Shown: piece by piece, positions 1 to 55,273 of the stretch
How the letters are laid out: every line of letters starts with the position of its first letter
Numbering within the stretch: the first letter of the stretch is position 1
Source of the DNA: an uncultured Clostridium sp.
Lineage (GTDB): Bacteria > Bacillota > Clostridia > Lachnospirales > Lachnospiraceae
Reading direction: 5' to 3'
Assembly (NCBI GenBank): GCA_947178445.1
Contig: CAMWYJ010000018.1
Span: forward strand, 1 to 55,273
DNA length: 55,273 nt
Translations under genes and position numbers: made by a program
The notes under the pieces: generated by a model
The model's input: the letters and a program-made list of their open reading frames with translations, nothing else
Told to the model about the DNA's origin: nothing
Databases searched by the model: none

Positions 1-85
1 CCAGCGGCTCCAAAGCACCCTGCTTATGACATTGTCTATATTGCACAACTAAGTTTTGTTAATGGAGAGTTTTGCAATCACCTAA
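1..85. repeat. Partial copy of palindromic MITE-like element (family A)
   Basis: These bases closely match the reverse complement of 8674-8757, the left arm of the complete element at 8674-8882, with only scattered mismatches and one indel. The copy ends in CCTAA at 81-85, the same terminus as the complete element, and it is cut by the window start. Its orientation is opposite to the complete copy. It lies upstream of the rpmE promoter. No coding sequence is seen here. Confidence 0.8.
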
Positions 86-135
86 AAGCTTTTTCTATAT
101 TCGGACAGGCAGGCATGGCGGAGTGTAAAAAATAC

Positions 136-164
136 TTGCATTTATGATAATCCTGTGATAATAT
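136..164 (+). promoter_or_regulatory. Probable sigma-A promoter of rpmE
   Basis: TTGCAT at 136-141 and TAATAT at 159-164 are separated by exactly 17 bases and lie about 58 bases before the rpmE start. Apart from the repeat at 1-85, nothing else is recognisable between 86 and 221. Confidence 0.65.
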
Positions 165-221
165 GTAGAAGTTGTTTAGGCGGGTTGGAATCTGCCAATA
201 TATTTAGAGAGGTGCAAAAAG

Positions 222-431
222 ATGAGAGAAGGAATTCATCCAAATTATTATCAGGCAAAAGTAGTATGTAACTGTGGTAACGAGTTCGTAACCGGTTCCA
301 CAAAGGAAGAGATTCATGTAGAGATTTGTTCGAAGTGCCATTCTTTCTATACCGGTCAGCAGAAGGCGGCACAGGCTCGCGGTCGTATTGATAAATTCAA
401 CCGTAAGTACGGAGTTAATCAGGCTAATTAG
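222..431 (+). CDS. rpmE: 50S ribosomal protein L31 (zinc-binding type)
   Basis: A 69-residue protein of normal L31 length. It starts [10 protein letters not shown] and carries the CxC and CxxC pairs (Cys16, Cys18, Cys36, Cys39) that bind zinc in the C+ form of L31. It is a peripheral large-subunit protein near the central protuberance. The start follows GAGAGGTG with normal spacing. The gene has its own promoter at 136-164 and a strong terminator at 441-472, so it appears monocistronic. In many Firmicutes rpmE sits next to prmC/prfA, as here. No repressor site for a zinc-dependent switch was recognised. Confidence 0.97.
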
Positions 432-440
432 TAACGTTTT

Positions 441-472
441 AAGGTTGGGATTATTTAATCTCAGCCTTTTTG
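441..472 (+). terminator. Rho-independent terminator of rpmE
   Basis: AAGGTTGGGATT (441-452) pairs fully, including G-U pairs, with AATCTCAGCCTT (457-468) across a 4-base loop, followed by a T run. Confidence 0.85.
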
Positions 473-544
473 CGTATATAGGGAAGATGTGTTATTATTA
501 CGGTGGATGAAGAAATGGATTTGAAAGTTTGAGGTTAATTGCTT

Positions 545-1498
545 ATGGAGGAAAGATTACCAAAGGGAACGTTAGGCGGTCAGGCTGTAATTGAAGGTGT
601 TATGATGAAAGGACCAAAGAGTTATTCCATTGCTATCAGACGGCCGGATCGCAAGATAGAGGTTAAGTTGGAAAATTATCAGCCGGCAAGTGAGAAGCAT
701 GCCATCTGCAGAGTACCATTTATTCGTGGTATTGTTAATTTTGCGGAGGCTCTGGTAGTTGGTATGAAGACACTTTCTTATTCATCATCTTTTTATGAGG
801 AGGATGAAGTGGAGACAAAGGCAGACCAGGTAATTAAGAACGTGTTTAAGGAGAAGGCAGAGAGTGTGATTATTGGTCTTACACTGTTTGTATCTGTCAT
901 TTTGGCAGTGGCATTGTTTATGATGCTGCCAGCTGGAATTGCCGAATTTATTGGAAAATGGGTGAAAAACAGGATTGCATTGTCAATGATTGAAGGTGTT
1001 ATCCGGCTGTTGATCTTTATTCTATATGTATTGTTGATTTCGCAAATGGAGGATATAAAAAGAGTATTTATGTACCATGGCGCAGAGCATAAGACGATCA
1101 ACTGTTATGAAGCAGGAGAGGAGCTGACACCGGAGAATGTTGCAAAACACAGCCGTTATCATAAGCGTTGTGGAACAAGTTTTCTATTTATCGTTATGGT
1201 TGTCAGTATTTTTGTATTTATGTTCATTAATGCAGAGCAGATGTGGCTCCGTTTTTTGATCCGGCTTTTTTTGATTCCGGCTGTGGCAGGGATTTCTTAT
1301 GAATTTATCCGCTTGGCGGGTCGTACTGATAACGCAGTGATGAATATTTTAAGTAAGCCGGGAATGTGGATTCAGCAGCTTACAACAAAAAATCCGAATG
1401 AAGAAATGATACAGGTGGCTATTATTTCTGTTGAGACAGTCCTGCAGGGCAAGATATATGCAGATGCGATAAATGAAGCCCAGGGGATTAAAAGGTAG
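545..1498 (+). CDS. DUF1385 family polytopic membrane protein (YqhQ-like)
   Basis: A 317-residue member of the DUF1385 family, whose biochemical role is not established to my knowledge. The hallmark GGQAVIEGVMM lies at residues 11-21, HGAEHK at 178-183 and a conserved RYHKRCGTSF segment at 204-213. Four hydrophobic segments lie at about 107-128, 150-168, 212-229 and 237-255. I chose ATG 545 over the upstream TTG 539 because GAGGT at 531-535 is 9 bases from ATG 545 but only 3 from TTG 539. The next gene, prmC, starts 8 bases after the stop. The DUF1385-prmC-prfA order is common in Clostridia and suggests co-transcription, not a shared function. The conserved His/Glu/Cys residues would fit a metal-binding membrane protein, but this is inference. 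Confidence 0.9.
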   Translation: MEERLPKGTLGGQAVIEGVMMKGPKSYSIAIRRPDRKIEVKLENYQPASEKHAICRVPFIRGIVNFAEALVVGMKTLSYSSSFYEEDEVETKADQVIKNVFKEKAESVIIGLTLFVSVILAVALFMMLPAGIAEFIGKWVKNRIALSMIEGVIRLLIFILYVLLISQMEDIKRVFMYHGAEHKTINCYEAGEELTPENVAKHSRYHKRCGTSFLFIVMVVSIFVFMFINAEQMWLRFLIRLFLIPAVAGISYEFIRLAGRTDNAVMNILSKPGMWIQQLTTKNPNEEMIQVAIISVETVLQGKIYADAINEAQGIKR

Positions 1499-1506
1499 GG
1501 AATCAT

Positions 1507-2391
1507 ATGGCAACGATTGAGGATTTGCTTATATTTGGAAGGGAACAATTGGAAGAGAGTGGGAATGAGTATGCAAAATATGAGCGCAAGGTACTTTTAG
1601 AGGAGGTTTTAGGCTGTAATTATATGTATATGCTGATGAACGGAAATGAAGAAGTGCCAAAGCAGAAGGAGATGAAGTATAAGGGGTGGATAAAACAGCG
1701 GTGCAGCCATTATCCGCTGCAATATATACTGGGTTATGCACATTTTATGGATTATACTTTTTTGGTGAATGAAAACGTATTAATTCCCAGAAGCGATACG
1801 GAGGTTTTGGTTGAGGCAGCAGATGAACTGTTGGGTAAATGGGAAACGGCAGATGCAGGTATGGAGGCTTTGGAAAGCAGGAATGAGAAAAAGAAGGTTC
1901 GGGTACTGGATCTTTGCTGTGGCTCCGGCTGTATTGGTATTTCACTAAAACTGTATCATGAAGAAATAGACCTTGTGCTGTCTGATTATTCGAAGAAAGC
2001 ATTGGAGGTCACGAGGAAAAATCTTGAAAAATATAATGTAACAGCAGAGGTTTTACAGGGGGATTTATTTGAATCATTTACCGGCAGGGCGAAGCTTATT
2101 GTCAGTAATCCGCCATATATCGAGTCGGGAGAGATAAAAGCCCTTATGCCGGAGGTTCGGGAATATGAACCTGTGTCTGCTTTGGACGGAGGTACGGATG
2201 GTCTTGATTTTTATCGGCGGATTATAGAGCAGGCTTTTCAATATTTAGAGGAGAATGGATATTTGATGTTTGAGATTGGGTATAATCAGGGGGAGGCAGT
2301 TCGTAATCTAATGGAAAGAAACCATTTTCTTGATGTGCAGATAAAGAAGGATTATGCAGGGCTTGACCGTGTTGTTTATGGGCATTTGTAG
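1507..2391 (+). CDS. prmC: Peptide chain release factor N5-glutamine methyltransferase
   Basis: A 294-residue S-adenosylmethionine-dependent enzyme that methylates the Gln of the GGQ motif in release factors. VLIPRSDTEV at 91-100 is the family signature, LDLCCGSGCIGIS at 134-146 is the SAM-binding loop (with CCGSG where many homologues have GTGSG) and NPPY at 201-204 is the substrate-Gln binding motif. It lies directly upstream of prfA, whose product is its substrate. The length is normal. The intergenic segment to prfA holds an imperfect inverted repeat, GTTAGTGT (2393-2400) with ACACCTAAC (2410-2418), of unknown role. Confidence 0.95.
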   Translation: MATIEDLLIFGREQLEESGNEYAKYERKVLLEEVLGCNYMYMLMNGNEEVPKQKEMKYKGWIKQRCSHYPLQYILGYAHFMDYTFLVNENVLIPRSDTEVLVEAADELLGKWETADAGMEALESRNEKKKVRVLDLCCGSGCIGISLKLYHEEIDLVLSDYSKKALEVTRKNLEKYNVTAEVLQGDLFESFTGRAKLIVSNPPYIESGEIKALMPEVREYEPVSALDGGTDGLDFYRRIIEQAFQYLEENGYLMFEIGYNQGEAVRNLMERNHFLDVQIKKDYAGLDRVVYGHL

Positions 2392-2443
2392 CGTTAGTGT
2401 AACGTTATAACACCTAACAAAAAGTAAAGAAAGGATTATAGAG

Positions 2444-3517
2444 ATGTTTGATAAGTTAGAGGATATATTGGCAAGATACGAATCGGTTCTGGAGATGTTG
2501 AGTGAGCCGGATATTATGAATGACCAGAAGCGGTATACAGAGCTTATGAAGGAACAAAGTGAGCTGGCTCCGATTGCTGCAAAGTATAAGGAGTATCTGG
2601 CTGCAAAACAGGCGATTGAGGACAGCCTTGCTATGTTAGAGGAAGAAAAGGATGAGGAAATGCGTGAGCTTGCCAAGGAGGAGTTAAATGATTCAAAGGA
2701 AGCGGTGGAGCGCATTGAGCAGGAATTAAAGATTTTACTGCTTCCCAAAGATCCAAATGATGAAAAGAACGTTGTAGTGGAGCTTCGGGCTGGTGCCGGT
2801 GGAGATGAGTCAGCACTGTTTGCCGCAGAGGTGTTTCGAATGTATCAGAAATATGCGGATAAGATGCGTTGGAAAACAGAGCTTATCAGTTTAAATGAGA
2901 ATGGAATCGGTGGATTTAAGGAATGTTCCTTTATGATTAATGGAAAGGGGGCATTTTCACGCCTTAAGTATGAAAGTGGGGTTCACCGTGTACAGCGTGT
3001 GCCGGAGACGGAGTCCGGTGGGCGTATCCATACTTCCACGATGACAGTTGCCATTATGCCGGAGGCAGAAGAAGTGGATTTTGAATTGGATATGAATGAT
3101 TGTAAATTCGATGTGTTCCGTGCATCCGGTAACGGAGGTCAATGTGTCAATACTACAGATTCCGCAGTACGTCTGACGCATATTCCAACCGGTATTGTCA
3201 TTTCCTGCCAGGATGAGAAGTCACAGCTTAAGAACAAGGACAAGGCACTTAAGGTATTGCGTGCCAAGTTATATGATATGGAGCTTCAAAAGGCGCATGA
3301 TGAAGAAGCAGAGCTTCGTAAAAGTCAGGTAGGAACCGGTGACCGTTCTGAGAAGATCCGTACCTATAATTTTCCTCAAGGGCGTGTGACAGACCATAGA
3401 ATTAAGCTTACACTTCATAAGCTTGACCAGGTTATGAATGGAGATTTGGATGAGGTTATCGACAGCTTGATTGCTGCTGATCAGGCGGCAAAGCTGGCGA
3501 AGATGAATGAAAAGTAG
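2444..3517 (+). CDS. prfA: Peptide chain release factor 1
   Basis: A 357-residue class I release factor recognising UAA and UAG. The codon-recognition tripeptide PxT is seen as Pro187-Glu-Thr189 within [16 protein letters not shown]. The peptidyl-tRNA hydrolysis motif GGQ is at 231-233, in the context [16 protein letters not shown]. The start follows GAAAGGATTATAGAG. It is the last gene of the DUF1385-prmC-prfA cluster, ending in the terminator at 3530-3567. Gln233 is the expected target of the PrmC encoded just upstream. Confidence 0.97.
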
Positions 3518-3529
3518 ATGTTTCAGAGT

Positions 3530-3567
3530 AAAACCTTCCTTGCAGGTTAAAGTACAGGGAAGGTTTT
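3530..3567 (+). terminator. Terminator after prfA
   Basis: AAAACCTTCCT (3530-3540) pairs with GGGAAGGTTTT (3557-3567) across a 16-base loop and is followed by ATTTATT. It separates the translation block from the leucine genes. Confidence 0.75.
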
Positions 3568-3581
3568 ATTTATTCCTGCAA

Positions 3582-3610
3582 TTGCTTTTATTATAAAAAA
3601 AAGTTATAAT
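3582..3610 (+). promoter_or_regulatory. Probable sigma-A promoter of leuC
   Basis: TTGCTT (3582-3587) and a perfect TATAAT (3605-3610) are separated by 17 bases, about 100 bases before leuC. The leader (3617-3713) is very AT-rich. I see no T-box specifier or TGG-ACC antiterminator motif in it. Alternating TA tracts at about 3610-3640 could be a regulator site but match nothing I recognise. Confidence 0.7.
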
Positions 3611-3713
3611 AACTATTCGATATATATATTTTAATTATATGGGTGCTTATGTTAATATAAACTAAGAAAAATAAAAATATAGATTTGTAAGAATTAGAAA
3701 AGGAGAGAGTGTT

Positions 3714-4979
3714 ATGGGAATGACAATGACACAGAAAATCTTAGCTGCACATGCAGGACTTCCGTTGGTGGAAGCAGGACAGTTAATTGAGGCAGACTTG
3801 GATTTAGTTTTAGGAAATGATGTAACAACACCAGTTGCAATTCATGAGATGGAGAAGTTTAATACAGACAAAGTGTTTGACAAAGACAAGATTGCAATGG
3901 TTATGGATCATTTTACGCCAAATAAGGATATTAAGAGTGCAGAGCATTGTAAATGTGTAAGAGAATATGCATGTGCCCAGAATATCACAAATTTCTTTGA
4001 TGTAGGTGAAATGGGTATCGAGCATGCGCTGCTTCCGGAAAAGGGTTTGATTGTAGCCGGTGAAGCTTGTATCGGTGCAGATTCCCATACCTGTACATAT
4101 GGTGCGCTTGGTGCGTTTTCGACCGGTGTTGGTTCTACGGACATGGCGGCTGGTATGGCAACCGGAAAGGCATGGTTTAAGGTGCCTTCAGCCATTAAGT
4201 TTGTTTTAACCGGGAAGCCTGGTAAATGGGTAAGTGGTAAGGATGTAATCCTTCACATCATTGGTTTGATCGGTGTGGATGGAGCACTATATAAGTCCAT
4301 GGAGTTTGTTGGAGACGGTATCGCACACTTATCTATGGATGACCGCTTTGCTATGGCAAACATGGCAATTGAGGCTGGTGCAAAAAATGGAATTTTCCCT
4401 GTGGATGAGAATACGATTGCATATATGAAAGAACACTCTGTTAAGGAATATAAGGTATATGAGGCAGACGAGGATGCCGTTTATGATGAGACTTATACGA
4501 TTGATTTGAGCAAATTAGAGCCAACAGTAGCATTTCCTCATTTACCGGAGAATACAAAGCCAATCAGTGAGGTGCCGGAAATTAAGATTGATCAGGTAGT
4601 GATTGGGTCTTGTACGAACGGAAGAATTGAGGATTTGAGAGTTGCCGCAAAGATTTTAGAGGGTAAAAAAGTAGCGAAGGGACTGCGTGTCATTGTAATA
4701 CCTGCAACGCAGGCAATTTATCTTCAGGCAATGGAGGAGGGTCTGCTTAAAATATTTATTGAGGCAGGTGCGGTTGTTTCTACTCCGACCTGTGGACCAT
4801 GTTTAGGTGGACATATGGGAATCCTTGCAGCTGGCGAGAAAGCAGTAGCAACCACGAACCGTAACTTCGTAGGGCGTATGGGACATGTTGATTCTGAGAT
4901 TTATCTGGCTTCCCCTGCAGTGGCAGCAGCTTCTGCGGTAACCGGAAAGATTTCCTGTCCGTGCCAGATTGGGCTGTAA
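3714..4979 (+). CDS. leuC: 3-isopropylmalate dehydratase large subunit
   Basis: A 421-residue aconitase-superfamily protein that isomerises 2- to 3-isopropylmalate together with LeuD. The three [4Fe-4S] ligands are Cys300 (in VIGSCTNGR) and Cys360/Cys363 (in [11 protein letters not shown]). [20 protein letters not shown] near 121-140 is the conserved active-site segment. The about 420-residue length is that of the short (HacA/LeuC2-like) subfamily, not the about 470-residue enterobacterial type. The start follows AAAGGAGAGAG. It opens the BCAA cluster; leuA is not in this window. Confidence 0.96.
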
Positions 4980-5059
4980 AAGTATAGAGATTAGTGGATT
5001 CAAGCCTAAAAGGCGAGGAATGAACTTAGTATAATCGTTTAGTATGGAGGTTGAATAAT

Positions 5060-5548
5060 ATGAAAGCACATGGAACAGTACACAAGTATGGGGACAACGT
5101 GGATACAGACGTGATTATCCCTGCAAGATATTTGAATTCATCCGATCCGGCAGAGCTTGCAAAGAACTGCATGGAGGATATTGATCCTGATTTTGTAAAT
5201 AGAGTACAGACAGGTGACATTATGGTGGCAAATAAGAATTTTGGATGTGGTTCTTCCAGAGAGCATGCACCAATTGCGATTAAGGCGAGTGGTATCAGCT
5301 GCGTGATTGCAGAGACATTTGCGAGAATTTTTTACCGCAATGCGATTAACATCGGACTTCCGATTATTGAATGTCCGGAGGCTGCCAAGGCAATCGAGGC
5401 AGGGGATGAGGTGGAAATTGATTTTGATTCCGGTATGATTTATGATAAGACAAAGGGAACGGAATATAAAGGTCAGGCGTTTCCGCCATTTATGCAGGAG
5501 ATCATTAAGGCGGAAGGGTTAGTAAATTATATCAATAATAAGTCATAA
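5060..5548 (+). CDS. leuD: 3-isopropylmalate dehydratase small subunit
   Basis: A 162-residue aconitase swivel-domain protein, the partner of LeuC. It has the [13 protein letters not shown]-type N-terminus (residues 12-25) and the conserved [10 protein letters not shown] loop at 62-71. I chose ATG 5060 instead of TTG 5051 because GGAGG at 5046-5050 is 9 bases upstream of the ATG and would abut the TTG. It is 80 bases downstream of leuC without a visible terminator. Downstream, the expected leuB is displaced by an unrelated surface-protein gene. Confidence 0.95.
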
Positions 5549-5577
5549 GCAGATATGCCTGGCAGAAACTTAAGTTT

Positions 5578-5622
5578 TTGCACGACTAGGTTTTGAAAAT
5601 TAGGAGTTTCGCAATTACCTAA
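5578..5622. repeat. Solo end of palindromic element family A
   Basis: About 45 bases resemble the right end of the copy at 1-85 and the reverse complement of 8674-8720: a TTGCACGACTAGG core, then GTTTCGCAATTACCTAA at 5606-5622. Only one arm is recognisable, so this is a degenerate or deleted copy. It lies exactly between leuD and the inserted surface-protein gene. Confidence 0.6.
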
Positions 5623-5652
5623 TTATTTATAGAGAGGAGAGAGGACGAAGAA

Positions 5653-6951
5653 ATGAAAAGTAATAGTTTAAAAAAACTGCTGTACATGGTATGTATGGTA
5701 ATAATGGGGTGTATAATGACAGGAAAGATTTCCATGGCAGAGAAGGCAGACGATTATATCTATGAGGTACTTCCGGACGGAACAGCAAAGCTGGTCGATT
5801 ATCGTGGCAGCAATCCGGAAAAGATACCGGATACAATTGATGGGTATACGGTAACGGTAATCGGAGAGAGACTGTATTTTAACAAGCCCTTAAAAGATAA
5901 CACAATTCCGGCCACGATAAGAGAGATAGAGAGTCATGCGTTCGGTTATGCGAAAGCTAAGAATATTGTTATGCCTGCTACAGTGACAAAGTGTGGAAGC
6001 TTTGTTTTTTATAATGCGAAAATAGAATCGGTTACTTTGGAAGAAGGATGGACAGAAATTCCAGAAAATATGTTTTCGGGATGTGAAGAGCTGACAACGG
6101 TGAAGCTTCCAGAATCCCTTCGCTATATCAGAGAGGGTGCATTTTCGCATGGCGGGACGATTAAGGAACTGGTGTTGCCGGCAGGATTGATAAAGATTGA
6201 AGAGGATGCATTTTATTCCACACATATTACAAAACTTGTGGCGGCTTGTTCGAACGTGGAACTGGATGAGGATGCTCTCTTGAGCTGCAGTGTAAGTGAA
6301 TTGCATTGCTATTATAATTCGGCTATATATAAGGAATACAAAGACTCAGAGAAGACCAAAATCGTATTTATTGATAACCCTTTATTCTTTCAAAAATCAA
6401 ATATTACTCTGGGAGTAGGGGCAGAAACGACACTGAAACTTACAGGGGGAGGTGGAAATGTTAAATGGAAATCTTCAAATAAAAAAATAGCAACGGTAAA
6501 TAAAAAGGGTGTCGTAACGGCGAAGAAAACAGGTACAGCAACCATAACGGCTTCACGCAATGGAAAGAAAGCAGTTTGTAAGATAAAGGTAAAGAAAAAT
6601 GAACGTAAATTGAAATCTTATCCGACAAAAGCTTCTGCTTATGTAAGTAACCAGACGATTTTGGGCTTTAAAAAAATAAAGAGAGACTCCAAGGGCAACT
6701 ATGTGCTAAGCGGTCATTTTATCAATACATTTGCTTCTACTACTTCCTATGCAAAAAATTTAGTCATCAAGGTGTATCGGAATGACAAGTTAATTGCAAA
6801 ACAGACTTTTAAAAGATGGAATATAAGGGTGCCTGGAGGCTCCTCAAAGACAGTTACACTGACCATTAACAAAAAGAATATTAGAAAAAAGAAAACGGAT
6901 TTGAGAAGCGGCGATGTCCGTGTTGTTGTAGCAGGAGGCAGGGTTTACTAA
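5653..6951 (+). CDS. Secreted BspA-like leucine-rich repeat protein with Ig-like (Big_2) domain
   Basis: A 432-residue exported protein. Residues about 1-29 form a signal peptide (lysine-rich start, hydrophobic core, SMA before the likely cut). Residues about 60-225 carry LRR_5/BspA-type repeats with patterns such as IEEDAFYSTHITKLV and IREGAFSHGGTIKELVLP. Residues about 248-315 form a bacterial Ig-like fold (VKWKSSNKKIATVNKKGVV). The C-terminal 115 residues are Lys-rich and unassigned. No sortase motif or SLH domain is visible, so retention on the cell is unclear. The gene follows GAGAGGAGAG and sits between leuD and leuB, an unexpected place for a surface protein. Together with the repeat end at 5578-5622, this suggests insertion into the leu cluster. 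Confidence 0.85.
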   Translation: MKSNSLKKLLYMVCMVIMGCIMTGKISMAEKADDYIYEVLPDGTAKLVDYRGSNPEKIPDTIDGYTVTVIGERLYFNKPLKDNTIPATIREIESHAFGYAKAKNIVMPATVTKCGSFVFYNAKIESVTLEEGWTEIPENMFSGCEELTTVKLPESLRYIREGAFSHGGTIKELVLPAGLIKIEEDAFYSTHITKLVAACSNVELDEDALLSCSVSELHCYYNSAIYKEYKDSEKTKIVFIDNPLFFQKSNITLGVGAETTLKLTGGGGNVKWKSSNKKIATVNKKGVVTAKKTGTATITASRNGKKAVCKIKVKKNERKLKSYPTKASAYVSNQTILGFKKIKRDSKGNYVLSGHFINTFASTTSYAKNLVIKVYRNDKLIAKQTFKRWNIRVPGGSSKTVTLTINKKNIRKKKTDLRSGDVRVVVAGGRVY

Positions 6952-7020
6952 AAGATTGCAGATAGAAGCGTGCAGGATGTAAAGTAATATGGATTTTATG
7001 ATTTAGAAAAGAGGAAAAAG

Positions 7021-8103
7021 ATGAACTATAATTTAGCAGTAATCAAGGGTGACGGTATCGGACCGGAGGTCGTTACCGAAGCGATGAAGGTATTAGACAG
7101 GATTGGTGAAAAGTTTGGTCATACGTTCCAGTATGAGCAGCTTTTGATGGGCGGATGCTCTATTGATGCACATGGAGTACCTCTTACCGATGAGGCAGTA
7201 GAGAAGGCAAAGAAGTCCGATGCGGTACTGCTTGGCTCAATCGGAGGGGATACCAGTACTTCCCCTTGGTATAAGTTAGAACCGTCTTTAAGACCGGAGG
7301 CGGGACTTTTAAAAATTCGTAAGGAGCTCGGTCTGTTTGCAAACTTAAGACCGGCACTGTTGTATCCAGAGCTGAAGGGTGCATGTCCGTTGAAGGAGGA
7401 GATTGCGGACAGAGGATTTGATATGATGATTATGCGGGAGCTTACCGGAGGACTTTACTTTGGTGAGCGTAAAACAGTGGAGGAAAACGGCAAAAAGAAA
7501 GCCATTGACACCCTGACCTATTCAGAAGATGAAATCAGAAGAATCACCATCCGTGGTTTTGACATCGCCATGAAGAGACGTAAGAAAGTAACCTCTGTAG
7601 ATAAGGCGAATGTATTGGATTCATCCAGACTTTGGAGAGCCGTTGTAAATGAGGTGGCAAAGGATTATCCTGAGGTAGAGGTAGAGCATATGCTGGTGGA
7701 TAACTGTGCGATGCAGCTTGTTAAGGACCCTGCACAGTTTGATGTTATTTTGACAGAGAATATGTTTGGCGATATTTTATCCGATGAGGCTTCCATGGTA
7801 ACCGGTTCTATCGGAATGTTAGCATCTGCATCATTAAATGAGACAAAGTTTGGTATGTATGAGCCAAGCGGCGGTTCTGCACCGGATATCGCAGGACAGA
7901 ATAAAGCAAATCCTATTGCAACGATTCTTTCGGCAGCAATGCTGCTGCGGTTTTCGTTAGATTTGGACAAAGAAGCAGATGCCGTGGAAGAGGCGGTAAA
8001 GAAGGTTTTGGAAGAGGGTTACCGCACCTGTGATATCGTATCCGAAGGTACAACCTTAGTCAGTACTACCGAGATGGGGGATTTGATTGTAGAGAGGATA
8101 TAG
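7021..8103 (+). CDS. leuB: 3-isopropylmalate dehydrogenase
   Basis: A 360-residue NAD-dependent beta-decarboxylating dehydrogenase that converts 3-isopropylmalate to 2-oxoisocaproate. GDGIGPEV (10-17) starts the fold. The conserved substrate/metal segments are [29 protein letters not shown] and [11 protein letters not shown], and [14 protein letters not shown] binds NAD. The length is normal. RBS GAGGAAAAAG precedes the ATG. A small hairpin (GCAAAT 8112-8117 with ATTTGC 8122-8127) follows the stop, without a T run. Confidence 0.97.
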
Positions 8104-8145
8104 ACTGCATGGCAAATCGGGATTTGCTTAAGGAGCGAAGAAAGT

Positions 8146-8652
8146 ATGAATGATATTGTTGAAAATGTCAAAGAAGCCATATTAAAAAGTAATTTACAAT
8201 TTTCCTCGAAACCAATTTTGATTGGTGGACAAGCTATGGAATATTACGGTATACGAAAATCGGGGAAAGATATTGATTTCGTCGTAACAGATAAGGATTA
8301 TCAGAGTCTGGTGGAAAAATATCCTGAGAAGCGAAAGGACTTATATGGTGATTTGGGTGTGACGATTGATGAATTTGAGATTTGGAGAAGTATTGCTCAT
8401 CTTGATTATGATTTTTTTAGAAAAGAAGCCGTTGATGAAGAAGAAATTTTTGTAATATCAATTGACAGGCTTTTATGGACAAGAGTATGTGCTATGGATG
8501 TTGAAAAATATCTAAATGATTTAAAATTAATGAAAGAGTATTATTATAAAAAATATACAAATCAGCAATATCATCAAGAAGCTATGCTACATGAAAATTC
8601 ATATAGAAAAATGAATGGTGTTGTATGGGGTGGAATGTATGAAGATGATTGA
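8146..8652 (+). CDS. Putative nucleotidyltransferase-fold protein (MNT/AbiEii-like superfamily)
   Basis: A 168-residue protein whose N-terminus resembles the nucleotidyltransferase fold: GGQAMEYYGIRKSGKDIDF at 27-45 fits the G[GS]-x9-13-DxD pattern, with Asp42 and Asp44 as candidate metal ligands. The C-terminal third is rich in Lys, Tyr and Glu and helical in character. The coding sequence is visibly more AT-rich (AAA, TTA, ATA codons) than the flanking leuB and ilvD, consistent with recent acquisition. RBS AAGGAG is 10-15 bases upstream. A MITE-like element begins 22 bases after the stop. It has no adjacent antitoxin or HEPN partner, so I do not call it a toxin. The true substrate is unknown. 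Confidence 0.6.
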   Translation: MNDIVENVKEAILKSNLQFSSKPILIGGQAMEYYGIRKSGKDIDFVVTDKDYQSLVEKYPEKRKDLYGDLGVTIDEFEIWRSIAHLDYDFFRKEAVDEEEIFVISIDRLLWTRVCAMDVEKYLNDLKLMKEYYYKKYTNQQYHQEAMLHENSYRKMNGVVWGGMYEDD

Positions 8653-8673
8653 TATGATGAAGGAATTATTAAA

Positions 8674-8882
8674 TTAGGCAATTGCGAAACTTCCTATTCC
8701 AAAAACTTAGTTGTGCAATATAGACAATATCATAAGCAGGTGCTTTGGAGCCGCTGGTGCTTAGCGAGGTTTTTTTCGAGCTTAGCACCGCTGCGAGCGA
8801 CAAGCAGCGCAAGCGTGCCTGCGTTGATTTGTCTGTATTGTACAACGGATGTTAGCGAAAACAGAGTTTCGTAATCACCTAA
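8674..8882. mobile_element. 209-bp MITE-like palindromic element with 9-bp target duplication
   Basis: The termini are TTAGGCAATTGCGAAAC (8674-8690) and GTTTCGTAATCACCTAA (8866-8882), inverted repeats matching at 14 of 17 positions. The element is flanked by perfect 9-base direct repeats ATTATTAAA at 8665-8673 and 8883-8891, a target-site duplication. The arms continue as an imperfect palindrome: GGTGCTTAGC (from 8757) pairs with GCTTAGCACC around a T7 tract. No ORF of transposase size is present, so it would need a transposase in trans. It sits directly before the ilvD ribosome binding site; removing it with one repeat copy leaves about 40 bases between the upstream gene and ilvD. Confidence 0.85.
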
Positions 8883-8910
8883 ATTATTAAATAGTAAAAA
8901 GGAGACAAAA

Positions 8911-10575
8911 ATGATGAAGAGTGATAATGTAAAAGTTGGTATGCAGCAGGCACCACACAGATCTTTATTTAATGCCCTTGGCATGACCGAGGAAGAATTG
9001 GAAAAACCATTAGTTGGTATTGTATGTTCCTATAACGAAATCGTTCCGGGACATATGAATCTGGATAAAATTGCACAGGCGGTGAAAATGGGAGTAGCTG
9101 CGGCAGGAGGAACTCCGATTATGTTTCCGGCAATCGCTGTCTGTGACGGAATTGCCATGGGACATATCGGAATGAAGTATTCTTTGGTGACAAGGGATTT
9201 GATTGCGGATTCTACAGAATGTATGGCAATTGCCCATCAGTTTGATGCATTGGTGATGATTCCCAACTGTGATAAGAATGTGCCGGGGCTTTTAATGGCG
9301 GCAGCAAGAGTGAATGTGCCTACGGTATTTGTATCCGGTGGACCAATGCTGGCAGGTCATGTAAAGGGACATAAGACCTCTCTTTCTTCCATGTTTGAGG
9401 CAGTGGGTTCCTATGCAGCAGGTTCTATGAGCGAAGAGGATGTCAATGAATTTGAGTGTAAGGCATGTCCGACCTGTGGCTCCTGCTCCGGTATGTATAC
9501 TGCAAATTCCATGAATTGTTTAACGGAGGCACTGGGTATGGGGCTTCCAGGAAATGGAACCATTCCGGCTGTATATTCAGAGAGATTGAAGCTTGCAAAG
9601 CACGCTGGTATGGCTGTTATGGAAATGTACCGTAAAAATATCCGTCCAAGGGATATTATCACAAAGGATGCGATTATGAATGCACTGACTGTGGATATGG
9701 CACTTGGATGTTCCACAAACTCCATGCTGCATATTCCTGCAATTGCCCATGAAATCGGCTTTGATTTTGACATTTCACTGGCAAATGAAGTGAGTGCAAA
9801 GACGCCGAATCTGTGTCATCTTGCACCGGCAGGTCCGACCTATATGGAGGATTTGAATGAGGCAGGCGGTGTCTATGCGGTAATGAACCAGTTAAAGCAA
9901 AAGGGACTTTTAAATGAGGATTGTATGACCGTAACCGGTAAGACCATCGGTGAAGCGGTAGAAGGAGCAGTGAATAAGAATCCGGAGGTGATCCGTCCGC
10001 TTGATAATCCATACAGTGAAACGGGTGGTCTTGCAGTATTAAAGGGCAATCTTGCACCGGATGGTTCCGTGGTTAAGCGTTCTGCAGTGGTGCCTGAGAT
10101 GATGAAGCATGAAGGACCGGCAAGAGTGTTTGATTGTGAAGAGGATGCAATTGCAGCCATCAAGGGCGGCAAGATTGTTGAAGGAGATGTGGTGGTAATC
10201 CGTTACGAGGGACCGAAGGGCGGACCGGGCATGAGAGAGATGTTAAATCCAACCTCTGCGATTGCAGGCATGGGTCTGGGCTCTTCCGTGGCACTGATTA
10301 CAGACGGACGTTTTTCTGGAGCAAGCCGTGGGGCTTCCATCGGTCATGTTTCACCGGAGGCGGCAGTAGGCGGTCCGATTGCATTTGTAGAAGAGGGAGA
10401 TATTATTAAGATTGATATTGATAACCACAGTCTGGAACTGGATATTTCCGAGGAAGAAATGGCAAAGAGAAAAGCAAACTGGACACCGAGGGAGCCGAAG
10501 GTGACAACCGGTTATCTTGCAAGATATGCAAAGATGGTAACCTCCGGAAACCGTGGTGCGGTATTAGAAATCTAA
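8911..10575 (+). CDS. ilvD: Dihydroxy-acid dehydratase
   Basis: A 554-residue IlvD/Edd-family Fe-S dehydratase of valine/isoleucine biosynthesis. Fe-S ligand motifs are PNCDKNVPG (Cys120) and [16 protein letters not shown] (Cys192 within CGSCSG). The C-terminal [19 protein letters not shown] segment is the active-site Ser region. Two adjacent ATGs (8911, 8914) are possible: AAGGAG at 8899-8904 is 6 and 9 bases away, so the true start may be 8914. The 5' flank is a MITE-like element, which may impose a hairpin between ilvD and the upstream leu genes. Confidence 0.97.
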
Positions 10576-10583
10576 AAAATTCC

Positions 10584-10613
10584 TTTACAAATAGGATAGA
10601 TTGGATTTATTAT
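10584..10613 (+). promoter_or_regulatory. Possible promoter of ilvB
   Basis: TTTACA (10584-10589) and TATTAT (10608-10613) with an 18-base spacer lie in the ilvD-ilvB gap. The match is modest. No T-box or attenuator peptide was recognised. Confidence 0.3.
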
Positions 10614-10672
10614 TGTAAGGATGGATTATGGAGAACAAAAGAATCTTTGGAATAGTTAAGGAGAAATGGAAA

Positions 10673-12352
10673 ATGAAACAGTTAACAGGTTCAGAAATCA
10701 TAATTGAGTGTTTAAAAGAACAAGGTGTTGATACTGTATTTGGTTATCCAGGTGGAACTATCTTGAATGTATATGATGCTCTTTACAAACATCAGGATGA
10801 GATTACGCATGTATTAACTTCCCATGAGCAGGGAGCATCCCATGCTGCAGATGGCTATGCAAGAGCAACAGGCAAGGTTGGTGTATGTATGGCAACCTCC
10901 GGTCCAGGGGCAACCAATTTGGTAACGGGTATTGCAACCGCATATATGGATTCTATTCCGCTTGTTGCAATTACTGCAAATGTTGGAGTCTCTTTGCTTG
11001 GTAAGGATTCCTTTCAGGAAATCGATATTGCCGGTGTGGTTATGCCGATTACAAAGCACAGTTTTATTGTCAAGAATATACATGAGTTGGCAAATACGAT
11101 CCGCCGTGCATTTAAGATTGCGAAAAGTGGAAGACCAGGTCCTGTATTAGTTGATGTTACAAAGGATGTCACAGCAAATCTTGCAGATTATGAATATAAG
11201 GCACCGGAGGAGATTCTTCCGGTTACAGATACCATTAAGGATTGCGATTTAGAAGAAGTTGTAAAGATGATCAAAAAATCAAAAAAACCTTACATTATGG
11301 TAGGGGGCGGTGTTGTTGCTGCGAATGCATCGAAGGAGCTTAGAACGTTTGCAAAGCTTGTCGATGCACCGGTTTGTGATACCTTGATGGGTAAGGGAGT
11401 TATGGATGGCAATGATCCATACTACACTGGTATGATCGGTATGCATGGCACAAAAACATCCAATTTTGGAGTGACCGCTTCTGATTTGTTAATTGTGATT
11501 GGTGGACGTTTTTCAGACCGTGTGATTGGAAATGCAAAGAAGTTTGCAAATGATGCAAAGATTGTGCATATTGATATTGATGCGGCAGAGGTTAATAAAA
11601 ATATCGTGGTAGATGCCAGTATTATTGGAGATGCAAAGGAAATCTTAAAGAGATTAAATACCATGGTTGAACAAAAGGATAATGCAGAATGGCTAGCGAG
11701 GATTAAGGAGCTTGAGCAAAAGTATCCATCCGGCTATGCTACGGACATTTTAACCGGTCCGACTGCAATCAGTAAAATATATGAGCTTACGAAGGGTGAT
11801 GCCATTATCACAACAGATGTAGGACAGCACCAGATGTGGGCAGCACAGATGTACAAGTACAAAGAGCCACGCCAGCTTTTAACTTCAGGCGGTCTTGGAA
11901 CAATGGGCTATGGTCTTGGAGCATCTATCGGTGCAAAAGTTGGAAGAAGAGACAAGACAGTCGTAAACATTGCGGGAGATGGATGCTTCCGTATGAATAT
12001 GAATGAGCTTGCAACAGCAGTGCGTTATAATATTCCGATCATTCAGGTTATTATCAATAATCATGTACTTGGAATGGTTCGCCAGTGGCAGACTTTGTTC
12101 TATGACAAGCGGTACTCGAATACAATATTAGATGATGCAGTTGATTTCGTTAAGGTTTCAGAGGGCATGGGTGCTTTGGCATTTAAGGCAACTACTCTTG
12201 CTGAATTCGAGGAGGCATTTAAACAGGCAATGGAATCAGGCAGACCATGTGTGATAGATGCCCAGATAGCTGAGGACGATAAGGTTTGGCCGATGGTAGC
12301 AGCCGGTCAGCCAATCTCAACCTGTTTCTCGGAAGAAGATCTTGACAAGTAG
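10673..12352 (+). CDS. ilvB: Acetolactate synthase catalytic (large) subunit
   Basis: A 559-residue thiamine-diphosphate enzyme making 2-acetolactate or 2-aceto-2-hydroxybutyrate. Glu52 in the HEQGASHAADGYAR segment is the expected cofactor-activating Glu, and GDGCFRMNMNELATAVRYN is the ThDP/Mg motif. I chose ATG 10673 because AAGGAG at 10658-10663 is 9 bases upstream and homologues start at MKQLTGSE. An in-frame ATG at 10628 would add 15 residues and also has a weak RBS. No ilvN regulatory subunit follows; it must be elsewhere or absent. The gene ends the BCAA block. Confidence 0.95.
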   Translation: MKQLTGSEIIIECLKEQGVDTVFGYPGGTILNVYDALYKHQDEITHVLTSHEQGASHAADGYARATGKVGVCMATSGPGATNLVTGIATAYMDSIPLVAITANVGVSLLGKDSFQEIDIAGVVMPITKHSFIVKNIHELANTIRRAFKIAKSGRPGPVLVDVTKDVTANLADYEYKAPEEILPVTDTIKDCDLEEVVKMIKKSKKPYIMVGGGVVAANASKELRTFAKLVDAPVCDTLMGKGVMDGNDPYYTGMIGMHGTKTSNFGVTASDLLIVIGGRFSDRVIGNAKKFANDAKIVHIDIDAAEVNKNIVVDASIIGDAKEILKRLNTMVEQKDNAEWLARIKELEQKYPSGYATDILTGPTAISKIYELTKGDAIITTDVGQHQMWAAQMYKYKEPRQLLTSGGLGTMGYGLGASIGAKVGRRDKTVVNIAGDGCFRMNMNELATAVRYNIPIIQVIINNHVLGMVRQWQTLFYDKRYSNTILDDAVDFVKVSEGMGALAFKATTLAEFEEAFKQAMESGRPCVIDAQIAEDDKVWPMVAAGQPISTCFSEEDLDK

Positions 12353-12365
12353 ATTTATAATTTTG

Positions 12366-12391
12366 GTATGCAGGAGAGTATTCCTGCATAC
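12366..12391 (+). terminator. Hairpin after ilvB
   Basis: GTATGCAGGA (12366-12375) pairs perfectly with TCCTGCATAC (12382-12391) across a 6-base loop. No T run follows, so it may be a weak terminator or a 3'-end stabiliser. Confidence 0.45.
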
Positions 12392-12470
12392 TGCTAAGTG
12401 CGGCTTATAACCGTGTATATGAGGAAGACATAGATACATATCATGTAAAATATTTTAGGAGGATATAGAA

Positions 12471-13556
12471 ATGGCAAGAGTTTATAACTTTTCAGCAGGA
12501 CCATCTATCTTACCAGAGGTAGTATTAAAGCAGGCAGCAGAGGAAATGCTTGATTACAATGGAACTGGAATGAGCGTGATGGAGATGAGTCACCGTTCCA
12601 AGGCATTTGAAGAAATTATTCAGACAGCAGAGCAGGATTTAAGAGATTTAATGGATATTCCTGACAATTACAAGGTATTATTTTTACAGGGTGGTGCATC
12701 TCAGCAGTTTGCAGCAATTCCGATGAACCTTATGAAGAATGGTGTAGCGGATTACATCATCACTGGACAGTGGGCGAAGAAGGCTTATCAAGAGGCAAAA
12801 ATGTACGGAAACGCAAAGGCTGTTGCATCCTCAGAAGATAAGACATTTTCTTATATTCCGGATTGCAGTGACTTAGATATCGATGATGATGCAGATTATG
12901 TATATATTTGCCATAATAATACAATTTATGGAACAACCTATAAGGAGCTTCCAAACACAAAGGGTAAGATTTTAGTGGCAGATATGTCTTCGGATATTCT
13001 TTCACAGCCAGTCAATGTAAAAGATTATGGTGTCATCTATTTTGGTGTGCAGAAGAATGTTGGACCTGCGGGTGTTGTTGTTGTGATTATCCGTGAGGAC
13101 TTGATCCGTGATGACGTTATGGAGAAAACACCAACAATGCTTAAGTATAAGACACAGGCAGATGCAGATTCTTTATATAACACTCCTCCGTGCTATGGTA
13201 TTTATATCTGTGGCAAGGTATTTAAGTGGGTAAAGGAAATGGGTGGTCTTTCAGCCATGAAGATCCACAATGAGAAAAAGGCTGCTATTCTTTATGATTT
13301 CCTGGATTCTTCTAAGTTATTTAAAGGAACGGTTGAGAAGAAGGATCGTTCTTTGATGAATGTGCCATTTGTAACAGGTGATGCAGACTTGGATGCAAAG
13401 TTCGTGAAGGAGGCAACAGAAGCGGGTTTTGTAAATCTTAAGGGGCACAGAACGGTTGGCGGTATGCGTGCATCCATCTATAATGCAATGCCAATCGAAG
13501 GTGTGGAGAAGCTTGTAGCGTTTATGAAGGAATTTGAAGCAAACAATGCAAAATAA
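12471..13556 (+). CDS. serC: Phosphoserine aminotransferase
   Basis: A 361-residue class V aminotransferase of serine synthesis. It starts MARVYNFSAGPSILP, the typical SerC start, and Lys195 in FGVQKNVGPAG is the PLP-binding lysine. It also has GGASQQFAAIPMNL and the C-terminal GHRTVGGMRASIYNAM phosphate-binding segment. RBS TTAGGAGGAT is well placed. The serA start lies 31 bases after the stop, so the pair forms an operon covering two consecutive steps from 3-phosphoglycerate. Confidence 0.97.
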   Translation: MARVYNFSAGPSILPEVVLKQAAEEMLDYNGTGMSVMEMSHRSKAFEEIIQTAEQDLRDLMDIPDNYKVLFLQGGASQQFAAIPMNLMKNGVADYIITGQWAKKAYQEAKMYGNAKAVASSEDKTFSYIPDCSDLDIDDDADYVYICHNNTIYGTTYKELPNTKGKILVADMSSDILSQPVNVKDYGVIYFGVQKNVGPAGVVVVIIREDLIRDDVMEKTPTMLKYKTQADADSLYNTPPCYGIYICGKVFKWVKEMGGLSAMKIHNEKKAAILYDFLDSSKLFKGTVEKKDRSLMNVPFVTGDADLDAKFVKEATEAGFVNLKGHRTVGGMRASIYNAMPIEGVEKLVAFMKEFEANNAK

Positions 13557-13587
13557 GGAATGGAATTGTCAATGGGAAGGAGACATT

Positions 13588-14748
13588 ATGACAAAGGTAA
13601 ATTGTTTAAATCCAATCGCAGCTTGCGGTTTAGATTTATTTTCTGATAATTATGAAATTGTTGATGACTTAAACAGTGCAGAGGCTGCTTTGGTGCGTTC
13701 TGCATCTATGCACGATATGGATATGCCAGAGAATCTGGTAGCGATTGCAAGGGCTGGAGCCGGCGTTAATAATATACCGCTTGATAAATGTGCCAAGCAG
13801 GGTATCGTTGTATTTAACACTCCGGGTGCCAATGCCAATGGTGTAAAAGAAATTGTTGTAGCAGGTCTTTTGCTTGCATCCCGTGATTTGATCGGTGGCT
13901 ATAACTGGGTAAAGGAAAATGCTTCGGAAGCAGATATTGCAAAGATGGTGGAGAAGCAGAAAAAGAACTATGCAGGTAACGAAATCCAGGGAAAGAAGTT
14001 AGGCGTGATTGGTCTTGGAGCAATCGGTGCAAAAGTTGCCAATATTGCGTTTCGTCTTGGCATGGAGGTTTATGGCTATGATCCATATGTGTCAGTTGAT
14101 GCAGCGTGGTCTTTATCCAGACATATCAAGCATATTACAAATGTAGAAGAGATTTACAGGGAATGTGATTATATTACGATTCATGTACCGGCACTTGACA
14201 GCACGAAGGGTATGCTCAACAAAGAAGCATTTAATATCATGAAGGATGGTGTTAAGATTCTTAATTTTGCAAGAGATATTCTTGTAAATGATGAAGATAT
14301 GAAAGAGGCTTTAGCGGATGGAAAAGTTGCAAAATATGTGACGGATTTTCCGAATCCTGCGATTGCCGGTGAAAAAAATGTAATTACCCTGCCGCATCTC
14401 GGTGCTTCTACGGAGGAGTCAGAGGATAACTGTGCGATTATGGCAGTTAAGCAGACAGCGGATTTCATTGAGAATGGAAATATTAAGAATTCTGTAAACT
14501 ATCCGGCATGTGATGCAGGTGTTTGTGATACTGCTGCAAGAGTTTGTATCTGCCATAAAAATATTCCGGATATGCTTACGAAATTTACCGGTGTATTTTC
14601 AAAAGAAGGAATTAATATTGCAAATATGGTAAGCAAATCAAGAGGTGAATGGGCTTATACCATTTTAGATGTGGAGTCAGATGTAAATGAGGAAAGCAAG
14701 GCAGAGTTAGCTGCTGTAGATGGTGTAGTCCGGGTAAGAGTAATCTAA
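13588..14748 (+). CDS. serA: D-3-phosphoglycerate dehydrogenase, short form with C-terminal ACT domain
   Basis: A 386-residue NAD-dependent 2-hydroxyacid dehydrogenase family protein. The NAD-binding GLGAIG lies at 142-147, Arg229 is in NFARD and the catalytic His270 is in LPHLGASTEESED. Residues about 317-386 form an ACT domain, a likely serine sensor. The region that normally holds the catalytic Glu reads VTDFPNPAIAG (251-261), with Asn256 where Glu is expected. Homologues of this clostridial clade seem, from memory, to share this, so I keep the serA call. The start at 13588 has AAGGAG 5-10 bases upstream; the longer in-frame ORF overlaps serC and was not used. Confidence 0.9.
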   Translation: MTKVNCLNPIAACGLDLFSDNYEIVDDLNSAEAALVRSASMHDMDMPENLVAIARAGAGVNNIPLDKCAKQGIVVFNTPGANANGVKEIVVAGLLLASRDLIGGYNWVKENASEADIAKMVEKQKKNYAGNEIQGKKLGVIGLGAIGAKVANIAFRLGMEVYGYDPYVSVDAAWSLSRHIKHITNVEEIYRECDYITIHVPALDSTKGMLNKEAFNIMKDGVKILNFARDILVNDEDMKEALADGKVAKYVTDFPNPAIAGEKNVITLPHLGASTEESEDNCAIMAVKQTADFIENGNIKNSVNYPACDAGVCDTAARVCICHKNIPDMLTKFTGVFSKEGINIANMVSKSRGEWAYTILDVESDVNEESKAELAAVDGVVRVRVI

Positions 14749-14765
14749 TTATTTGTAAGGAAGAG

Positions 14766-14800
14766 AACTGCCAGAGAAAAGTAAGTCTGGCAGTTTTTTT
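14766..14800 (+). terminator. Terminator of serC-serA
   Basis: AACTGCCAGA (14766-14775) pairs with TCTGGCAGTT (14786-14795), followed by TTTTT. The rest of the gap up to 14917 is AT-rich with no clear promoter. Confidence 0.9.
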
Positions 14801-14917
14801 ATGCAATGGAAAATTTTTGCAGGAAAAGATACACATATTTTTCATAATAAAATGATAAAATTCTGCCAATTTTAATTATGAAAAGGTTTTTACTGTAAAA
14901 ATAAGGAGTATAATAGA

Positions 14918-15592
14918 ATGGAAATTAAGATTCTTCTGGCAGATGATGATGAGTTACTTAGAAATCTTGTAAAAGAGGTTTTAGAGGAAGAAAATTATAT
15001 AGTGTATGCAGCAGAGGATGGACAGCAGGCCTTAGAATTATTTTATGAAAAGAAAGATTTTTCATTAGTCATTTTGGATGTTATGATGCCCCAAATAGAT
15101 GGTATAGCAGTGTTGGATGATATACGCAGTATTTCTGATGTACCAATCTTGATGCTTACAGCTCTTGGTGACAGCAGCAGTGAGCTTACAGGACTGCGCC
15201 ATGGGGCAAATGACTATGTGAGTAAACCATTCCATTATGAGGTTTTGTTAGAGCGGATTAAGAATCTTTTGAAAATGACAAAGGTGCAGGGACTGGATAT
15301 TATCAAATTTGAACGTTTAGTGGTAGATTATGCCGCACATAAGGTTTTCGTGGATGGTGAAGAGGTCATTTTAAATAACAAGGAGTTTCAGTTGCTGGAG
15401 TATCTGGTTAGCAATCAGGGAATTGTTTTATCCAGGGAAAAGATATTGGACAGGGTATGGGGGTTTGATTACGAAGGAGATATCCGGACCATTGACACCC
15501 ATATTAAAATGCTGCGGGCGACTTTGAAGGAAGCAGGCAATTATATCAAGACAGTGCGTGGAGTGGGATATTCCTTTGAAGGAAAAATGTAG
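14918..15592 (+). CDS. OmpR/PhoB-family response regulator
   Basis: A 224-residue regulator. The receiver domain (1-115) has the full catalytic set: acidic Asp9/Asp10, phosphoacceptor Asp54, Thr81 and Lys103 (in SKPF). Residues about 127-222 form a winged-helix DNA-binding domain (NKEFQLLEYLVSNQG, then REKILDRVWGFD). It is followed 44 bases later by a histidine kinase, so the two form a two-component system. The signal and target genes cannot be read from the sequence. It is a useful in-window contrast to the degenerate receivers at 38281-39921. Confidence 0.95.
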   Translation: MEIKILLADDDELLRNLVKEVLEEENYIVYAAEDGQQALELFYEKKDFSLVILDVMMPQIDGIAVLDDIRSISDVPILMLTALGDSSSELTGLRHGANDYVSKPFHYEVLLERIKNLLKMTKVQGLDIIKFERLVVDYAAHKVFVDGEEVILNNKEFQLLEYLVSNQGIVLSREKILDRVWGFDYEGDIRTIDTHIKMLRATLKEAGNYIKTVRGVGYSFEGKM

Positions 15593-15636
15593 AAAGCCGC
15601 AGACAGGGAATAAGCAGTGTTTGAATGGGAGAGGTT

Positions 15637-17127
15637 ATGAAAAAATCGTTAAAGGTTAAACTTAGTGTTACAGGAGTATGCCTGATTGTGCTATTTGTAG
15701 GTTTAAATATTCTATTTACATATTTCTGGATGAGTCCATTTTCCATGCGGTTAATGGCAAACCAGATGGAAAAGCTGGCGGATTTGATAAAATCCCAGAT
15801 GGATTTACCAGAGGAAGAATTTCAGAGTTATATCGAGCAGATTGACGAGGATTATAACACCACTGTTACCGTGTTTGATTCGAATAAGAAAATTATTGCG
15901 ACAACTTCAGCGGCTCGGGCAAGGGCGAATAAAGTGGGAAAAATCACAGAATGGTTATATGACGAGAATATTAATTTGCTTGATAGTGGAAAGCCCGTCC
16001 GTTATTTTAAAGAAAAAAGTGAAGTGCAAAATAATAATGAAGCAACACAACAGACAGAGAAAACAGTATCGAAAAATGGGAAAAGCCGGATAAGTGACAG
16101 TGAACCAGTTCGTATTATCATGTTAAAAAAGATTTCAGATGACCAGTATGTAGTGTTGCACCGCACATTTAAAAGCTTTTATAATGCGACATTATCCGCT
16201 ATTTTATTTGATACACTGGCCGGAAGCATTATCATTGTGCTGGGTATCCTTGTTGTCTGGAAACTGAGTGACTATGTTGTAAAACCAGTGAAAGAGATTA
16301 CAGAGGTAGCAGAACATATTGCGAATCTGGAATTTGATATGAAGGTACCCCAAAATGGACAGGATGAAATTGGACAGCTTGGAAGTTCCATAAACCGGAT
16401 GTCAGAGTATTTGGAGCATAGTCTTTTGCAGTTAAAGGAGGATATAGATAACCGCAAAAAGCTGGTCCGGAATCTTTCACATGAAATTAAATCGCCGGTG
16501 GCAGTTATAATGGGATATTCGGATCGTATGAAAGCAATTATAAAGAGGAATCCGGATAAGGCGATTGAGTATTGTGAAATTATTTCAAATGAAAGTAACC
16601 GTATTGATATATTGGTTAAGGAAATGCTTGATTTTTCCAAGTTAGAGCAACGGATGGATTCGCTTAATTTAGAGACAATTATAATAAAACAGATGTTAGA
16701 AAAAATAGCGGTGAGAGTTCGGGAAGAGAATGTGGACAGAGCATTTTCAATACAGGTGCAATGTGATGATGATATCATTGTGGCAGATTATGGATTATTG
16801 GAAAGGGCTGTCTATAATCTGGTTAATAATGCAGTGAATTATGGAGCGGTCACAAAGCTTGTAATCACAATGAAAGGGGAGCGCCAAAAAGACCAATTTA
16901 TGATATGGATTCATAATACAGGCAGTCATATTTCAGAAGAGGAGCTGCCATATATCTGGAATGTATTTTATAAAGTGGATAAAGCCAGAGTACGAAATAA
17001 AAATGGTTGTGGAGTAGGTCTTTCCATTGTCAGAGAGATTGTGGAGGCGCATATGGGAAGCTATGAGGCGGGAAATGATGAAAGCGGAGTATATTTTTCC
17101 ATAACGATTCCGTGTAATCAGGACTAG
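15637..17127 (+). CDS. Membrane sensor histidine kinase
   Basis: A 496-residue kinase. The first membrane segment is at about 9-31, an extracellular sensing region at about 32-185, the second membrane segment at about 186-208, HAMP at about 209-262, HisKA with the phosphoaccepting His282 in NLSHEIKSPVAV, and HATPase with N-box NLVNNAVNYG and G-box NGCGVGLSIV. The extracellular part has a polar Asn/Gln/Lys-rich stretch near 125-152. I chose ATG 15637, preceded by GGGAGAGG; the in-frame ATG 15625 lacks a site. It pairs with the upstream response regulator. Confidence 0.94.
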   Translation: MKKSLKVKLSVTGVCLIVLFVGLNILFTYFWMSPFSMRLMANQMEKLADLIKSQMDLPEEEFQSYIEQIDEDYNTTVTVFDSNKKIIATTSAARARANKVGKITEWLYDENINLLDSGKPVRYFKEKSEVQNNNEATQQTEKTVSKNGKSRISDSEPVRIIMLKKISDDQYVVLHRTFKSFYNATLSAILFDTLAGSIIIVLGILVVWKLSDYVVKPVKEITEVAEHIANLEFDMKVPQNGQDEIGQLGSSINRMSEYLEHSLLQLKEDIDNRKKLVRNLSHEIKSPVAVIMGYSDRMKAIIKRNPDKAIEYCEIISNESNRIDILVKEMLDFSKLEQRMDSLNLETIIIKQMLEKIAVRVREENVDRAFSIQVQCDDDIIVADYGLLERAVYNLVNNAVNYGAVTKLVITMKGERQKDQFMIWIHNTGSHISEEELPYIWNVFYKVDKARVRNKNGCGVGLSIVREIVEAHMGSYEAGNDESGVYFSITIPCNQD

Positions 17128-17290
17128 TGCATCATAAACTAAGTTTTTTGCAGTTAAGCTTGTCTAAATTTTTATCTGCTGTGTTAGATTTTCTAGCTGT
17201 AGCCACCGCTACACCGTCGAAAATCTGCCTTGCAGAGTAAAAATTTATCCTACGCTTTACTGTCAAGAACTTAATTTACGATGTACTGGT
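17123..17290. repeat. Palindromic repeat element (family B)
   Basis: A 168-base imperfect palindrome in the 357-base gap before asd. The left arm, starting ACTAGTGCATCATAAACTAA, matches the reverse complement of the right arm (ACCAGTACATCGTAAATTAA) over about 65 bases, with roughly one mismatch in four. The centre is about 17185-17220. No target duplication was found. The sequence differs from family A except for the general layout. The left boundary abuts the histidine-kinase stop, so it may also terminate transcription. Confidence 0.6.
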
Positions 17291-17484
17291 ACATAAAAGC
17301 CTGTCAAGAAAAAGTAGGTTTAGGCTTGATAAAATTGCAAGATTAGAGTATGATTACGGAAGGTTGTGAAGAATTATAGTTTGTTTATACAATGAAAAAT
17401 AATCATATCGTGTTTTTTTAGGGTATGCCATTTTCGATACGCAGATTCTTCACAAAGAGAAGATATCATAAGAGGAGTAATATT
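17291..17484 (+). promoter_or_regulatory. asd upstream region with long-range inverted repeat
   Basis: GTGAAGAAT (17366-17374) is perfectly complementary to ATTCTTCAC (17445-17453) about 70 bases later, with a T7 run (17414-17420) between. A second possible stem is AAGCCT (17297-17302) with AGGCTT. No lysine-riboswitch core was recognised, although asd is a frequent lysine-riboswitch target. The promoter is not clear. Confidence 0.35.
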
Positions 17485-18576
17485 ATGAATGAAAAGTTAA
17501 AGGTAGGTATCCTTGGTGGTACTGGTATGGTAGGTCAGAGATTTATTGCATTGTTAGAGAATCATCCTTGGTTTGAGGTAACCACGATTGCTGCAAGTCC
17601 AAGAAGTGCCGGTAAGACATATGAGGAGGCCGTTGGTGATCGTTGGAAAATGGATACTCCAATGCCAGAGGCTGTTAAGAAAATGGTTGTTCATAATGTC
17701 AATGAAGTGGAAAAAGTAGCTGCTACAGTTGATTTTGTATTTAGTGCAGTAGATATGTCGAAGGATGAGATCAAGGCAATTGAAGAGGCTTATGCAAAGA
17801 CAGAGACTCCTGTTGTTTCAAATAATTCTGCCCATAGATGGACACCGGATGTTCCAATGGTAGTGCCTGAGATTAATCCGGAGCATATGGAGGTGATTGA
17901 ATTTCAGAAAAAACGTCTTGGTACAACAAGAGGTTTTGTTGCAGTTAAACCAAACTGTTCAATTCAAAGTTATGCACCGGTATTAACCGCATGGAAAGAA
18001 TTTGAGCCGTATGAAGTGGTTGCCACCACATATCAGGCGATTTCTGGTGCGGGAAAGACCTTTAAGGACTGGCCAGAAATGATTGGTAATATCATTCCAT
18101 TTATCGGTGGTGAGGAAGAAAAGTCCGAGAAGGAGCCACTTAGGATTTGGGGATCTATTGATGAGGAAAAGGGAGAGATTGTACCGGCAACCAGTCCGAT
18201 TATTACCTGTCAGTGTATCCGGGTACCGGTATTAAATGGCCACACTGCTGCAGTATTTGTGAAATTTAAAAAGAAGCCGACAAAAGAACAGTTGATCCAG
18301 AAATTAGTTGAGTTTAAAGGTGTTCCACAGGAGCTTGGACTTCCGAGTGCACCAGGGCAGTTTATCCAGTATTTAGAGGAGGATAACCGTCCACAGGTGA
18401 CAGAGGATGTTGATTTTGAACATGGTATGGGTATTTCTGTTGGACGTATCCGTGAGGATAGTGTATATGATTGGAAATTTGTTGGACTTTCCCATAATAC
18501 AGTCCGTGGTGCAGCAGGTGGAGCCGTACTTTGTGCAGAGTTATTAAAGGCGCAGGGATATATTACAAAGAAGTAA
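17485..18576 (+). CDS. asd: Aspartate-semialdehyde dehydrogenase
   Basis: A 363-residue NADPH-dependent enzyme at the branch to lysine, threonine and methionine. GGTGMVGQRF (11-20) is the nucleotide-binding start, and Cys158 in VKPNCSIQSY is the catalytic thiol. The C-terminal LSHNTVRGAAGGAVLCAELL segment is typical of the archaeal/fungal-like ASADH branch seen in Clostridia. I chose ATG 17485 with GAGGAG at 17472-17477; the longer ORF from 17425 has no ribosome binding site. It appears monocistronic. Confidence 0.96.
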   Translation: MNEKLKVGILGGTGMVGQRFIALLENHPWFEVTTIAASPRSAGKTYEEAVGDRWKMDTPMPEAVKKMVVHNVNEVEKVAATVDFVFSAVDMSKDEIKAIEEAYAKTETPVVSNNSAHRWTPDVPMVVPEINPEHMEVIEFQKKRLGTTRGFVAVKPNCSIQSYAPVLTAWKEFEPYEVVATTYQAISGAGKTFKDWPEMIGNIIPFIGGEEEKSEKEPLRIWGSIDEEKGEIVPATSPIITCQCIRVPVLNGHTAAVFVKFKKKPTKEQLIQKLVEFKGVPQELGLPSAPGQFIQYLEEDNRPQVTEDVDFEHGMGISVGRIREDSVYDWKFVGLSHNTVRGAAGGAVLCAELLKAQGYITKK

Positions 18577-18609
18577 TCCGAAACGAGTATTGAAGTTTAC
18601 ATGAAGAAG

Positions 18610-18717
18610 GTTGCTGTTGTGACTCCTCTTAGACGTTTGCTTTTCCTTGTCTGAGCGGAGTGTGCCGTAACAAAGAAAGAGGCTATCAGATGAAAGATAC
18701 TGGTAGTCTTTTCTTTC
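18610..18717 (+). ncRNA. Structured 3' region of asd ending in a terminator hairpin
   Basis: A nested stem can be drawn: GTTGC (18610-18614) with GTAAC (18667-18671), ACTCC with GGAGT, and TTAGAC with GTCTGA, around an apical loop. It is followed by a terminator stem, GGCTATCAG (18681-18689) with CTGGTAGTC (18700-18708), and a T-rich tail. It may simply be an elaborate asd terminator. An independent small RNA is possible but no promoter is visible before it. Confidence 0.4.
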
Positions 18718-18820
18718 GTGGTTAAAAGGTGTATAATAATCTGAAAGAGGGATGAGGTTTGTATTTTGACAGAATGTGTGAGTGATCATTCTTATAATTT
18801 TATGGAATGGAGGAAGAATT

Positions 18821-19483
18821 ATGTCGGAAGATGTTCATGGCAGCGAGAACAATCATTCAAATGACAAAAGGGAAATGATTGTACGGAAAAATAAAGAGCT
18901 TGCGATTCCAAGGACAGGGTTATCAGTAAAAGGAGAATTGTCAGTGAAAGGGGAGCTGGCAGTAAAAGGAGAACTGGCAGCGATTGAAGAACTGGCAACA
19001 AGGGGAGAGATTGTGATACCCGGAGAACTTGAAAAAAATAATGAGTCAGACCGGATTATTATTGTAGAGAGCCTAGAAGCAGCGGTGGAATATCTGAGTG
19101 AGACGGAAGGTAATATTTTAGCGACCACAGGTGTATCTGAAATATATGAGTATACCAAGCTTGCCGATTACAGAAATCGGATTTATGCCAGGGTTTTACC
19201 ACATGGAGATGTAATCCGTGCATGTATTGATATTGGAATAAAGGGCAGGCATTTGATTGGAATGAAAGGACCATTTTCACGAATGATGAACTACGCAATG
19301 TTAAAGGATTTTGAGATAAAATATCTCGTGACAAAGGATTTAGGAATATCCAGTGGATTTATTGAGAAAATGGAAGCTGCTTTTGAGTTAGGGGTTAAGA
19401 TTATCGTTATAGCATCTGCTTATACGGAAGAGGAAGAACAGGAAGAGGAGATTATAAAGTATATACGTGACCGGGTGGAATAA
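18821..19483 (+). CDS. CobK/CbiJ-like protein lacking the N-terminal half, with hexapeptide repeats
   Basis: A 220-residue protein. Residues about 78-215 resemble the C-terminal half of precorrin-6A reductase: ILATTGVSEIYEYTKL, then RIYARVLPHGDVIRAC, GMKGPFSRMMN and VTKDLGISSGFIEKMEAA. The N-terminal Rossmann half of CobK is missing. In its place, residues 35-70 are six tandem hexads of the type SVKGEL, encoded by an 18-base repeat at 18923-19030. No other cobalamin gene is in the window. RBS GGAGG at 18809-18813 fixes the start. It overlaps no gene and is followed 4 bases later by a YdcF-like gene. Reductase activity is doubtful without the missing domain. Confidence 0.7.
   Translation: MSEDVHGSENNHSNDKREMIVRKNKELAIPRTGLSVKGELSVKGELAVKGELAAIEELATRGEIVIPGELEKNNESDRIIIVESLEAAVEYLSETEGNILATTGVSEIYEYTKLADYRNRIYARVLPHGDVIRACIDIGIKGRHLIGMKGPFSRMMNYAMLKDFEIKYLVTKDLGISSGFIEKMEAAFELGVKIIVIASAYTEEEEQEEEIIKYIRDRVE
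18923..19030 (+). repeat. 18-bp tandem repeat (six units) inside the CobK-like gene
   Basis: Six in-frame units encode SVKGEL, SVKGEL, AVKGEL, AAIEEL, ATRGEI and VIPGEL. The first three are almost identical at the DNA level; the last three have diverged. Whole-unit changes would preserve the frame, so the copy number may vary between strains. Confidence 0.85.
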
Positions 19484-19487
19484 AATT

Positions 19488-20249
19488 ATGAAGAAAAAGA
19501 TTGAAATTGGGGTTTTATATGGTGTGGCCGTAAGTATGCTGGTTTATTTTATTTTTTTGATAGTAAAGGTAGGAGCAAATATGACCTTTCACTATATATG
19601 GTTATGTGGAAGTCTGTTCTTTTTTGCGATTGCACTGACACTTACTTTTTCTAAGAAGGGATTTAGCTGGCTGCCCAAACCGGTGCTATATGGGATGGAG
19701 ATTATTATTCTATGTGGCTGTATTTTGTTTGTGGCAGTGGAAGCTATGATCATCGGGTATAGCCGCAGGGAACCGGAAAAAGAGCCTGACTATCTGATTG
19801 TGTTAGGTGCGCAGGTGCGGAAAACGACACCTTCCCTGGTGCTTCAGTATAGAATTGATAAGGCTGCGGAGTATATGTTAAAGCATCCCGATGTGATTGC
19901 TATTGTCAGTGGTGGACAGGGAGCTGATGAGGGGATCTCTGAGGCTTTGGCTATGCAGGATGGACTGATTGCAAAAGGGATTGAAAAAGAGAGGATTTTG
20001 ATGGAAGACCAATCTACTTCCACCAAGGAAAATCTGGAATTTTCAAAGCAATACATTGATGTGGAACAAAACCAGGTGCTGGTGGTGACTACAGATTTTC
20101 ATGTGCTGCGTGCAGTGGGAATTGCAAAAAAGGCTGGATACCAGAAGGTGGAGGGATTGGCAGCCAAGTCTGTGTGGTACCTGATTCCGAGTAATTATGT
20201 ACGGGAATTTATGGCAGTGGTGAAAGATAAGATTGTAGGAAATATGTAA
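19488..20249 (+). CDS. YdcF/SanA-like DUF218 membrane protein
   Basis: A 253-residue protein with three hydrophobic segments at about 8-28, 34-53 and 68-90, followed by a DUF218 domain (about 99-253). The domain has YLIVLGAQVR, VSGGQGADE and the ESxST-like segment DQSTSTKENLEFS. Family members (YdcF, SanA, ElyC) are linked to envelope functions, with the enzymatic role unclear. I chose ATG 19488 just after the previous stop; GTG 19467 is an alternative that would overlap the CobK-like gene. Confidence 0.85.
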   Translation: MKKKIEIGVLYGVAVSMLVYFIFLIVKVGANMTFHYIWLCGSLFFFAIALTLTFSKKGFSWLPKPVLYGMEIIILCGCILFVAVEAMIIGYSRREPEKEPDYLIVLGAQVRKTTPSLVLQYRIDKAAEYMLKHPDVIAIVSGGQGADEGISEALAMQDGLIAKGIEKERILMEDQSTSTKENLEFSKQYIDVEQNQVLVVTTDFHVLRAVGIAKKAGYQKVEGLAAKSVWYLIPSNYVREFMAVVKDKIVGNM

Positions 20250-20265
20250 TGTGAGGTATGGTGAA

Positions 20266-20898
20266 ATGGAAGAACAACCAAAAAAGGAAGAACTGGTGGA
20301 AGCAATTATAAAATTAGAGTGGAATGCTTTTGATAAAGTAGAAAATCTCGGTGGGAGGGCTGACTGCCAGGATGACTGGAATACATTTTCGGTGATGCGT
20401 AAAAGCCAGTATTCAGCCTGGCCGGTGGATTTATTGGCAAGCTTTTTTATGGATTTTACAGAGGCGAATGAGAGGGGATGGAATCTGATTACGGAAAAAT
20501 ATGGTAGGATGATGGAATCTACTGCACCAGAAGAATATGAGGCCATTAAGGAGCAGTTTCCACTATGCTCAGAGCAAAAAAAGGCAATTGTAAATCAGAT
20601 TGTGGAAATCCAGGTGGGATGGATGGAAGAATTTGCAGTGAAATATCCCAATATGGCAGGGAATGCCAGAAGTATTCATGCAAGTGAAGATACACCATAT
20701 AATACATCCTATGAAACATATTTAAAGGGAGAGTTGTTAACCTATTCAGACCGTACTCTTGGGATGTACGGACAGTGGATTGTAAAGCTTGACCAGGAAA
20801 AAAAGAATCTTGCAAAGATCATTATGACAAATACAGCGTTGTTATATGGTTATGAGTCATTAGAGGCGGCAGAAGAAGCTTTGGCGGCAACGAAATAA
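20266..20898 (+). CDS. DUF4125 family protein
   Basis: A 210-residue soluble protein resembling the DUF4125 family. Conserved-looking stretches are GGRADCQDDWNTFSVMRKSQ and TYLKGELLTYSDRTLGMYG, and YGYESLEAAEEAL ends the domain. The function is unknown. I chose ATG 20266 because GAGGT at 20252-20256 is 9 bases upstream; GTG 20251 has no good site. It is the third gene of a close-packed trio with the CobK-like and YdcF-like genes, which suggests co-transcription. No signal peptide is present. Confidence 0.75.
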   Translation: MEEQPKKEELVEAIIKLEWNAFDKVENLGGRADCQDDWNTFSVMRKSQYSAWPVDLLASFFMDFTEANERGWNLITEKYGRMMESTAPEEYEAIKEQFPLCSEQKKAIVNQIVEIQVGWMEEFAVKYPNMAGNARSIHASEDTPYNTSYETYLKGELLTYSDRTLGMYGQWIVKLDQEKKNLAKIIMTNTALLYGYESLEAAEEALAATK

Positions 20899-20944
20899 AG
20901 CAGAGATTATTGTAACCCTCATATGGGCTTAAGGTAAAAAATAG

Positions 20945-20973
20945 TTGAAATATATGGTACATTACGATATAAT
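20945..20973 (+). promoter_or_regulatory. Sigma-A promoter of efp
   Basis: TTGAAA (20945-20950), a 17-base spacer and a perfect TATAAT (20968-20973), about 58 bases before the efp start. Confidence 0.75.
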
Positions 20974-21031
20974 TGTGGCATATGAGTGCGTATAGGATAC
21001 GTAGGATATGTATTTAAGGAGGATTTTTGAA

Positions 21032-21595
21032 ATGGCTACTATTACAGCAGGTGATTTTCGAAATGGAGTAACAATCGAGTATGATGGTAAGATTTGTCAG
21101 GTTATTGAGTTTCAGCATGTAAAACCGGGTAAGGGAGCAGCTTTTGTCCGTACAAAGTTAAAAAACATTGTGAATGGTGGTGTAATCGAGAACAGTTTCC
21201 GTCCAACAGAGAAGTTTGAGACTGCACATATTGACCGTAAGAATATGCAGTATTTATATGCAGATGGAGATTTGCATTATTTTATGGACAATGAGACTTA
21301 TGATCAGATTGCATTAGGCAGTGACATTGTTGGTGATTCTTTGAAATTTGTCAAGGAGAATGAGAATGTAAAGGTTGTTTCCCATGATGGTAATGTATTT
21401 GCGATTGAGCCAGAGATTAATGTGACATTAGAGGTAACAGAGTGTGAGCCAGGTGTAAAGGGTAACACTGCAACCGGCGCGACAAAACCATGTACAGTAG
21501 AGACTGGTGCAACACTTAATGTGCCATTGTTTGTAAATCAGGGAGATAAAATTGTCATTGATACCCGTACAGGGGAATATATGTCAAGAGCATAA
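21032..21595 (+). CDS. efp: Elongation factor P
   Basis: A 187-residue three-OB-domain factor that relieves ribosome stalling at polyproline. The loop that enters the peptidyl-transferase centre reads [14 protein letters not shown], with Lys34 at the site modified in some species; no modifying enzyme (EpmA type) is visible nearby. I chose ATG 21032 with AAGGAGG 9-15 bases upstream; the longer ORF from 21008 includes the ribosome binding site and was rejected. It has its own promoter and terminator. Confidence 0.96.
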
Positions 21596-21630
21596 AAGGC
21601 TCTCCATTTAAAAAAATATCGAAAGTAAAA

Positions 21631-21673
21631 GAAAACCGTGGAAGGATTGATTTTCCACGGTTTTCTTTTTTTC
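21631..21673 (+). terminator. Terminator of efp
   Basis: A perfect 13-base stem, GAAAACCGTGGAA (21631-21643) with TTCCACGGTTTTC (21653-21665), followed by a run of T residues. Confidence 0.93.
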
Positions 21674-21675
21674 GG

Positions 21676-21703
21676 TAATAATCCTACATTCCCCGCATAT
21701 ATT
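21676..21703 (+). promoter_or_regulatory. Candidate sigma-E-type promoter of the spoIIIA operon
   Basis: TAATAAT (21676-21682) and CATATATT (21696-21703) with a 13-base spacer resemble the sigma-E consensus (about KMATATT and CATACAHT). The position, 87 bases before spoIIIAA and just after the efp terminator, is right for a mother-cell operon. No sigma-A promoter is obvious here. Confidence 0.45.
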
Positions 21704-21789
21704 AAATGTATGAGAGTAGAAATACTGTGTCGGTACAAAAGGACACAATATATTTGAGTGAAAAATCTCTACAAGGAGGCATAAATACC

Positions 21790-22755
21790 ATGACAAAAAA
21801 GGAAGAAATTCTAAAGATAGTTTCTGCTAAGCTTCGGCGTATTTTAGAAAGTTCAGATATGGATTTTGAAAAACTGCAGGAGATGCGGATCCGTATGTTA
21901 GAGCCGCTTATTGTGATATATGATGGGGATGAGTTTTTTTTATCAGAAAAAGGTGAGCTGTCAAAGCAGTCGGTAGATGGTTATCAGATTACAGCAGCAG
22001 ATATAAAAGAAACGATAGAATATATCAGCAGTTTTTCTTTATACGCTTATGAAGATGAAATACGGCAGGGGTTTATTACTGTACAGGGAGGACATCGAAT
22101 TGGACTAGCTGGCAAGGTTGTTCTTGAAAATGACAGGGTAAAATCTGTCAAACATATTTCCTTTATCAATATCCGTATGTCCCATGAACGCAAAGGGTGT
22201 GGAGAATGTATTTTACCTTATATATATGAAGAAGGCAGGATATGCCATACGCTTATAATTTCACCGCCGGGATGTGGGAAAACAACTCTTTTAAGAGATA
22301 TTGTACGGCTTATATCAAATGGAAATGATACTTGCCATGGAGTGAGTGTAGGTGTGGTGGATGAGAGATCAGAAATAGGTGCCTGTTATCGTGGGATTCC
22401 TCAAAACGATGTCGGCATAAGGACTGACGTTTTAGATTGCTGCCCGAAGGCGGAGGGGATGCTTATGATGATTCGAAGTATGTCTCCGGCGGTAATTGCG
22501 GTAGATGAGATTGGGAAAAGGGAGGATATTAATGCCCTTGCCTATGTGATGAACTGCGGCTGTCAGATACTAGCGACTGTACATGGGTCTTCTATTGACG
22601 ATATCCGCAATAAGCCGGTACTGCGAAAGCTTGTGGAAGAACGGTTGTTTAAACGTTTTGTAATTTTGTCAGGGGGTCGTAAGCCGGGAAATGTAGAGGT
22701 TATTTTCGATGAGCGCGGAAGTGTACTGTATGACCAGAACCTGCAGTGCATATGA
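21790..22755 (+). CDS. spoIIIAA: Stage III sporulation protein AA (ATPase)
   Basis: A 321-residue secretion-type ATPase that powers or assembles the SpoIIIA-SpoIIQ channel between mother cell and forespore. The Walker A is PPGCGKTT (159-166) and the Walker B is VIAVDE (235-240). ATG 21790 is preceded by AAGGAGG. It is the first of eight genes in the canonical order AA to AH. It acts on the mother-cell face of the engulfing membrane. Confidence 0.96.
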   Translation: MTKKEEILKIVSAKLRRILESSDMDFEKLQEMRIRMLEPLIVIYDGDEFFLSEKGELSKQSVDGYQITAADIKETIEYISSFSLYAYEDEIRQGFITVQGGHRIGLAGKVVLENDRVKSVKHISFINIRMSHERKGCGECILPYIYEEGRICHTLIISPPGCGKTTLLRDIVRLISNGNDTCHGVSVGVVDERSEIGACYRGIPQNDVGIRTDVLDCCPKAEGMLMMIRSMSPAVIAVDEIGKREDINALAYVMNCGCQILATVHGSSIDDIRNKPVLRKLVEERLFKRFVILSGGRKPGNVEVIFDERGSVLYDQNLQCI

Positions 22756-22825
22756 GGCAGTTTAACTTTAAGTGACGAAAGGACTGTCTGTTTTGTTGGA
22801 GAAAGGGAGAAAAGAGGTGTAAAAA

Positions 22826-23353
22826 ATGGAACTTCTTTGCAAAATTATAGGCAGTGTATGCGTTATCACCGGTTCCGGATATTTAGCCATGTCGATGAAT
22901 CATACAATGGAACAAAGGGCAATTGATCTGAGAAGGCTTTACAGTGTTTTATTACAGTTAAAGAGTGAAATGCAATATATGGGAAATACGCTTCCGGAAT
23001 GTTTTATACGGCTAAAAGAAGGGTGCTGTGAGCCATTTTGCGCATGGCTTGATAAACTGGTGGTACGGTTAGAGGAGGAGGATGGAAATATCTTTCGTAC
23101 AGTGTGGCTTGAGTCGCTAGACAGCCTATATCTTAACTCTGCTTTTGAAAAAAAAGATGTAGAGCCATTGCGAGAATTAGCGGACAAGCTTGGAAATGAA
23201 GACGTCAAAGCTCAGCTTAAAGCAATTGACTATGTACTTTTACATATTGAACAAAACCGCAAAGACTTAGAGGGTGAGATAAAGGAGAGAAAGAAGGTAG
23301 TTACATCATTGAGTATATTTGCAGGAATGCTTGTATTAATCTTGTTATTATAG
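22826..23353 (+). CDS. spoIIIAB: Stage III sporulation protein AB
   Basis: A 175-residue protein with an N-terminal hydrophobic segment (about 5-24), a helical soluble region and a C-terminal hydrophobic tail (about 162-175). This matches the SpoIIIAB layout, which resembles GspF-like secretion components. The sequence start MELLCKIIGSVCVI and the CxxxxxxGY-type segment are typical. It lies 70 bases after spoIIIAA. Confidence 0.92.
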   Translation: MELLCKIIGSVCVITGSGYLAMSMNHTMEQRAIDLRRLYSVLLQLKSEMQYMGNTLPECFIRLKEGCCEPFCAWLDKLVVRLEEEDGNIFRTVWLESLDSLYLNSAFEKKDVEPLRELADKLGNEDVKAQLKAIDYVLLHIEQNRKDLEGEIKERKKVVTSLSIFAGMLVLILLL

Positions 23354-23368
23354 GACAAGGGGAAAAAT

Positions 23369-23563
23369 ATGACGGTTGAGATAATTATAAAAATTGCAGC
23401 ATTGGGAATTGTGGTTGCTTTGCTTAATCAGATTTTGAAACATGCAGGAAGGGATGACCAGGCATTTTTTGTGACAATGGCGGGGATTGTAGTGGTGCTG
23501 ACATGGATTTTACCTTACATAGTGGATGTGTTTAATTCTATGCAGGACATGTTTGGACTATAG
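23369..23563 (+). CDS. spoIIIAC: Stage III sporulation protein AC
   Basis: A 64-residue, two-helix membrane protein; LNQILKHAGRDDQAFFVTMAG (around 20-40) is the conserved centre of the family. It has normal length and order in the operon, 15 bases after spoIIIAB. Confidence 0.94.
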   Translation: MTVEIIIKIAALGIVVALLNQILKHAGRDDQAFFVTMAGIVVVLTWILPYIVDVFNSMQDMFGL

Positions 23564-23578
23564 GAGGGCTTTATAAAC

Positions 23579-23962
23579 ATGAGCTTTTTTAAAATTATCT
23601 GCGCAGTGATAATAGGTGTTTTGCTGGCAATAAAGCTAAAGGGGATGGGAAATCCGCTATGGGTATATTTGTCGATTGCGCTTAGTCTGTTCGTATTGAT
23701 TTATGCTGTGAACCGGTTATCCTTTGTATTTGACTTTTTAAATGAGGTAATGAAAGATATTGGATTAGAAAGTGGGTACTTTGAAATTCTGATAAAAATT
23801 ATTGGTATTTCCTACCTTTGTGAATTTACAGCTAATATTTGCCGGGAGTCTGGTTTCGTATCTGTTGCAAGCCAGGTTGAATTAGGTGGAAAGTTAACAA
23901 TGATGGTGTTATCTATGCCTATTTTACTGGCAATTGTGGAAATGATTACGGGGGTACTTTAG
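23579..23962 (+). CDS. spoIIIAD: Stage III sporulation protein AD
   Basis: A 127-residue membrane protein with three to four hydrophobic helices and the conserved YFEILIKIIGISYLCEF segment. The TAG stop directly precedes the GTG start of spoIIIAE, suggesting translational coupling. RBS AGGAGG lies before the ATG. Confidence 0.94.
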   Translation: MSFFKIICAVIIGVLLAIKLKGMGNPLWVYLSIALSLFVLIYAVNRLSFVFDFLNEVMKDIGLESGYFEILIKIIGISYLCEFTANICRESGFVSVASQVELGGKLTMMVLSMPILLAIVEMITGVL

Positions 23963-25228
23963 GTGAACAGATTATTATTTCAAAGAAAAGTTTGGTATTT
24001 TTTTTTGATATTGTGCTTCCCATTTATAATGGTTTGTATGTCTGCGGACTGCAGCAGTGTATATGCTGCAAAATATGATGACAGCCAGGATGTGGCAGAT
24101 GAAAACCTGGATGATATAAAGCTGCAGGATAATATTGATGAAATCGAGGATGACTATTATAAGAGCTTTTATGATACTGTGGAAATGGACGAGCTGACAG
24201 AGGAAATTAAGGAAATCACAGGAAACTATGGAAAAGAGAATGATATTTCATTTGATATGTTTTATAAGATGATGCTTGAGGGAAAGGTAGATGAGGCGAT
24301 TGAGCAGGCTGTTAATAATTTATGCAGCAGTATCGGAGATGAAATTATAAAGAACCGGCAGGTGATTTTAAAGATGGTAGCTTTGGTTGTGGTAGCAGCC
24401 ATTTTTAATAGTTATTCCTCCGTTTTAAAATTCAGTTTTGTGGGAGAGCAGGGCTTTTTTATTACCTATCTTATGATTGCAGTGCTGCTGATGCAGTCTT
24501 TTATGATGATATATGATGTGGCAGAAGAGTCTGTATACTATATTAAGGATTTGACGACCTGTATGCTGCCGGCATTTTATATGTCACTTGCAATGTGTAC
24601 GGGGCTTACCACATCACAAATGGTAAATACTATGTTTTTAACAATGCTTGCCGTAGTTGAAAAACTGTTGCTTCTTGTAATCTTACCGGGGACAAGAATT
24701 TATTTTTTGATTGTAATACTAAATCAGATAAATCAGAAAGATCGGTTTTCCAAGCTTGCAGGTTTGATTAAGCAGGGGCTGACATTTGGGTTAAAAGCAA
24801 TTGTAACTGGAATTATTGGTCTTAATTTAATGAAAAGTATTTTGTTACCGGTTTATGACAATGCAAAATATAATGTATTGCAAAAGGGGCTGTCTGTTGT
24901 GCCGGGAGGAGCCTCTCTGTCCGGTCTTAGTACGATATTAGTGGGGGCAGGTGTATTGATCAAAAACAGTGTAGGATTAGCAGCAGTGGTAATTTTACTT
25001 GTGCTTGGCAGTATTCCACTGATTAAGATTTTTTGCTTCTTTGTTGTGTACAAAGTGATTCTTGCGTTGATCCAGCCAATCAGTGACAGCCGTATTCTAG
25101 CAGGAATCCAAGGAGCTGTAGATAGCACTGGTGTATTGCTGCGCGCTACAGCTACCTCTATTATTTTATCAATATTATCTATTGCGATTGTTTTACTCAC
25201 AACAAATGTGAGACTATATGCGGGGTGA
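23963..25228 (+). CDS. spoIIIAE: Stage III sporulation protein AE
   Basis: A 421-residue polytopic membrane protein with a signal-like start, an acidic extracytoplasmic region (about 35-110) and about seven hydrophobic segments. It begins with GTG directly after the spoIIIAD stop. It is the largest membrane component of the SpoIIIA complex. The TGA stop overlaps the ATG of spoIIIAF. Confidence 0.94.
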   Translation: MNRLLFQRKVWYFFLILCFPFIMVCMSADCSSVYAAKYDDSQDVADENLDDIKLQDNIDEIEDDYYKSFYDTVEMDELTEEIKEITGNYGKENDISFDMFYKMMLEGKVDEAIEQAVNNLCSSIGDEIIKNRQVILKMVALVVVAAIFNSYSSVLKFSFVGEQGFFITYLMIAVLLMQSFMMIYDVAEESVYYIKDLTTCMLPAFYMSLAMCTGLTTSQMVNTMFLTMLAVVEKLLLLVILPGTRIYFLIVILNQINQKDRFSKLAGLIKQGLTFGLKAIVTGIIGLNLMKSILLPVYDNAKYNVLQKGLSVVPGGASLSGLSTILVGAGVLIKNSVGLAAVVILLVLGSIPLIKIFCFFVVYKVILALIQPISDSRILAGIQGAVDSTGVLLRATATSIILSILSIAIVLLTTNVRLYAG

Positions 25229-25686
25229 TGTTTTTGCTGATTGGATGGGTGAAAAGCGGATTATTATTTGGGGTATTTGCCTCTGTTATTTTAATGCTTT
25301 GTCCAAACAAATCCTATATGAAACATATCAGCCTGATAGTAGGGTTACTGTTCATTCTTGTTATGCTGCATCCGATTATGGAGTTATGTTCAGTGGATGT
25401 ATCTACTTATGCCGGTTATATCCGGAATTTTTTGATGTTGGAAACTGAGGATACAGAGTTTTCAAAGGAGAATAAACAGCTTTATGAGTTGTCGTTAGCA
25501 GCGCAGTTGGAAGCTGTATTTGTGGAAAAAGGATATCCGGTAACGGGTATCTATGTGGAAACGGATCAAAATGGAAATGTAGAGGAAATTCGTTTGAGCT
25601 TTGGAGAAGGGGAGTTTGATTTGCGCAATGTAGAAAATTATCTGCACAGATTATTAGGAGAGGATGTGAGGATAACTTATGAATAA
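25228..25686 (+). CDS. spoIIIAF: Stage III sporulation protein AF
   Basis: A 152-residue protein with two N-terminal membrane helices (about 3-23 and 30-50) and a soluble ring-building-like domain. The start overlaps the spoIIIAE stop: GTG 25225 and ATG 25228 are both possible, and the ATG in the TGATG overlap is preferred. The 3' end overlaps spoIIIAG by 8 bases. Confidence 0.92.
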   Translation: MFLLIGWVKSGLLFGVFASVILMLCPNKSYMKHISLIVGLLFILVMLHPIMELCSVDVSTYAGYIRNFLMLETEDTEFSKENKQLYELSLAAQLEAVFVEKGYPVTGIYVETDQNGNVEEIRLSFGEGEFDLRNVENYLHRLLGEDVRITYE

Positions 25687-26275
25687 GGAAATTTTTTCTT
25701 TCTTGCCCAAGATAAGTAAGGAAAAATGGGAAAAAGCAACAATTATTTTCCTGCTGGGTATATTTTTTCTGCTTGCAGCAACACCGGTCTCCGGGTTTTC
25801 CAACAAGAAGGAGAGAAAAACAGACAATACGAAGGAAACGGTATTGGGGAATACGGATGTAGTAAAATCTTCTCAAAATAATGCATATATTGACGGACTT
25901 GAGAATAAGCTAGAACAAACCATAGCAGGTATGGAGGGCGCAGGTGAGGTTTTGGTCATGATTACATGTAAGGATACTGGAGAAAAGATTTTAGACAAGA
26001 ATCAGCCTTATGAAAGTGAAACAGAAAAGGTAAAAGAGGACGGAAAAGAATCAGAGCGTACCAGTATCCACAGTGATCAGGAAACTGTCTTAATTGAACA
26101 GGAAGGTGGCACAACGCCGATTGTGGTGCTTGAAAAGTATCCGGAAATAGAAGGGGTGGTGGTTGTATGTGAAGGCGGCGATAACTCTGCATTGGCCCTT
26201 CGGATAAAAGAGGCAGTTCAGGCATTATTTGACATTGATGCCCATAAAATAGTGGTATGTAAACTGAAAAAATGA
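25679..26275 (+). CDS. spoIIIAG: Stage III sporulation protein AG
   Basis: A 198-residue single-pass protein. It has a membrane segment at about 21-38, then a ring-building-motif domain with LEKYPEIEGVVVVCEGG and ALFDIDAHKIVVC. The family forms the large ring of the mother-cell channel. A charged insertion (about 105-130, Glu/Lys/Ser-rich) interrupts the domain, as is common in SpoIIIAG. Confidence 0.94.
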   Translation: MNKEIFSFLPKISKEKWEKATIIFLLGIFFLLAATPVSGFSNKKERKTDNTKETVLGNTDVVKSSQNNAYIDGLENKLEQTIAGMEGAGEVLVMITCKDTGEKILDKNQPYESETEKVKEDGKESERTSIHSDQETVLIEQEGGTTPIVVLEKYPEIEGVVVVCEGGDNSALALRIKEAVQALFDIDAHKIVVCKLKK

Positions 26276-26294
26276 AAGAGAGGATTTTATCAGA

Positions 26295-27023
26295 ATGAAG
26301 AAGATTTTCAAGAAGAATCAGGTAATTATTACGGCATTGGCTATTATGATAGTGATCGCCGGGTATTTGAACTTTACCAGTGACAGTGAACTCTTAAATA
26401 CATCTGTAGAAAATATGGAAAGTGAAGGGGCAAGCGGTAATTCGGACGATGATATTTTAAGTGCAACCGTAAACGATTCCATAGGTGGTGAAGAGTTTGC
26501 AGAAAATGATGTTGATGTGACCGGAGCAGATGTAGTTTCTGAAGATGCGGAGGACGGAACGGTACAGGAGGATACAGGTGATACGAAGGATACTGCATCA
26601 GCAAGCCTTGATGAAAATGGAGATCCGATTGATGCGGAATCGGTTGGTGAGGCAGTACTCACAAATGGTTCTGTCATACTTTCAGAAGCAAAAATCAACC
26701 GGGAACAGACAAGGGCAAAGGCAAAGGAAATGCTCTTAGAGATTATAAATAATGAAAACCTTTCAGAGGACTCTAAAAAAGATGCAATCAATAAAATGTT
26801 ATCCATGACCGAGCGGATTGAAAAGGAAAGTGCTGCGGAAACACAGTTAGCTGCAAAGGGATTTTCAGATTCTGTTGTAAGTATTTCGGATGACAGCGTA
26901 GATGTTACGGTCAACAGTGAATCATTAACAGATAAACAGCGGACACAGATTGAAGACATCATCACCCGAAAAACAGGCTGTGAATTAAACCAGATTATTA
27001 TTACCACCATGTCTGTACAGTGA
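26295..27023 (+). CDS. spoIIIAH: Stage III sporulation protein AH
   Basis: A 242-residue single-pass protein that pairs with SpoIIQ across the intermembrane space. A membrane helix (about 9-27) is followed by a long acidic Asp/Glu/Ser/Thr-rich linker (about 30-125) and the ring-building C-terminal domain (about 135-242) ending QIIITTMSVQ. Its last 311 bases lie within an exact 436-bp tandem duplication. The full gene itself is intact; the extra copy forms the fragment at 27149-27459. Confidence 0.94.
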   Translation: MKKIFKKNQVIITALAIMIVIAGYLNFTSDSELLNTSVENMESEGASGNSDDDILSATVNDSIGGEEFAENDVDVTGADVVSEDAEDGTVQEDTGDTKDTASASLDENGDPIDAESVGEAVLTNGSVILSEAKINREQTRAKAKEMLLEIINNENLSEDSKKDAINKMLSMTERIEKESAAETQLAAKGFSDSVVSISDDSVDVTVNSESLTDKQRTQIEDIITRKTGCELNQIIITTMSVQ

Positions 27024-27049
27024 GCTTTTAAGAAAAAAATGCAAAATGA

Positions 27050-27079
27050 TTGCAAAACATAGGGGATATTTGGTATACT
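27050..27079 (+). promoter_or_regulatory. First (upstream) copy of the asp23 promoter
   Basis: TTGCAA (27050-27055), 18-base spacer, TATACT (27074-27079). This copy now drives only the truncated 15-codon ORF at 27128-27175 and the spoIIIAH fragment before reaching the second copy. Confidence 0.6.
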
Positions 27080-27148
27080 ACATAGTATATGAGAAATTGC
27101 AGCCGTAATGGCGAAGGAGGAATCAGGATGGCAACAGAGATGCAGAGT

Positions 27149-27459
27149 GGGCAAAGGCAAAGGAAATGCTCTTAGAGATTATAAATAATGAAAACCTTTC
27201 AGAGGACTCTAAAAAAGATGCAATCAATAAAATGTTATCCATGACCGAGCGGATTGAAAAGGAAAGTGCTGCGGAAACACAGTTAGCTGCAAAGGGATTT
27301 TCAGATTCTGTTGTAAGTATTTCGGATGACAGCGTAGATGTTACGGTCAACAGTGAATCATTAACAGATAAACAGCGGACACAGATTGAAGACATCATCA
27401 CCCGAAAAACAGGCTGTGAATTAAACCAGATTATTATTACCACCATGTCTGTACAGTGA
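27149..27459 (+). pseudogene. Duplicated C-terminal fragment of spoIIIAH
   Basis: An exact copy of the last part of spoIIIAH, open for 97 residues from ATG 27166 (MLLEIINNENLSED start). It lacks the membrane helix and linker and has no ribosome binding site of its own. The upstream truncated asp23 start reads in a different frame and stops at 27173-27175. It is most likely not translated as a useful protein. Confidence 0.85.
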
Positions 27460-27485
27460 GCTTTTAAGAAAAAAATGCAAAATGA

Positions 27486-27515
27486 TTGCAAAACATAGGG
27501 GATATTTGGTATACT
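27486..27515 (+). promoter_or_regulatory. Promoter of the asp23-nusB run (second copy)
   Basis: TTGCAA (27486-27491), 18-base spacer, TATACT (27510-27515), 49 bases before the asp23-family start. Identical to the copy at 27050-27079. Confidence 0.65.
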
Positions 27516-27563
27516 ACATAGTATATGAGAAATTGCAGCCGTAATGGCGAAGGAGGAATCAGG

Positions 27564-27968
27564 ATGGCAACAGAGATGCAGAGTGGTAACACATATAGCT
27601 TTAAGGAAGCTGGTGTACTTGGTGATATTCAGATTGCAGATGAGGTGATTGCGATCATTGCAGCGCTTGCAGCAACAGAGGTAGAGGGAGTTGCAAAGAT
27701 GTATGGCAACATTACGAATGAGCTGGTAAGCAAGCTTGGAATGAAGAACTTGTCAAAAGGTGTTAAGGTTTTGGTAACTCCTAAGGATGTCAAAGTGGAT
27801 TTATCTCTGGAACTTAAGTATGGTTATAGCGTTATGGAAGTATCTTCTAAGGTTCAGGAAAAGGTAAAACAGGCTATCGAGACAATGACGGGTTTGACAG
27901 TTTCTATGGTTCGCGTGAGAATTGCAGGTGTGGCAATTGCAAAGGAAGAAAAGGTAACAAAGGCGTGA
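27564..27968 (+). CDS. Asp23/Gls24 family envelope stress protein
   Basis: A 134-residue member of the Asp23/YqhY family. VIAIIAALAATEVEGVAKM and the C-terminal VRVRIAGVAI are the family signatures. YqhY-type members commonly lie just before nusB in Firmicutes, as here, and have been linked to fatty-acid and envelope homeostasis. ATG 27564 is preceded by AGGAGG at 27551-27556. A strong terminator follows at 27975-28020. Confidence 0.92.
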   Translation: MATEMQSGNTYSFKEAGVLGDIQIADEVIAIIAALAATEVEGVAKMYGNITNELVSKLGMKNLSKGVKVLVTPKDVKVDLSLELKYGYSVMEVSSKVQEKVKQAIETMTGLTVSMVRVRIAGVAIAKEEKVTKA

Positions 27969-27974
27969 GCATAA

Positions 27975-28020
27975 GCTGCTGCCTGACAGGTGTAAAGCAT
28001 TGTCAGGTGGCAGCGTTTTT
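27975..28020 (+). terminator. Terminator between asp23-family gene and nusB
   Basis: A 14-base stem, GCTGCTGCCTGACA (27975-27988) with TGTCAGGTGGCAGC (28001-28014), followed by GTTTTTG. Confidence 0.88.
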
Positions 28021-28074
28021 GTTCCTGCGGGCAGTGTCGCCTATATACTGATTGACAAAGAGAGGATATTTGGT

Positions 28075-28485
28075 ATGTTAAGAAGCCAGATCAGAGAGGA
28101 AATATTTAAAATTTTATTCCGTTATCCCTTCACGGAGGAGGGAGAAATGCAGGAGCAGATTACATTTTGCATGGAGGAATTAGAGGGAAAAAGTGAGGAA
28201 AATCTTGCATATATCAAGAATAAAGTAAACCAAATTATCGAGCATAGGGTGGCAATTGATGAGAAGCTGCAGGATAATTGTGAGGGTTGGAATTTGAACC
28301 GGATTGGGAAGGCAGAGATTGCAATTATGAGAGTGGCAGTCTATGAGCTTTTATATGAGAAGGAGATTCCACAGAGCGTGTCTATCAATGAGGCGGTAGA
28401 GCTTACAAAGCGCTATTGCGATGAGGACGCAAAAGGATTTGTAAATGCTGTGCTTGGCAAAGTAGCAAAAAGTTTGGAGAAGTAA
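28075..28485 (+). CDS. nusB: Transcription antitermination protein NusB
   Basis: A 136-residue all-helical RNA-binding protein acting with NusE on rRNA operons. NRIGKAEIAIMRVAVYELLY and SINEAVELTKRYCDEDAKGFVNAVLG are the family core. ATG 28075 is preceded by AGAGGA; the longer ORF from 28000 runs through the terminator and is rejected. It begins the nusB-xseA-xseB-ispA-dxs-tlyA-nadK run, with 2 bases to xseA. Confidence 0.95.
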   Translation: MLRSQIREEIFKILFRYPFTEEGEMQEQITFCMEELEGKSEENLAYIKNKVNQIIEHRVAIDEKLQDNCEGWNLNRIGKAEIAIMRVAVYELLYEKEIPQSVSINEAVELTKRYCDEDAKGFVNAVLGKVAKSLEK

Positions 28486-28487
28486 AA

Positions 28488-29708
28488 ATGGCAGCTATTT
28501 ATTCGGTGACACAGATAAATCAATATATCAAGATGACGTTTACAAATGACTATCTGCTGCGGGATGTACAGGTTGCCGGGGAAGTATCTAACGTGAAAAA
28601 GGATGGAAGAGGAAATATATATTTCACGATGAAGGATGCTGGTGCCGCACTTTCTGGTGTGATGTTTAGCAGGGATGCGTATTATGGCTTGGGATTTGAT
28701 ATGAGAGATGGACAAAGAGTCATTGTAAGCGGTTATATATCATTTTTTGAGAGAGATGGGAAATGCCAGATTTATGCAAGAAAGATTAACTTAGAGGGAA
28801 GAGGAAATCTGTACGAGGAGTATGAAAGACTGAAAGAAAGGCTGTATGAAGAGGGATTGTTTGATTTTGAACATAAAAAGCCAATCCCAAAGTTTCCCAA
28901 ATCTGTGGGTATTGTGACTGCAAAGACTGGAGCAGCCATTCAGGATATCTGTAACATTGCAAGACGGAGAAATCCATATGTACAGCTTGTATTATATCCT
29001 TCCAAGGTCCAGGGTGAAGGAGCTGCGGCGACCATTGCAGAGGGAATCAAAGTGTTAGACCGGATGAATCTGGATACCATTATTGTAGGTCGTGGCGGTG
29101 GTTCTATTGAAGATTTATGGGCGTTTAATGAAGAGATTGTAGCAAGAGCTATTTACGAGGCGGTAACACCTGTTATTTCCGGAACCGGGCATGAGATTGA
29201 CAATACGATTGCCGATTATGTGGCAGACCTGAGGGCGCCAACACCGAGTGCAGCCTGTGAGCTGGCGATACCGGATATGATGGCAGTACTCCGTCAGCTT
29301 CAGGCAGTAGAAGACACTATGAAGCATAATATGGATGTTCGTTTTCAAGGGCAGAACCAGCGGTTTAAAATGTTACAGATTGCATTAGACCGTGTATCAC
29401 CGAAGGCGCAATATGAACACCAAAAAAGACAGGTAGAGAGTTTTTGCGAAAGTCTTTTAAAGGCAATGAAAGAAAAATATAACCAAAAAAGCCACCGGTA
29501 TGATGTACTTGTCACAAAACTAAATGGACTCAGTCCAACGGCAAAGCTTACAGGCGGGTATGGATATATTGCAGACAGAGAAAATAACCCTGTAAAGTCT
29601 GTGGATGATTTAAGGGAGCAGGACACATTTTCTGTTACCATATGGGATGGTAAGGTGGAAGGTACTGTGAGAAAGATTTATAAGGATTTGGAGATAGGGC
29701 ATGGCTAA
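28488..29708 (+). CDS. xseA: Exodeoxyribonuclease VII large subunit
   Basis: A 406-residue subunit. It has an N-terminal OB-fold (about 1-100), then KPIPKFPKSVGIVTAKTGAA and GRGGGSIEDLWAFNEE of the catalytic domain, with the GTGHEIDNTIADYVADLRAPTP-type segment. A coiled-coil region lies at about 265-330. It overlaps xseB by 8 bases, the usual coupling of the two subunits. Confidence 0.96.
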   Translation: MAAIYSVTQINQYIKMTFTNDYLLRDVQVAGEVSNVKKDGRGNIYFTMKDAGAALSGVMFSRDAYYGLGFDMRDGQRVIVSGYISFFERDGKCQIYARKINLEGRGNLYEEYERLKERLYEEGLFDFEHKKPIPKFPKSVGIVTAKTGAAIQDICNIARRRNPYVQLVLYPSKVQGEGAAATIAEGIKVLDRMNLDTIIVGRGGGSIEDLWAFNEEIVARAIYEAVTPVISGTGHEIDNTIADYVADLRAPTPSAACELAIPDMMAVLRQLQAVEDTMKHNMDVRFQGQNQRFKMLQIALDRVSPKAQYEHQKRQVESFCESLLKAMKEKYNQKSHRYDVLVTKLNGLSPTAKLTGGYGYIADRENNPVKSVDDLREQDTFSVTIWDGKVEGTVRKIYKDLEIGHG

Positions 29709-29913
29709 GAAAAAGGAAGAATTTCAGTTAGAGGAAGCGTTTAAGCAGCTAGAGGAGATTGTAGGGCAATTAGAATCGGATGAGATTTCATTAAAGGATT
29801 CCATCGCATTATATAGCGATGGAGCAAAGCTTTTGGCACAGTGCAAAGAGGAACTTTCCGGTATTGAAAAGGATATGATTGTGATTGAAAAAAGCCTGGA
29901 GGACAAAGAGTAA
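29701..29913 (+). CDS. xseB: Exodeoxyribonuclease VII small subunit
   Basis: A 70-residue helical protein. FEEAFKQLEEIVGQLES-like spacing is seen in FQLEEAFKQLEEIVGQLES, then ISLKDSIALYSDGAKLLAQC. The length is typical. It starts inside the end of xseA and is followed 11 bases later by the ispA-type gene. Confidence 0.95.
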   Translation: MAKKKEEFQLEEAFKQLEEIVGQLESDEISLKDSIALYSDGAKLLAQCKEELSGIEKDMIVIEKSLEDKE

Positions 29914-29924
29914 AGGAGCAGTGT

Positions 29925-30884
29925 ATGAAATTTAAACAGCAGATGAATGAAAAGGTGCAGAATGTGGAGCGTGTGCTCAGGGTGTATATGCCAACAGAAA
30001 GCAGCTTTCAGAAAACGGTAGTGGAGGCAATGAATTATACCATGTCTGCCGGCGGTAAGCGGATACGGCCGGTTTTTATGCAGTCTGTATATGAACTGTT
30101 TGGTGGATGTGAAGAATACATAGAGCCATTTATGGCTGCGATAGAAATGATACATACTTATTCTTTGATTCATGATGATCTGCCGGCTCTTGACAATGAT
30201 GATTATAGGAGAGGCAGAAAAACCGCACATATTATGTATGGGGAAGCGATGGCAATCCTTGCAGGTGACAGCCTGTTAAATTATGCATTTGAGACGGCAT
30301 CGAAAGCTTTTTTGATGGTGGCGGAACCAATATGTACGGAAGATAACCGAGTGCGGGATGAGGATAAAATAACACTTTTATCAGAGGAATTGAAGATAAG
30401 ACGGAATTTAGAGCGTGCTATGGCTGTGCTGTCAAAAAAGCCGGGTATCTATGGGATGATAGGTGGACAGGTGGCAGATGTGGAACTTACAGGGAGTATA
30501 CTTACGAAAGAGCAGCTGTACTATATTTATGAGAATAAGACTGGGGCATTGATTGAGGCATCCATGATGATTGGAGCTATTTTAGCAGATGCCAGTGGAG
30601 AGGATTTGGACAAGATTGAAAAAGCGGCATCCAATATTGGCATGGCATTTCAGATTCAGGATGATATATTGGATGAGACGGCAACCTTTGAAGAATTGGG
30701 AAAGCCAATTCGCAGTGATGAGAAAAATGAGAAGGTGACTTATGTAACGATTCATGGAATTGAAGAAGCGAAGACAGAAGTGGAACGACTTTCCAATGAA
30801 GCCTGTTCTTTGTTTGAAACCATAGACGGTGACAGCACATTTTTAAAAGATTTGATTTTGTATCTGATTCACAGAAAGAATTAG
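29925..30884 (+). CDS. ispA: Farnesyl/geranyl diphosphate synthase (polyprenyl synthetase)
   Basis: A 319-residue class I trans-prenyltransferase making the C15 isoprenoid precursor. The first Asp-rich motif is DDLPALDNDD (from Asp84) and the second is QDDILD (Asp246, Asp247, Asp250). GGKRIRP at 43-49 binds the diphosphate. A polar insertion at about 132-160 makes it longer than most about 295-residue IspA proteins. It lies next to dxs, which supplies the pathway. RBS AAAGGAG precedes the ATG. Confidence 0.94.
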   Translation: MKFKQQMNEKVQNVERVLRVYMPTESSFQKTVVEAMNYTMSAGGKRIRPVFMQSVYELFGGCEEYIEPFMAAIEMIHTYSLIHDDLPALDNDDYRRGRKTAHIMYGEAMAILAGDSLLNYAFETASKAFLMVAEPICTEDNRVRDEDKITLLSEELKIRRNLERAMAVLSKKPGIYGMIGGQVADVELTGSILTKEQLYYIYENKTGALIEASMMIGAILADASGEDLDKIEKAASNIGMAFQIQDDILDETATFEELGKPIRSDEKNEKVTYVTIHGIEEAKTEVERLSNEACSLFETIDGDSTFLKDLILYLIHRKN

Positions 30885-30908
30885 TGATTAAGCGAAAGAG
30901 GGATTACG

Positions 30909-32768
30909 ATGGCATTATTAGACAGGATAAAAGAGCCAAATGATATAAAACAGTTTGATGATGAAAAATGGCAGGCATTAGCTGCAGAAATACGGCAGTT
31001 TTTGATTCAAAATGTGTCAAAAACAGGAGGGCATCTGGCATCAAACTTAGGTTGTGTCGAGCTTACAATGGCGCTTCATCTGGTACTGGATTTGCCGAAA
31101 GATAAAATTATTTGGGATGTAGGACATCAAAGCTATACGCATAAGATTCTGACCGGAAGACAAGAAGGATTTTCCCATTTAAGGCAGCTTGGGGGAATGA
31201 GTGGATTTCCCAAAATGGTGGAAAGCGAAACGGATGTGTTTGAAACGGGACATAGCTCCACATCTATCTCAGCAGCAATTGGTATGGCAGAAGCATGTGA
31301 GCTAAAGGGAAAGAGCAGTACCATTGTTGCGGTGATTGGGGATGGTTCCTTTACCGGTGGTCTTGCTTATGAGGCGCTTAATAATTTAGGGCAGCTAAAG
31401 AGCAGTTGTTTGATTGTGTTAAATGACAATGAGATGTCCATTGATGAAAACGTTGGCGGAATGTCATCCTATTTGAATAAAATCCGTGTAGGACAGGCTT
31501 ATAATGAGGCAAAATCCGGTATTGAAAAGGGGCTTATGAATATTCCGGGAATTGGAGAAGGTCTTGCAAAGGCGATTAAGCGTGGTAAGGATGGTATTAA
31601 GGAACTGCTGGTACCTGGCATGTTTTTTGAAGACTTAGGAATTACCTATATTGGTCCGATTGACGGGCATAATATAAGTGCCATGATAGATACTTTTGAA
31701 GCAGCCATTCGGCTTCGGAAACCGGTTGTTGTCCATGTGAAGACGGTAAAGGGAAAGGGTTATCGTTATGCGGAACGCCATCCAAAGTATTTTCACGGTG
31801 TGGAGCCGTTTGACGTGGATACCGGAAAAGCTCTTAGAAAACAGGAAAAAATGACGAATACCGGTGTATTTGCAAGGAAGATGCTGGCTTTAGGAGAGGA
31901 ATATCAAAATCTTGTGGCAATCACAGCGGCGATGGCATCGGGAACTGGGCTTGAGCGATTTGCAAATGTGTATCCGAAGCGGTTTTTTGATGTGGGGATT
32001 GCAGAGCAGCATGCGGTGACCTTTGCTGCAGGGCTTGCCAAGGAGGGTATGATTCCGGTGGTCGCAGTGTATTCCTCTTTTTTGCAAAGAGCCTATGACC
32101 AGATTTTGCATGATGTATGCCTGCAGAAGCTTCATGTGATATTTGCGATTGACCGCTCCGGTCTTGTGGGACAGGACGGAAAGACGCATCAGGGTATATT
32201 TGATGATGCTTATCTTACAAATATTCCGAATATAACAGTGATGGCACCGAAAAACCGGTATGAGCTTACCAAGGCGATGGAATATGCAGTAAAATTTAAT
32301 GGTCCAATTGCAATCAAATACAGCCGGGGAGCTGCATTTTATGGGCTAAAAGAGCAATTGGCGCCAATTGAGCAGGGAAAGAGTGAGATTATATATGAAG
32401 GAAAAGATGTGGCACTTCTTGCAGTAGGAAATATGGTAGAAGAGGCATGTAAAGTATATGATATATTGCAGCATGAGGGATACGGTATAACCTTGGTCAA
32501 TGCCAGATTTGTAAAGCCGCTTGATGAGGAGATGTTAGACTGGTTAGCACAAGGGCATAAGGCGGTCGTCACGTTAGAGGAACAGATATATAATGGCAGT
32601 TACGGACAGGCAGTAGCTGCTTACTATATGAGAAGCGGCAAAAGTCTGACCGTGAAAAACATTGCCATCGAGAATATGTTTGTGGAGCATGGTGCAGTGG
32701 AGGATTTACGGAAGCTTTTGCATATGGATGCCAAAAGCGTTGCATCCGTAGTGAGAGATTTGTTATGA
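30909..32768 (+). CDS. dxs: 1-deoxy-D-xylulose-5-phosphate synthase
   Basis: A 619-residue thiamine-diphosphate enzyme, first step of the MEP pathway. VGHQSYTHKILTGR (71-84), GDGSFTGG (144-151, ThDP/Mg) and the DVGIAEQHAVTFAAGLA segment with the catalytic Glu are all present. The C-terminal transketolase domain follows. It sits between ispA and tlyA in the standard clostridial order. Confidence 0.97.
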   Translation: MALLDRIKEPNDIKQFDDEKWQALAAEIRQFLIQNVSKTGGHLASNLGCVELTMALHLVLDLPKDKIIWDVGHQSYTHKILTGRQEGFSHLRQLGGMSGFPKMVESETDVFETGHSSTSISAAIGMAEACELKGKSSTIVAVIGDGSFTGGLAYEALNNLGQLKSSCLIVLNDNEMSIDENVGGMSSYLNKIRVGQAYNEAKSGIEKGLMNIPGIGEGLAKAIKRGKDGIKELLVPGMFFEDLGITYIGPIDGHNISAMIDTFEAAIRLRKPVVVHVKTVKGKGYRYAERHPKYFHGVEPFDVDTGKALRKQEKMTNTGVFARKMLALGEEYQNLVAITAAMASGTGLERFANVYPKRFFDVGIAEQHAVTFAAGLAKEGMIPVVAVYSSFLQRAYDQILHDVCLQKLHVIFAIDRSGLVGQDGKTHQGIFDDAYLTNIPNITVMAPKNRYELTKAMEYAVKFNGPIAIKYSRGAAFYGLKEQLAPIEQGKSEIIYEGKDVALLAVGNMVEEACKVYDILQHEGYGITLVNARFVKPLDEEMLDWLAQGHKAVVTLEEQIYNGSYGQAVAAYYMRSGKSLTVKNIAIENMFVEHGAVEDLRKLLHMDAKSVASVVRDLL

Positions 32769-32791
32769 CAGGAAGTTGAAAAGAGAAGGAT

Positions 32792-33604
32792 ATGAAAGAA
32801 CGATTAGATGTAATGCTTGTGAATAGGGGATTGGCTGCATCAAGAGAGAAGGCAAAGGCGGTCATTATGTCCGGAATTGTATTTGTGGATGGGCAGCGTG
32901 AAGATAAAGCAGGAGCAGCCTTTGATGAGAAGGTAAATATTGAAGTCAGGGGAACTGCCCTTAAGTATGTGAGCCGTGGTGGTCTGAAGCTTGAAAAGGC
33001 AATGAAGCATTTCGATGTGACATTAGAGGGGAAGGTTTGTATGGATGTAGGTGCCTCTACAGGGGGATTTACAGATTGTATGCTGCAAAATGGAGCCATA
33101 AAGGTCTATGCGGTGGATGTTGGTCATGGGCAGCTTGACTGGAAGCTTCGAAAGGATGAACGTGTAGTGTGCATGGAGAAGACAAATATCCGTTATGTCA
33201 CACCGGATCAGATAGAAGAACAGGTGGAATTTGCTTCTATTGATGTATCCTTTATTTCGCTGACAAAGGTATTAGGTCCGGTAAAGGAGCTGCTGACAGA
33301 AAAAGGTGAGATTGTATGTCTGATCAAACCGCAGTTTGAGGCGGGGAGGGAAAAGGTTGGAAAGAAAGGTGTTGTGAGAGACAAAAAGGTTCATGAAGAG
33401 GTAATCCATATGGTGATGGAATTTGCGGCATCGATTGGATTGGTACTTTGTAATCTGGAGTTTTCTCCTATTAAGGGACCAGAGGGAAATATCGAATATT
33501 TGCTACATTTATCAAAGGATGGAAAATGCCAGTCAAGTGAGATTGATGTGGAGGCAGTTGTTCAAAAATCCCATGGGACATTGGATAAGCAGGTGGTAGA
33601 ATGA
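32792..33604 (+). CDS. tlyA: TlyA family rRNA 2'-O-methyltransferase/hemolysin-like protein
   Basis: A 270-residue protein with an N-terminal S4 RNA-binding domain (about 1-60) and a FtsJ/RrmJ-type methyltransferase domain with CMDVGASTGGFTDCML as the SAM loop. The family methylates ribosomal RNA in some bacteria; the exact target here cannot be read. The stop overlaps the nadK start (ATGA). Confidence 0.93.
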   Translation: MKERLDVMLVNRGLAASREKAKAVIMSGIVFVDGQREDKAGAAFDEKVNIEVRGTALKYVSRGGLKLEKAMKHFDVTLEGKVCMDVGASTGGFTDCMLQNGAIKVYAVDVGHGQLDWKLRKDERVVCMEKTNIRYVTPDQIEEQVEFASIDVSFISLTKVLGPVKELLTEKGEIVCLIKPQFEAGREKVGKKGVVRDKKVHEEVIHMVMEFAASIGLVLCNLEFSPIKGPEGNIEYLLHLSKDGKCQSSEIDVEAVVQKSHGTLDKQVVE

Positions 33605-34458
33605 AGCATTTTTTAATTGCAGCAAATTCCATAAAGGATGAAAATTTACTGTTTACTTCTAAGATTGAGAAGTATATATCGGTTCACGGTGGAAGCAGCA
33701 GATGGATTACCGGAGACTTGGATGGTGCAGTAGCTTACAGGGTTGACGGCATGGAAGAATTTGATTGTGTGATTGCGTTAGGCGGTGACGGAACGATTCT
33801 AAATGTAAGCCGTGACCTGCGCAGGCAAAACCTTCCTATCGTTGGTGTGAATCTTGGTACGCTGGGCTTTTTAACAGAGGTAGAACCGGAACAGATTTTT
33901 TCAGTGCTTGACAGGCTTTTTATGGATGATTATACATTGGAAGAGCGGATGAACATTAAGGGAGCCGTGTATAAGGAAAATGAGGCAGAGCCGGTGGCAA
34001 GGGATGTAGCGCTTAACGATATTGTAGTGACAAGAGCGGGATTTTCCAGGGTGATTGGTCTTAAGGTTTATGTAAACGGCAAGATGATGGACATTTATGA
34101 GGCAGATGGAGTTATTGTAAGTACGCCGACGGGTTCTACCGGTTATAATCTGTCAGCGGGGGGACCACTTGTCTCACCAAAGACAAGCCTGATGATTATT
34201 ACACCGATTTCACCTCATTCCCTGACATCAAAAAGCATTGTACTATCAAGCGAGGATGAGATTGTAATCGAAGTACTTGCAATGAGGAAGGCACAGAAGG
34301 AAGAGGCGATTGTCAATTTTGATGGACAGCCGGGAATACAGCTTTCGGCCGGAGACCGCATTGTGGTTCAAAAAGCAAATACGACAACAAAAATGGTGAA
34401 GTTGTTTGATGTAAGCTTTTATGAGGTGTTAAGAGAAAAAATTGCAAATCATCTGTAA
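33601..34458 (+). CDS. nadK: NAD kinase
   Basis: A 285-residue ATP/polyphosphate-NAD kinase that makes NADP. GGDGT is at 61-65, and the TPTGSTGYNLSAGGP segment is the NAD/catalytic region. It overlaps tlyA by 4 bases, indicating translational coupling. The gap to argR contains no terminator. Confidence 0.96.
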   Translation: MKHFLIAANSIKDENLLFTSKIEKYISVHGGSSRWITGDLDGAVAYRVDGMEEFDCVIALGGDGTILNVSRDLRRQNLPIVGVNLGTLGFLTEVEPEQIFSVLDRLFMDDYTLEERMNIKGAVYKENEAEPVARDVALNDIVVTRAGFSRVIGLKVYVNGKMMDIYEADGVIVSTPTGSTGYNLSAGGPLVSPKTSLMIITPISPHSLTSKSIVLSSEDEIVIEVLAMRKAQKEEAIVNFDGQPGIQLSAGDRIVVQKANTTTKMVKLFDVSFYEVLREKIANHL

Positions 34459-34540
34459 ATCTTTACATTTAGAAAAGATTTTACAAAATGGATAAAAATA
34501 ATAGTTATTGTTTTAACTGGATATGAATGGAAGTATATAT

Positions 34541-34996
34541 ATGAAAGAAAAGAGACAGAATAAAATTAAAGAAATTATTGAAAATAATGAAATTGAGACA
34601 CAGGATGAGCTCTTAGCGAGGCTTACAGAGGCTGGATTTACGACCACACAGGCTACTATTTCAAGGGATATACGGGAAATGCGGCTTACAAAGATTGCCT
34701 GTGGCGGCGGCAGGCAGAAGTATACGATGCTTCAGAACACAGATACAGATGTGATGAAAAAATACCATCAGGTATTAAGTGCAGGTGTTTTGAACATAGA
34801 TTATGCAGAAAATATGATTGTGGTAAGAACAGTATCAGGAATGGCGATGGCGGTGGCAGCAGCCCTTGATAATATGAATCTACAAGGAGTGATGGGATGT
34901 ATTGCCGGTGATGATACGATATTTTGTGCAGTGCGAAGCAAAGAGCTTTGCAAAGAGGTGATTGCTTGTATTAAAAAAGTGGCAGCGAACGATTAG
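34541..34996 (+). CDS. argR: Arginine repressor
   Basis: A 151-residue regulator. The N-terminal winged helix carries ATISRDIREMRL (38-49), the recognition helix. The C-terminal oligomerisation/arginine-binding domain carries GCIAGDDTIFCAV. ATG 34541 has GGAAG 8-12 bases upstream; ATG 34523 lacks a site. No arg biosynthetic genes are in the window. The argR-recN order is standard in Firmicutes. Confidence 0.94.
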   Translation: MKEKRQNKIKEIIENNEIETQDELLARLTEAGFTTTQATISRDIREMRLTKIACGGGRQKYTMLQNTDTDVMKKYHQVLSAGVLNIDYAENMIVVRTVSGMAMAVAAALDNMNLQGVMGCIAGDDTIFCAVRSKELCKEVIACIKKVAAND

Positions 34997-35008
34997 CTGG
35001 AGGATAAC

Positions 35009-36682
35009 ATGTTATTAAATTTACATATTAAAAACATGGCGTTAATCGATGAAATGGATATTGATTTCGCCGAAAATCTAAATATATTGACTGGTGAGAC
35101 CGGTGCCGGCAAATCGATTGTGATTGATTCAATTATGCTGGCATTAGGCGGAAAGACACCGAAAGATTTTGTACGGAAAGATGCAGAATATGGATTGGTG
35201 GAACTTGTCTTTTTGGTAGATAATAAGGAGACAAGAAAACGTCTTGCACAGCTTGAAATCAGTGAAGCCGAGCAAGGAGAGATTATTTTGTCACGTAAGA
35301 TTATTGGCAGCCGTAGTGTCAGTAAGATTAATGGTGAAACAGTTACTATGGCAAAAGTGAAGGAAGTATCTGCATTATTGCTTGATCTGCATGCCCAGCA
35401 TGAGCATCAGTCACTGTTGGTGCCAGGTAACCATATTAAGCTCTTAGACCGTTATGGGCAGGAGAAACTTGCCGGTCTAAAAGAAGCTGTGGCTGTTCTT
35501 TACAAGGAATATAAGTCTTTGAAGGAAGAGCTTGCAGCAAATACGATAGATGAAGAGGAAAAGAAACGAAAGCTTAGCTTACTTTTATTTGAAAAAAAAG
35601 AGATTGAGGAAGCTGCGTTAAAGTGTGGAGAAGATAAGGAATTAGAAGAACAATATCGGATTGCGGCAAATAGTAAGCATATTGCGGAAGGGCTTGTGAA
35701 TGCCTGCCACTATACAGAGGAAGGAGCGAGTGATGCAGTTGACCGGGCTGTCAGGGAATTAAATGTTATATCCGGATATGACAGGGAATTAGATTCTATG
35801 GCAGAATCTTTGGCTGCCGCATCGGATTTGCTTTCTGATTTTGCAAGAAGTGCGAGGGAATATTTAGAAAATAGTACCTATTCCGAAGAAGATTTCAGAT
35901 TGATGGAGGACAGGCTTAACCTGGTGAACCATTTAAAAGCAAAGTATGGTAAAACAATAGAAGATGTGCTTGCCTATGCAGAGAGTCTGGAAGAAAAGTA
36001 TGATAAGCTGATGAATCATGATATGTATGTAAAAGCACTTGAGGAACAGTTAAGAGAGGCAGAGAACAAGCTTTGTGATGCATGTAGGTGTTTAAGTGAA
36101 GAGCGCAGAACAGTTGCTGCTGCTTTAACTCAAAATATAACAGAGGCATTAGTGGATTTGAATTTTTTGGATGTCCGTTTTGATATGGTGTTTGAAAAAA
36201 ATACGGAATATTCGGTAAATGGATATGATAATGTGTATTTTATCATTTCTACAAATGTGGGAGAAGAAATGAAACCGTTATGGCAGGTTGCTTCTGGCGG
36301 TGAGCTTTCCCGTATTATGCTGGCAATGAAATCCTGTCTTGCAGATGCTGATCAGATTGAAACGCTGATTTTTGACGAAATCGATGTGGGAATCAGTGGA
36401 AGGACTGCGCAGATGGTGGCAGAGAAAATTCACGGAATAGGAAGAAACCATCAGGTAATCTGTATTACCCATCTTCCGCAGATTGCAGCAATGGCAAATC
36501 ATCATTATTTAATTGAAAAAAAGGTAGAGGGTGACAAAACAGTTACCAATATTAACCGGTTAAATTCAGAAGAAGAAATTATGGAATTGGCAAGACTGAT
36601 TGGCGGAGTAAAGATAACAGATACTGTTATTCAGAGTGCAAAGGAAATGAAAGAATTGGCAGGCAAGGCAAAGGTTAACTGA
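35009..36682 (+). CDS. recN: DNA repair protein RecN
   Basis: A 557-residue SMC-like ATPase for double-strand break repair. Walker A GETGAGKS (29-36), a long coiled-coil middle (about 160-385), then signature ASGGELSRIMLA and Walker B LIFDEIDVGISG. It starts 12 bases after argR and ends at the terminator at 36699-36743. Confidence 0.96.
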   Translation: MLLNLHIKNMALIDEMDIDFAENLNILTGETGAGKSIVIDSIMLALGGKTPKDFVRKDAEYGLVELVFLVDNKETRKRLAQLEISEAEQGEIILSRKIIGSRSVSKINGETVTMAKVKEVSALLLDLHAQHEHQSLLVPGNHIKLLDRYGQEKLAGLKEAVAVLYKEYKSLKEELAANTIDEEEKKRKLSLLLFEKKEIEEAALKCGEDKELEEQYRIAANSKHIAEGLVNACHYTEEGASDAVDRAVRELNVISGYDRELDSMAESLAAASDLLSDFARSAREYLENSTYSEEDFRLMEDRLNLVNHLKAKYGKTIEDVLAYAESLEEKYDKLMNHDMYVKALEEQLREAENKLCDACRCLSEERRTVAAALTQNITEALVDLNFLDVRFDMVFEKNTEYSVNGYDNVYFIISTNVGEEMKPLWQVASGGELSRIMLAMKSCLADADQIETLIFDEIDVGISGRTAQMVAEKIHGIGRNHQVICITHLPQIAAMANHHYLIEKKVEGDKTVTNINRLNSEEEIMELARLIGGVKITDTVIQSAKEMKELAGKAKVN

Positions 36683-36698
36683 GTGAAAAGCAAATGTG

Positions 36699-36743
36699 CT
36701 CCTCATAATAAATGTAAAGGCATTTATTATGGGGAGTTTTTTT
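36699..36743 (+). terminator. Terminator after recN
   Basis: CTCCTCATAATAAATG (36699-36714) pairs with CATTTATTATGGGGAG (36721-36736) over 16 bases, followed by seven T residues. It isolates spoIVB from the housekeeping run. Confidence 0.92.
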
Positions 36744-36846
36744 GCGATGGGAAATATGGAGATGGCAAAATCCTATTTTTGATAAGCATTACATTGAAAA
36801 AGGGAGCTTTGCTTGTACTGGAAATATAAAAAAAGGAGGAGCTGTC

Positions 36847-37944
36847 ATGCGGGTTTATAAGAAATTTTTGAAGGGATTGCTGGCATGTAATATAGCATTT
36901 GTTATTATTGTAGCCGGAATGGGATACCAGAGGGAGAGGGGTACTAAGGATATAGCAGAGGCTTTGAATAATTTGAATTCGGCAAATGAGATAACAAACA
37001 AAGAGGTAGCCAGGAGAGATGTAAAAAAGGTAATTCCGGTAGGAAAGACGGTTGGAATCTATGTAAATACGAATGGTATTTTAGTGATTGATACCGGTGA
37101 GGTCACAGATATGAATGGGCAGACATGTACTCCTGCGAGGAATAAGCTGATGCCGGGTGATTATATTATAAAGCTCAACGGTGAAAAAGTGAAGTCAAAA
37201 AAACAATTGGTTAAAAATATTACGGAATGTGATGGTGATCCCCTTGTTTTTTCGGTGGAGCGAAATGGGCAGCAGACGGATGTGAGTGTGGAGCCTGTGG
37301 AGACAGATATGAATATTTATAAGGTTGGAATATGGGTAAGGGATGATTTACAGGGGCTTGGAACGATTACTTATGTGGATGGAACTAAATTTGGTGCATT
37401 GGGACATAGTATTAATGATGCAGATACCGGGGAAATGTTAGATGTATCCGGTGGGCAGCTTTATGAGGCTGATATTTTTGGTGTCGAAAGAGGAAAGGCC
37501 GGTAATCCGGGTGTTATAGAGGGAATTATTTCCTATGATACGGAAAATGTTGTTGGAAATGTCAATAAAAATAGTCTTTACGGTATTTTTGGACAAATAA
37601 CAGATGATTTTGCTGAGAGTATCTCGAATGAGGAGGCCATGGAAATCGCAGATCCGGATGAAGTGAAGAAAGGAACTGCTTATATTCAGTCTTATGTTAG
37701 TGGGGAAAAAGAAACATATGAAATTGAAATTGTAAATATTCATCACAATGAATATGGTGATGCAGAGATGGAAATTTGTGTGACGGATGAAAACTTAATA
37801 AAACAGACAGGCGGCATTATACAGGGAATGAGTGGAAGCCCTATTATACAAAATAGAAAGATTGTGGGTGCTGTAACACATGTTTTTGTAGAGAATCCTA
37901 CAAGAGGATATGGTATTTTTGTGCAGGAAATGATGGAAAAATAA
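36847..37944 (+). CDS. spoIVB: SpoIVB serine peptidase (S55 family)
   Basis: A 365-residue forespore-secreted protease that triggers pro-sigma-K processing. A membrane anchor/signal segment (about 9-26), a PDZ domain (about 95-150, with LMPGDYIIKLNGEKV) and the S55 domain with His187 in FGALGHSIND and Ser329 in GMSGSPI are seen. ATG 36847 follows AAGGAGGAG; the longer ORF from 36742 is rejected because it begins in the terminator T run. A sigma-G promoter is expected but I could not place it. It precedes spo0A, as in other endospore formers. Confidence 0.95.
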   Translation: MRVYKKFLKGLLACNIAFVIIVAGMGYQRERGTKDIAEALNNLNSANEITNKEVARRDVKKVIPVGKTVGIYVNTNGILVIDTGEVTDMNGQTCTPARNKLMPGDYIIKLNGEKVKSKKQLVKNITECDGDPLVFSVERNGQQTDVSVEPVETDMNIYKVGIWVRDDLQGLGTITYVDGTKFGALGHSINDADTGEMLDVSGGQLYEADIFGVERGKAGNPGVIEGIISYDTENVVGNVNKNSLYGIFGQITDDFAESISNEEAMEIADPDEVKKGTAYIQSYVSGEKETYEIEIVNIHHNEYGDAEMEICVTDENLIKQTGGIIQGMSGSPIIQNRKIVGAVTHVFVENPTRGYGIFVQEMMEK

Positions 37945-38280
37945 TATTTATAGTTGAAAAATTTGTGTCGTTAATATTAAAAAAATGTAATAAATTTCTA
38001 AATTTTGTCGTATTCTATAGATATAGGAGAAAGAAAAAAATAATTCTATAAAAAGTGGAAAGATAAAAAAAGTCAAGAAAACACAAGGAATTCTTAGAAA
38101 TGATTTATGAAATTGTGTGATACAACACAATTTCAGTTGGAAGATATAATCGAATGTTTGTTATATGTCAACTTATATTGATAGTTCTATTCTGATATAG
38201 TCTCAATTGGTCGAAGCCACAGTAATTATGAAGAAAGAAAATAATTTTGTGGCGAAAAAATAAAGAAAGGAAGGAATGGT
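37945..38280 (+). promoter_or_regulatory. spo0A control region: promoters, 0A-box-like sites and hairpins
   Basis: A 336-base gene-free stretch. A sigma-A-like promoter TTGTGT (37963-37968)-17-TGTAAT (37986-37991) is visible. TTGTCGTA (38005-38012) and TGGTCGAA (38208-38215) each match the 0A box TTGTCGAA at 7 of 8 bases. AAGGAATT (38085-38092) with GAAAT (38109-38113) weakly resembles a sigma-H promoter with a slightly long spacer. A perfect hairpin GAAATTGTGT (38109-38118)/ACACAATTTC (38125-38134) and a second one, CCACA (38217-38221)/TGTGG (38248-38252) with an AATTAT/ATAATT extension, lie in the leader. The two-promoter layout recalls that of known spo0A genes; assignments are inference. 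Confidence 0.5.
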
Positions 38281-39066
38281 ATGATAAAGGTAATGATAGG
38301 ACATCATGATGAGACGATGCGAAAGAAAATGGAAAACATCATACGTAAGTTGCCACAATGCCATTTGATTGGTGCTTACAAGAGAGGAGATCATTTACTG
38401 TTACATATCAAAGAAGAACTTCCGGATGTGGTCGTGTTAAACCCTGTTATGCCTATTCTTGACGGAATTGGTGTGATTGAGAAGGCACGTACAGAAATAC
38501 AGCTTGATAAAATTCGTTTTATTTTCGTTGCAAGTCCTGAGCAGATTCGAGTATTAAATGTTCTGCGGGATAGGAAAAATGTGAAATTTCTTCCATGGGA
38601 AGAGAATGAAAATACTTTAGAAAAATGTATATTAGAATCACCTAATACTACACATAATGCGGATTTACAGTTAGAGGATATGATTGTACAAAAGGGAAGC
38701 CGTAATAAGGATTTAAATGTGCTTGTTACACAGATGATTCATGAGATTGGCGTGCCGGCGCATATTAAAGGATATCTGTATCTGCGAACCGCTATTTTGA
38801 TGGCTGTGGAGAATATGGATGTGTTAAATGCAGTTACAAAGCAGCTGTATCCTGATATTGCAGAGCAGTATAACACAACAGATACGAGGGTAGAACGTGC
38901 AATCCGTCATGCAATTGAGGTGGCATGGGAACGCGGGAACATTGATATGCTTCATGAATTATTTGGTTATACCATACAGGCGGATAAAGGAAAACCAACA
39001 AATTCAGAATTTATTGCTTTGGTCGCAGATAAAATACGTTTAGAGAAGATGAGTGAGGCATCATAA
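38281..39066 (+). CDS. spo0A: Spo0A-like regulator with degenerate (pseudo-)receiver domain
   Basis: A 261-residue protein. The C-terminal domain (about 140-258) is a near-canonical Spo0A effector: [38 protein letters not shown] and [19 protein letters not shown]. The N-terminal receiver-like domain (1-115) lacks the phosphorylation set: the acidic pair is His8-His9, the phosphoacceptor is Asn54 (VVVLNPVMP), the switch Thr is Ala84 and the Lys of the KPF motif is Leu104. RBS GGAAGGAA precedes ATG 38281. It lies downstream of spoIVB, the normal spo0A position. A second Spo0A-like gene follows 24 bases later. I infer a regulator not switched by aspartyl phosphorylation. Confidence 0.88.
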
Positions 39067-39090
39067 TATAATAGAGGAGAATTAGATTAA

Positions 39091-39921
39091 ATGAGAGAAA
39101 GTATGAAAATTTTTATCGCGACAGAGAGACGTCAGGAGATTTATGACGAAATATTGGGCTGTATGAAGCAGTTCGAATATATTTTACAGGAATCTACGGA
39201 GGATTATGAAGATATATGCTCCCAGATAAAAGAAATAAAGCCAGATATCGTAATTTCAGATATTTGTTTAAATGGAGGAGATGGAATATCTTTACTTCAG
39301 ATGTGTAAGTCAGAGAAGTCGATTGCAGATATGAAATTTGTATTTATTACCAATGTAAAAGCCCAGCGCATTATTGATTTAGCCTATGAGACTGGAGCAG
39401 ATTACTATTTTATGATTGGACAAGAACCACGATTTATGGGCAGGATTTTAGAACGGATTTTGGAGCTTCACTATGATGAGAAGAAACAGCAAAAGCAGCA
39501 ACAGAATCTAACAGATGAACAAAAGCAGTTTCTATTTGAGTCCACGTTAGAGAATGACGTGACAAAGATGATAAGAGAAATTGGAATTCCGGCGCATATA
39601 AAAGGGTATCAGTATATTCGGGAAGGAATCATGATGGCTGTAAAGGATCCGGATATTCTAAATTATATTACAAAATATCTATACCCAACCATTGCAAAAA
39701 AATATCATACAACGACAAGCAGTGTGGAGCGGGCAATCCGTCATGCAATCGAAGTGGCATGGAACCGTGGAAAGATGGATTCGTTAGAAGATATCTTTGG
39801 ATATAATGTAAGCTGCGGAAAGGGAAAGCCAACAAATTCTGAATTTATTGCACTGATTGCAGATAAATTCCGTCTGGAATATCGTGTAAAAGGTTATATG
39901 TCAAATCAATTTACCGCATAG
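39091..39921 (+). CDS. Second, tandem Spo0A-like regulator with partial receiver
   Basis: A 276-residue paralogue of the preceding gene. The effector domain (about 150-265) is again strongly Spo0A-like: [37 protein letters not shown] and [19 protein letters not shown]. The receiver keeps Asp57 ([13 protein letters not shown]) and Thr87 but has only Glu12 in the acidic pocket (ATERRQ) and Ile109 where Lys is expected (YYFMIGQE). A Gln/Lys-rich linker (about 120-145) joins the domains. GAGGAG at 39074-39079 precedes ATG 39091. The 24-base spacing and lack of a terminator indicate co-transcription with the first copy. A role as partner, antagonist or alternative activator is open. Confidence 0.85.
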
Positions 39922-39962
39922 CTGCAATGATTGCGAATATGCAAATTTAATGCAACAGTATC

Positions 39963-39991
39963 TTTCTTAAATTTATGCTTTGTGCTATAAT
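39963..39991 (+). promoter_or_regulatory. Promoter of glgA (extended -10)
   Basis: TTTCTT (39963-39968), 17-base spacer, TATAAT (39986-39991) preceded by TGC, i.e. an extended -10. A short TAGAC/GTCTA hairpin follows at 39991-40004. Confidence 0.6.
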
Positions 39992-40027
39992 AGACAAAAG
40001 TCTATTTTAAAGAGAGGTATTAGCATT

Positions 40028-41458
40028 ATGAAGAAAATTGTATATGTTGCTTCAGAGTGTGTTCCGTTTATTAAAACCGGGGGATTAGCGGATGTAGTGG
40101 GAACACTTCCAAAGATATTTGACAAGAAAAAATATGATGTACGTATTATCATCCCAAATTATATGTGTATTCCTTCAAAATACAAAGAAAAAATGCGTTT
40201 TATTTCTAATTTTCAAATGGATATCGGAAACCGTTCGGAATATGTAGGGATTATGTATATGGAATATGAGGGTGTTCCGGTCTATTTCATTGATAATGAA
40301 TATTACTTTTCCGGATGTACACCTTATACGGAGGACCGGTGGGATATTGAGCGGTTTTCATATTTTTCAAAGGCAGCGCTTTCCATTTTGCCGGTAATTG
40401 GTTTTAAACCGGATATTGTACATTGCCATGACTGGCAGGCGGGTATGGTTCCTGTTTATCTTAAGACCTTATTTGCAGGAAATCCATTCTTTTGTGGAAT
40501 GCATTCTATTATGACGATTCATAATCTTCGATTTAAGGGAAGATGGGATGTGGAGCATTTAAAGTATTGTACAGGACTGCCGGATTATCTGTTTACGCCG
40601 GATAAGTTGGAATTTCATAAGGATGCCTCCATGCTGAAAGGAGGGCTTGTATATGCGGATACCATTACAACGGTAAGTAACACCTATGCATATGAGATTC
40701 AGACACCATATTATGGTGAAGAATTAGATGGTCTGTTACAGGCAAGGAACCAGTCATTAGTCGGAATTGTAAATGGTATTGATTATGATGAGTATAATCC
40801 GGAAACAGACAAGAATCTTGCTAAGCCATATAATATAAAGAACTTCAAGAAAAATAAAGCGATGAATAAAACTGCGCTTCAAAAGGAGCTTGGATTGCCA
40901 GTCGATAAAAACCAGTTTGTGCTTGGAATCATTTCCCGCTTGACAGATCAGAAGGGACTTGATCTTGTGGATGCTGTTATGAATGATATCTGTCAGGACG
41001 GTGTACAGTTTGTGATTTTGGGAACTGGTGATCCTAGATATGAGGACATGTTCCGTTATTATCAGGGAATACATCCGGCTAAAGTCAGTGCCAATATTTA
41101 TTTTTCAGATGCTTTGTCTCACAAAATGTATGGCGGCTGCGATGCTATTTTGGTTCCGTCAAGATTTGAACCATGCGGACTCACCCAGCTTATGGCACTT
41201 AGATACGGCTCACTGCCAATCGTCAGGGAAACAGGGGGACTGAAAGATACAGTAATTCCATATAATGAATACGAACAGACTGGTACGGGATTCTCGTTTG
41301 CGAATTATAATGCACAGGAACTGCTTCAAACGATTAATTATGCAAAAGAAGTATTTTATAACCAGAAGAAGAATTGGGAGGCAATGCAGGAAAGGGCCAT
41401 GAACCAGAATTATTCATGGGCAGATTCCGCAAAGAAGTATGAAGAGCTATATCAATAA
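40028..41458 (+). CDS. glgA: Glycogen synthase (ADP-glucose type)
   Basis: A 476-residue GT5 glycosyltransferase that elongates alpha-1,4-glucan from ADP-glucose. The N-terminal KTGGLADVVGTLP (16-28) binds ADP-glucose, and the C-terminal SRFEPCGLTQL and RETGGLKDTV motifs are catalytic/donor-binding. ATG 40028 matches the family start MKKIVYVASE; the longer ORF from 39980 starts within the promoter. No other glycogen genes are next to it. The link to sporulation neighbours is positional only. Confidence 0.94.
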   Translation: MKKIVYVASECVPFIKTGGLADVVGTLPKIFDKKKYDVRIIIPNYMCIPSKYKEKMRFISNFQMDIGNRSEYVGIMYMEYEGVPVYFIDNEYYFSGCTPYTEDRWDIERFSYFSKAALSILPVIGFKPDIVHCHDWQAGMVPVYLKTLFAGNPFFCGMHSIMTIHNLRFKGRWDVEHLKYCTGLPDYLFTPDKLEFHKDASMLKGGLVYADTITTVSNTYAYEIQTPYYGEELDGLLQARNQSLVGIVNGIDYDEYNPETDKNLAKPYNIKNFKKNKAMNKTALQKELGLPVDKNQFVLGIISRLTDQKGLDLVDAVMNDICQDGVQFVILGTGDPRYEDMFRYYQGIHPAKVSANIYFSDALSHKMYGGCDAILVPSRFEPCGLTQLMALRYGSLPIVRETGGLKDTVIPYNEYEQTGTGFSFANYNAQELLQTINYAKEVFYNQKKNWEAMQERAMNQNYSWADSAKKYEELYQ

Positions 41459-41487
41459 CAAAAGTGATATTGCCAGTATTATTTAAG

Positions 41488-41540
41488 AAAAAAGCCAGCT
41501 ATTGATGCCTGCAGGTATTGATTGCTGGCTTTTCTCTTTG
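41488..41540 (+). terminator. Terminator of glgA
   Basis: AAAAGCCAGC (41490-41499) pairs with GCTGGCTTTT (41524-41533) across a 24-base loop; T-rich on both flanks, so it could work in either direction. Confidence 0.8.
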
Positions 41541-41583
41541 ATAATATTACAGCATAACATTCACAATTTATCAGATAAAAATC

Positions 41584-41612
41584 TTGTAATTGCAGAATAA
41601 TTCCATTATGAT
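41584..41612 (+). promoter_or_regulatory. Promoter of rqcH
   Basis: TTGTAA (41584-41589), 17-base spacer, TATGAT (41607-41612), 24 bases before the start codon, which implies a very short leader. Confidence 0.5.
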
Positions 41613-41635
41613 AGGAGGAAGAAGGAGAGAAGAAA

Positions 41636-43381
41636 ATGGCATTTGATGGAATTGTAATAGCGAACATTGTAAAGGATATGAAAGACTGTCTTTTAGGAGG
41701 ACGTATCTATAAAATATATCAGCCAGAGTCGGATGAGCTAAATATGGTCATTAAGAACAATGGGGCGACATACCGGCTCATGTTAAATGTGAGTGCAACC
41801 CTGCCTTTAGCTTATTTTTTAAACGAGAACAAGGCAAATCCGCAGACAGCACCGAATTTCTGTATGCTTTTAAGAAAACATATAGGGAATGGGCGGATTA
41901 TAGCAGTTAATCAGCCGGCATTTGAGCGAATCATCGAGATCGAGATTGAACATTTAGATGAAATGGGAGATGTTTGCCGAAAAAGGCTTATTACAGAGCT
42001 TATGGGCAAGCATAGCAATATTATTTTTGTGGATGACAATAATCGGATCATTGATTCCATAAAAAGAATTGGTGCACAGGTGAGTTCGGTAAGAGAGGTG
42101 CTTCCGGGACGTGATTACGAGATGCCGCCAAATGATAAACAAAGTCCGTTTGATGTCACCAGAGATATTTTTATGTCGGATATTTTAGGAAAGTCTATGA
42201 GCATTGAAAAAGCAATTTATAGCTCTATTACAGGTTTTTCCAGGCAGACGGCAGGAGAACTTTGTTTTGAAGCAGGCATAGATGGCAGTTTTAGTACCGA
42301 AAGCCTGGCAGATGTGAACAAAGAAGCCTTGTATCAGGTATTTTTAAAACTGGTAAGCCGGTTGAGGAATGGAGTGTTTTGTCCGGTTATTGTTTATGAC
42401 CATGATGAGCCGGTGGCATTTAGTGCAGTTCCTTTGCATATGTATGGGGATTTAAGGACTGAGGAGTTTGATGATATTTCTGCGCTGCTGCAGGCATTTT
42501 ATGCCAGGAAGGACACATTTTCCAGAATGAGGCAGAAATCCACAGATTTGAGAAGGGTATTAAACTCTGCAATTGAGAGAACTTCAAAAAAATATGACAT
42601 CCAGCGGAAACAGTTAAAGGATACAGAAAAGCGGGATAAATACAAACTGTATGGAGAATTGCTGCAAACCTACGGATACACAGCAAAGCCCGGAGATACG
42701 AGCATCACGGTGATGAATTATTATACGAATGAGGAGCTTACGATTCCTCTTGATAAAACGCTTACCGCTTTAGAGAATTCCAATAAATACTTTAACAAAT
42801 ATAATAAACTAAAGCGCACTTATGAAGCGTCTCTTAAGCTTGTTAAGGAGAGCAAGGCATCACTCGACCAACTGCTTTCCTTGCAGAACAGTTTTGAAAT
42901 TGCAGCAACAGAAGGGGATTTGGCAGAGATTAAAGAAGAAATGATCTTAGCGGGTCTTTTAAAGGCAAAGCCTGCAAGGAAAGGTGCCGGGAAACCGGAA
43001 AAGAGTAAACCGCTCCATTATGTATCCTCAGATGGTTTCCATATGTATGTAGGAAAGAATAACTTGCAAAATGACAGGCTGACCTTTAAGACGGCAGGTC
43101 CTAAGGATCTCTGGTTTCATGCAAAGGAAATGCCGGGTTCTCATGTAATCGTGAAATTAGAGGGCGCAGAGGATGTGCCGGATGTGACCTATGAAGAGGC
43201 GGCAAGGCTTGCTGCATTTTATTCTTCCGGCAAAACAAGTCCGAAGGTGGAAATTGATTATACAAGAAGGGGGAACCTCAAAAAACCACGGGAGAGCAAT
43301 CCAGGCTATGTCATTTATCATACGAATTATTCTATGGTGGCATTGCCGGATATCAAGGGAATTGAGGAGGCAGAAGATTAA
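41636..43381 (+). CDS. rqcH: Ribosome quality control protein RqcH (NFACT/Rqc2 family)
   Basis: A 581-residue NFACT protein that adds C-terminal Ala tails to nascent chains on obstructed large subunits. The NFACT-N domain starts MAFDGIVIANIVKDM with GGRIYKIYQPESDE (about 21-34). A coiled-coil region spans about 285-440. The C-terminal NFACT-R domain has SDGFHMYVGKNN and DLWFHAKEMPGSHV. Older annotations call it fibronectin-binding protein A. Two Shine-Dalgarno-like stretches (GGAGG, GGAGA) precede the start. Confidence 0.95.
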   Translation: MAFDGIVIANIVKDMKDCLLGGRIYKIYQPESDELNMVIKNNGATYRLMLNVSATLPLAYFLNENKANPQTAPNFCMLLRKHIGNGRIIAVNQPAFERIIEIEIEHLDEMGDVCRKRLITELMGKHSNIIFVDDNNRIIDSIKRIGAQVSSVREVLPGRDYEMPPNDKQSPFDVTRDIFMSDILGKSMSIEKAIYSSITGFSRQTAGELCFEAGIDGSFSTESLADVNKEALYQVFLKLVSRLRNGVFCPVIVYDHDEPVAFSAVPLHMYGDLRTEEFDDISALLQAFYARKDTFSRMRQKSTDLRRVLNSAIERTSKKYDIQRKQLKDTEKRDKYKLYGELLQTYGYTAKPGDTSITVMNYYTNEELTIPLDKTLTALENSNKYFNKYNKLKRTYEASLKLVKESKASLDQLLSLQNSFEIAATEGDLAEIKEEMILAGLLKAKPARKGAGKPEKSKPLHYVSSDGFHMYVGKNNLQNDRLTFKTAGPKDLWFHAKEMPGSHVIVKLEGAEDVPDVTYEEAARLAAFYSSGKTSPKVEIDYTRRGNLKKPRESNPGYVIYHTNYSMVALPDIKGIEEAED

Positions 43382-43390
43382 AAATAGTGG

Positions 43391-43419
43391 TTTACAAGTG
43401 GAATGAATTGTGTTAATAT
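43391..43419 (+). promoter_or_regulatory. Promoter of rpsO
   Basis: TTTACA (43391-43396), 17-base spacer, TAATAT (43414-43419), beginning 10 bases after the rqcH stop. Transcription would start near 43426. Confidence 0.65.
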
Positions 43420-43423
43420 ACGT

Positions 43424-43500
43424 GAGTACGTCAACCGTCACTCTGATTAAGGACACTCCGACCTTGCTCTGGGTGGCTGGCATTTATAATTATAATAAGG
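43424..43500 (+). promoter_or_regulatory. rpsO leader, candidate S15 autoregulatory RNA
   Basis: The leader can form a hairpin GAGTACG (43424-43430)/CGT-C-ACTC (43436-43443) and AAGG (43449-43452)/CCTT (43462-43465). GTCACTC (43437-43443) is fully complementary, with G-U pairs, to GGGTGGC (43471-43477), an alternative or pseudoknot pairing. S15 binds its own mRNA leader in several bacteria; the match to known classes cannot be judged here. Confidence 0.4.
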
Positions 43501-43511
43501 AGGATACGATT

Positions 43512-43778
43512 ATGGTATCAGCACAGCAGAAGAAAGAGATTATTGAAAAGTATGGCCGTGGCGCAAACGACACTGGTTCTCCAGAGGTCCAGATTGCATT
43601 ACTTACAGCAAGAATCAATGATTTGCAGGGTCATTTCAAAGATCATCCAAAGGATCATCACTCAAAACGTGGACTTCTTAAGTTAGTCGGACAAAGAAGA
43701 AATATGTTAGCTTACTTAAAGAAAGTTGATATTGAGCGTTACAGGGCTTTGATTGAAAGCTTAGGCTTGAGAAAATAA
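43512..43778 (+). CDS. rpsO: 30S ribosomal protein S15
   Basis: An 88-residue, normal-length S15 with [17 protein letters not shown] and [17 protein letters not shown], the 16S rRNA-contacting helices. ATG 43512 follows AAGGAGGAT; the ORF start at 43410 would lie at the promoter and is rejected. It primarily binds 16S rRNA helix 22/20 region. A 17-base terminator stem follows. In most bacteria pnp comes next; here an 8.3-kb adhesin gene separates them. Confidence 0.97.
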
Positions 43779-43786
43779 TTTTCAAA

Positions 43787-43830
43787 AAAACCCACCAGAT
43801 ATTGGATTGAATATCTGGTGGGTTTTGTCT
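43787..43830 (+). terminator. Terminator of rpsO
   Basis: A perfect 17-base stem, AAAACCCACCAGATATT (43787-43803) with AATATCTGGTGGGTTTT (43810-43826), then GTCTTT. Confidence 0.93.
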
Positions 43831-43839
43831 TTAAAGTAC

Positions 43840-43868
43840 TTGCATTCCAATAGAAAAAAGTATATAAT
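43840..43868 (+). promoter_or_regulatory. Promoter of the giant adhesin gene
   Basis: TTGCAT (43840-43845), 17-base spacer and perfect TATAAT (43863-43868). The leader of about 86 bases shows no distinct structure. Confidence 0.75.
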
Positions 43869-43961
43869 AAAAAATATTATGTAAAGTAGATAAAATGGGT
43901 AAAGTGAAATTAGTTACAGATACATAGATGACGGGAAAATTTTTTATTGGAGGTATTGAAA

Positions 43962-46900
43962 ATGGGGAATTTCGGAAAAAACAAATGGATGGCAATTGGC
44001 TTAATTGTTGTAATGCTTTTTACTTTGATGCCGGTAAACTACAATATTGGAATGGGAAACTTTGGAGTTGAGGACAATAAGACAACAGAACAGACAGAGA
44101 CTTCAGAAGAAAATAATATAGGGGAACAGATAGAATCGGAAGACAAGGAGGAACAGGTTTCCTCTGTGGAGCAAGAAGAATCTGGTCTTGTAAGTACTGA
44201 AACTTTGACTGGCAGTACCGAGGCAGCATCTACGGAAATATCAGAGGGAACTGTAACAGAAGATGTTACAACAGAAAGCAATAATAAAACGCTTACAGAT
44301 AGTGGAATTTCTGAGGAAGACGGTGCTTTGAAAGAGCCTGAAAGTACGGAAAAAGCAACCGTACTGGTTGAAGAGGAGGAAATGGATACCAAATTGGCAA
44401 ACGGAACAGAAAATCTGTTTGTTGGAACCACTATTGATTTGTATAATCTTGTTTTAGAGGCATCTTACAAAGATGAGAATGGTAAAACAGTTGTAAAGAA
44501 TATGACGACAACGGATCAGTTAGAGCTTCCAAAGGATGCGAAGATTGATATGACCTTCCAGTTTGTCATCGGGGATGGCGCCAAGGTGGATTGTAACAAG
44601 GAGTATATCTATCAGATTCCTCCTGAAGTTCGTGTTGATGTAAACGCCACACATGAGTTAAAGGATACTTCTGGAAAGTCTATCGGTAATGTTAAGATTT
44701 CCAGTGATGGAACAATGGCATTTATATTTTATGAAGATGTGATTAAAGACCAGGTATCTGTTCCATTTTATGTACAGTTTGCAGGTGGTTTTTCTTCTTC
44801 AGTACAGAATGATTTAGGGGACCAGGCTCTTCGTTTTCCGACGGCTTCCGGTGAATTTACATATAAGGTTGACGTGACGGATACAGGGGAGAATACGGAG
44901 CTGGAAGAACCTGGTGAAGTGAGAACATACAAAAATGGAAATAAAGTATATAAAGACGGAAAGCCTTATATTGAATGGGTTGTGGAAATTGATAAAAATG
45001 GACGGGATAAGCTGACGGCTGAGGTTGTAGACAATCTGCCTGCCGGACTTACCTTTGTGGAAGGTCAGACGATTACCCTGCAGGACGAGAGGTATGGATC
45101 AAGTGGGTCAGTTAAAGTATCAAGTGTTTCCGGTCAGAAGGTGACCTTTGAGATAAAAGATTCTGATCCAAATTACCGGACAAAATTCAGTTTTTTAACC
45201 TCCTATGATGATTCGATTTTTTCATCATTAGGTTCCATCCAAAACTGGAGTGCTGCCACCGTTGATAATACAGTAGCAGTCAATCCGGAAGGAGAGCCAA
45301 CCGGTTCAGAGGGAAAGGGTTCTGCATATGTCACACCGAAGGTATTGGAAAAGAGTGTGGTAAGTAGTGAAAGAACGGACGCAGACGGCAATAAGCTGAT
45401 TGAATGGAAGGTTGTCATTAACCGGGATGGCATGGATATTGAAAATTCAACGTATACAGATTTATTAAGTGATGGCTTATCATTGGTAGGTGGAATAGGT
45501 GGTGTGAAGGTAGATCCTTCCGGTGCAGGTAGTGTATCAGCAACAGGAGATGGTTTTACATTTCAGCCATCTGCATCCGCCAATCATAAGACAATTACGC
45601 TTACATATACTACTTCAGTTGCAGACTCCACGGTTGACAGTGTGAACCGGGGAAACTTAACAGGCGGTGATAACCATTATAATATATCTGTGAGCAGTAC
45701 GGTACCTGGTGAAGTTTTGCTGAGTAAACGGGCTGTTTCCTATAATTCCGTTACTAATCTTTTTACATGGGAGATTGTGGTAAATGAAAACGGACTTGAA
45801 TTAAAGAATGCAGTGTTAGAAGAAATTTTTTCTGAAAATGCCGGGGATTATACTGCGGGAATGGAGCTTGTCAGTGTATCTGTCCGGGATGAAGGAAATA
45901 ATGCAGGGGAAGATGTAACGAACAAACTGAATGGCAATCGGCTTACGTTAGGTGATATTGAAACAAAAAAAATCGTAACAGTTGTAACCAAATTAAAAAA
46001 TGATCAAAATACTCCATATGTTGATGGACGTTGGTATGGGGCGACTAATACTGCGAAATTGACATATGGTGATGGCAAGGAAGTTTCAAAGAGTGCTTCA
46101 TATAATTTTCAATATTCAAAACCAAATCTAATGGATAAGGATGGCAGGACAACCGAAAAAGGAACCATCCAATGGTATTTGATTATCTATCAGCCTCAGT
46201 TACGACAGGAAAAGATTGAGATTTCGGATGTATTGCCTGCTGGTACAGAATTGGTGGATGGAAGTGTGAAACTATTAGACCGTTGGAATGATTATACGAT
46301 TCAGGAGTTTTCCGGTTCTAATTATCAGTATGACAAAACAGCTAATACACTGAGCCTCACTTTGACAGAGGGCTTAATTGGTAATTACATGCAGAAGGAA
46401 TTTCGGATTGCATATGAAACCAGACCTACGGATTATCGTAATTTAAGTGCAAATAATTCCTACACCAATCATGCAGAAATAACTACAACTTATGAAGGTA
46501 ATGTGCAGGTTACGGATAAAGAGGAGAAAACGGTGACCGGTGATGTAGGTGGAACACTTGGAAAGGAATATGCATATCAGAGCGGAAAAAATTATGTGGA
46601 CTGGTCTGTGAAGATCAATGAGGGCCATTATGATATGTCAGATATTGAAAATCCGGTTATCCGGGATAAGCTCGAGGATTATTTTGACTTTGTGTCGGAT
46701 GACACATACCAGTGCCGATTGTACCGAACCACAAAGAATGGAGTAAGAAGTGAAGTTCCGGCTAGTCAGTACACAGTAGTTGTAATCAATGGAAATATTA
46801 CAGTGAAACTGCCGAACATTGGAACAGATACACTGGAATTTGCATTCCGCACAAAATTTAACATTTCTGCCGAAAGAATCGAAAGTGAAGGAATCAAGGT

Positions 46901-49900
46901 TAAGAATACGGTTGATTTTGACGGGGATGGATTTTCTAAATCTGATACCTCTGACGAGGTGGGGGGAGTTTCCTTTTCGTCCTCATCTGCAGGCTCTGTA
47001 TTAGAGAAGGAACTTCGGATTAAGAAAGTGGATGCAGTAACAGGAGAAGCGTTAAAAGGAGCTGTCTTTGAATTATTTTTTGATGGAGTATCTGCAGGTG
47101 TTGAAACCACTGATGAGGATGGATTTGCTGTTTTTAAGGGAATCTCTTCTTCGACAAGCGGAATTTCATATACACTACAGGAGACTCAGGCACCAGATGG
47201 ATATGTAAAACCGGAAAGTGACGAAACAATTACTATACATGATGCAGACTTGCAGACCGACACTGCTACACAGATCCGGTATATTGAGCATGTAGTGAAA
47301 AATTCACCGATTGAGCAAAAAACAGAGCTTTTTGTATATAAGACGGATGATAATGCAGGGAAGACGACTTCCTTAAAGGGTGCTGTCTTTACGTTATATA
47401 AGAGTCGGTCGGATGCCGAAAAAGGTGTGAATGCATTGGCAAGCCAGACCACTTTAGCAGATGGTATTGTAAAATTTACGGTAGACTATAGTGACGAGAC
47501 AGCGACAACGTATTATATACGTGAGACAACTGCGCCGGACGGATATGCGGGAACAAATACGATTTATGGGGTTACTGTCAATACAGATGGAACAGTAAAC
47601 TATTTATCAGCTGCAACAACTGACGTTACAGTGGAAGGAGGAAGCAAAAAGGCACTGCATGTTACCAATCGAAAAGTGCAGGTTTCCTTGAAACTTACAA
47701 AGGTGAAGTCCGGTGAAGAAACCACAAAGGTAAAAGATGCGGAATTTTCGCTGTACAGTGACGCCAACTGCACGGATTTTATTGAAAAAAAGACTACAGG
47801 TGTAAATGGTGAACTTACCTTTTCAAATTTGGTGTTAGGGAAAACCTATTACTACAGAGAGACAAAAGCACCGAATGGGTATGTTATAAATAATACGATT
47901 TATTCTTTCCAGGCGGGAACAGGAAAAGAACATGAGGATATAACAGTAGAAGAAACTGTCACAGATGATGAGGCATTAGGTTTGATCCGAATCAAGAAAA
48001 TGGATGATTCTACACCTTCAAAAGCATTACAGGGTATTACCTTTACCTTATGGCAGGGTGATGTTCAGGTTATGCGGCCGGGAACAAGCACTCCTTATGA
48101 GGTAAAAACGGATACAAATGGTGTCGCAGTGTTTGAACAGCTTCCATTTGGAACTTATATAGTCAAAGAGGGTGAAAATGTCGGTTATGTTAAAGCTGCG
48201 GACCAGACAGTTGTTGTTGATTCTACAAATGGTTATGACTTAGAGATTGTGAATGAGAAAATCAAATTTGATGTTCTTATAATCAAAACGGATGACTCAG
48301 TTCCAGCAAAACCGCTAGAAGGTGTAACCTTTGGTTTGTATACCAGTTCGGGAAGCCTTTATAAAATTGGCAGTACAGATGCAAATGGCAAATTAAACTT
48401 TACAGATATTCCATATGGTAATTACACGCTAAGGGAGACAGCGGGAATTAAAGGATATATTATGTCAACGGATGTGACATCCATCACAACGGATGACATT
48501 GATGCGGATGCGGATAAAAAACTTTCATATACGTATGTAAATCAAAAGGAGAATGCCAGCATTCGGTTCCAAAAACGTGTGGAAGATACAACAGAAAACT
48601 GGCTTGCCGGGGCAGAATTTACATTATATGACAGTAATGGTTTAAAAGTTGCAACAGCAGTTTCAAAAGCAGATGGTACGGTTTCATTCGAGAATCTGAT
48701 TTATGATACTTATACCATCAGGGAAACAAAGGCACCAACCAATTATAAGCTGGATAATACTGAGTGGCGGGTTGAGGTTACGGAGAATAGGACATATGAT
48801 ACATTGTATAATCTGGTAACCGCAAACAGTCAGAAAATTGTTGATAATACGGAACTGCCAGTAGGATTTAGGTATGTATCGTTTTTTGTGATGAAAAATG
48901 AGATGGATAATACTCCTTTGGCGTCAGCGAAATTTGAATTTTTGAGATATGTTCAGAAAGATAATAAATGGGAATGGGAAAGTGTTGCAACAGCTTATTC
49001 TCAGGAAGACGGTAAGGTGGAGTTTCTGAATATAGGCATTTCAGAGCATCCGGAGGAAGAGCCGCAGTATCAGATTAGGGAAGTAGAAGCACCTCCTGGT
49101 TACAAGTTAAATCCGGACAATGTAAAAACATATACTTATCAAGAACTTACATCAGGAATACAGATATCGGGAAAAGACTTGGTTGGACATCAGGATAAAA
49201 AAGTTGATTTTACAAATGTTCCAGTTATTGAAACCTTTCAAAATGAACAGATTTTAGGAAGTATCCGTGTCCTGAAAACCGGTATTACCAGCTTGAACAA
49301 GTTAAAAGGTGCCGTTTTCGGATTGTATAATCAGGATGGTACTAAATATCAGAAGAATGGCAAGCATTATACAGCAACTACTGATGCGGAAGGTATTGCG
49401 ATGTTTGAAGACCTTCCGATTGGATACTATATTGTAAAAGAGTTAGAAGCACCACAGGGTTATACTTTGAATACAGTTGTCACACCGACTGTTAATATTT
49501 TAGGTGAAACCACAGTGGGTGTTACCTTTACAGATACACCACTTTCTGTTACGGTTAATAAATATGCGGTAGGTGGAGTTACGGAGTTAGAGGGTGCAGA
49601 GCTTGCAGTATATGACAAAGAAGGAAAACAGATTGACAAGTGGACAACTGAAGGTGCTGGAACACAGCATTCCCTGCCATCTTCAAAACTGAAGATTGGA
49701 GAGCGGTATACTCTAAAGGAAATAAAGGCACCGAATGGATATCGGATGGCGGAAGATGTCATATTTGAAATTATGGAGGACGGTACCTTGCACTATATAA
49801 GCGGGGACGGTTCTGCCAACAATAAAAATGTCATTATGCGGGATAAGAGGCTATCCCTTAAAGTCCGCAAAGTGGATGCAGATGCAACGGATACGGATTT

Positions 49901-52229
49901 AACCGGTGCATTATTAGAGGTGATTGAGGATGAGACAGGAGAAACCGTTTATTCCTTTACCAGTACGGGCAGTGAGAGAGATATTCCTTATAATAAACTG
50001 AAGGCACCAGTTAAAGAAGGTGAGTATACAAGATATACGATTCATGAAAAAAGTGCACCGCCACCAACAGATTCTGCGGTAAATGGGTATCAGTTAGCGG
50101 AGGATATTCAGATTGCGATTGGTTATGATGGCACAATATATAGAGTGACAGATTCTGGAATGACACCACTTGCAAATGGTACAGTGGTCATGGAGGATAA
50201 AGCCCAAATAGCTGTGTATTTTAATAAGCTCGATGCAGGAACCGGAAACAGAATAGCCGGTGCCAAGCTTGGTATCTATTCAGTAAATGATGCAACTAAT
50301 AAAATTGAATGGACTAGTACGACAGCACCGAAGGAAATTGAATTAGCACCAGGAGATTACTTCTTCAGGGAGATTACGGCACCAGACGGATATAAAAAAG
50401 CTGCAGATATTGCTTTTACACTGGATGAGGATGGGAAGATGACAGTGACTTCCGGAGATAGCAGTGGTTTGAGTTATGACAAATTGACACTTTCTATGAA
50501 GGATGAACCTCTTAGTATCCGTATGCGGAAACTGACAGCGGAATATGCAGTATTACCGGGAGCAAAATTCGAATTACATGAATCAAATGCGAATGGTACA
50601 GAAGGCAAGCTGTTACAGAGCTTTACAACAACGGTAAATTCTACTTTGTTGGATTATACGAAGCTTAAGGAAGGTGGATATTATCTGTTGAAAGAAACGG
50701 AGGCACCAAAAGGATATAAGCTTGCATTACCGGTATTGTTCTATATCAAGGAAGGAAATGCAGTAAATGCTGTAACGAATGAAGCTTACAATGGGAATCT
50801 GATCCAAATTATGGATGATAATAAGGTTTTCTATATTAATAAGTTGGATGCAGACACGAACCAGCCAATGTCCGGTGTAACATTACGGATTTCCTCCGCT
50901 GATGATGCGGATTTTATACCGGTCGAATGGTTAACGGATGGGAATGTAAAAGAGTTCCAGTACCTGCAGTTCAAGCCTGATACTACATACACCCTGTCAG
51001 AGGTTGCAACAATTGAAGGTTATACTTATGCAGAAGATATTGATTTTTCAATCCATAGTGCGGACGACGTGCTTTATATTGGGAACAATGCTACAGAAAA
51101 TAACCAAATTGTCATGAAGAACCGGCCTTTTAAAATCCAGGTGGATAAGCGGATTACAGGCTCTGATAAACCACTTGCTGGTGCAACCTTAGCGATTAAG
51201 AACGCCAACGGCGAAGTCTTAGAGCAGTGGATAACGGATGGCAAGGTGCATGAGTTAGATGTATCAAAAATCATGGTATCGTTGCAGGATGAGAATATCT
51301 ATACGCTCTGTGAGCTTGAAGCACCGGAATTATATGCCGTTTCACAGCCTATTGACTTTGTTGTGACAAAAGAGGGGGTTGTAAAACGGATAGATGGAGA
51401 AAAGGTTGCCAATAACACTTTAGTCATGTATGATGAATATTGCGGAATTGTTTTCAGCAAGAAGGATGCAGGCGGTAAAGAAATACCGGGAGCGGTTTTG
51501 ACGATTACATCTGTGAATGACACGGAGTTTACACCGATTTCATGGACCAGTACTACAACACCATATAATCTGGATGCTAAGCTGTTTAAACCAAATGTGG
51601 ATTATATTTTGACGGAAACTGCGGCACCGGATGGATATGCGTATACAGAGAGTATAACTTTCAGGGTTGATGAAAACGGAACGGTCTATGTGAATGGTAA
51701 GGCTGTAGATGACAAAACGGTTACCATGGTGGATGATGTGTTGAAACTTTTCATTGCAAAGGCAGATGCAGGTCAAAAAGATAAGCTTTTAGCCGGTGCA
51801 AAGTTTTCCATTCTGTTAGAAGAAACGGATACAGTCATATATTCGTGGACTTCGAAGGGAAAGGCAAAGGAAATTCCTCAAAAGTACCTGCTTGCAAGTA
51901 CGGATGAAGAACGGATTATTTATGTGCTGCGGGAAAATAAGGCACCGGAAGGATATGAACTGGCAGAAGATATACTGTTTTATATTACAGCAGACGGAGA
52001 GATTTATATCTTAGATGGTGATAAGGAGACTCTTGCGGAGAATCATTTGATCACTCTGTATGATAAGAAAAAAGAGGTTTCCTCCGAAAACAAAACGAAA
52101 AAGAAAACTACAAGTAAAAAAACAGGAGATATGACACCAGTTCGTTTTATGATTACATTATTACTCCTTGCTATAGCAGGACTATATTGGTTGTTGTTCT
52201 TCAAAAAGAGGAATAACCGCAGAGGATAA
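43962..52229 (+). CDS. Giant cell-wall adhesin with collagen-binding-like and SpaA/Cna-B repeats
   Basis: A 2755-residue surface protein. Signal peptide at about 1-33; Ser/Thr/Glu-rich linker about 34-140; an adhesin head (about 145-1014) with about five collagen-binding-like segments sharing a WxVxIN/D pattern (IEWVVEIDKNGRD, IEWKVVINRDGMD, FTWEIVVNENGLE, VDWSVKINEGHYD). About 16 SpaA-type repeats of about 105 residues follow (about 1015-2705), each with a GAxFxLY start and an E-x-APxGY end typical of isopeptide-forming domains. The C-terminus has SKKTGD (2718-2723), a hydrophobic helix and KKRNNRRG, a sortase-sorting layout with a degenerate motif. No sortase gene is nearby. ATG 43962 has GGAGGT 7 bases upstream; TTG 43947 is rejected. 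It stands between rpsO and pnp. Confidence 0.9.
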   Translation: MGNFGKNKWMAIGLIVVMLFTLMPVNYNIGMGNFGVEDNKTTEQTETSEENNIGEQIESEDKEEQVSSVEQEESGLVSTETLTGSTEAASTEISEGTVTEDVTTESNNKTLTDSGISEEDGALKEPESTEKATVLVEEEEMDTKLANGTENLFVGTTIDLYNLVLEASYKDENGKTVVKNMTTTDQLELPKDAKIDMTFQFVIGDGAKVDCNKEYIYQIPPEVRVDVNATHELKDTSGKSIGNVKISSDGTMAFIFYEDVIKDQVSVPFYVQFAGGFSSSVQNDLGDQALRFPTASGEFTYKVDVTDTGENTELEEPGEVRTYKNGNKVYKDGKPYIEWVVEIDKNGRDKLTAEVVDNLPAGLTFVEGQTITLQDERYGSSGSVKVSSVSGQKVTFEIKDSDPNYRTKFSFLTSYDDSIFSSLGSIQNWSAATVDNTVAVNPEGEPTGSEGKGSAYVTPKVLEKSVVSSERTDADGNKLIEWKVVINRDGMDIENSTYTDLLSDGLSLVGGIGGVKVDPSGAGSVSATGDGFTFQPSASANHKTITLTYTTSVADSTVDSVNRGNLTGGDNHYNISVSSTVPGEVLLSKRAVSYNSVTNLFTWEIVVNENGLELKNAVLEEIFSENAGDYTAGMELVSVSVRDEGNNAGEDVTNKLNGNRLTLGDIETKKIVTVVTKLKNDQNTPYVDGRWYGATNTAKLTYGDGKEVSKSASYNFQYSKPNLMDKDGRTTEKGTIQWYLIIYQPQLRQEKIEISDVLPAGTELVDGSVKLLDRWNDYTIQEFSGSNYQYDKTANTLSLTLTEGLIGNYMQKEFRIAYETRPTDYRNLSANNSYTNHAEITTTYEGNVQVTDKEEKTVTGDVGGTLGKEYAYQSGKNYVDWSVKINEGHYDMSDIENPVIRDKLEDYFDFVSDDTYQCRLYRTTKNGVRSEVPASQYTVVVINGNITVKLPNIGTDTLEFAFRTKFNISAERIESEGIKVKNTVDFDGDGFSKSDTSDEVGGVSFSSSSAGSVLEKELRIKKVDAVTGEALKGAVFELFFDGVSAGVETTDEDGFAVFKGISSSTSGISYTLQETQAPDGYVKPESDETITIHDADLQTDTATQIRYIEHVVKNSPIEQKTELFVYKTDDNAGKTTSLKGAVFTLYKSRSDAEKGVNALASQTTLADGIVKFTVDYSDETATTYYIRETTAPDGYAGTNTIYGVTVNTDGTVNYLSAATTDVTVEGGSKKALHVTNRKVQVSLKLTKVKSGEETTKVKDAEFSLYSDANCTDFIEKKTTGVNGELTFSNLVLGKTYYYRETKAPNGYVINNTIYSFQAGTGKEHEDITVEETVTDDEALGLIRIKKMDDSTPSKALQGITFTLWQGDVQVMRPGTSTPYEVKTDTNGVAVFEQLPFGTYIVKEGENVGYVKAADQTVVVDSTNGYDLEIVNEKIKFDVLIIKTDDSVPAKPLEGVTFGLYTSSGSLYKIGSTDANGKLNFTDIPYGNYTLRETAGIKGYIMSTDVTSITTDDIDADADKKLSYTYVNQKENASIRFQKRVEDTTENWLAGAEFTLYDSNGLKVATAVSKADGTVSFENLIYDTYTIRETKAPTNYKLDNTEWRVEVTENRTYDTLYNLVTANSQKIVDNTELPVGFRYVSFFVMKNEMDNTPLASAKFEFLRYVQKDNKWEWESVATAYSQEDGKVEFLNIGISEHPEEEPQYQIREVEAPPGYKLNPDNVKTYTYQELTSGIQISGKDLVGHQDKKVDFTNVPVIETFQNEQILGSIRVLKTGITSLNKLKGAVFGLYNQDGTKYQKNGKHYTATTDAEGIAMFEDLPIGYYIVKELEAPQGYTLNTVVTPTVNILGETTVGVTFTDTPLSVTVNKYAVGGVTELEGAELAVYDKEGKQIDKWTTEGAGTQHSLPSSKLKIGERYTLKEIKAPNGYRMAEDVIFEIMEDGTLHYISGDGSANNKNVIMRDKRLSLKVRKVDADATDTDLTGALLEVIEDETGETVYSFTSTGSERDIPYNKLKAPVKEGEYTRYTIHEKSAPPPTDSAVNGYQLAEDIQIAIGYDGTIYRVTDSGMTPLANGTVVMEDKAQIAVYFNKLDAGTGNRIAGAKLGIYSVNDATNKIEWTSTTAPKEIELAPGDYFFREITAPDGYKKAADIAFTLDEDGKMTVTSGDSSGLSYDKLTLSMKDEPLSIRMRKLTAEYAVLPGAKFELHESNANGTEGKLLQSFTTTVNSTLLDYTKLKEGGYYLLKETEAPKGYKLALPVLFYIKEGNAVNAVTNEAYNGNLIQIMDDNKVFYINKLDADTNQPMSGVTLRISSADDADFIPVEWLTDGNVKEFQYLQFKPDTTYTLSEVATIEGYTYAEDIDFSIHSADDVLYIGNNATENNQIVMKNRPFKIQVDKRITGSDKPLAGATLAIKNANGEVLEQWITDGKVHELDVSKIMVSLQDENIYTLCELEAPELYAVSQPIDFVVTKEGVVKRIDGEKVANNTLVMYDEYCGIVFSKKDAGGKEIPGAVLTITSVNDTEFTPISWTSTTTPYNLDAKLFKPNVDYILTETAAPDGYAYTESITFRVDENGTVYVNGKAVDDKTVTMVDDVLKLFIAKADAGQKDKLLAGAKFSILLEETDTVIYSWTSKGKAKEIPQKYLLASTDEERIIYVLRENKAPEGYELAEDILFYITADGEIYILDGDKETLAENHLITLYDKKKEVSSENKTKKKTTSKKTGDMTPVRFMITLLLLAIAGLYWLLFFKKRNNRRG

Positions 52230-52259
52230 GGAATCCAATCGAAATAAAAAAGAAGTTTT

Positions 52260-52304
52260 GGAAGTGTTATAAAGGAATAAAAACCTTTGCAACACTTCCT
52301 TTTC
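52260..52304 (+). terminator. Terminator of the adhesin gene
   Basis: GGAAGTGTTATAAAGG (52260-52275) pairs with CCTTTGCAACACTTCC (52284-52299) with a small internal mismatch, followed by TTTTC. Its right arm contains the -35 box of the pnp promoter. Confidence 0.85.
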
Positions 52305-52315
52305 TGTGTTATACT
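52287..52315 (+). promoter_or_regulatory. Promoter of pnp, embedded in the adhesin terminator
   Basis: TTGCAA (52287-52292), 17-base spacer, TATACT (52310-52315) preceded by TGT, i.e. an extended -10. Transcription would begin near 52322, just before the leader stem at 52328. Confidence 0.7.
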
Positions 52316-52327
52316 TACTTTGGTTGT

Positions 52328-52406
52328 GGTAAGGCATATACCGAGACTTCTGACGTGGGAACAGATTAATAGTTTGTTATCAGGTCAGTTGTTTCGGTGG
52401 TTTACC
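52328..52406 (+). promoter_or_regulatory. Long leader hairpin of pnp mRNA
   Basis: A single nested stem: GGTAA (52328-52332) with TTACC (52402-52406), ACCGAGAC (52340-52347) with GTTTCGGT (52391-52398), CTGAC (52350-52354) with GTCAG (52384-52388), AACA (52360-52363) with TGTT (52375-52378). It ends 30 bases before the pnp start. In E. coli a pnp leader stem is cut by RNase III and PNPase to repress pnp; a similar role is inferred here. Confidence 0.55.
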
Positions 52407-52436
52407 AGGATTAATTTTATTTTAAGGAGATAAGTT

Positions 52437-54527
52437 ATGTATAAGAAGTTTGAAATGGAGCTAGCCGGCAGAACGCTCCGTGTGGATGTTGGACGGGTTG
52501 CGGCACAGGCAAATGGTGCAGCGTTTATGCATTATGGTGATACTGTTGTATTATCTACAGCAACTGCATCGGATAAACCAAGAGAGGGAATTGATTTCTT
52601 TCCACTTTCGGTAGAGTATGAAGAAAAGCTTTATTCCGTAGGGAAGATACCAGGTGGGTTTAATAAGAGAGAGGGAAAGGCAAGTGAGAACGCAATTCTT
52701 ACCTCCCGTGTAATTGACCGTCCAATGCGTCCTTTATTTCCAAAGGATTATCGGAATGATGTAACGCTTAACAATCTGGTTATGTCTGTTGATCCAGAGT
52801 GTTCACCAGAGCTTACAGCCATGCTTGGTTCTGCCATTGCGACAGCAATCTCTGACATTCCATTTGATGGTCCATGTGCAACGACACAGGTAGGTTTGAT
52901 AGACGGTGAGTTCGTATTTAACCCAAATGAGGCGCAGAATGCAGTGTCGGATTTAAAACTTACGGTTGCTTCCACGGAGAAGAAGGTTATTATGATTGAG
53001 GCCGGTGCCAATGAGATTCCAGAGGATAGAATGATAGAAGCTATTTATGCAGCTCACGAGATTAACCAGCAGGTAATTGCGTTTATTAATAAGATTGTTG
53101 CAGAATGTGGGAAACCAAAGCATTCTTATACAAGCTGTGCAGTGCCTGAGGAGTTGTTTGCAGCAATCAAGGAGATCGTTCCTCCTGAGGAGATGGAGAA
53201 GGCTGTCTTTACCGATGAGAAGCAGGTAAGGGAGGAGAATATCCGTCAGATTACAGAAAAGCTTGAGGAGGCATTTGCTGACAACGAGGAATGGCTTGCT
53301 GTGCTTGGTGAGGCAATTTACCAGTATCAGAAGAAAACAGTTCGTAAGATGATTTTAGTTGACCATAAGAGACCGGACGGTCGTGAGATTACCCAGATTC
53401 GTCCGCTGGCTTCTGAGGTGGATATTATTCCTAGAGTACATGGTTCAGCAATGTTTACCCGTGGACAGACTCAGATTTGTAATGTTACCACGTTAGCACC
53501 TTTATCTGAAGCACAGAGAATTGATGGTTTGAATCTTCTTGAGACAAATAAGAGATATATGCACCAGTATAATTTCCCGTCTTATTCAGTAGGCGAGACA
53601 AAGCCATCGAGAGGTCCGGGACGTCGTGAGATTGGACATGGTGCTTTGGCAGAGCGTGCATTAATTCCGGTACTTCCGTCAGAAGAGGAGTTTCCGTATG
53701 CAATCCGCACGGTATCAGAGACCTTTGAGTCTAATGGCTCCACATCAATGGCATCTACCTGTGCTTCCTGTATGTCACTTATGGCAGCTGGTGTGCCAAT
53801 CAAGAAGATGGTTGCTGGTATTTCCTGTGGTCTGGTAACTGGTGATACGGATGATGATTATATTGTATTAACAGATATTCAGGGTCTTGAGGACTTCTTT
53901 GGAGATATGGATTTCAAGGTGACCGGTACCCATGATGGTATTACAGCAATCCAGATGGATATTAAGATTCACGGTCTTACACGTCCAATCGTTGAAGAGG
54001 CAATCCGGAGAACAAGAGAGGCAAGAGTTTACATTATGGATGAGGTTATGTCAAAGGCAATTGATAAGCCGCGTGAGATGGTTGGTGCCTTGGCTCCTAA
54101 GATTTGTACCCTCAAGGTTGATCCGGAAAAAATTGGTGAGATTATTGGGCAGCGTGGCAAGACAATCAATGCAATTATTGAGGAAACAGGTGTTAAGATT
54201 GATATTGATGACGAGGGTATTGTTTCGGTTTGTGGTGTTGACCAGGCCGGTATTGATCAGGCACTTAAGATTATTCACTCTATCGTGGATCCAATTGAGG
54301 TTGGAAAAATATATGAAGGCAAGGTTGTCCGTATTATGAATTTTGGTGCATTTGTAGAGCTTTCACCAAACAAAGACGGATTAATTCACATTTCAAAGCT
54401 TTCACAAGAGAGAGTGGCAAAGGTTGAGGATGTTGTAAACATTGGTGATACTGTTAAGGTTAAGGTGCTTGAGATAGATCGTATGGGGAAAATCAGCTTA
54501 AGCCTTAAGGATGCAGTAGAAGAATAA
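52437..54527 (+). CDS. pnp: Polyribonucleotide nucleotidyltransferase (PNPase)
   Basis: A 696-residue phosphorolytic 3'-5' exoribonuclease. It has a first RNase PH domain (about 10-215), a helical linker (about 240-305), a second, catalytic RNase PH domain (about 320-545), KH (IGEIIGQRGKTINAIIEE) and S1 (YEGKVVRIMNFGAFVELSP) domains. Start ATG 52437 follows AAGGAGATAAGTT. It has its own promoter and a long leader hairpin. It is followed by a palindromic element at 54538-54685 that likely terminates it. Confidence 0.97.
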   Translation: MYKKFEMELAGRTLRVDVGRVAAQANGAAFMHYGDTVVLSTATASDKPREGIDFFPLSVEYEEKLYSVGKIPGGFNKREGKASENAILTSRVIDRPMRPLFPKDYRNDVTLNNLVMSVDPECSPELTAMLGSAIATAISDIPFDGPCATTQVGLIDGEFVFNPNEAQNAVSDLKLTVASTEKKVIMIEAGANEIPEDRMIEAIYAAHEINQQVIAFINKIVAECGKPKHSYTSCAVPEELFAAIKEIVPPEEMEKAVFTDEKQVREENIRQITEKLEEAFADNEEWLAVLGEAIYQYQKKTVRKMILVDHKRPDGREITQIRPLASEVDIIPRVHGSAMFTRGQTQICNVTTLAPLSEAQRIDGLNLLETNKRYMHQYNFPSYSVGETKPSRGPGRREIGHGALAERALIPVLPSEEEFPYAIRTVSETFESNGSTSMASTCASCMSLMAAGVPIKKMVAGISCGLVTGDTDDDYIVLTDIQGLEDFFGDMDFKVTGTHDGITAIQMDIKIHGLTRPIVEEAIRRTREARVYIMDEVMSKAIDKPREMVGALAPKICTLKVDPEKIGEIIGQRGKTINAIIEETGVKIDIDDEGIVSVCGVDQAGIDQALKIIHSIVDPIEVGKIYEGKVVRIMNFGAFVELSPNKDGLIHISKLSQERVAKVEDVVNIGDTVKVKVLEIDRMGKISLSLKDAVEE

Positions 54528-54537
54528 AAAGTAAATG

Positions 54538-54685
54538 AAAAAGGACTGTCGCATTAAGTTCATATTTTCTATGATATTGTATGCTTTTAGCAAAGAACGC
54601 TTTGATGTGTTGCATACCTTTTGGTGTAGCTTTGTTAAAAAACATACGGCAAAAGGGATATTTATTTTATGTGGCAGTCCTTTTT
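54538..54685. repeat. Palindromic repeat element (family C), likely pnp terminator
   Basis: AAAAAGGACTGTCGCAT (54538-54554) is complementary to ATGTGGCAGTCCTTTTT (54669-54685), with further weak arm similarity inside (GTATGCTTTTAGCAAAG versus the reverse complement of the right arm). The right end is a T run, so it can serve as a terminator. No target duplication was found. Confidence 0.6.
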
Positions 54686-54714
54686 AAATAGAAAGGAAAG
54701 AAAAGGAGAATAGT

Positions 54715-55273
54715 ATGAATTACGGTTATTTTGACGAGGCAGCAAAGGAATATGTGATTACCCGGCCGGATACACCGGCACCATGGGCAAACTACTTAGG
54801 TTCGCCGGCATATGGAGCGATCATTTCCAACAATGCAGGCGGCTACAGTTTTGAAAAGAGCGGAGCAAACGGGAGGATCATCCGTTATGTCTTTAACCAG
54901 TTTGACCAGCCGGGACGTTACATTTATTTAAGAGATGATGATACAAAGGATTACTGGTCGGCATCCTGGCAGCCGGTTGGCAAGGATCTTTCTGTATATA
55001 AGAATGAGTGCCATCATGGTACCGGATATACAGATATGGTAGCAGAGTATGCAGATATCAAGTCAGAAGCACTTTATTATGTGCCGCTTGATAAGACCTA
55101 TGAGGTATGGAGACTGAAGGTGACAAATACATCGGACCGGAAAAGAAATATTTCTGCGTTTGGCTACTGTGAGTTTACCAATGACAGCAATTATGAGCAG
55201 GACCAGGTAAATCTCCAGTATACGTTATTCATTACGAAAACATATTTTCAGGGGAATAAGATCTTCCAGACGA
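54715..55273 (+). CDS. GH94 glycoside phosphorylase, cellobiose phosphorylase type (partial)
   Basis: The first 186 residues of a reading frame open to the window end. YVITRPDTPAPWANYLGS, NNAGGYSFEKSG and DYWSASWQPVG are hallmarks of the GH94 N-terminal beta-sandwich domain. GH94 enzymes split cellobiose or related beta-glucosides with phosphate in the cytoplasm. Cellobiose is the most likely substrate, but the catalytic domain is outside the window, so cellodextrin or other substrates are possible. AAGGAG at 54703-54708 precedes ATG 54715. Confidence 0.85.
   Translation, partial: MNYGYFDEAAKEYVITRPDTPAPWANYLGSPAYGAIISNNAGGYSFEKSGANGRIIRYVFNQFDQPGRYIYLRDDDTKDYWSASWQPVGKDLSVYKNECHHGTGYTDMVAEYADIKSEALYYVPLDKTYEVWRLKVTNTSDRKRNISAFGYCEFTNDSNYEQDQVNLQYTLFITKTYFQGNKIFQT

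Follow-up and report, generated by a model that had tools for sequence, protein, structure and literature searches.

Spo0A is normally switched on via phosphorylation of the aspartate of its receiver domain, a step that is taken to trigger endospore formation in general. The available portion of PMC3533761 names it as the key regulatory switch of Bacilli and Clostridia alike and reports direct phosphorylation of Spo0A by clostridial kinases; the available part of PMC6136694 shows a phosphorelay in one member of the Peptococcaceae. Because direct phosphorylation by kinases is reported in clostridia, Spo0F and Spo0B are not expected as partners. A different kind of developmental control is provided by BldM and WhiI from Streptomyces, which were shown to form a functional heterodimer (PMC4125116, as far as its accessible text goes).

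The window, that is, the whole 55,273-nucleotide stretch analyzed here, comes from one contig of a 165-contig draft genome that is 90% complete. It contains two adjacent genes of Spo0A-like proteins, below called A and B, in the following context.

21706..26275, plus strand: spoIIIA operon, sporulation gene context
36742..37944, plus strand: spoIVB (SpoIVB peptidase), the gene preceding the A-B pair, with the true start probably near 36847, as judged by eye
38281..39066, plus strand: spo0A-A, 261 aa, pseudo-receiver without the aspartate (receiver codons about 38281-38640, effector 38725-39036)
39091..39921, plus strand: spo0A-B, 276 aa, degenerate receiver (effector 39559-39867)
40028..41458, plus strand: glycogen-synthase-like gene downstream of the pair, named by resemblance, without a family search

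The initial annotation had placed two Spo0A-like genes, 24 bases apart and both with the effector domain, at the usual spo0A position. The open reading frames and profile matches agree with this description: the frames are separated by 24 bases, each is preceded by a ribosome-binding-like sequence, and the pair follows spoIVB. Both proteins pass the Spo0A profile TIGR02875 (238.3 bits for A and 225.6 for B; cut-off 200) and the effector profile PF08769, Spo0A_C (156.7 and 151.3 bits, respectively). With the Pfam receiver profile (cut-off 30.2), A is below the threshold at 24.3 and B is just above it at 33.6. Of 30 genus loci with 500 or more bases of upstream sequence, 27 have spoIVB directly upstream of the pair, the same genome from two collections being counted separately. 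In the spoIIIA operon of the window, the AA profile match is over its cut-off, the AB, AD, AE, AF, and AG matches are below theirs, and the spoIIIAH position has no match. Elsewhere in the window (43947-52229) is a gene for a surface protein of 2760 aa that has numerous Cna-B-like repeats and, at its C-terminus, a probable cell-wall anchor, its family being assigned by eye.

In the window copy of A, the positions of the Asp-Asp pair, the phosphorylated Asp, Thr/Ser, and Lys-Pro are occupied by His8, His9, Asn54, Ala84, and Leu104-Pro105-Trp106. B has Thr11, Glu12, Asp57, Thr87, and Ile109, the first metal-binding acid and the Lys being gone. All residues named in the initial annotation are thus present in the translations. 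A shift of the residue correspondence, which might have hidden the phosphorylated Asp, is not seen in the alignment: aligned on LDIIMPxLDG, the Asp-to-Asn correspondence in A is free of gaps. The counterpart of the Lys in A is alignment-dependent (Leu104 if the Lys-Pro step is kept, Trp by MAFFT) and is Lys by neither reading.

The same losses extend over the genus. None of the five catalytic residues is kept in any of 22 A sequences, where the first acid is replaced by Asn (16), His (4), or Tyr (2), the second by His (21) or Gln (1), the phosphorylated Asp by Asn (16) or Tyr (6), and the Thr by Ala (14) or Gly (8), and the Lys column contains Trp in all 22. In B, the Asp is retained in 20 of 21 sequences and Thr/Ser in 21/21; the first acid and the Lys are found in none (0/21 each), and the second position is Glu or Asp in 9/21. 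The full set of five receiver residues is therefore seen in 0/22 A and 0/21 B proteins, compared with 49 of 55 non-tandem "single" Spo0A sequences, a group that includes a few odd receivers and one protein with the effector only, L082. Genus-wide recurrence of the same losses indicates more than chance.

AlphaFold models contain a complete (beta-alpha)5 receiver and an effector domain in both proteins (mean pLDDT 77.9 for A and 87.6 for B), and in the B model the final helix of the receiver and the linker are both long helices (113-138, 142-164). The top Foldseek matches of A are structures of Spo0A effectors and one of a Spo0A receiver. With the receiver fold predicted and catalytic residues lost in the alignment, both proteins are pseudo-receivers, and A is also an aspartate-less receiver, which B, with its Asp in 20/21 sequences, is not. 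Ordinary Mg-dependent phosphorylation would accordingly not be possible for A and is unlikely for B. The initial interpretation of the locus stands in part: the tandem pair with a phosphorylation-dead first member was recovered in most genomes of the genus, and the proposed complementarity of defects was not, since both receivers are defective.

On balance, we lean toward the explanation that A and B together are the working Spo0A of the genus, rebuilt for action without phosphorylation, made together, acting jointly, and controlled by their amount.

The history of the pair can be followed outside the genus, as the same tandem is present in eight other genera. In the tree of effector domains, the 18 B genes group together (SH-aLRT 98), and all 18 A genes fall on the same side of a single branch (SH-aLRT 88), so the gene was duplicated before the genus arose. 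This tree was built by a quick method on few columns for 89 of 155 sequences: 10/22 A and 10/21 B from the genus, all 8 + 8 from its relatives, 19 receiver-less proteins, and 34/55 single ones, with 22 divergent rows left out. The A proteins of the relatives retain all five receiver residues in five genera and are eroded in three (G107, G082, G140), with Lys-His or Asn-His for Asp-Asp, no Lys, and the Asp retained. The second acid of the relatives' B is replaced by Asn, Ser, or Gln in 8/8; G266 has also lost the first acid and the Lys, and G189 the Thr. As this second acid had already changed in all eight relatives, its replacement need not by itself indicate that phosphorylation was lost. Read from the residues and the tree, the pair arose by an old duplication and is eroding stepwise.

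The strongest rival explanation is residual phosphorylation of B, given that its retained Asp makes weak phosphorylation possible. B would then be a weak but real receiver phosphorylated at Asp57, A an obligate non-phosphorylated partner, and kinase input would enter via B alone. Besides the near-invariant Asp and Thr/Ser of B, it is consistent with the three relatives with an eroded A, in all of which (3/3) B keeps the first acid, the Asp, the Thr, and the Lys. A 2025 review of pseudo-receivers (PMC12632262, available portion) allows that those retaining the Asp may be less efficient regulators. However, within the genus the first acid of B is lost in every sequence together with the Lys, and the second acid is kept in fewer than half of them; we regard this scenario as unlikely.

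Among 26 searched genomes of the genus, A and B are adjacent in 20. A is at a contig end in G001, the pair is split over contig ends in G017, and neither gene is found in G003, G008, G011, and G024. Missing sequence can explain the absence in G003, G011, and G024. G008 is an exception to the spoIVB-spo0A adjacency: its intact spoIVB frame is followed by unrelated genes, and A, B, and a close homolog of the glycogen-synthase gene are absent. Partial copies of the spoIVB 3' end (L259, 1326-1468, 4407-4549, and 9988-10130) flank the inserted genes at the expected site of the pair, a pattern that resembles repeated integration at this end of the gene. G008 keeps SpoIIE and SASP matches, and its pair is either in the missing part of the draft or lost. 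In every examined genus locus with both genes, these are on the same strand in the order A-B. The close relatives are uncultured or metagenome-assembled, many of them Lachnospiraceae, and several come from animal guts, including the rumen. We considered decayed copies and a chimeric assembly and rejected both, since the arrangement recurs in independent genomes.

For the few pairs in which synonymous sites are unsaturated, dN/dS is 0.24 in the receivers of A (7 pairs) and 0.33 in those of B (6 pairs); the respective values for the effectors are 0.04 (4 pairs) and 0.07 (2 pairs). Judged by these ratios, the receivers of both A and B are under purifying selection. No internal stops occur in any Spo0A_C match of the genus, and A has acquired newly fixed residues, Trp106 and Cys27, identical in all rows. 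Cys27 is a possible redox or structural site.

The genus is predicted to be spore-forming. SASP matches over the cut-off are present in 26/26 genomes, SpoIIE matches below the curated cut-off also in 26/26, and SpoIIAA in 25/26, 23 of them strong and none over the cut-off. As a control, SASPs are absent from 7/7 Spo0A-less members of the family and present in 27/27 members with tandem or receiver-less Spo0A; this control is imperfect, as an eighth Spo0A-less genome (G031, 67% complete) has a SASP match and no Spo0A match. That the genus is losing sporulation, A and B being decaying relics, could be argued from the lost catalytic residues of both receivers, the sub-threshold matches of SpoIIE, SpoIVB, and several spoIIIA proteins, and the empty spoIIIAH position. 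However, SpoIIE is below the cut-off in 28/28 other tested members of the family too, and intact frames, purifying selection, the fixed Trp106 and Cys27, and universal SASPs do not fit decay, which we consider very improbable. Spo0E-like phosphatases (PF09388) were tried as a test of lost phosphorylation and set aside: 0/36 genomes of family f1 have a match over the cut-off, whether or not their Spo0A is ordinary.

An ordinary Spo0A encoded elsewhere, with the pair as decayed copies, had been named in the initial annotation as one finding that would overturn its interpretation; none was found among the 26 incomplete draft genomes of the genus, and four 99%-complete members (G002, G005, G009, G015) contain A, B, and one more protein, C, only. 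This divergent paralog, matched in 17/26 genomes, is the only other kind of Spo0A_C protein in the genus. In the genome of the window (G000), it is encoded as follows.

Contig 15 (L052), 1947-2756, minus strand: gene of C, with homologs L064-L078

Most C copies have an acid-Asp pair, the Asp, and the Thr, with the Lys read by eye beside an alignment gap. Of 22 divergent rows (16 from the genus and 6 from other genera), 17 have Gln at position 217 and 17 a residue other than His at 218 in the recognition helix, and none has Asp at 258. One may suppose that C took over sporulation and that A and B serve another role, as its receiver looks ordinary in most copies and it occurs in most genomes of the genus. 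Yet a C-like protein is found alongside another full-length Spo0A in the relatives G026 and G032, which argues that C is not simply a replacement. Together with the different recognition helix, the lack of Asp258, and the nine of 26 genomes without a C match, this makes such a takeover improbable.

The effector domains of A and B differ in a specific way. In the recognition helix, for which we assume the B. subtilis numbering and role, positions 211, 213, 214, 217, and 218 are conserved in 22/22 genus A sequences. B differs among these positions solely at 211, where Ser is found in 21/21 genus sequences and 8/8 older B genes; overall, position 211 is Ser in 29/29 B genes and Arg in 30/30 A genes. 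Near the C-terminus, in a region that presumably has a role in activation, A keeps Ala257 in 20/22 and Asp258 in 21/22 sequences. Ancestral recognition-helix residues combined with the loss of phosphorylation residues would also suit an antagonist, A being a non-phosphorylatable competitor at Spo0A sites or titrating B. However, an antagonist is a poor fit to a B that is itself degenerate, and the retained Ala257 and Asp258 also count against it; we find this role for A doubtful and give it little weight.

Changes are also seen at the DNA sites. Upstream of spoIIE, 18 of the 28 genomes from other genera have a recognizable promoter with TTGACA, a spacer of 21-22 bases, and a TATAAT-like box; within the genus, a looser pattern recognizes the same type in 20/20. 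Such long spacers are known in B. subtilis promoters activated by Spo0A. TGTC stands at about the same upstream place in 11/18 promoters of other genera and 14/20 of the genus, whereas TTGCG within 45 bases before the -35 box is present in 18/20 genus promoters vs. 0/18 recognized promoters of other genera. The genus thus has TGTC followed by TTGCG, an altered half-site. Given the relatedness of the genomes, this count is closer to one event than to 18. The exact TGTCGAA box is found before spoIIE in 1/20 and before spoIIAA in 0/23 cases, without excess over shuffles, and the spoIIAA upstream regions have no clear common promoter. A composite TGTCG/TTGCG site was considered as peculiar to the pair, and this idea is weakened, as the site occurs with at most one mismatch at 5/54 ordinary and 2/8 tandem spo0A upstream regions; it is therefore no proof of a heterodimer. 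The altered spoIIE half-site points to a change of the output arm in the lineage whose receivers changed.

The region between spoIVB and the pair contains three further elements.

38115..38130, no strand assigned: palindrome of the TTGTGWTRYAWCACAA type, upstream of the pair
38158..38174, plus strand: TTGT(N7)CAACTT element, present at 17/22 genus loci with at most one mismatch
38193..38214, plus strand: extended -10-like TGNTATAGTC followed by TGGTCGA, named by sequence resemblance only

Arms of the TTGTGWTRYAWCACAA-type palindrome (at most one mismatch) occur in 17/22 genus spo0A-A upstream regions vs. 0.25 expected in shuffles, in 0/80 other spo0A upstream regions (8 tandem, 54 single, and 18 receiver-less), and in 3/29 B-gene upstream regions. 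With at most one mismatch, the palindrome is met once in the genome of the window, as is the reversed control, and its evidence is therefore conservation in place, not rarity. A regulon scan of five genus genomes yielded 0 to 3 places per genome, about as many as for the reversed pattern, and hence no regulon is claimed. The -10-like element is present at 22/22 genus loci (at most one mismatch) vs. 1.8 expected, and the TGGTCGA that follows it is one mismatch from the 0A box TGTCGAA. These candidate promoter elements of spo0A are specific to the genus. Each of the two promoter changes, in spoIIE and in spo0A, may have happened once in a single lineage, the counts being non-independent.

The fixed gene order, the co-retention of both genes, the lasting difference of recognition helices, and the asymmetric spoIIE site favor joint action of A and B; the initial annotation had offered a heterodimer, an antagonist, and a ligand sensor without preferring one. 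In the mechanism that we propose, the two proteins would be co-produced and bind unlike half-sites lying side by side, A through its ancestral recognition helix and B through one with Ser for Arg at 211; a heterodimer or a cooperating pair is the most likely form. How much of the pair is present would be the switch; the new promoter and feedback via the 0A-like box would set this level, and a partner or ligand of the pseudo-receivers perhaps tunes it. The decision would then lie in operon transcription and in the strength of DNA sites. Heterodimerization and the input signal are what we infer from sequence.

Taken together, the results suggest that bacteria of this genus trigger sporulation by some other way than Spo0A phosphorylation. 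A bolder version, which is speculative and in our estimate rather unlikely, puts the sporulation decision fully outside two-component phosphorylation. In it, A and B would be an obligate heterodimer on an asymmetric site, A on TGTCG and B, through Ser211, on TTGCG, and the signal would come in via transcription of the pair, under the genus-specific palindrome and promoter, perhaps with redox input through Cys27.

Another route to a Spo0A without a working receiver, a precedent for the explanation favored here, is seen in the same family. At least 19 other Lachnospiraceae genomes from 18 genera (L005, L094-L111), all with SASP, encode a Spo0A without most of the receiver; this set consists of 18 genomes with a short Spo0A frame plus G028, and 19 of 22 frames shorter than 230 aa among the matches listed were taken. 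The proteins, of about 175 aa, consist of a conserved N-terminal remnant of approximately 40 residues and the effector. L095 (G280) differs in having an internal receiver deletion that fuses the first strand-helix to the last. In the effector tree, 18 receiver-less proteins form a group (SH-aLRT 99), and G280 stands apart at an unresolved fork, so a single origin is still conceivable. A glycogen-synthase-like gene is 3' of the receiver-less spo0A in 3/3 loci read, with spoIVB 5' in one; directly before the gene, spoIVB was found at 2/19 loci (within about 1 to 3 kb, by a distant query). SpoIIE frames are short (388-495 aa) in the eight receiver-less Spo0A genomes tested (L236, L238-L242, L245, L248), and frames of 470-508 aa also occur in several genomes with ordinary Spo0A. 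In the open-licence literature, we found no report for this family of a chromosomal Spo0A that lacks the receiver or has a pseudo-receiver. Were the bolder version true, phosphorylation-free Spo0A would, with these proteins, have two or three separate origins in gut Lachnospiraceae.

If the lineage sporulates and its Spo0A is not open to ordinary phosphorylation, it would provide a natural series for the dismantling of a two-component switch whose output survives, with intermediates in related genera. In a gut survey, the presence of spo0A was used for predicting sporulation (PMC8340488, in its accessible part); this presence says nothing on the mode of its control.

Several described systems resemble the A-B pair, as far as the accessible parts of the cited papers go. 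BldM and WhiI are likewise two atypical response regulators that control development (PMC4125116), but they are unrelated proteins, whereas A and B are adjacent duplicates whose pairing is putative. CmrR and CmrT from Clostridioides difficile are co-encoded regulators, one of them a pseudo-receiver; unlike A and B, they belong to the OmpR family, have a kinase in the operon, and include one ordinary receiver (PMC12548384, PMC12632262). Truncated phage Spo0A similarly represents a Spo0A effector without a working receiver (PMC10294663). However, the phage genes have no receiver domain, and the proteins studied here are full-length, chromosomal, and predicted to have folded pseudo-receivers. With pseudo-receivers and aspartate-less receivers (PMC12632262, PMC4395418), they share the retained fold and the loss of catalytic residues, including the Asp in the case of A. 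The available text of the pseudo-receiver review (PMC12632262) has no occurrence of Spo0A, and that of the aspartate-less receiver paper (PMC4395418) has two, an Asp-to-Glu mutant and its reference. With canonical Spo0A (TIGR02875), the pair shares full-length homology, the effector, the helix residues of A, the locus after spoIVB, and the companion sporulation genes; the pair differs from it in having two genes, receivers without the residues of Mg-dependent Asp phosphorylation, and Ser at position 211 of B.
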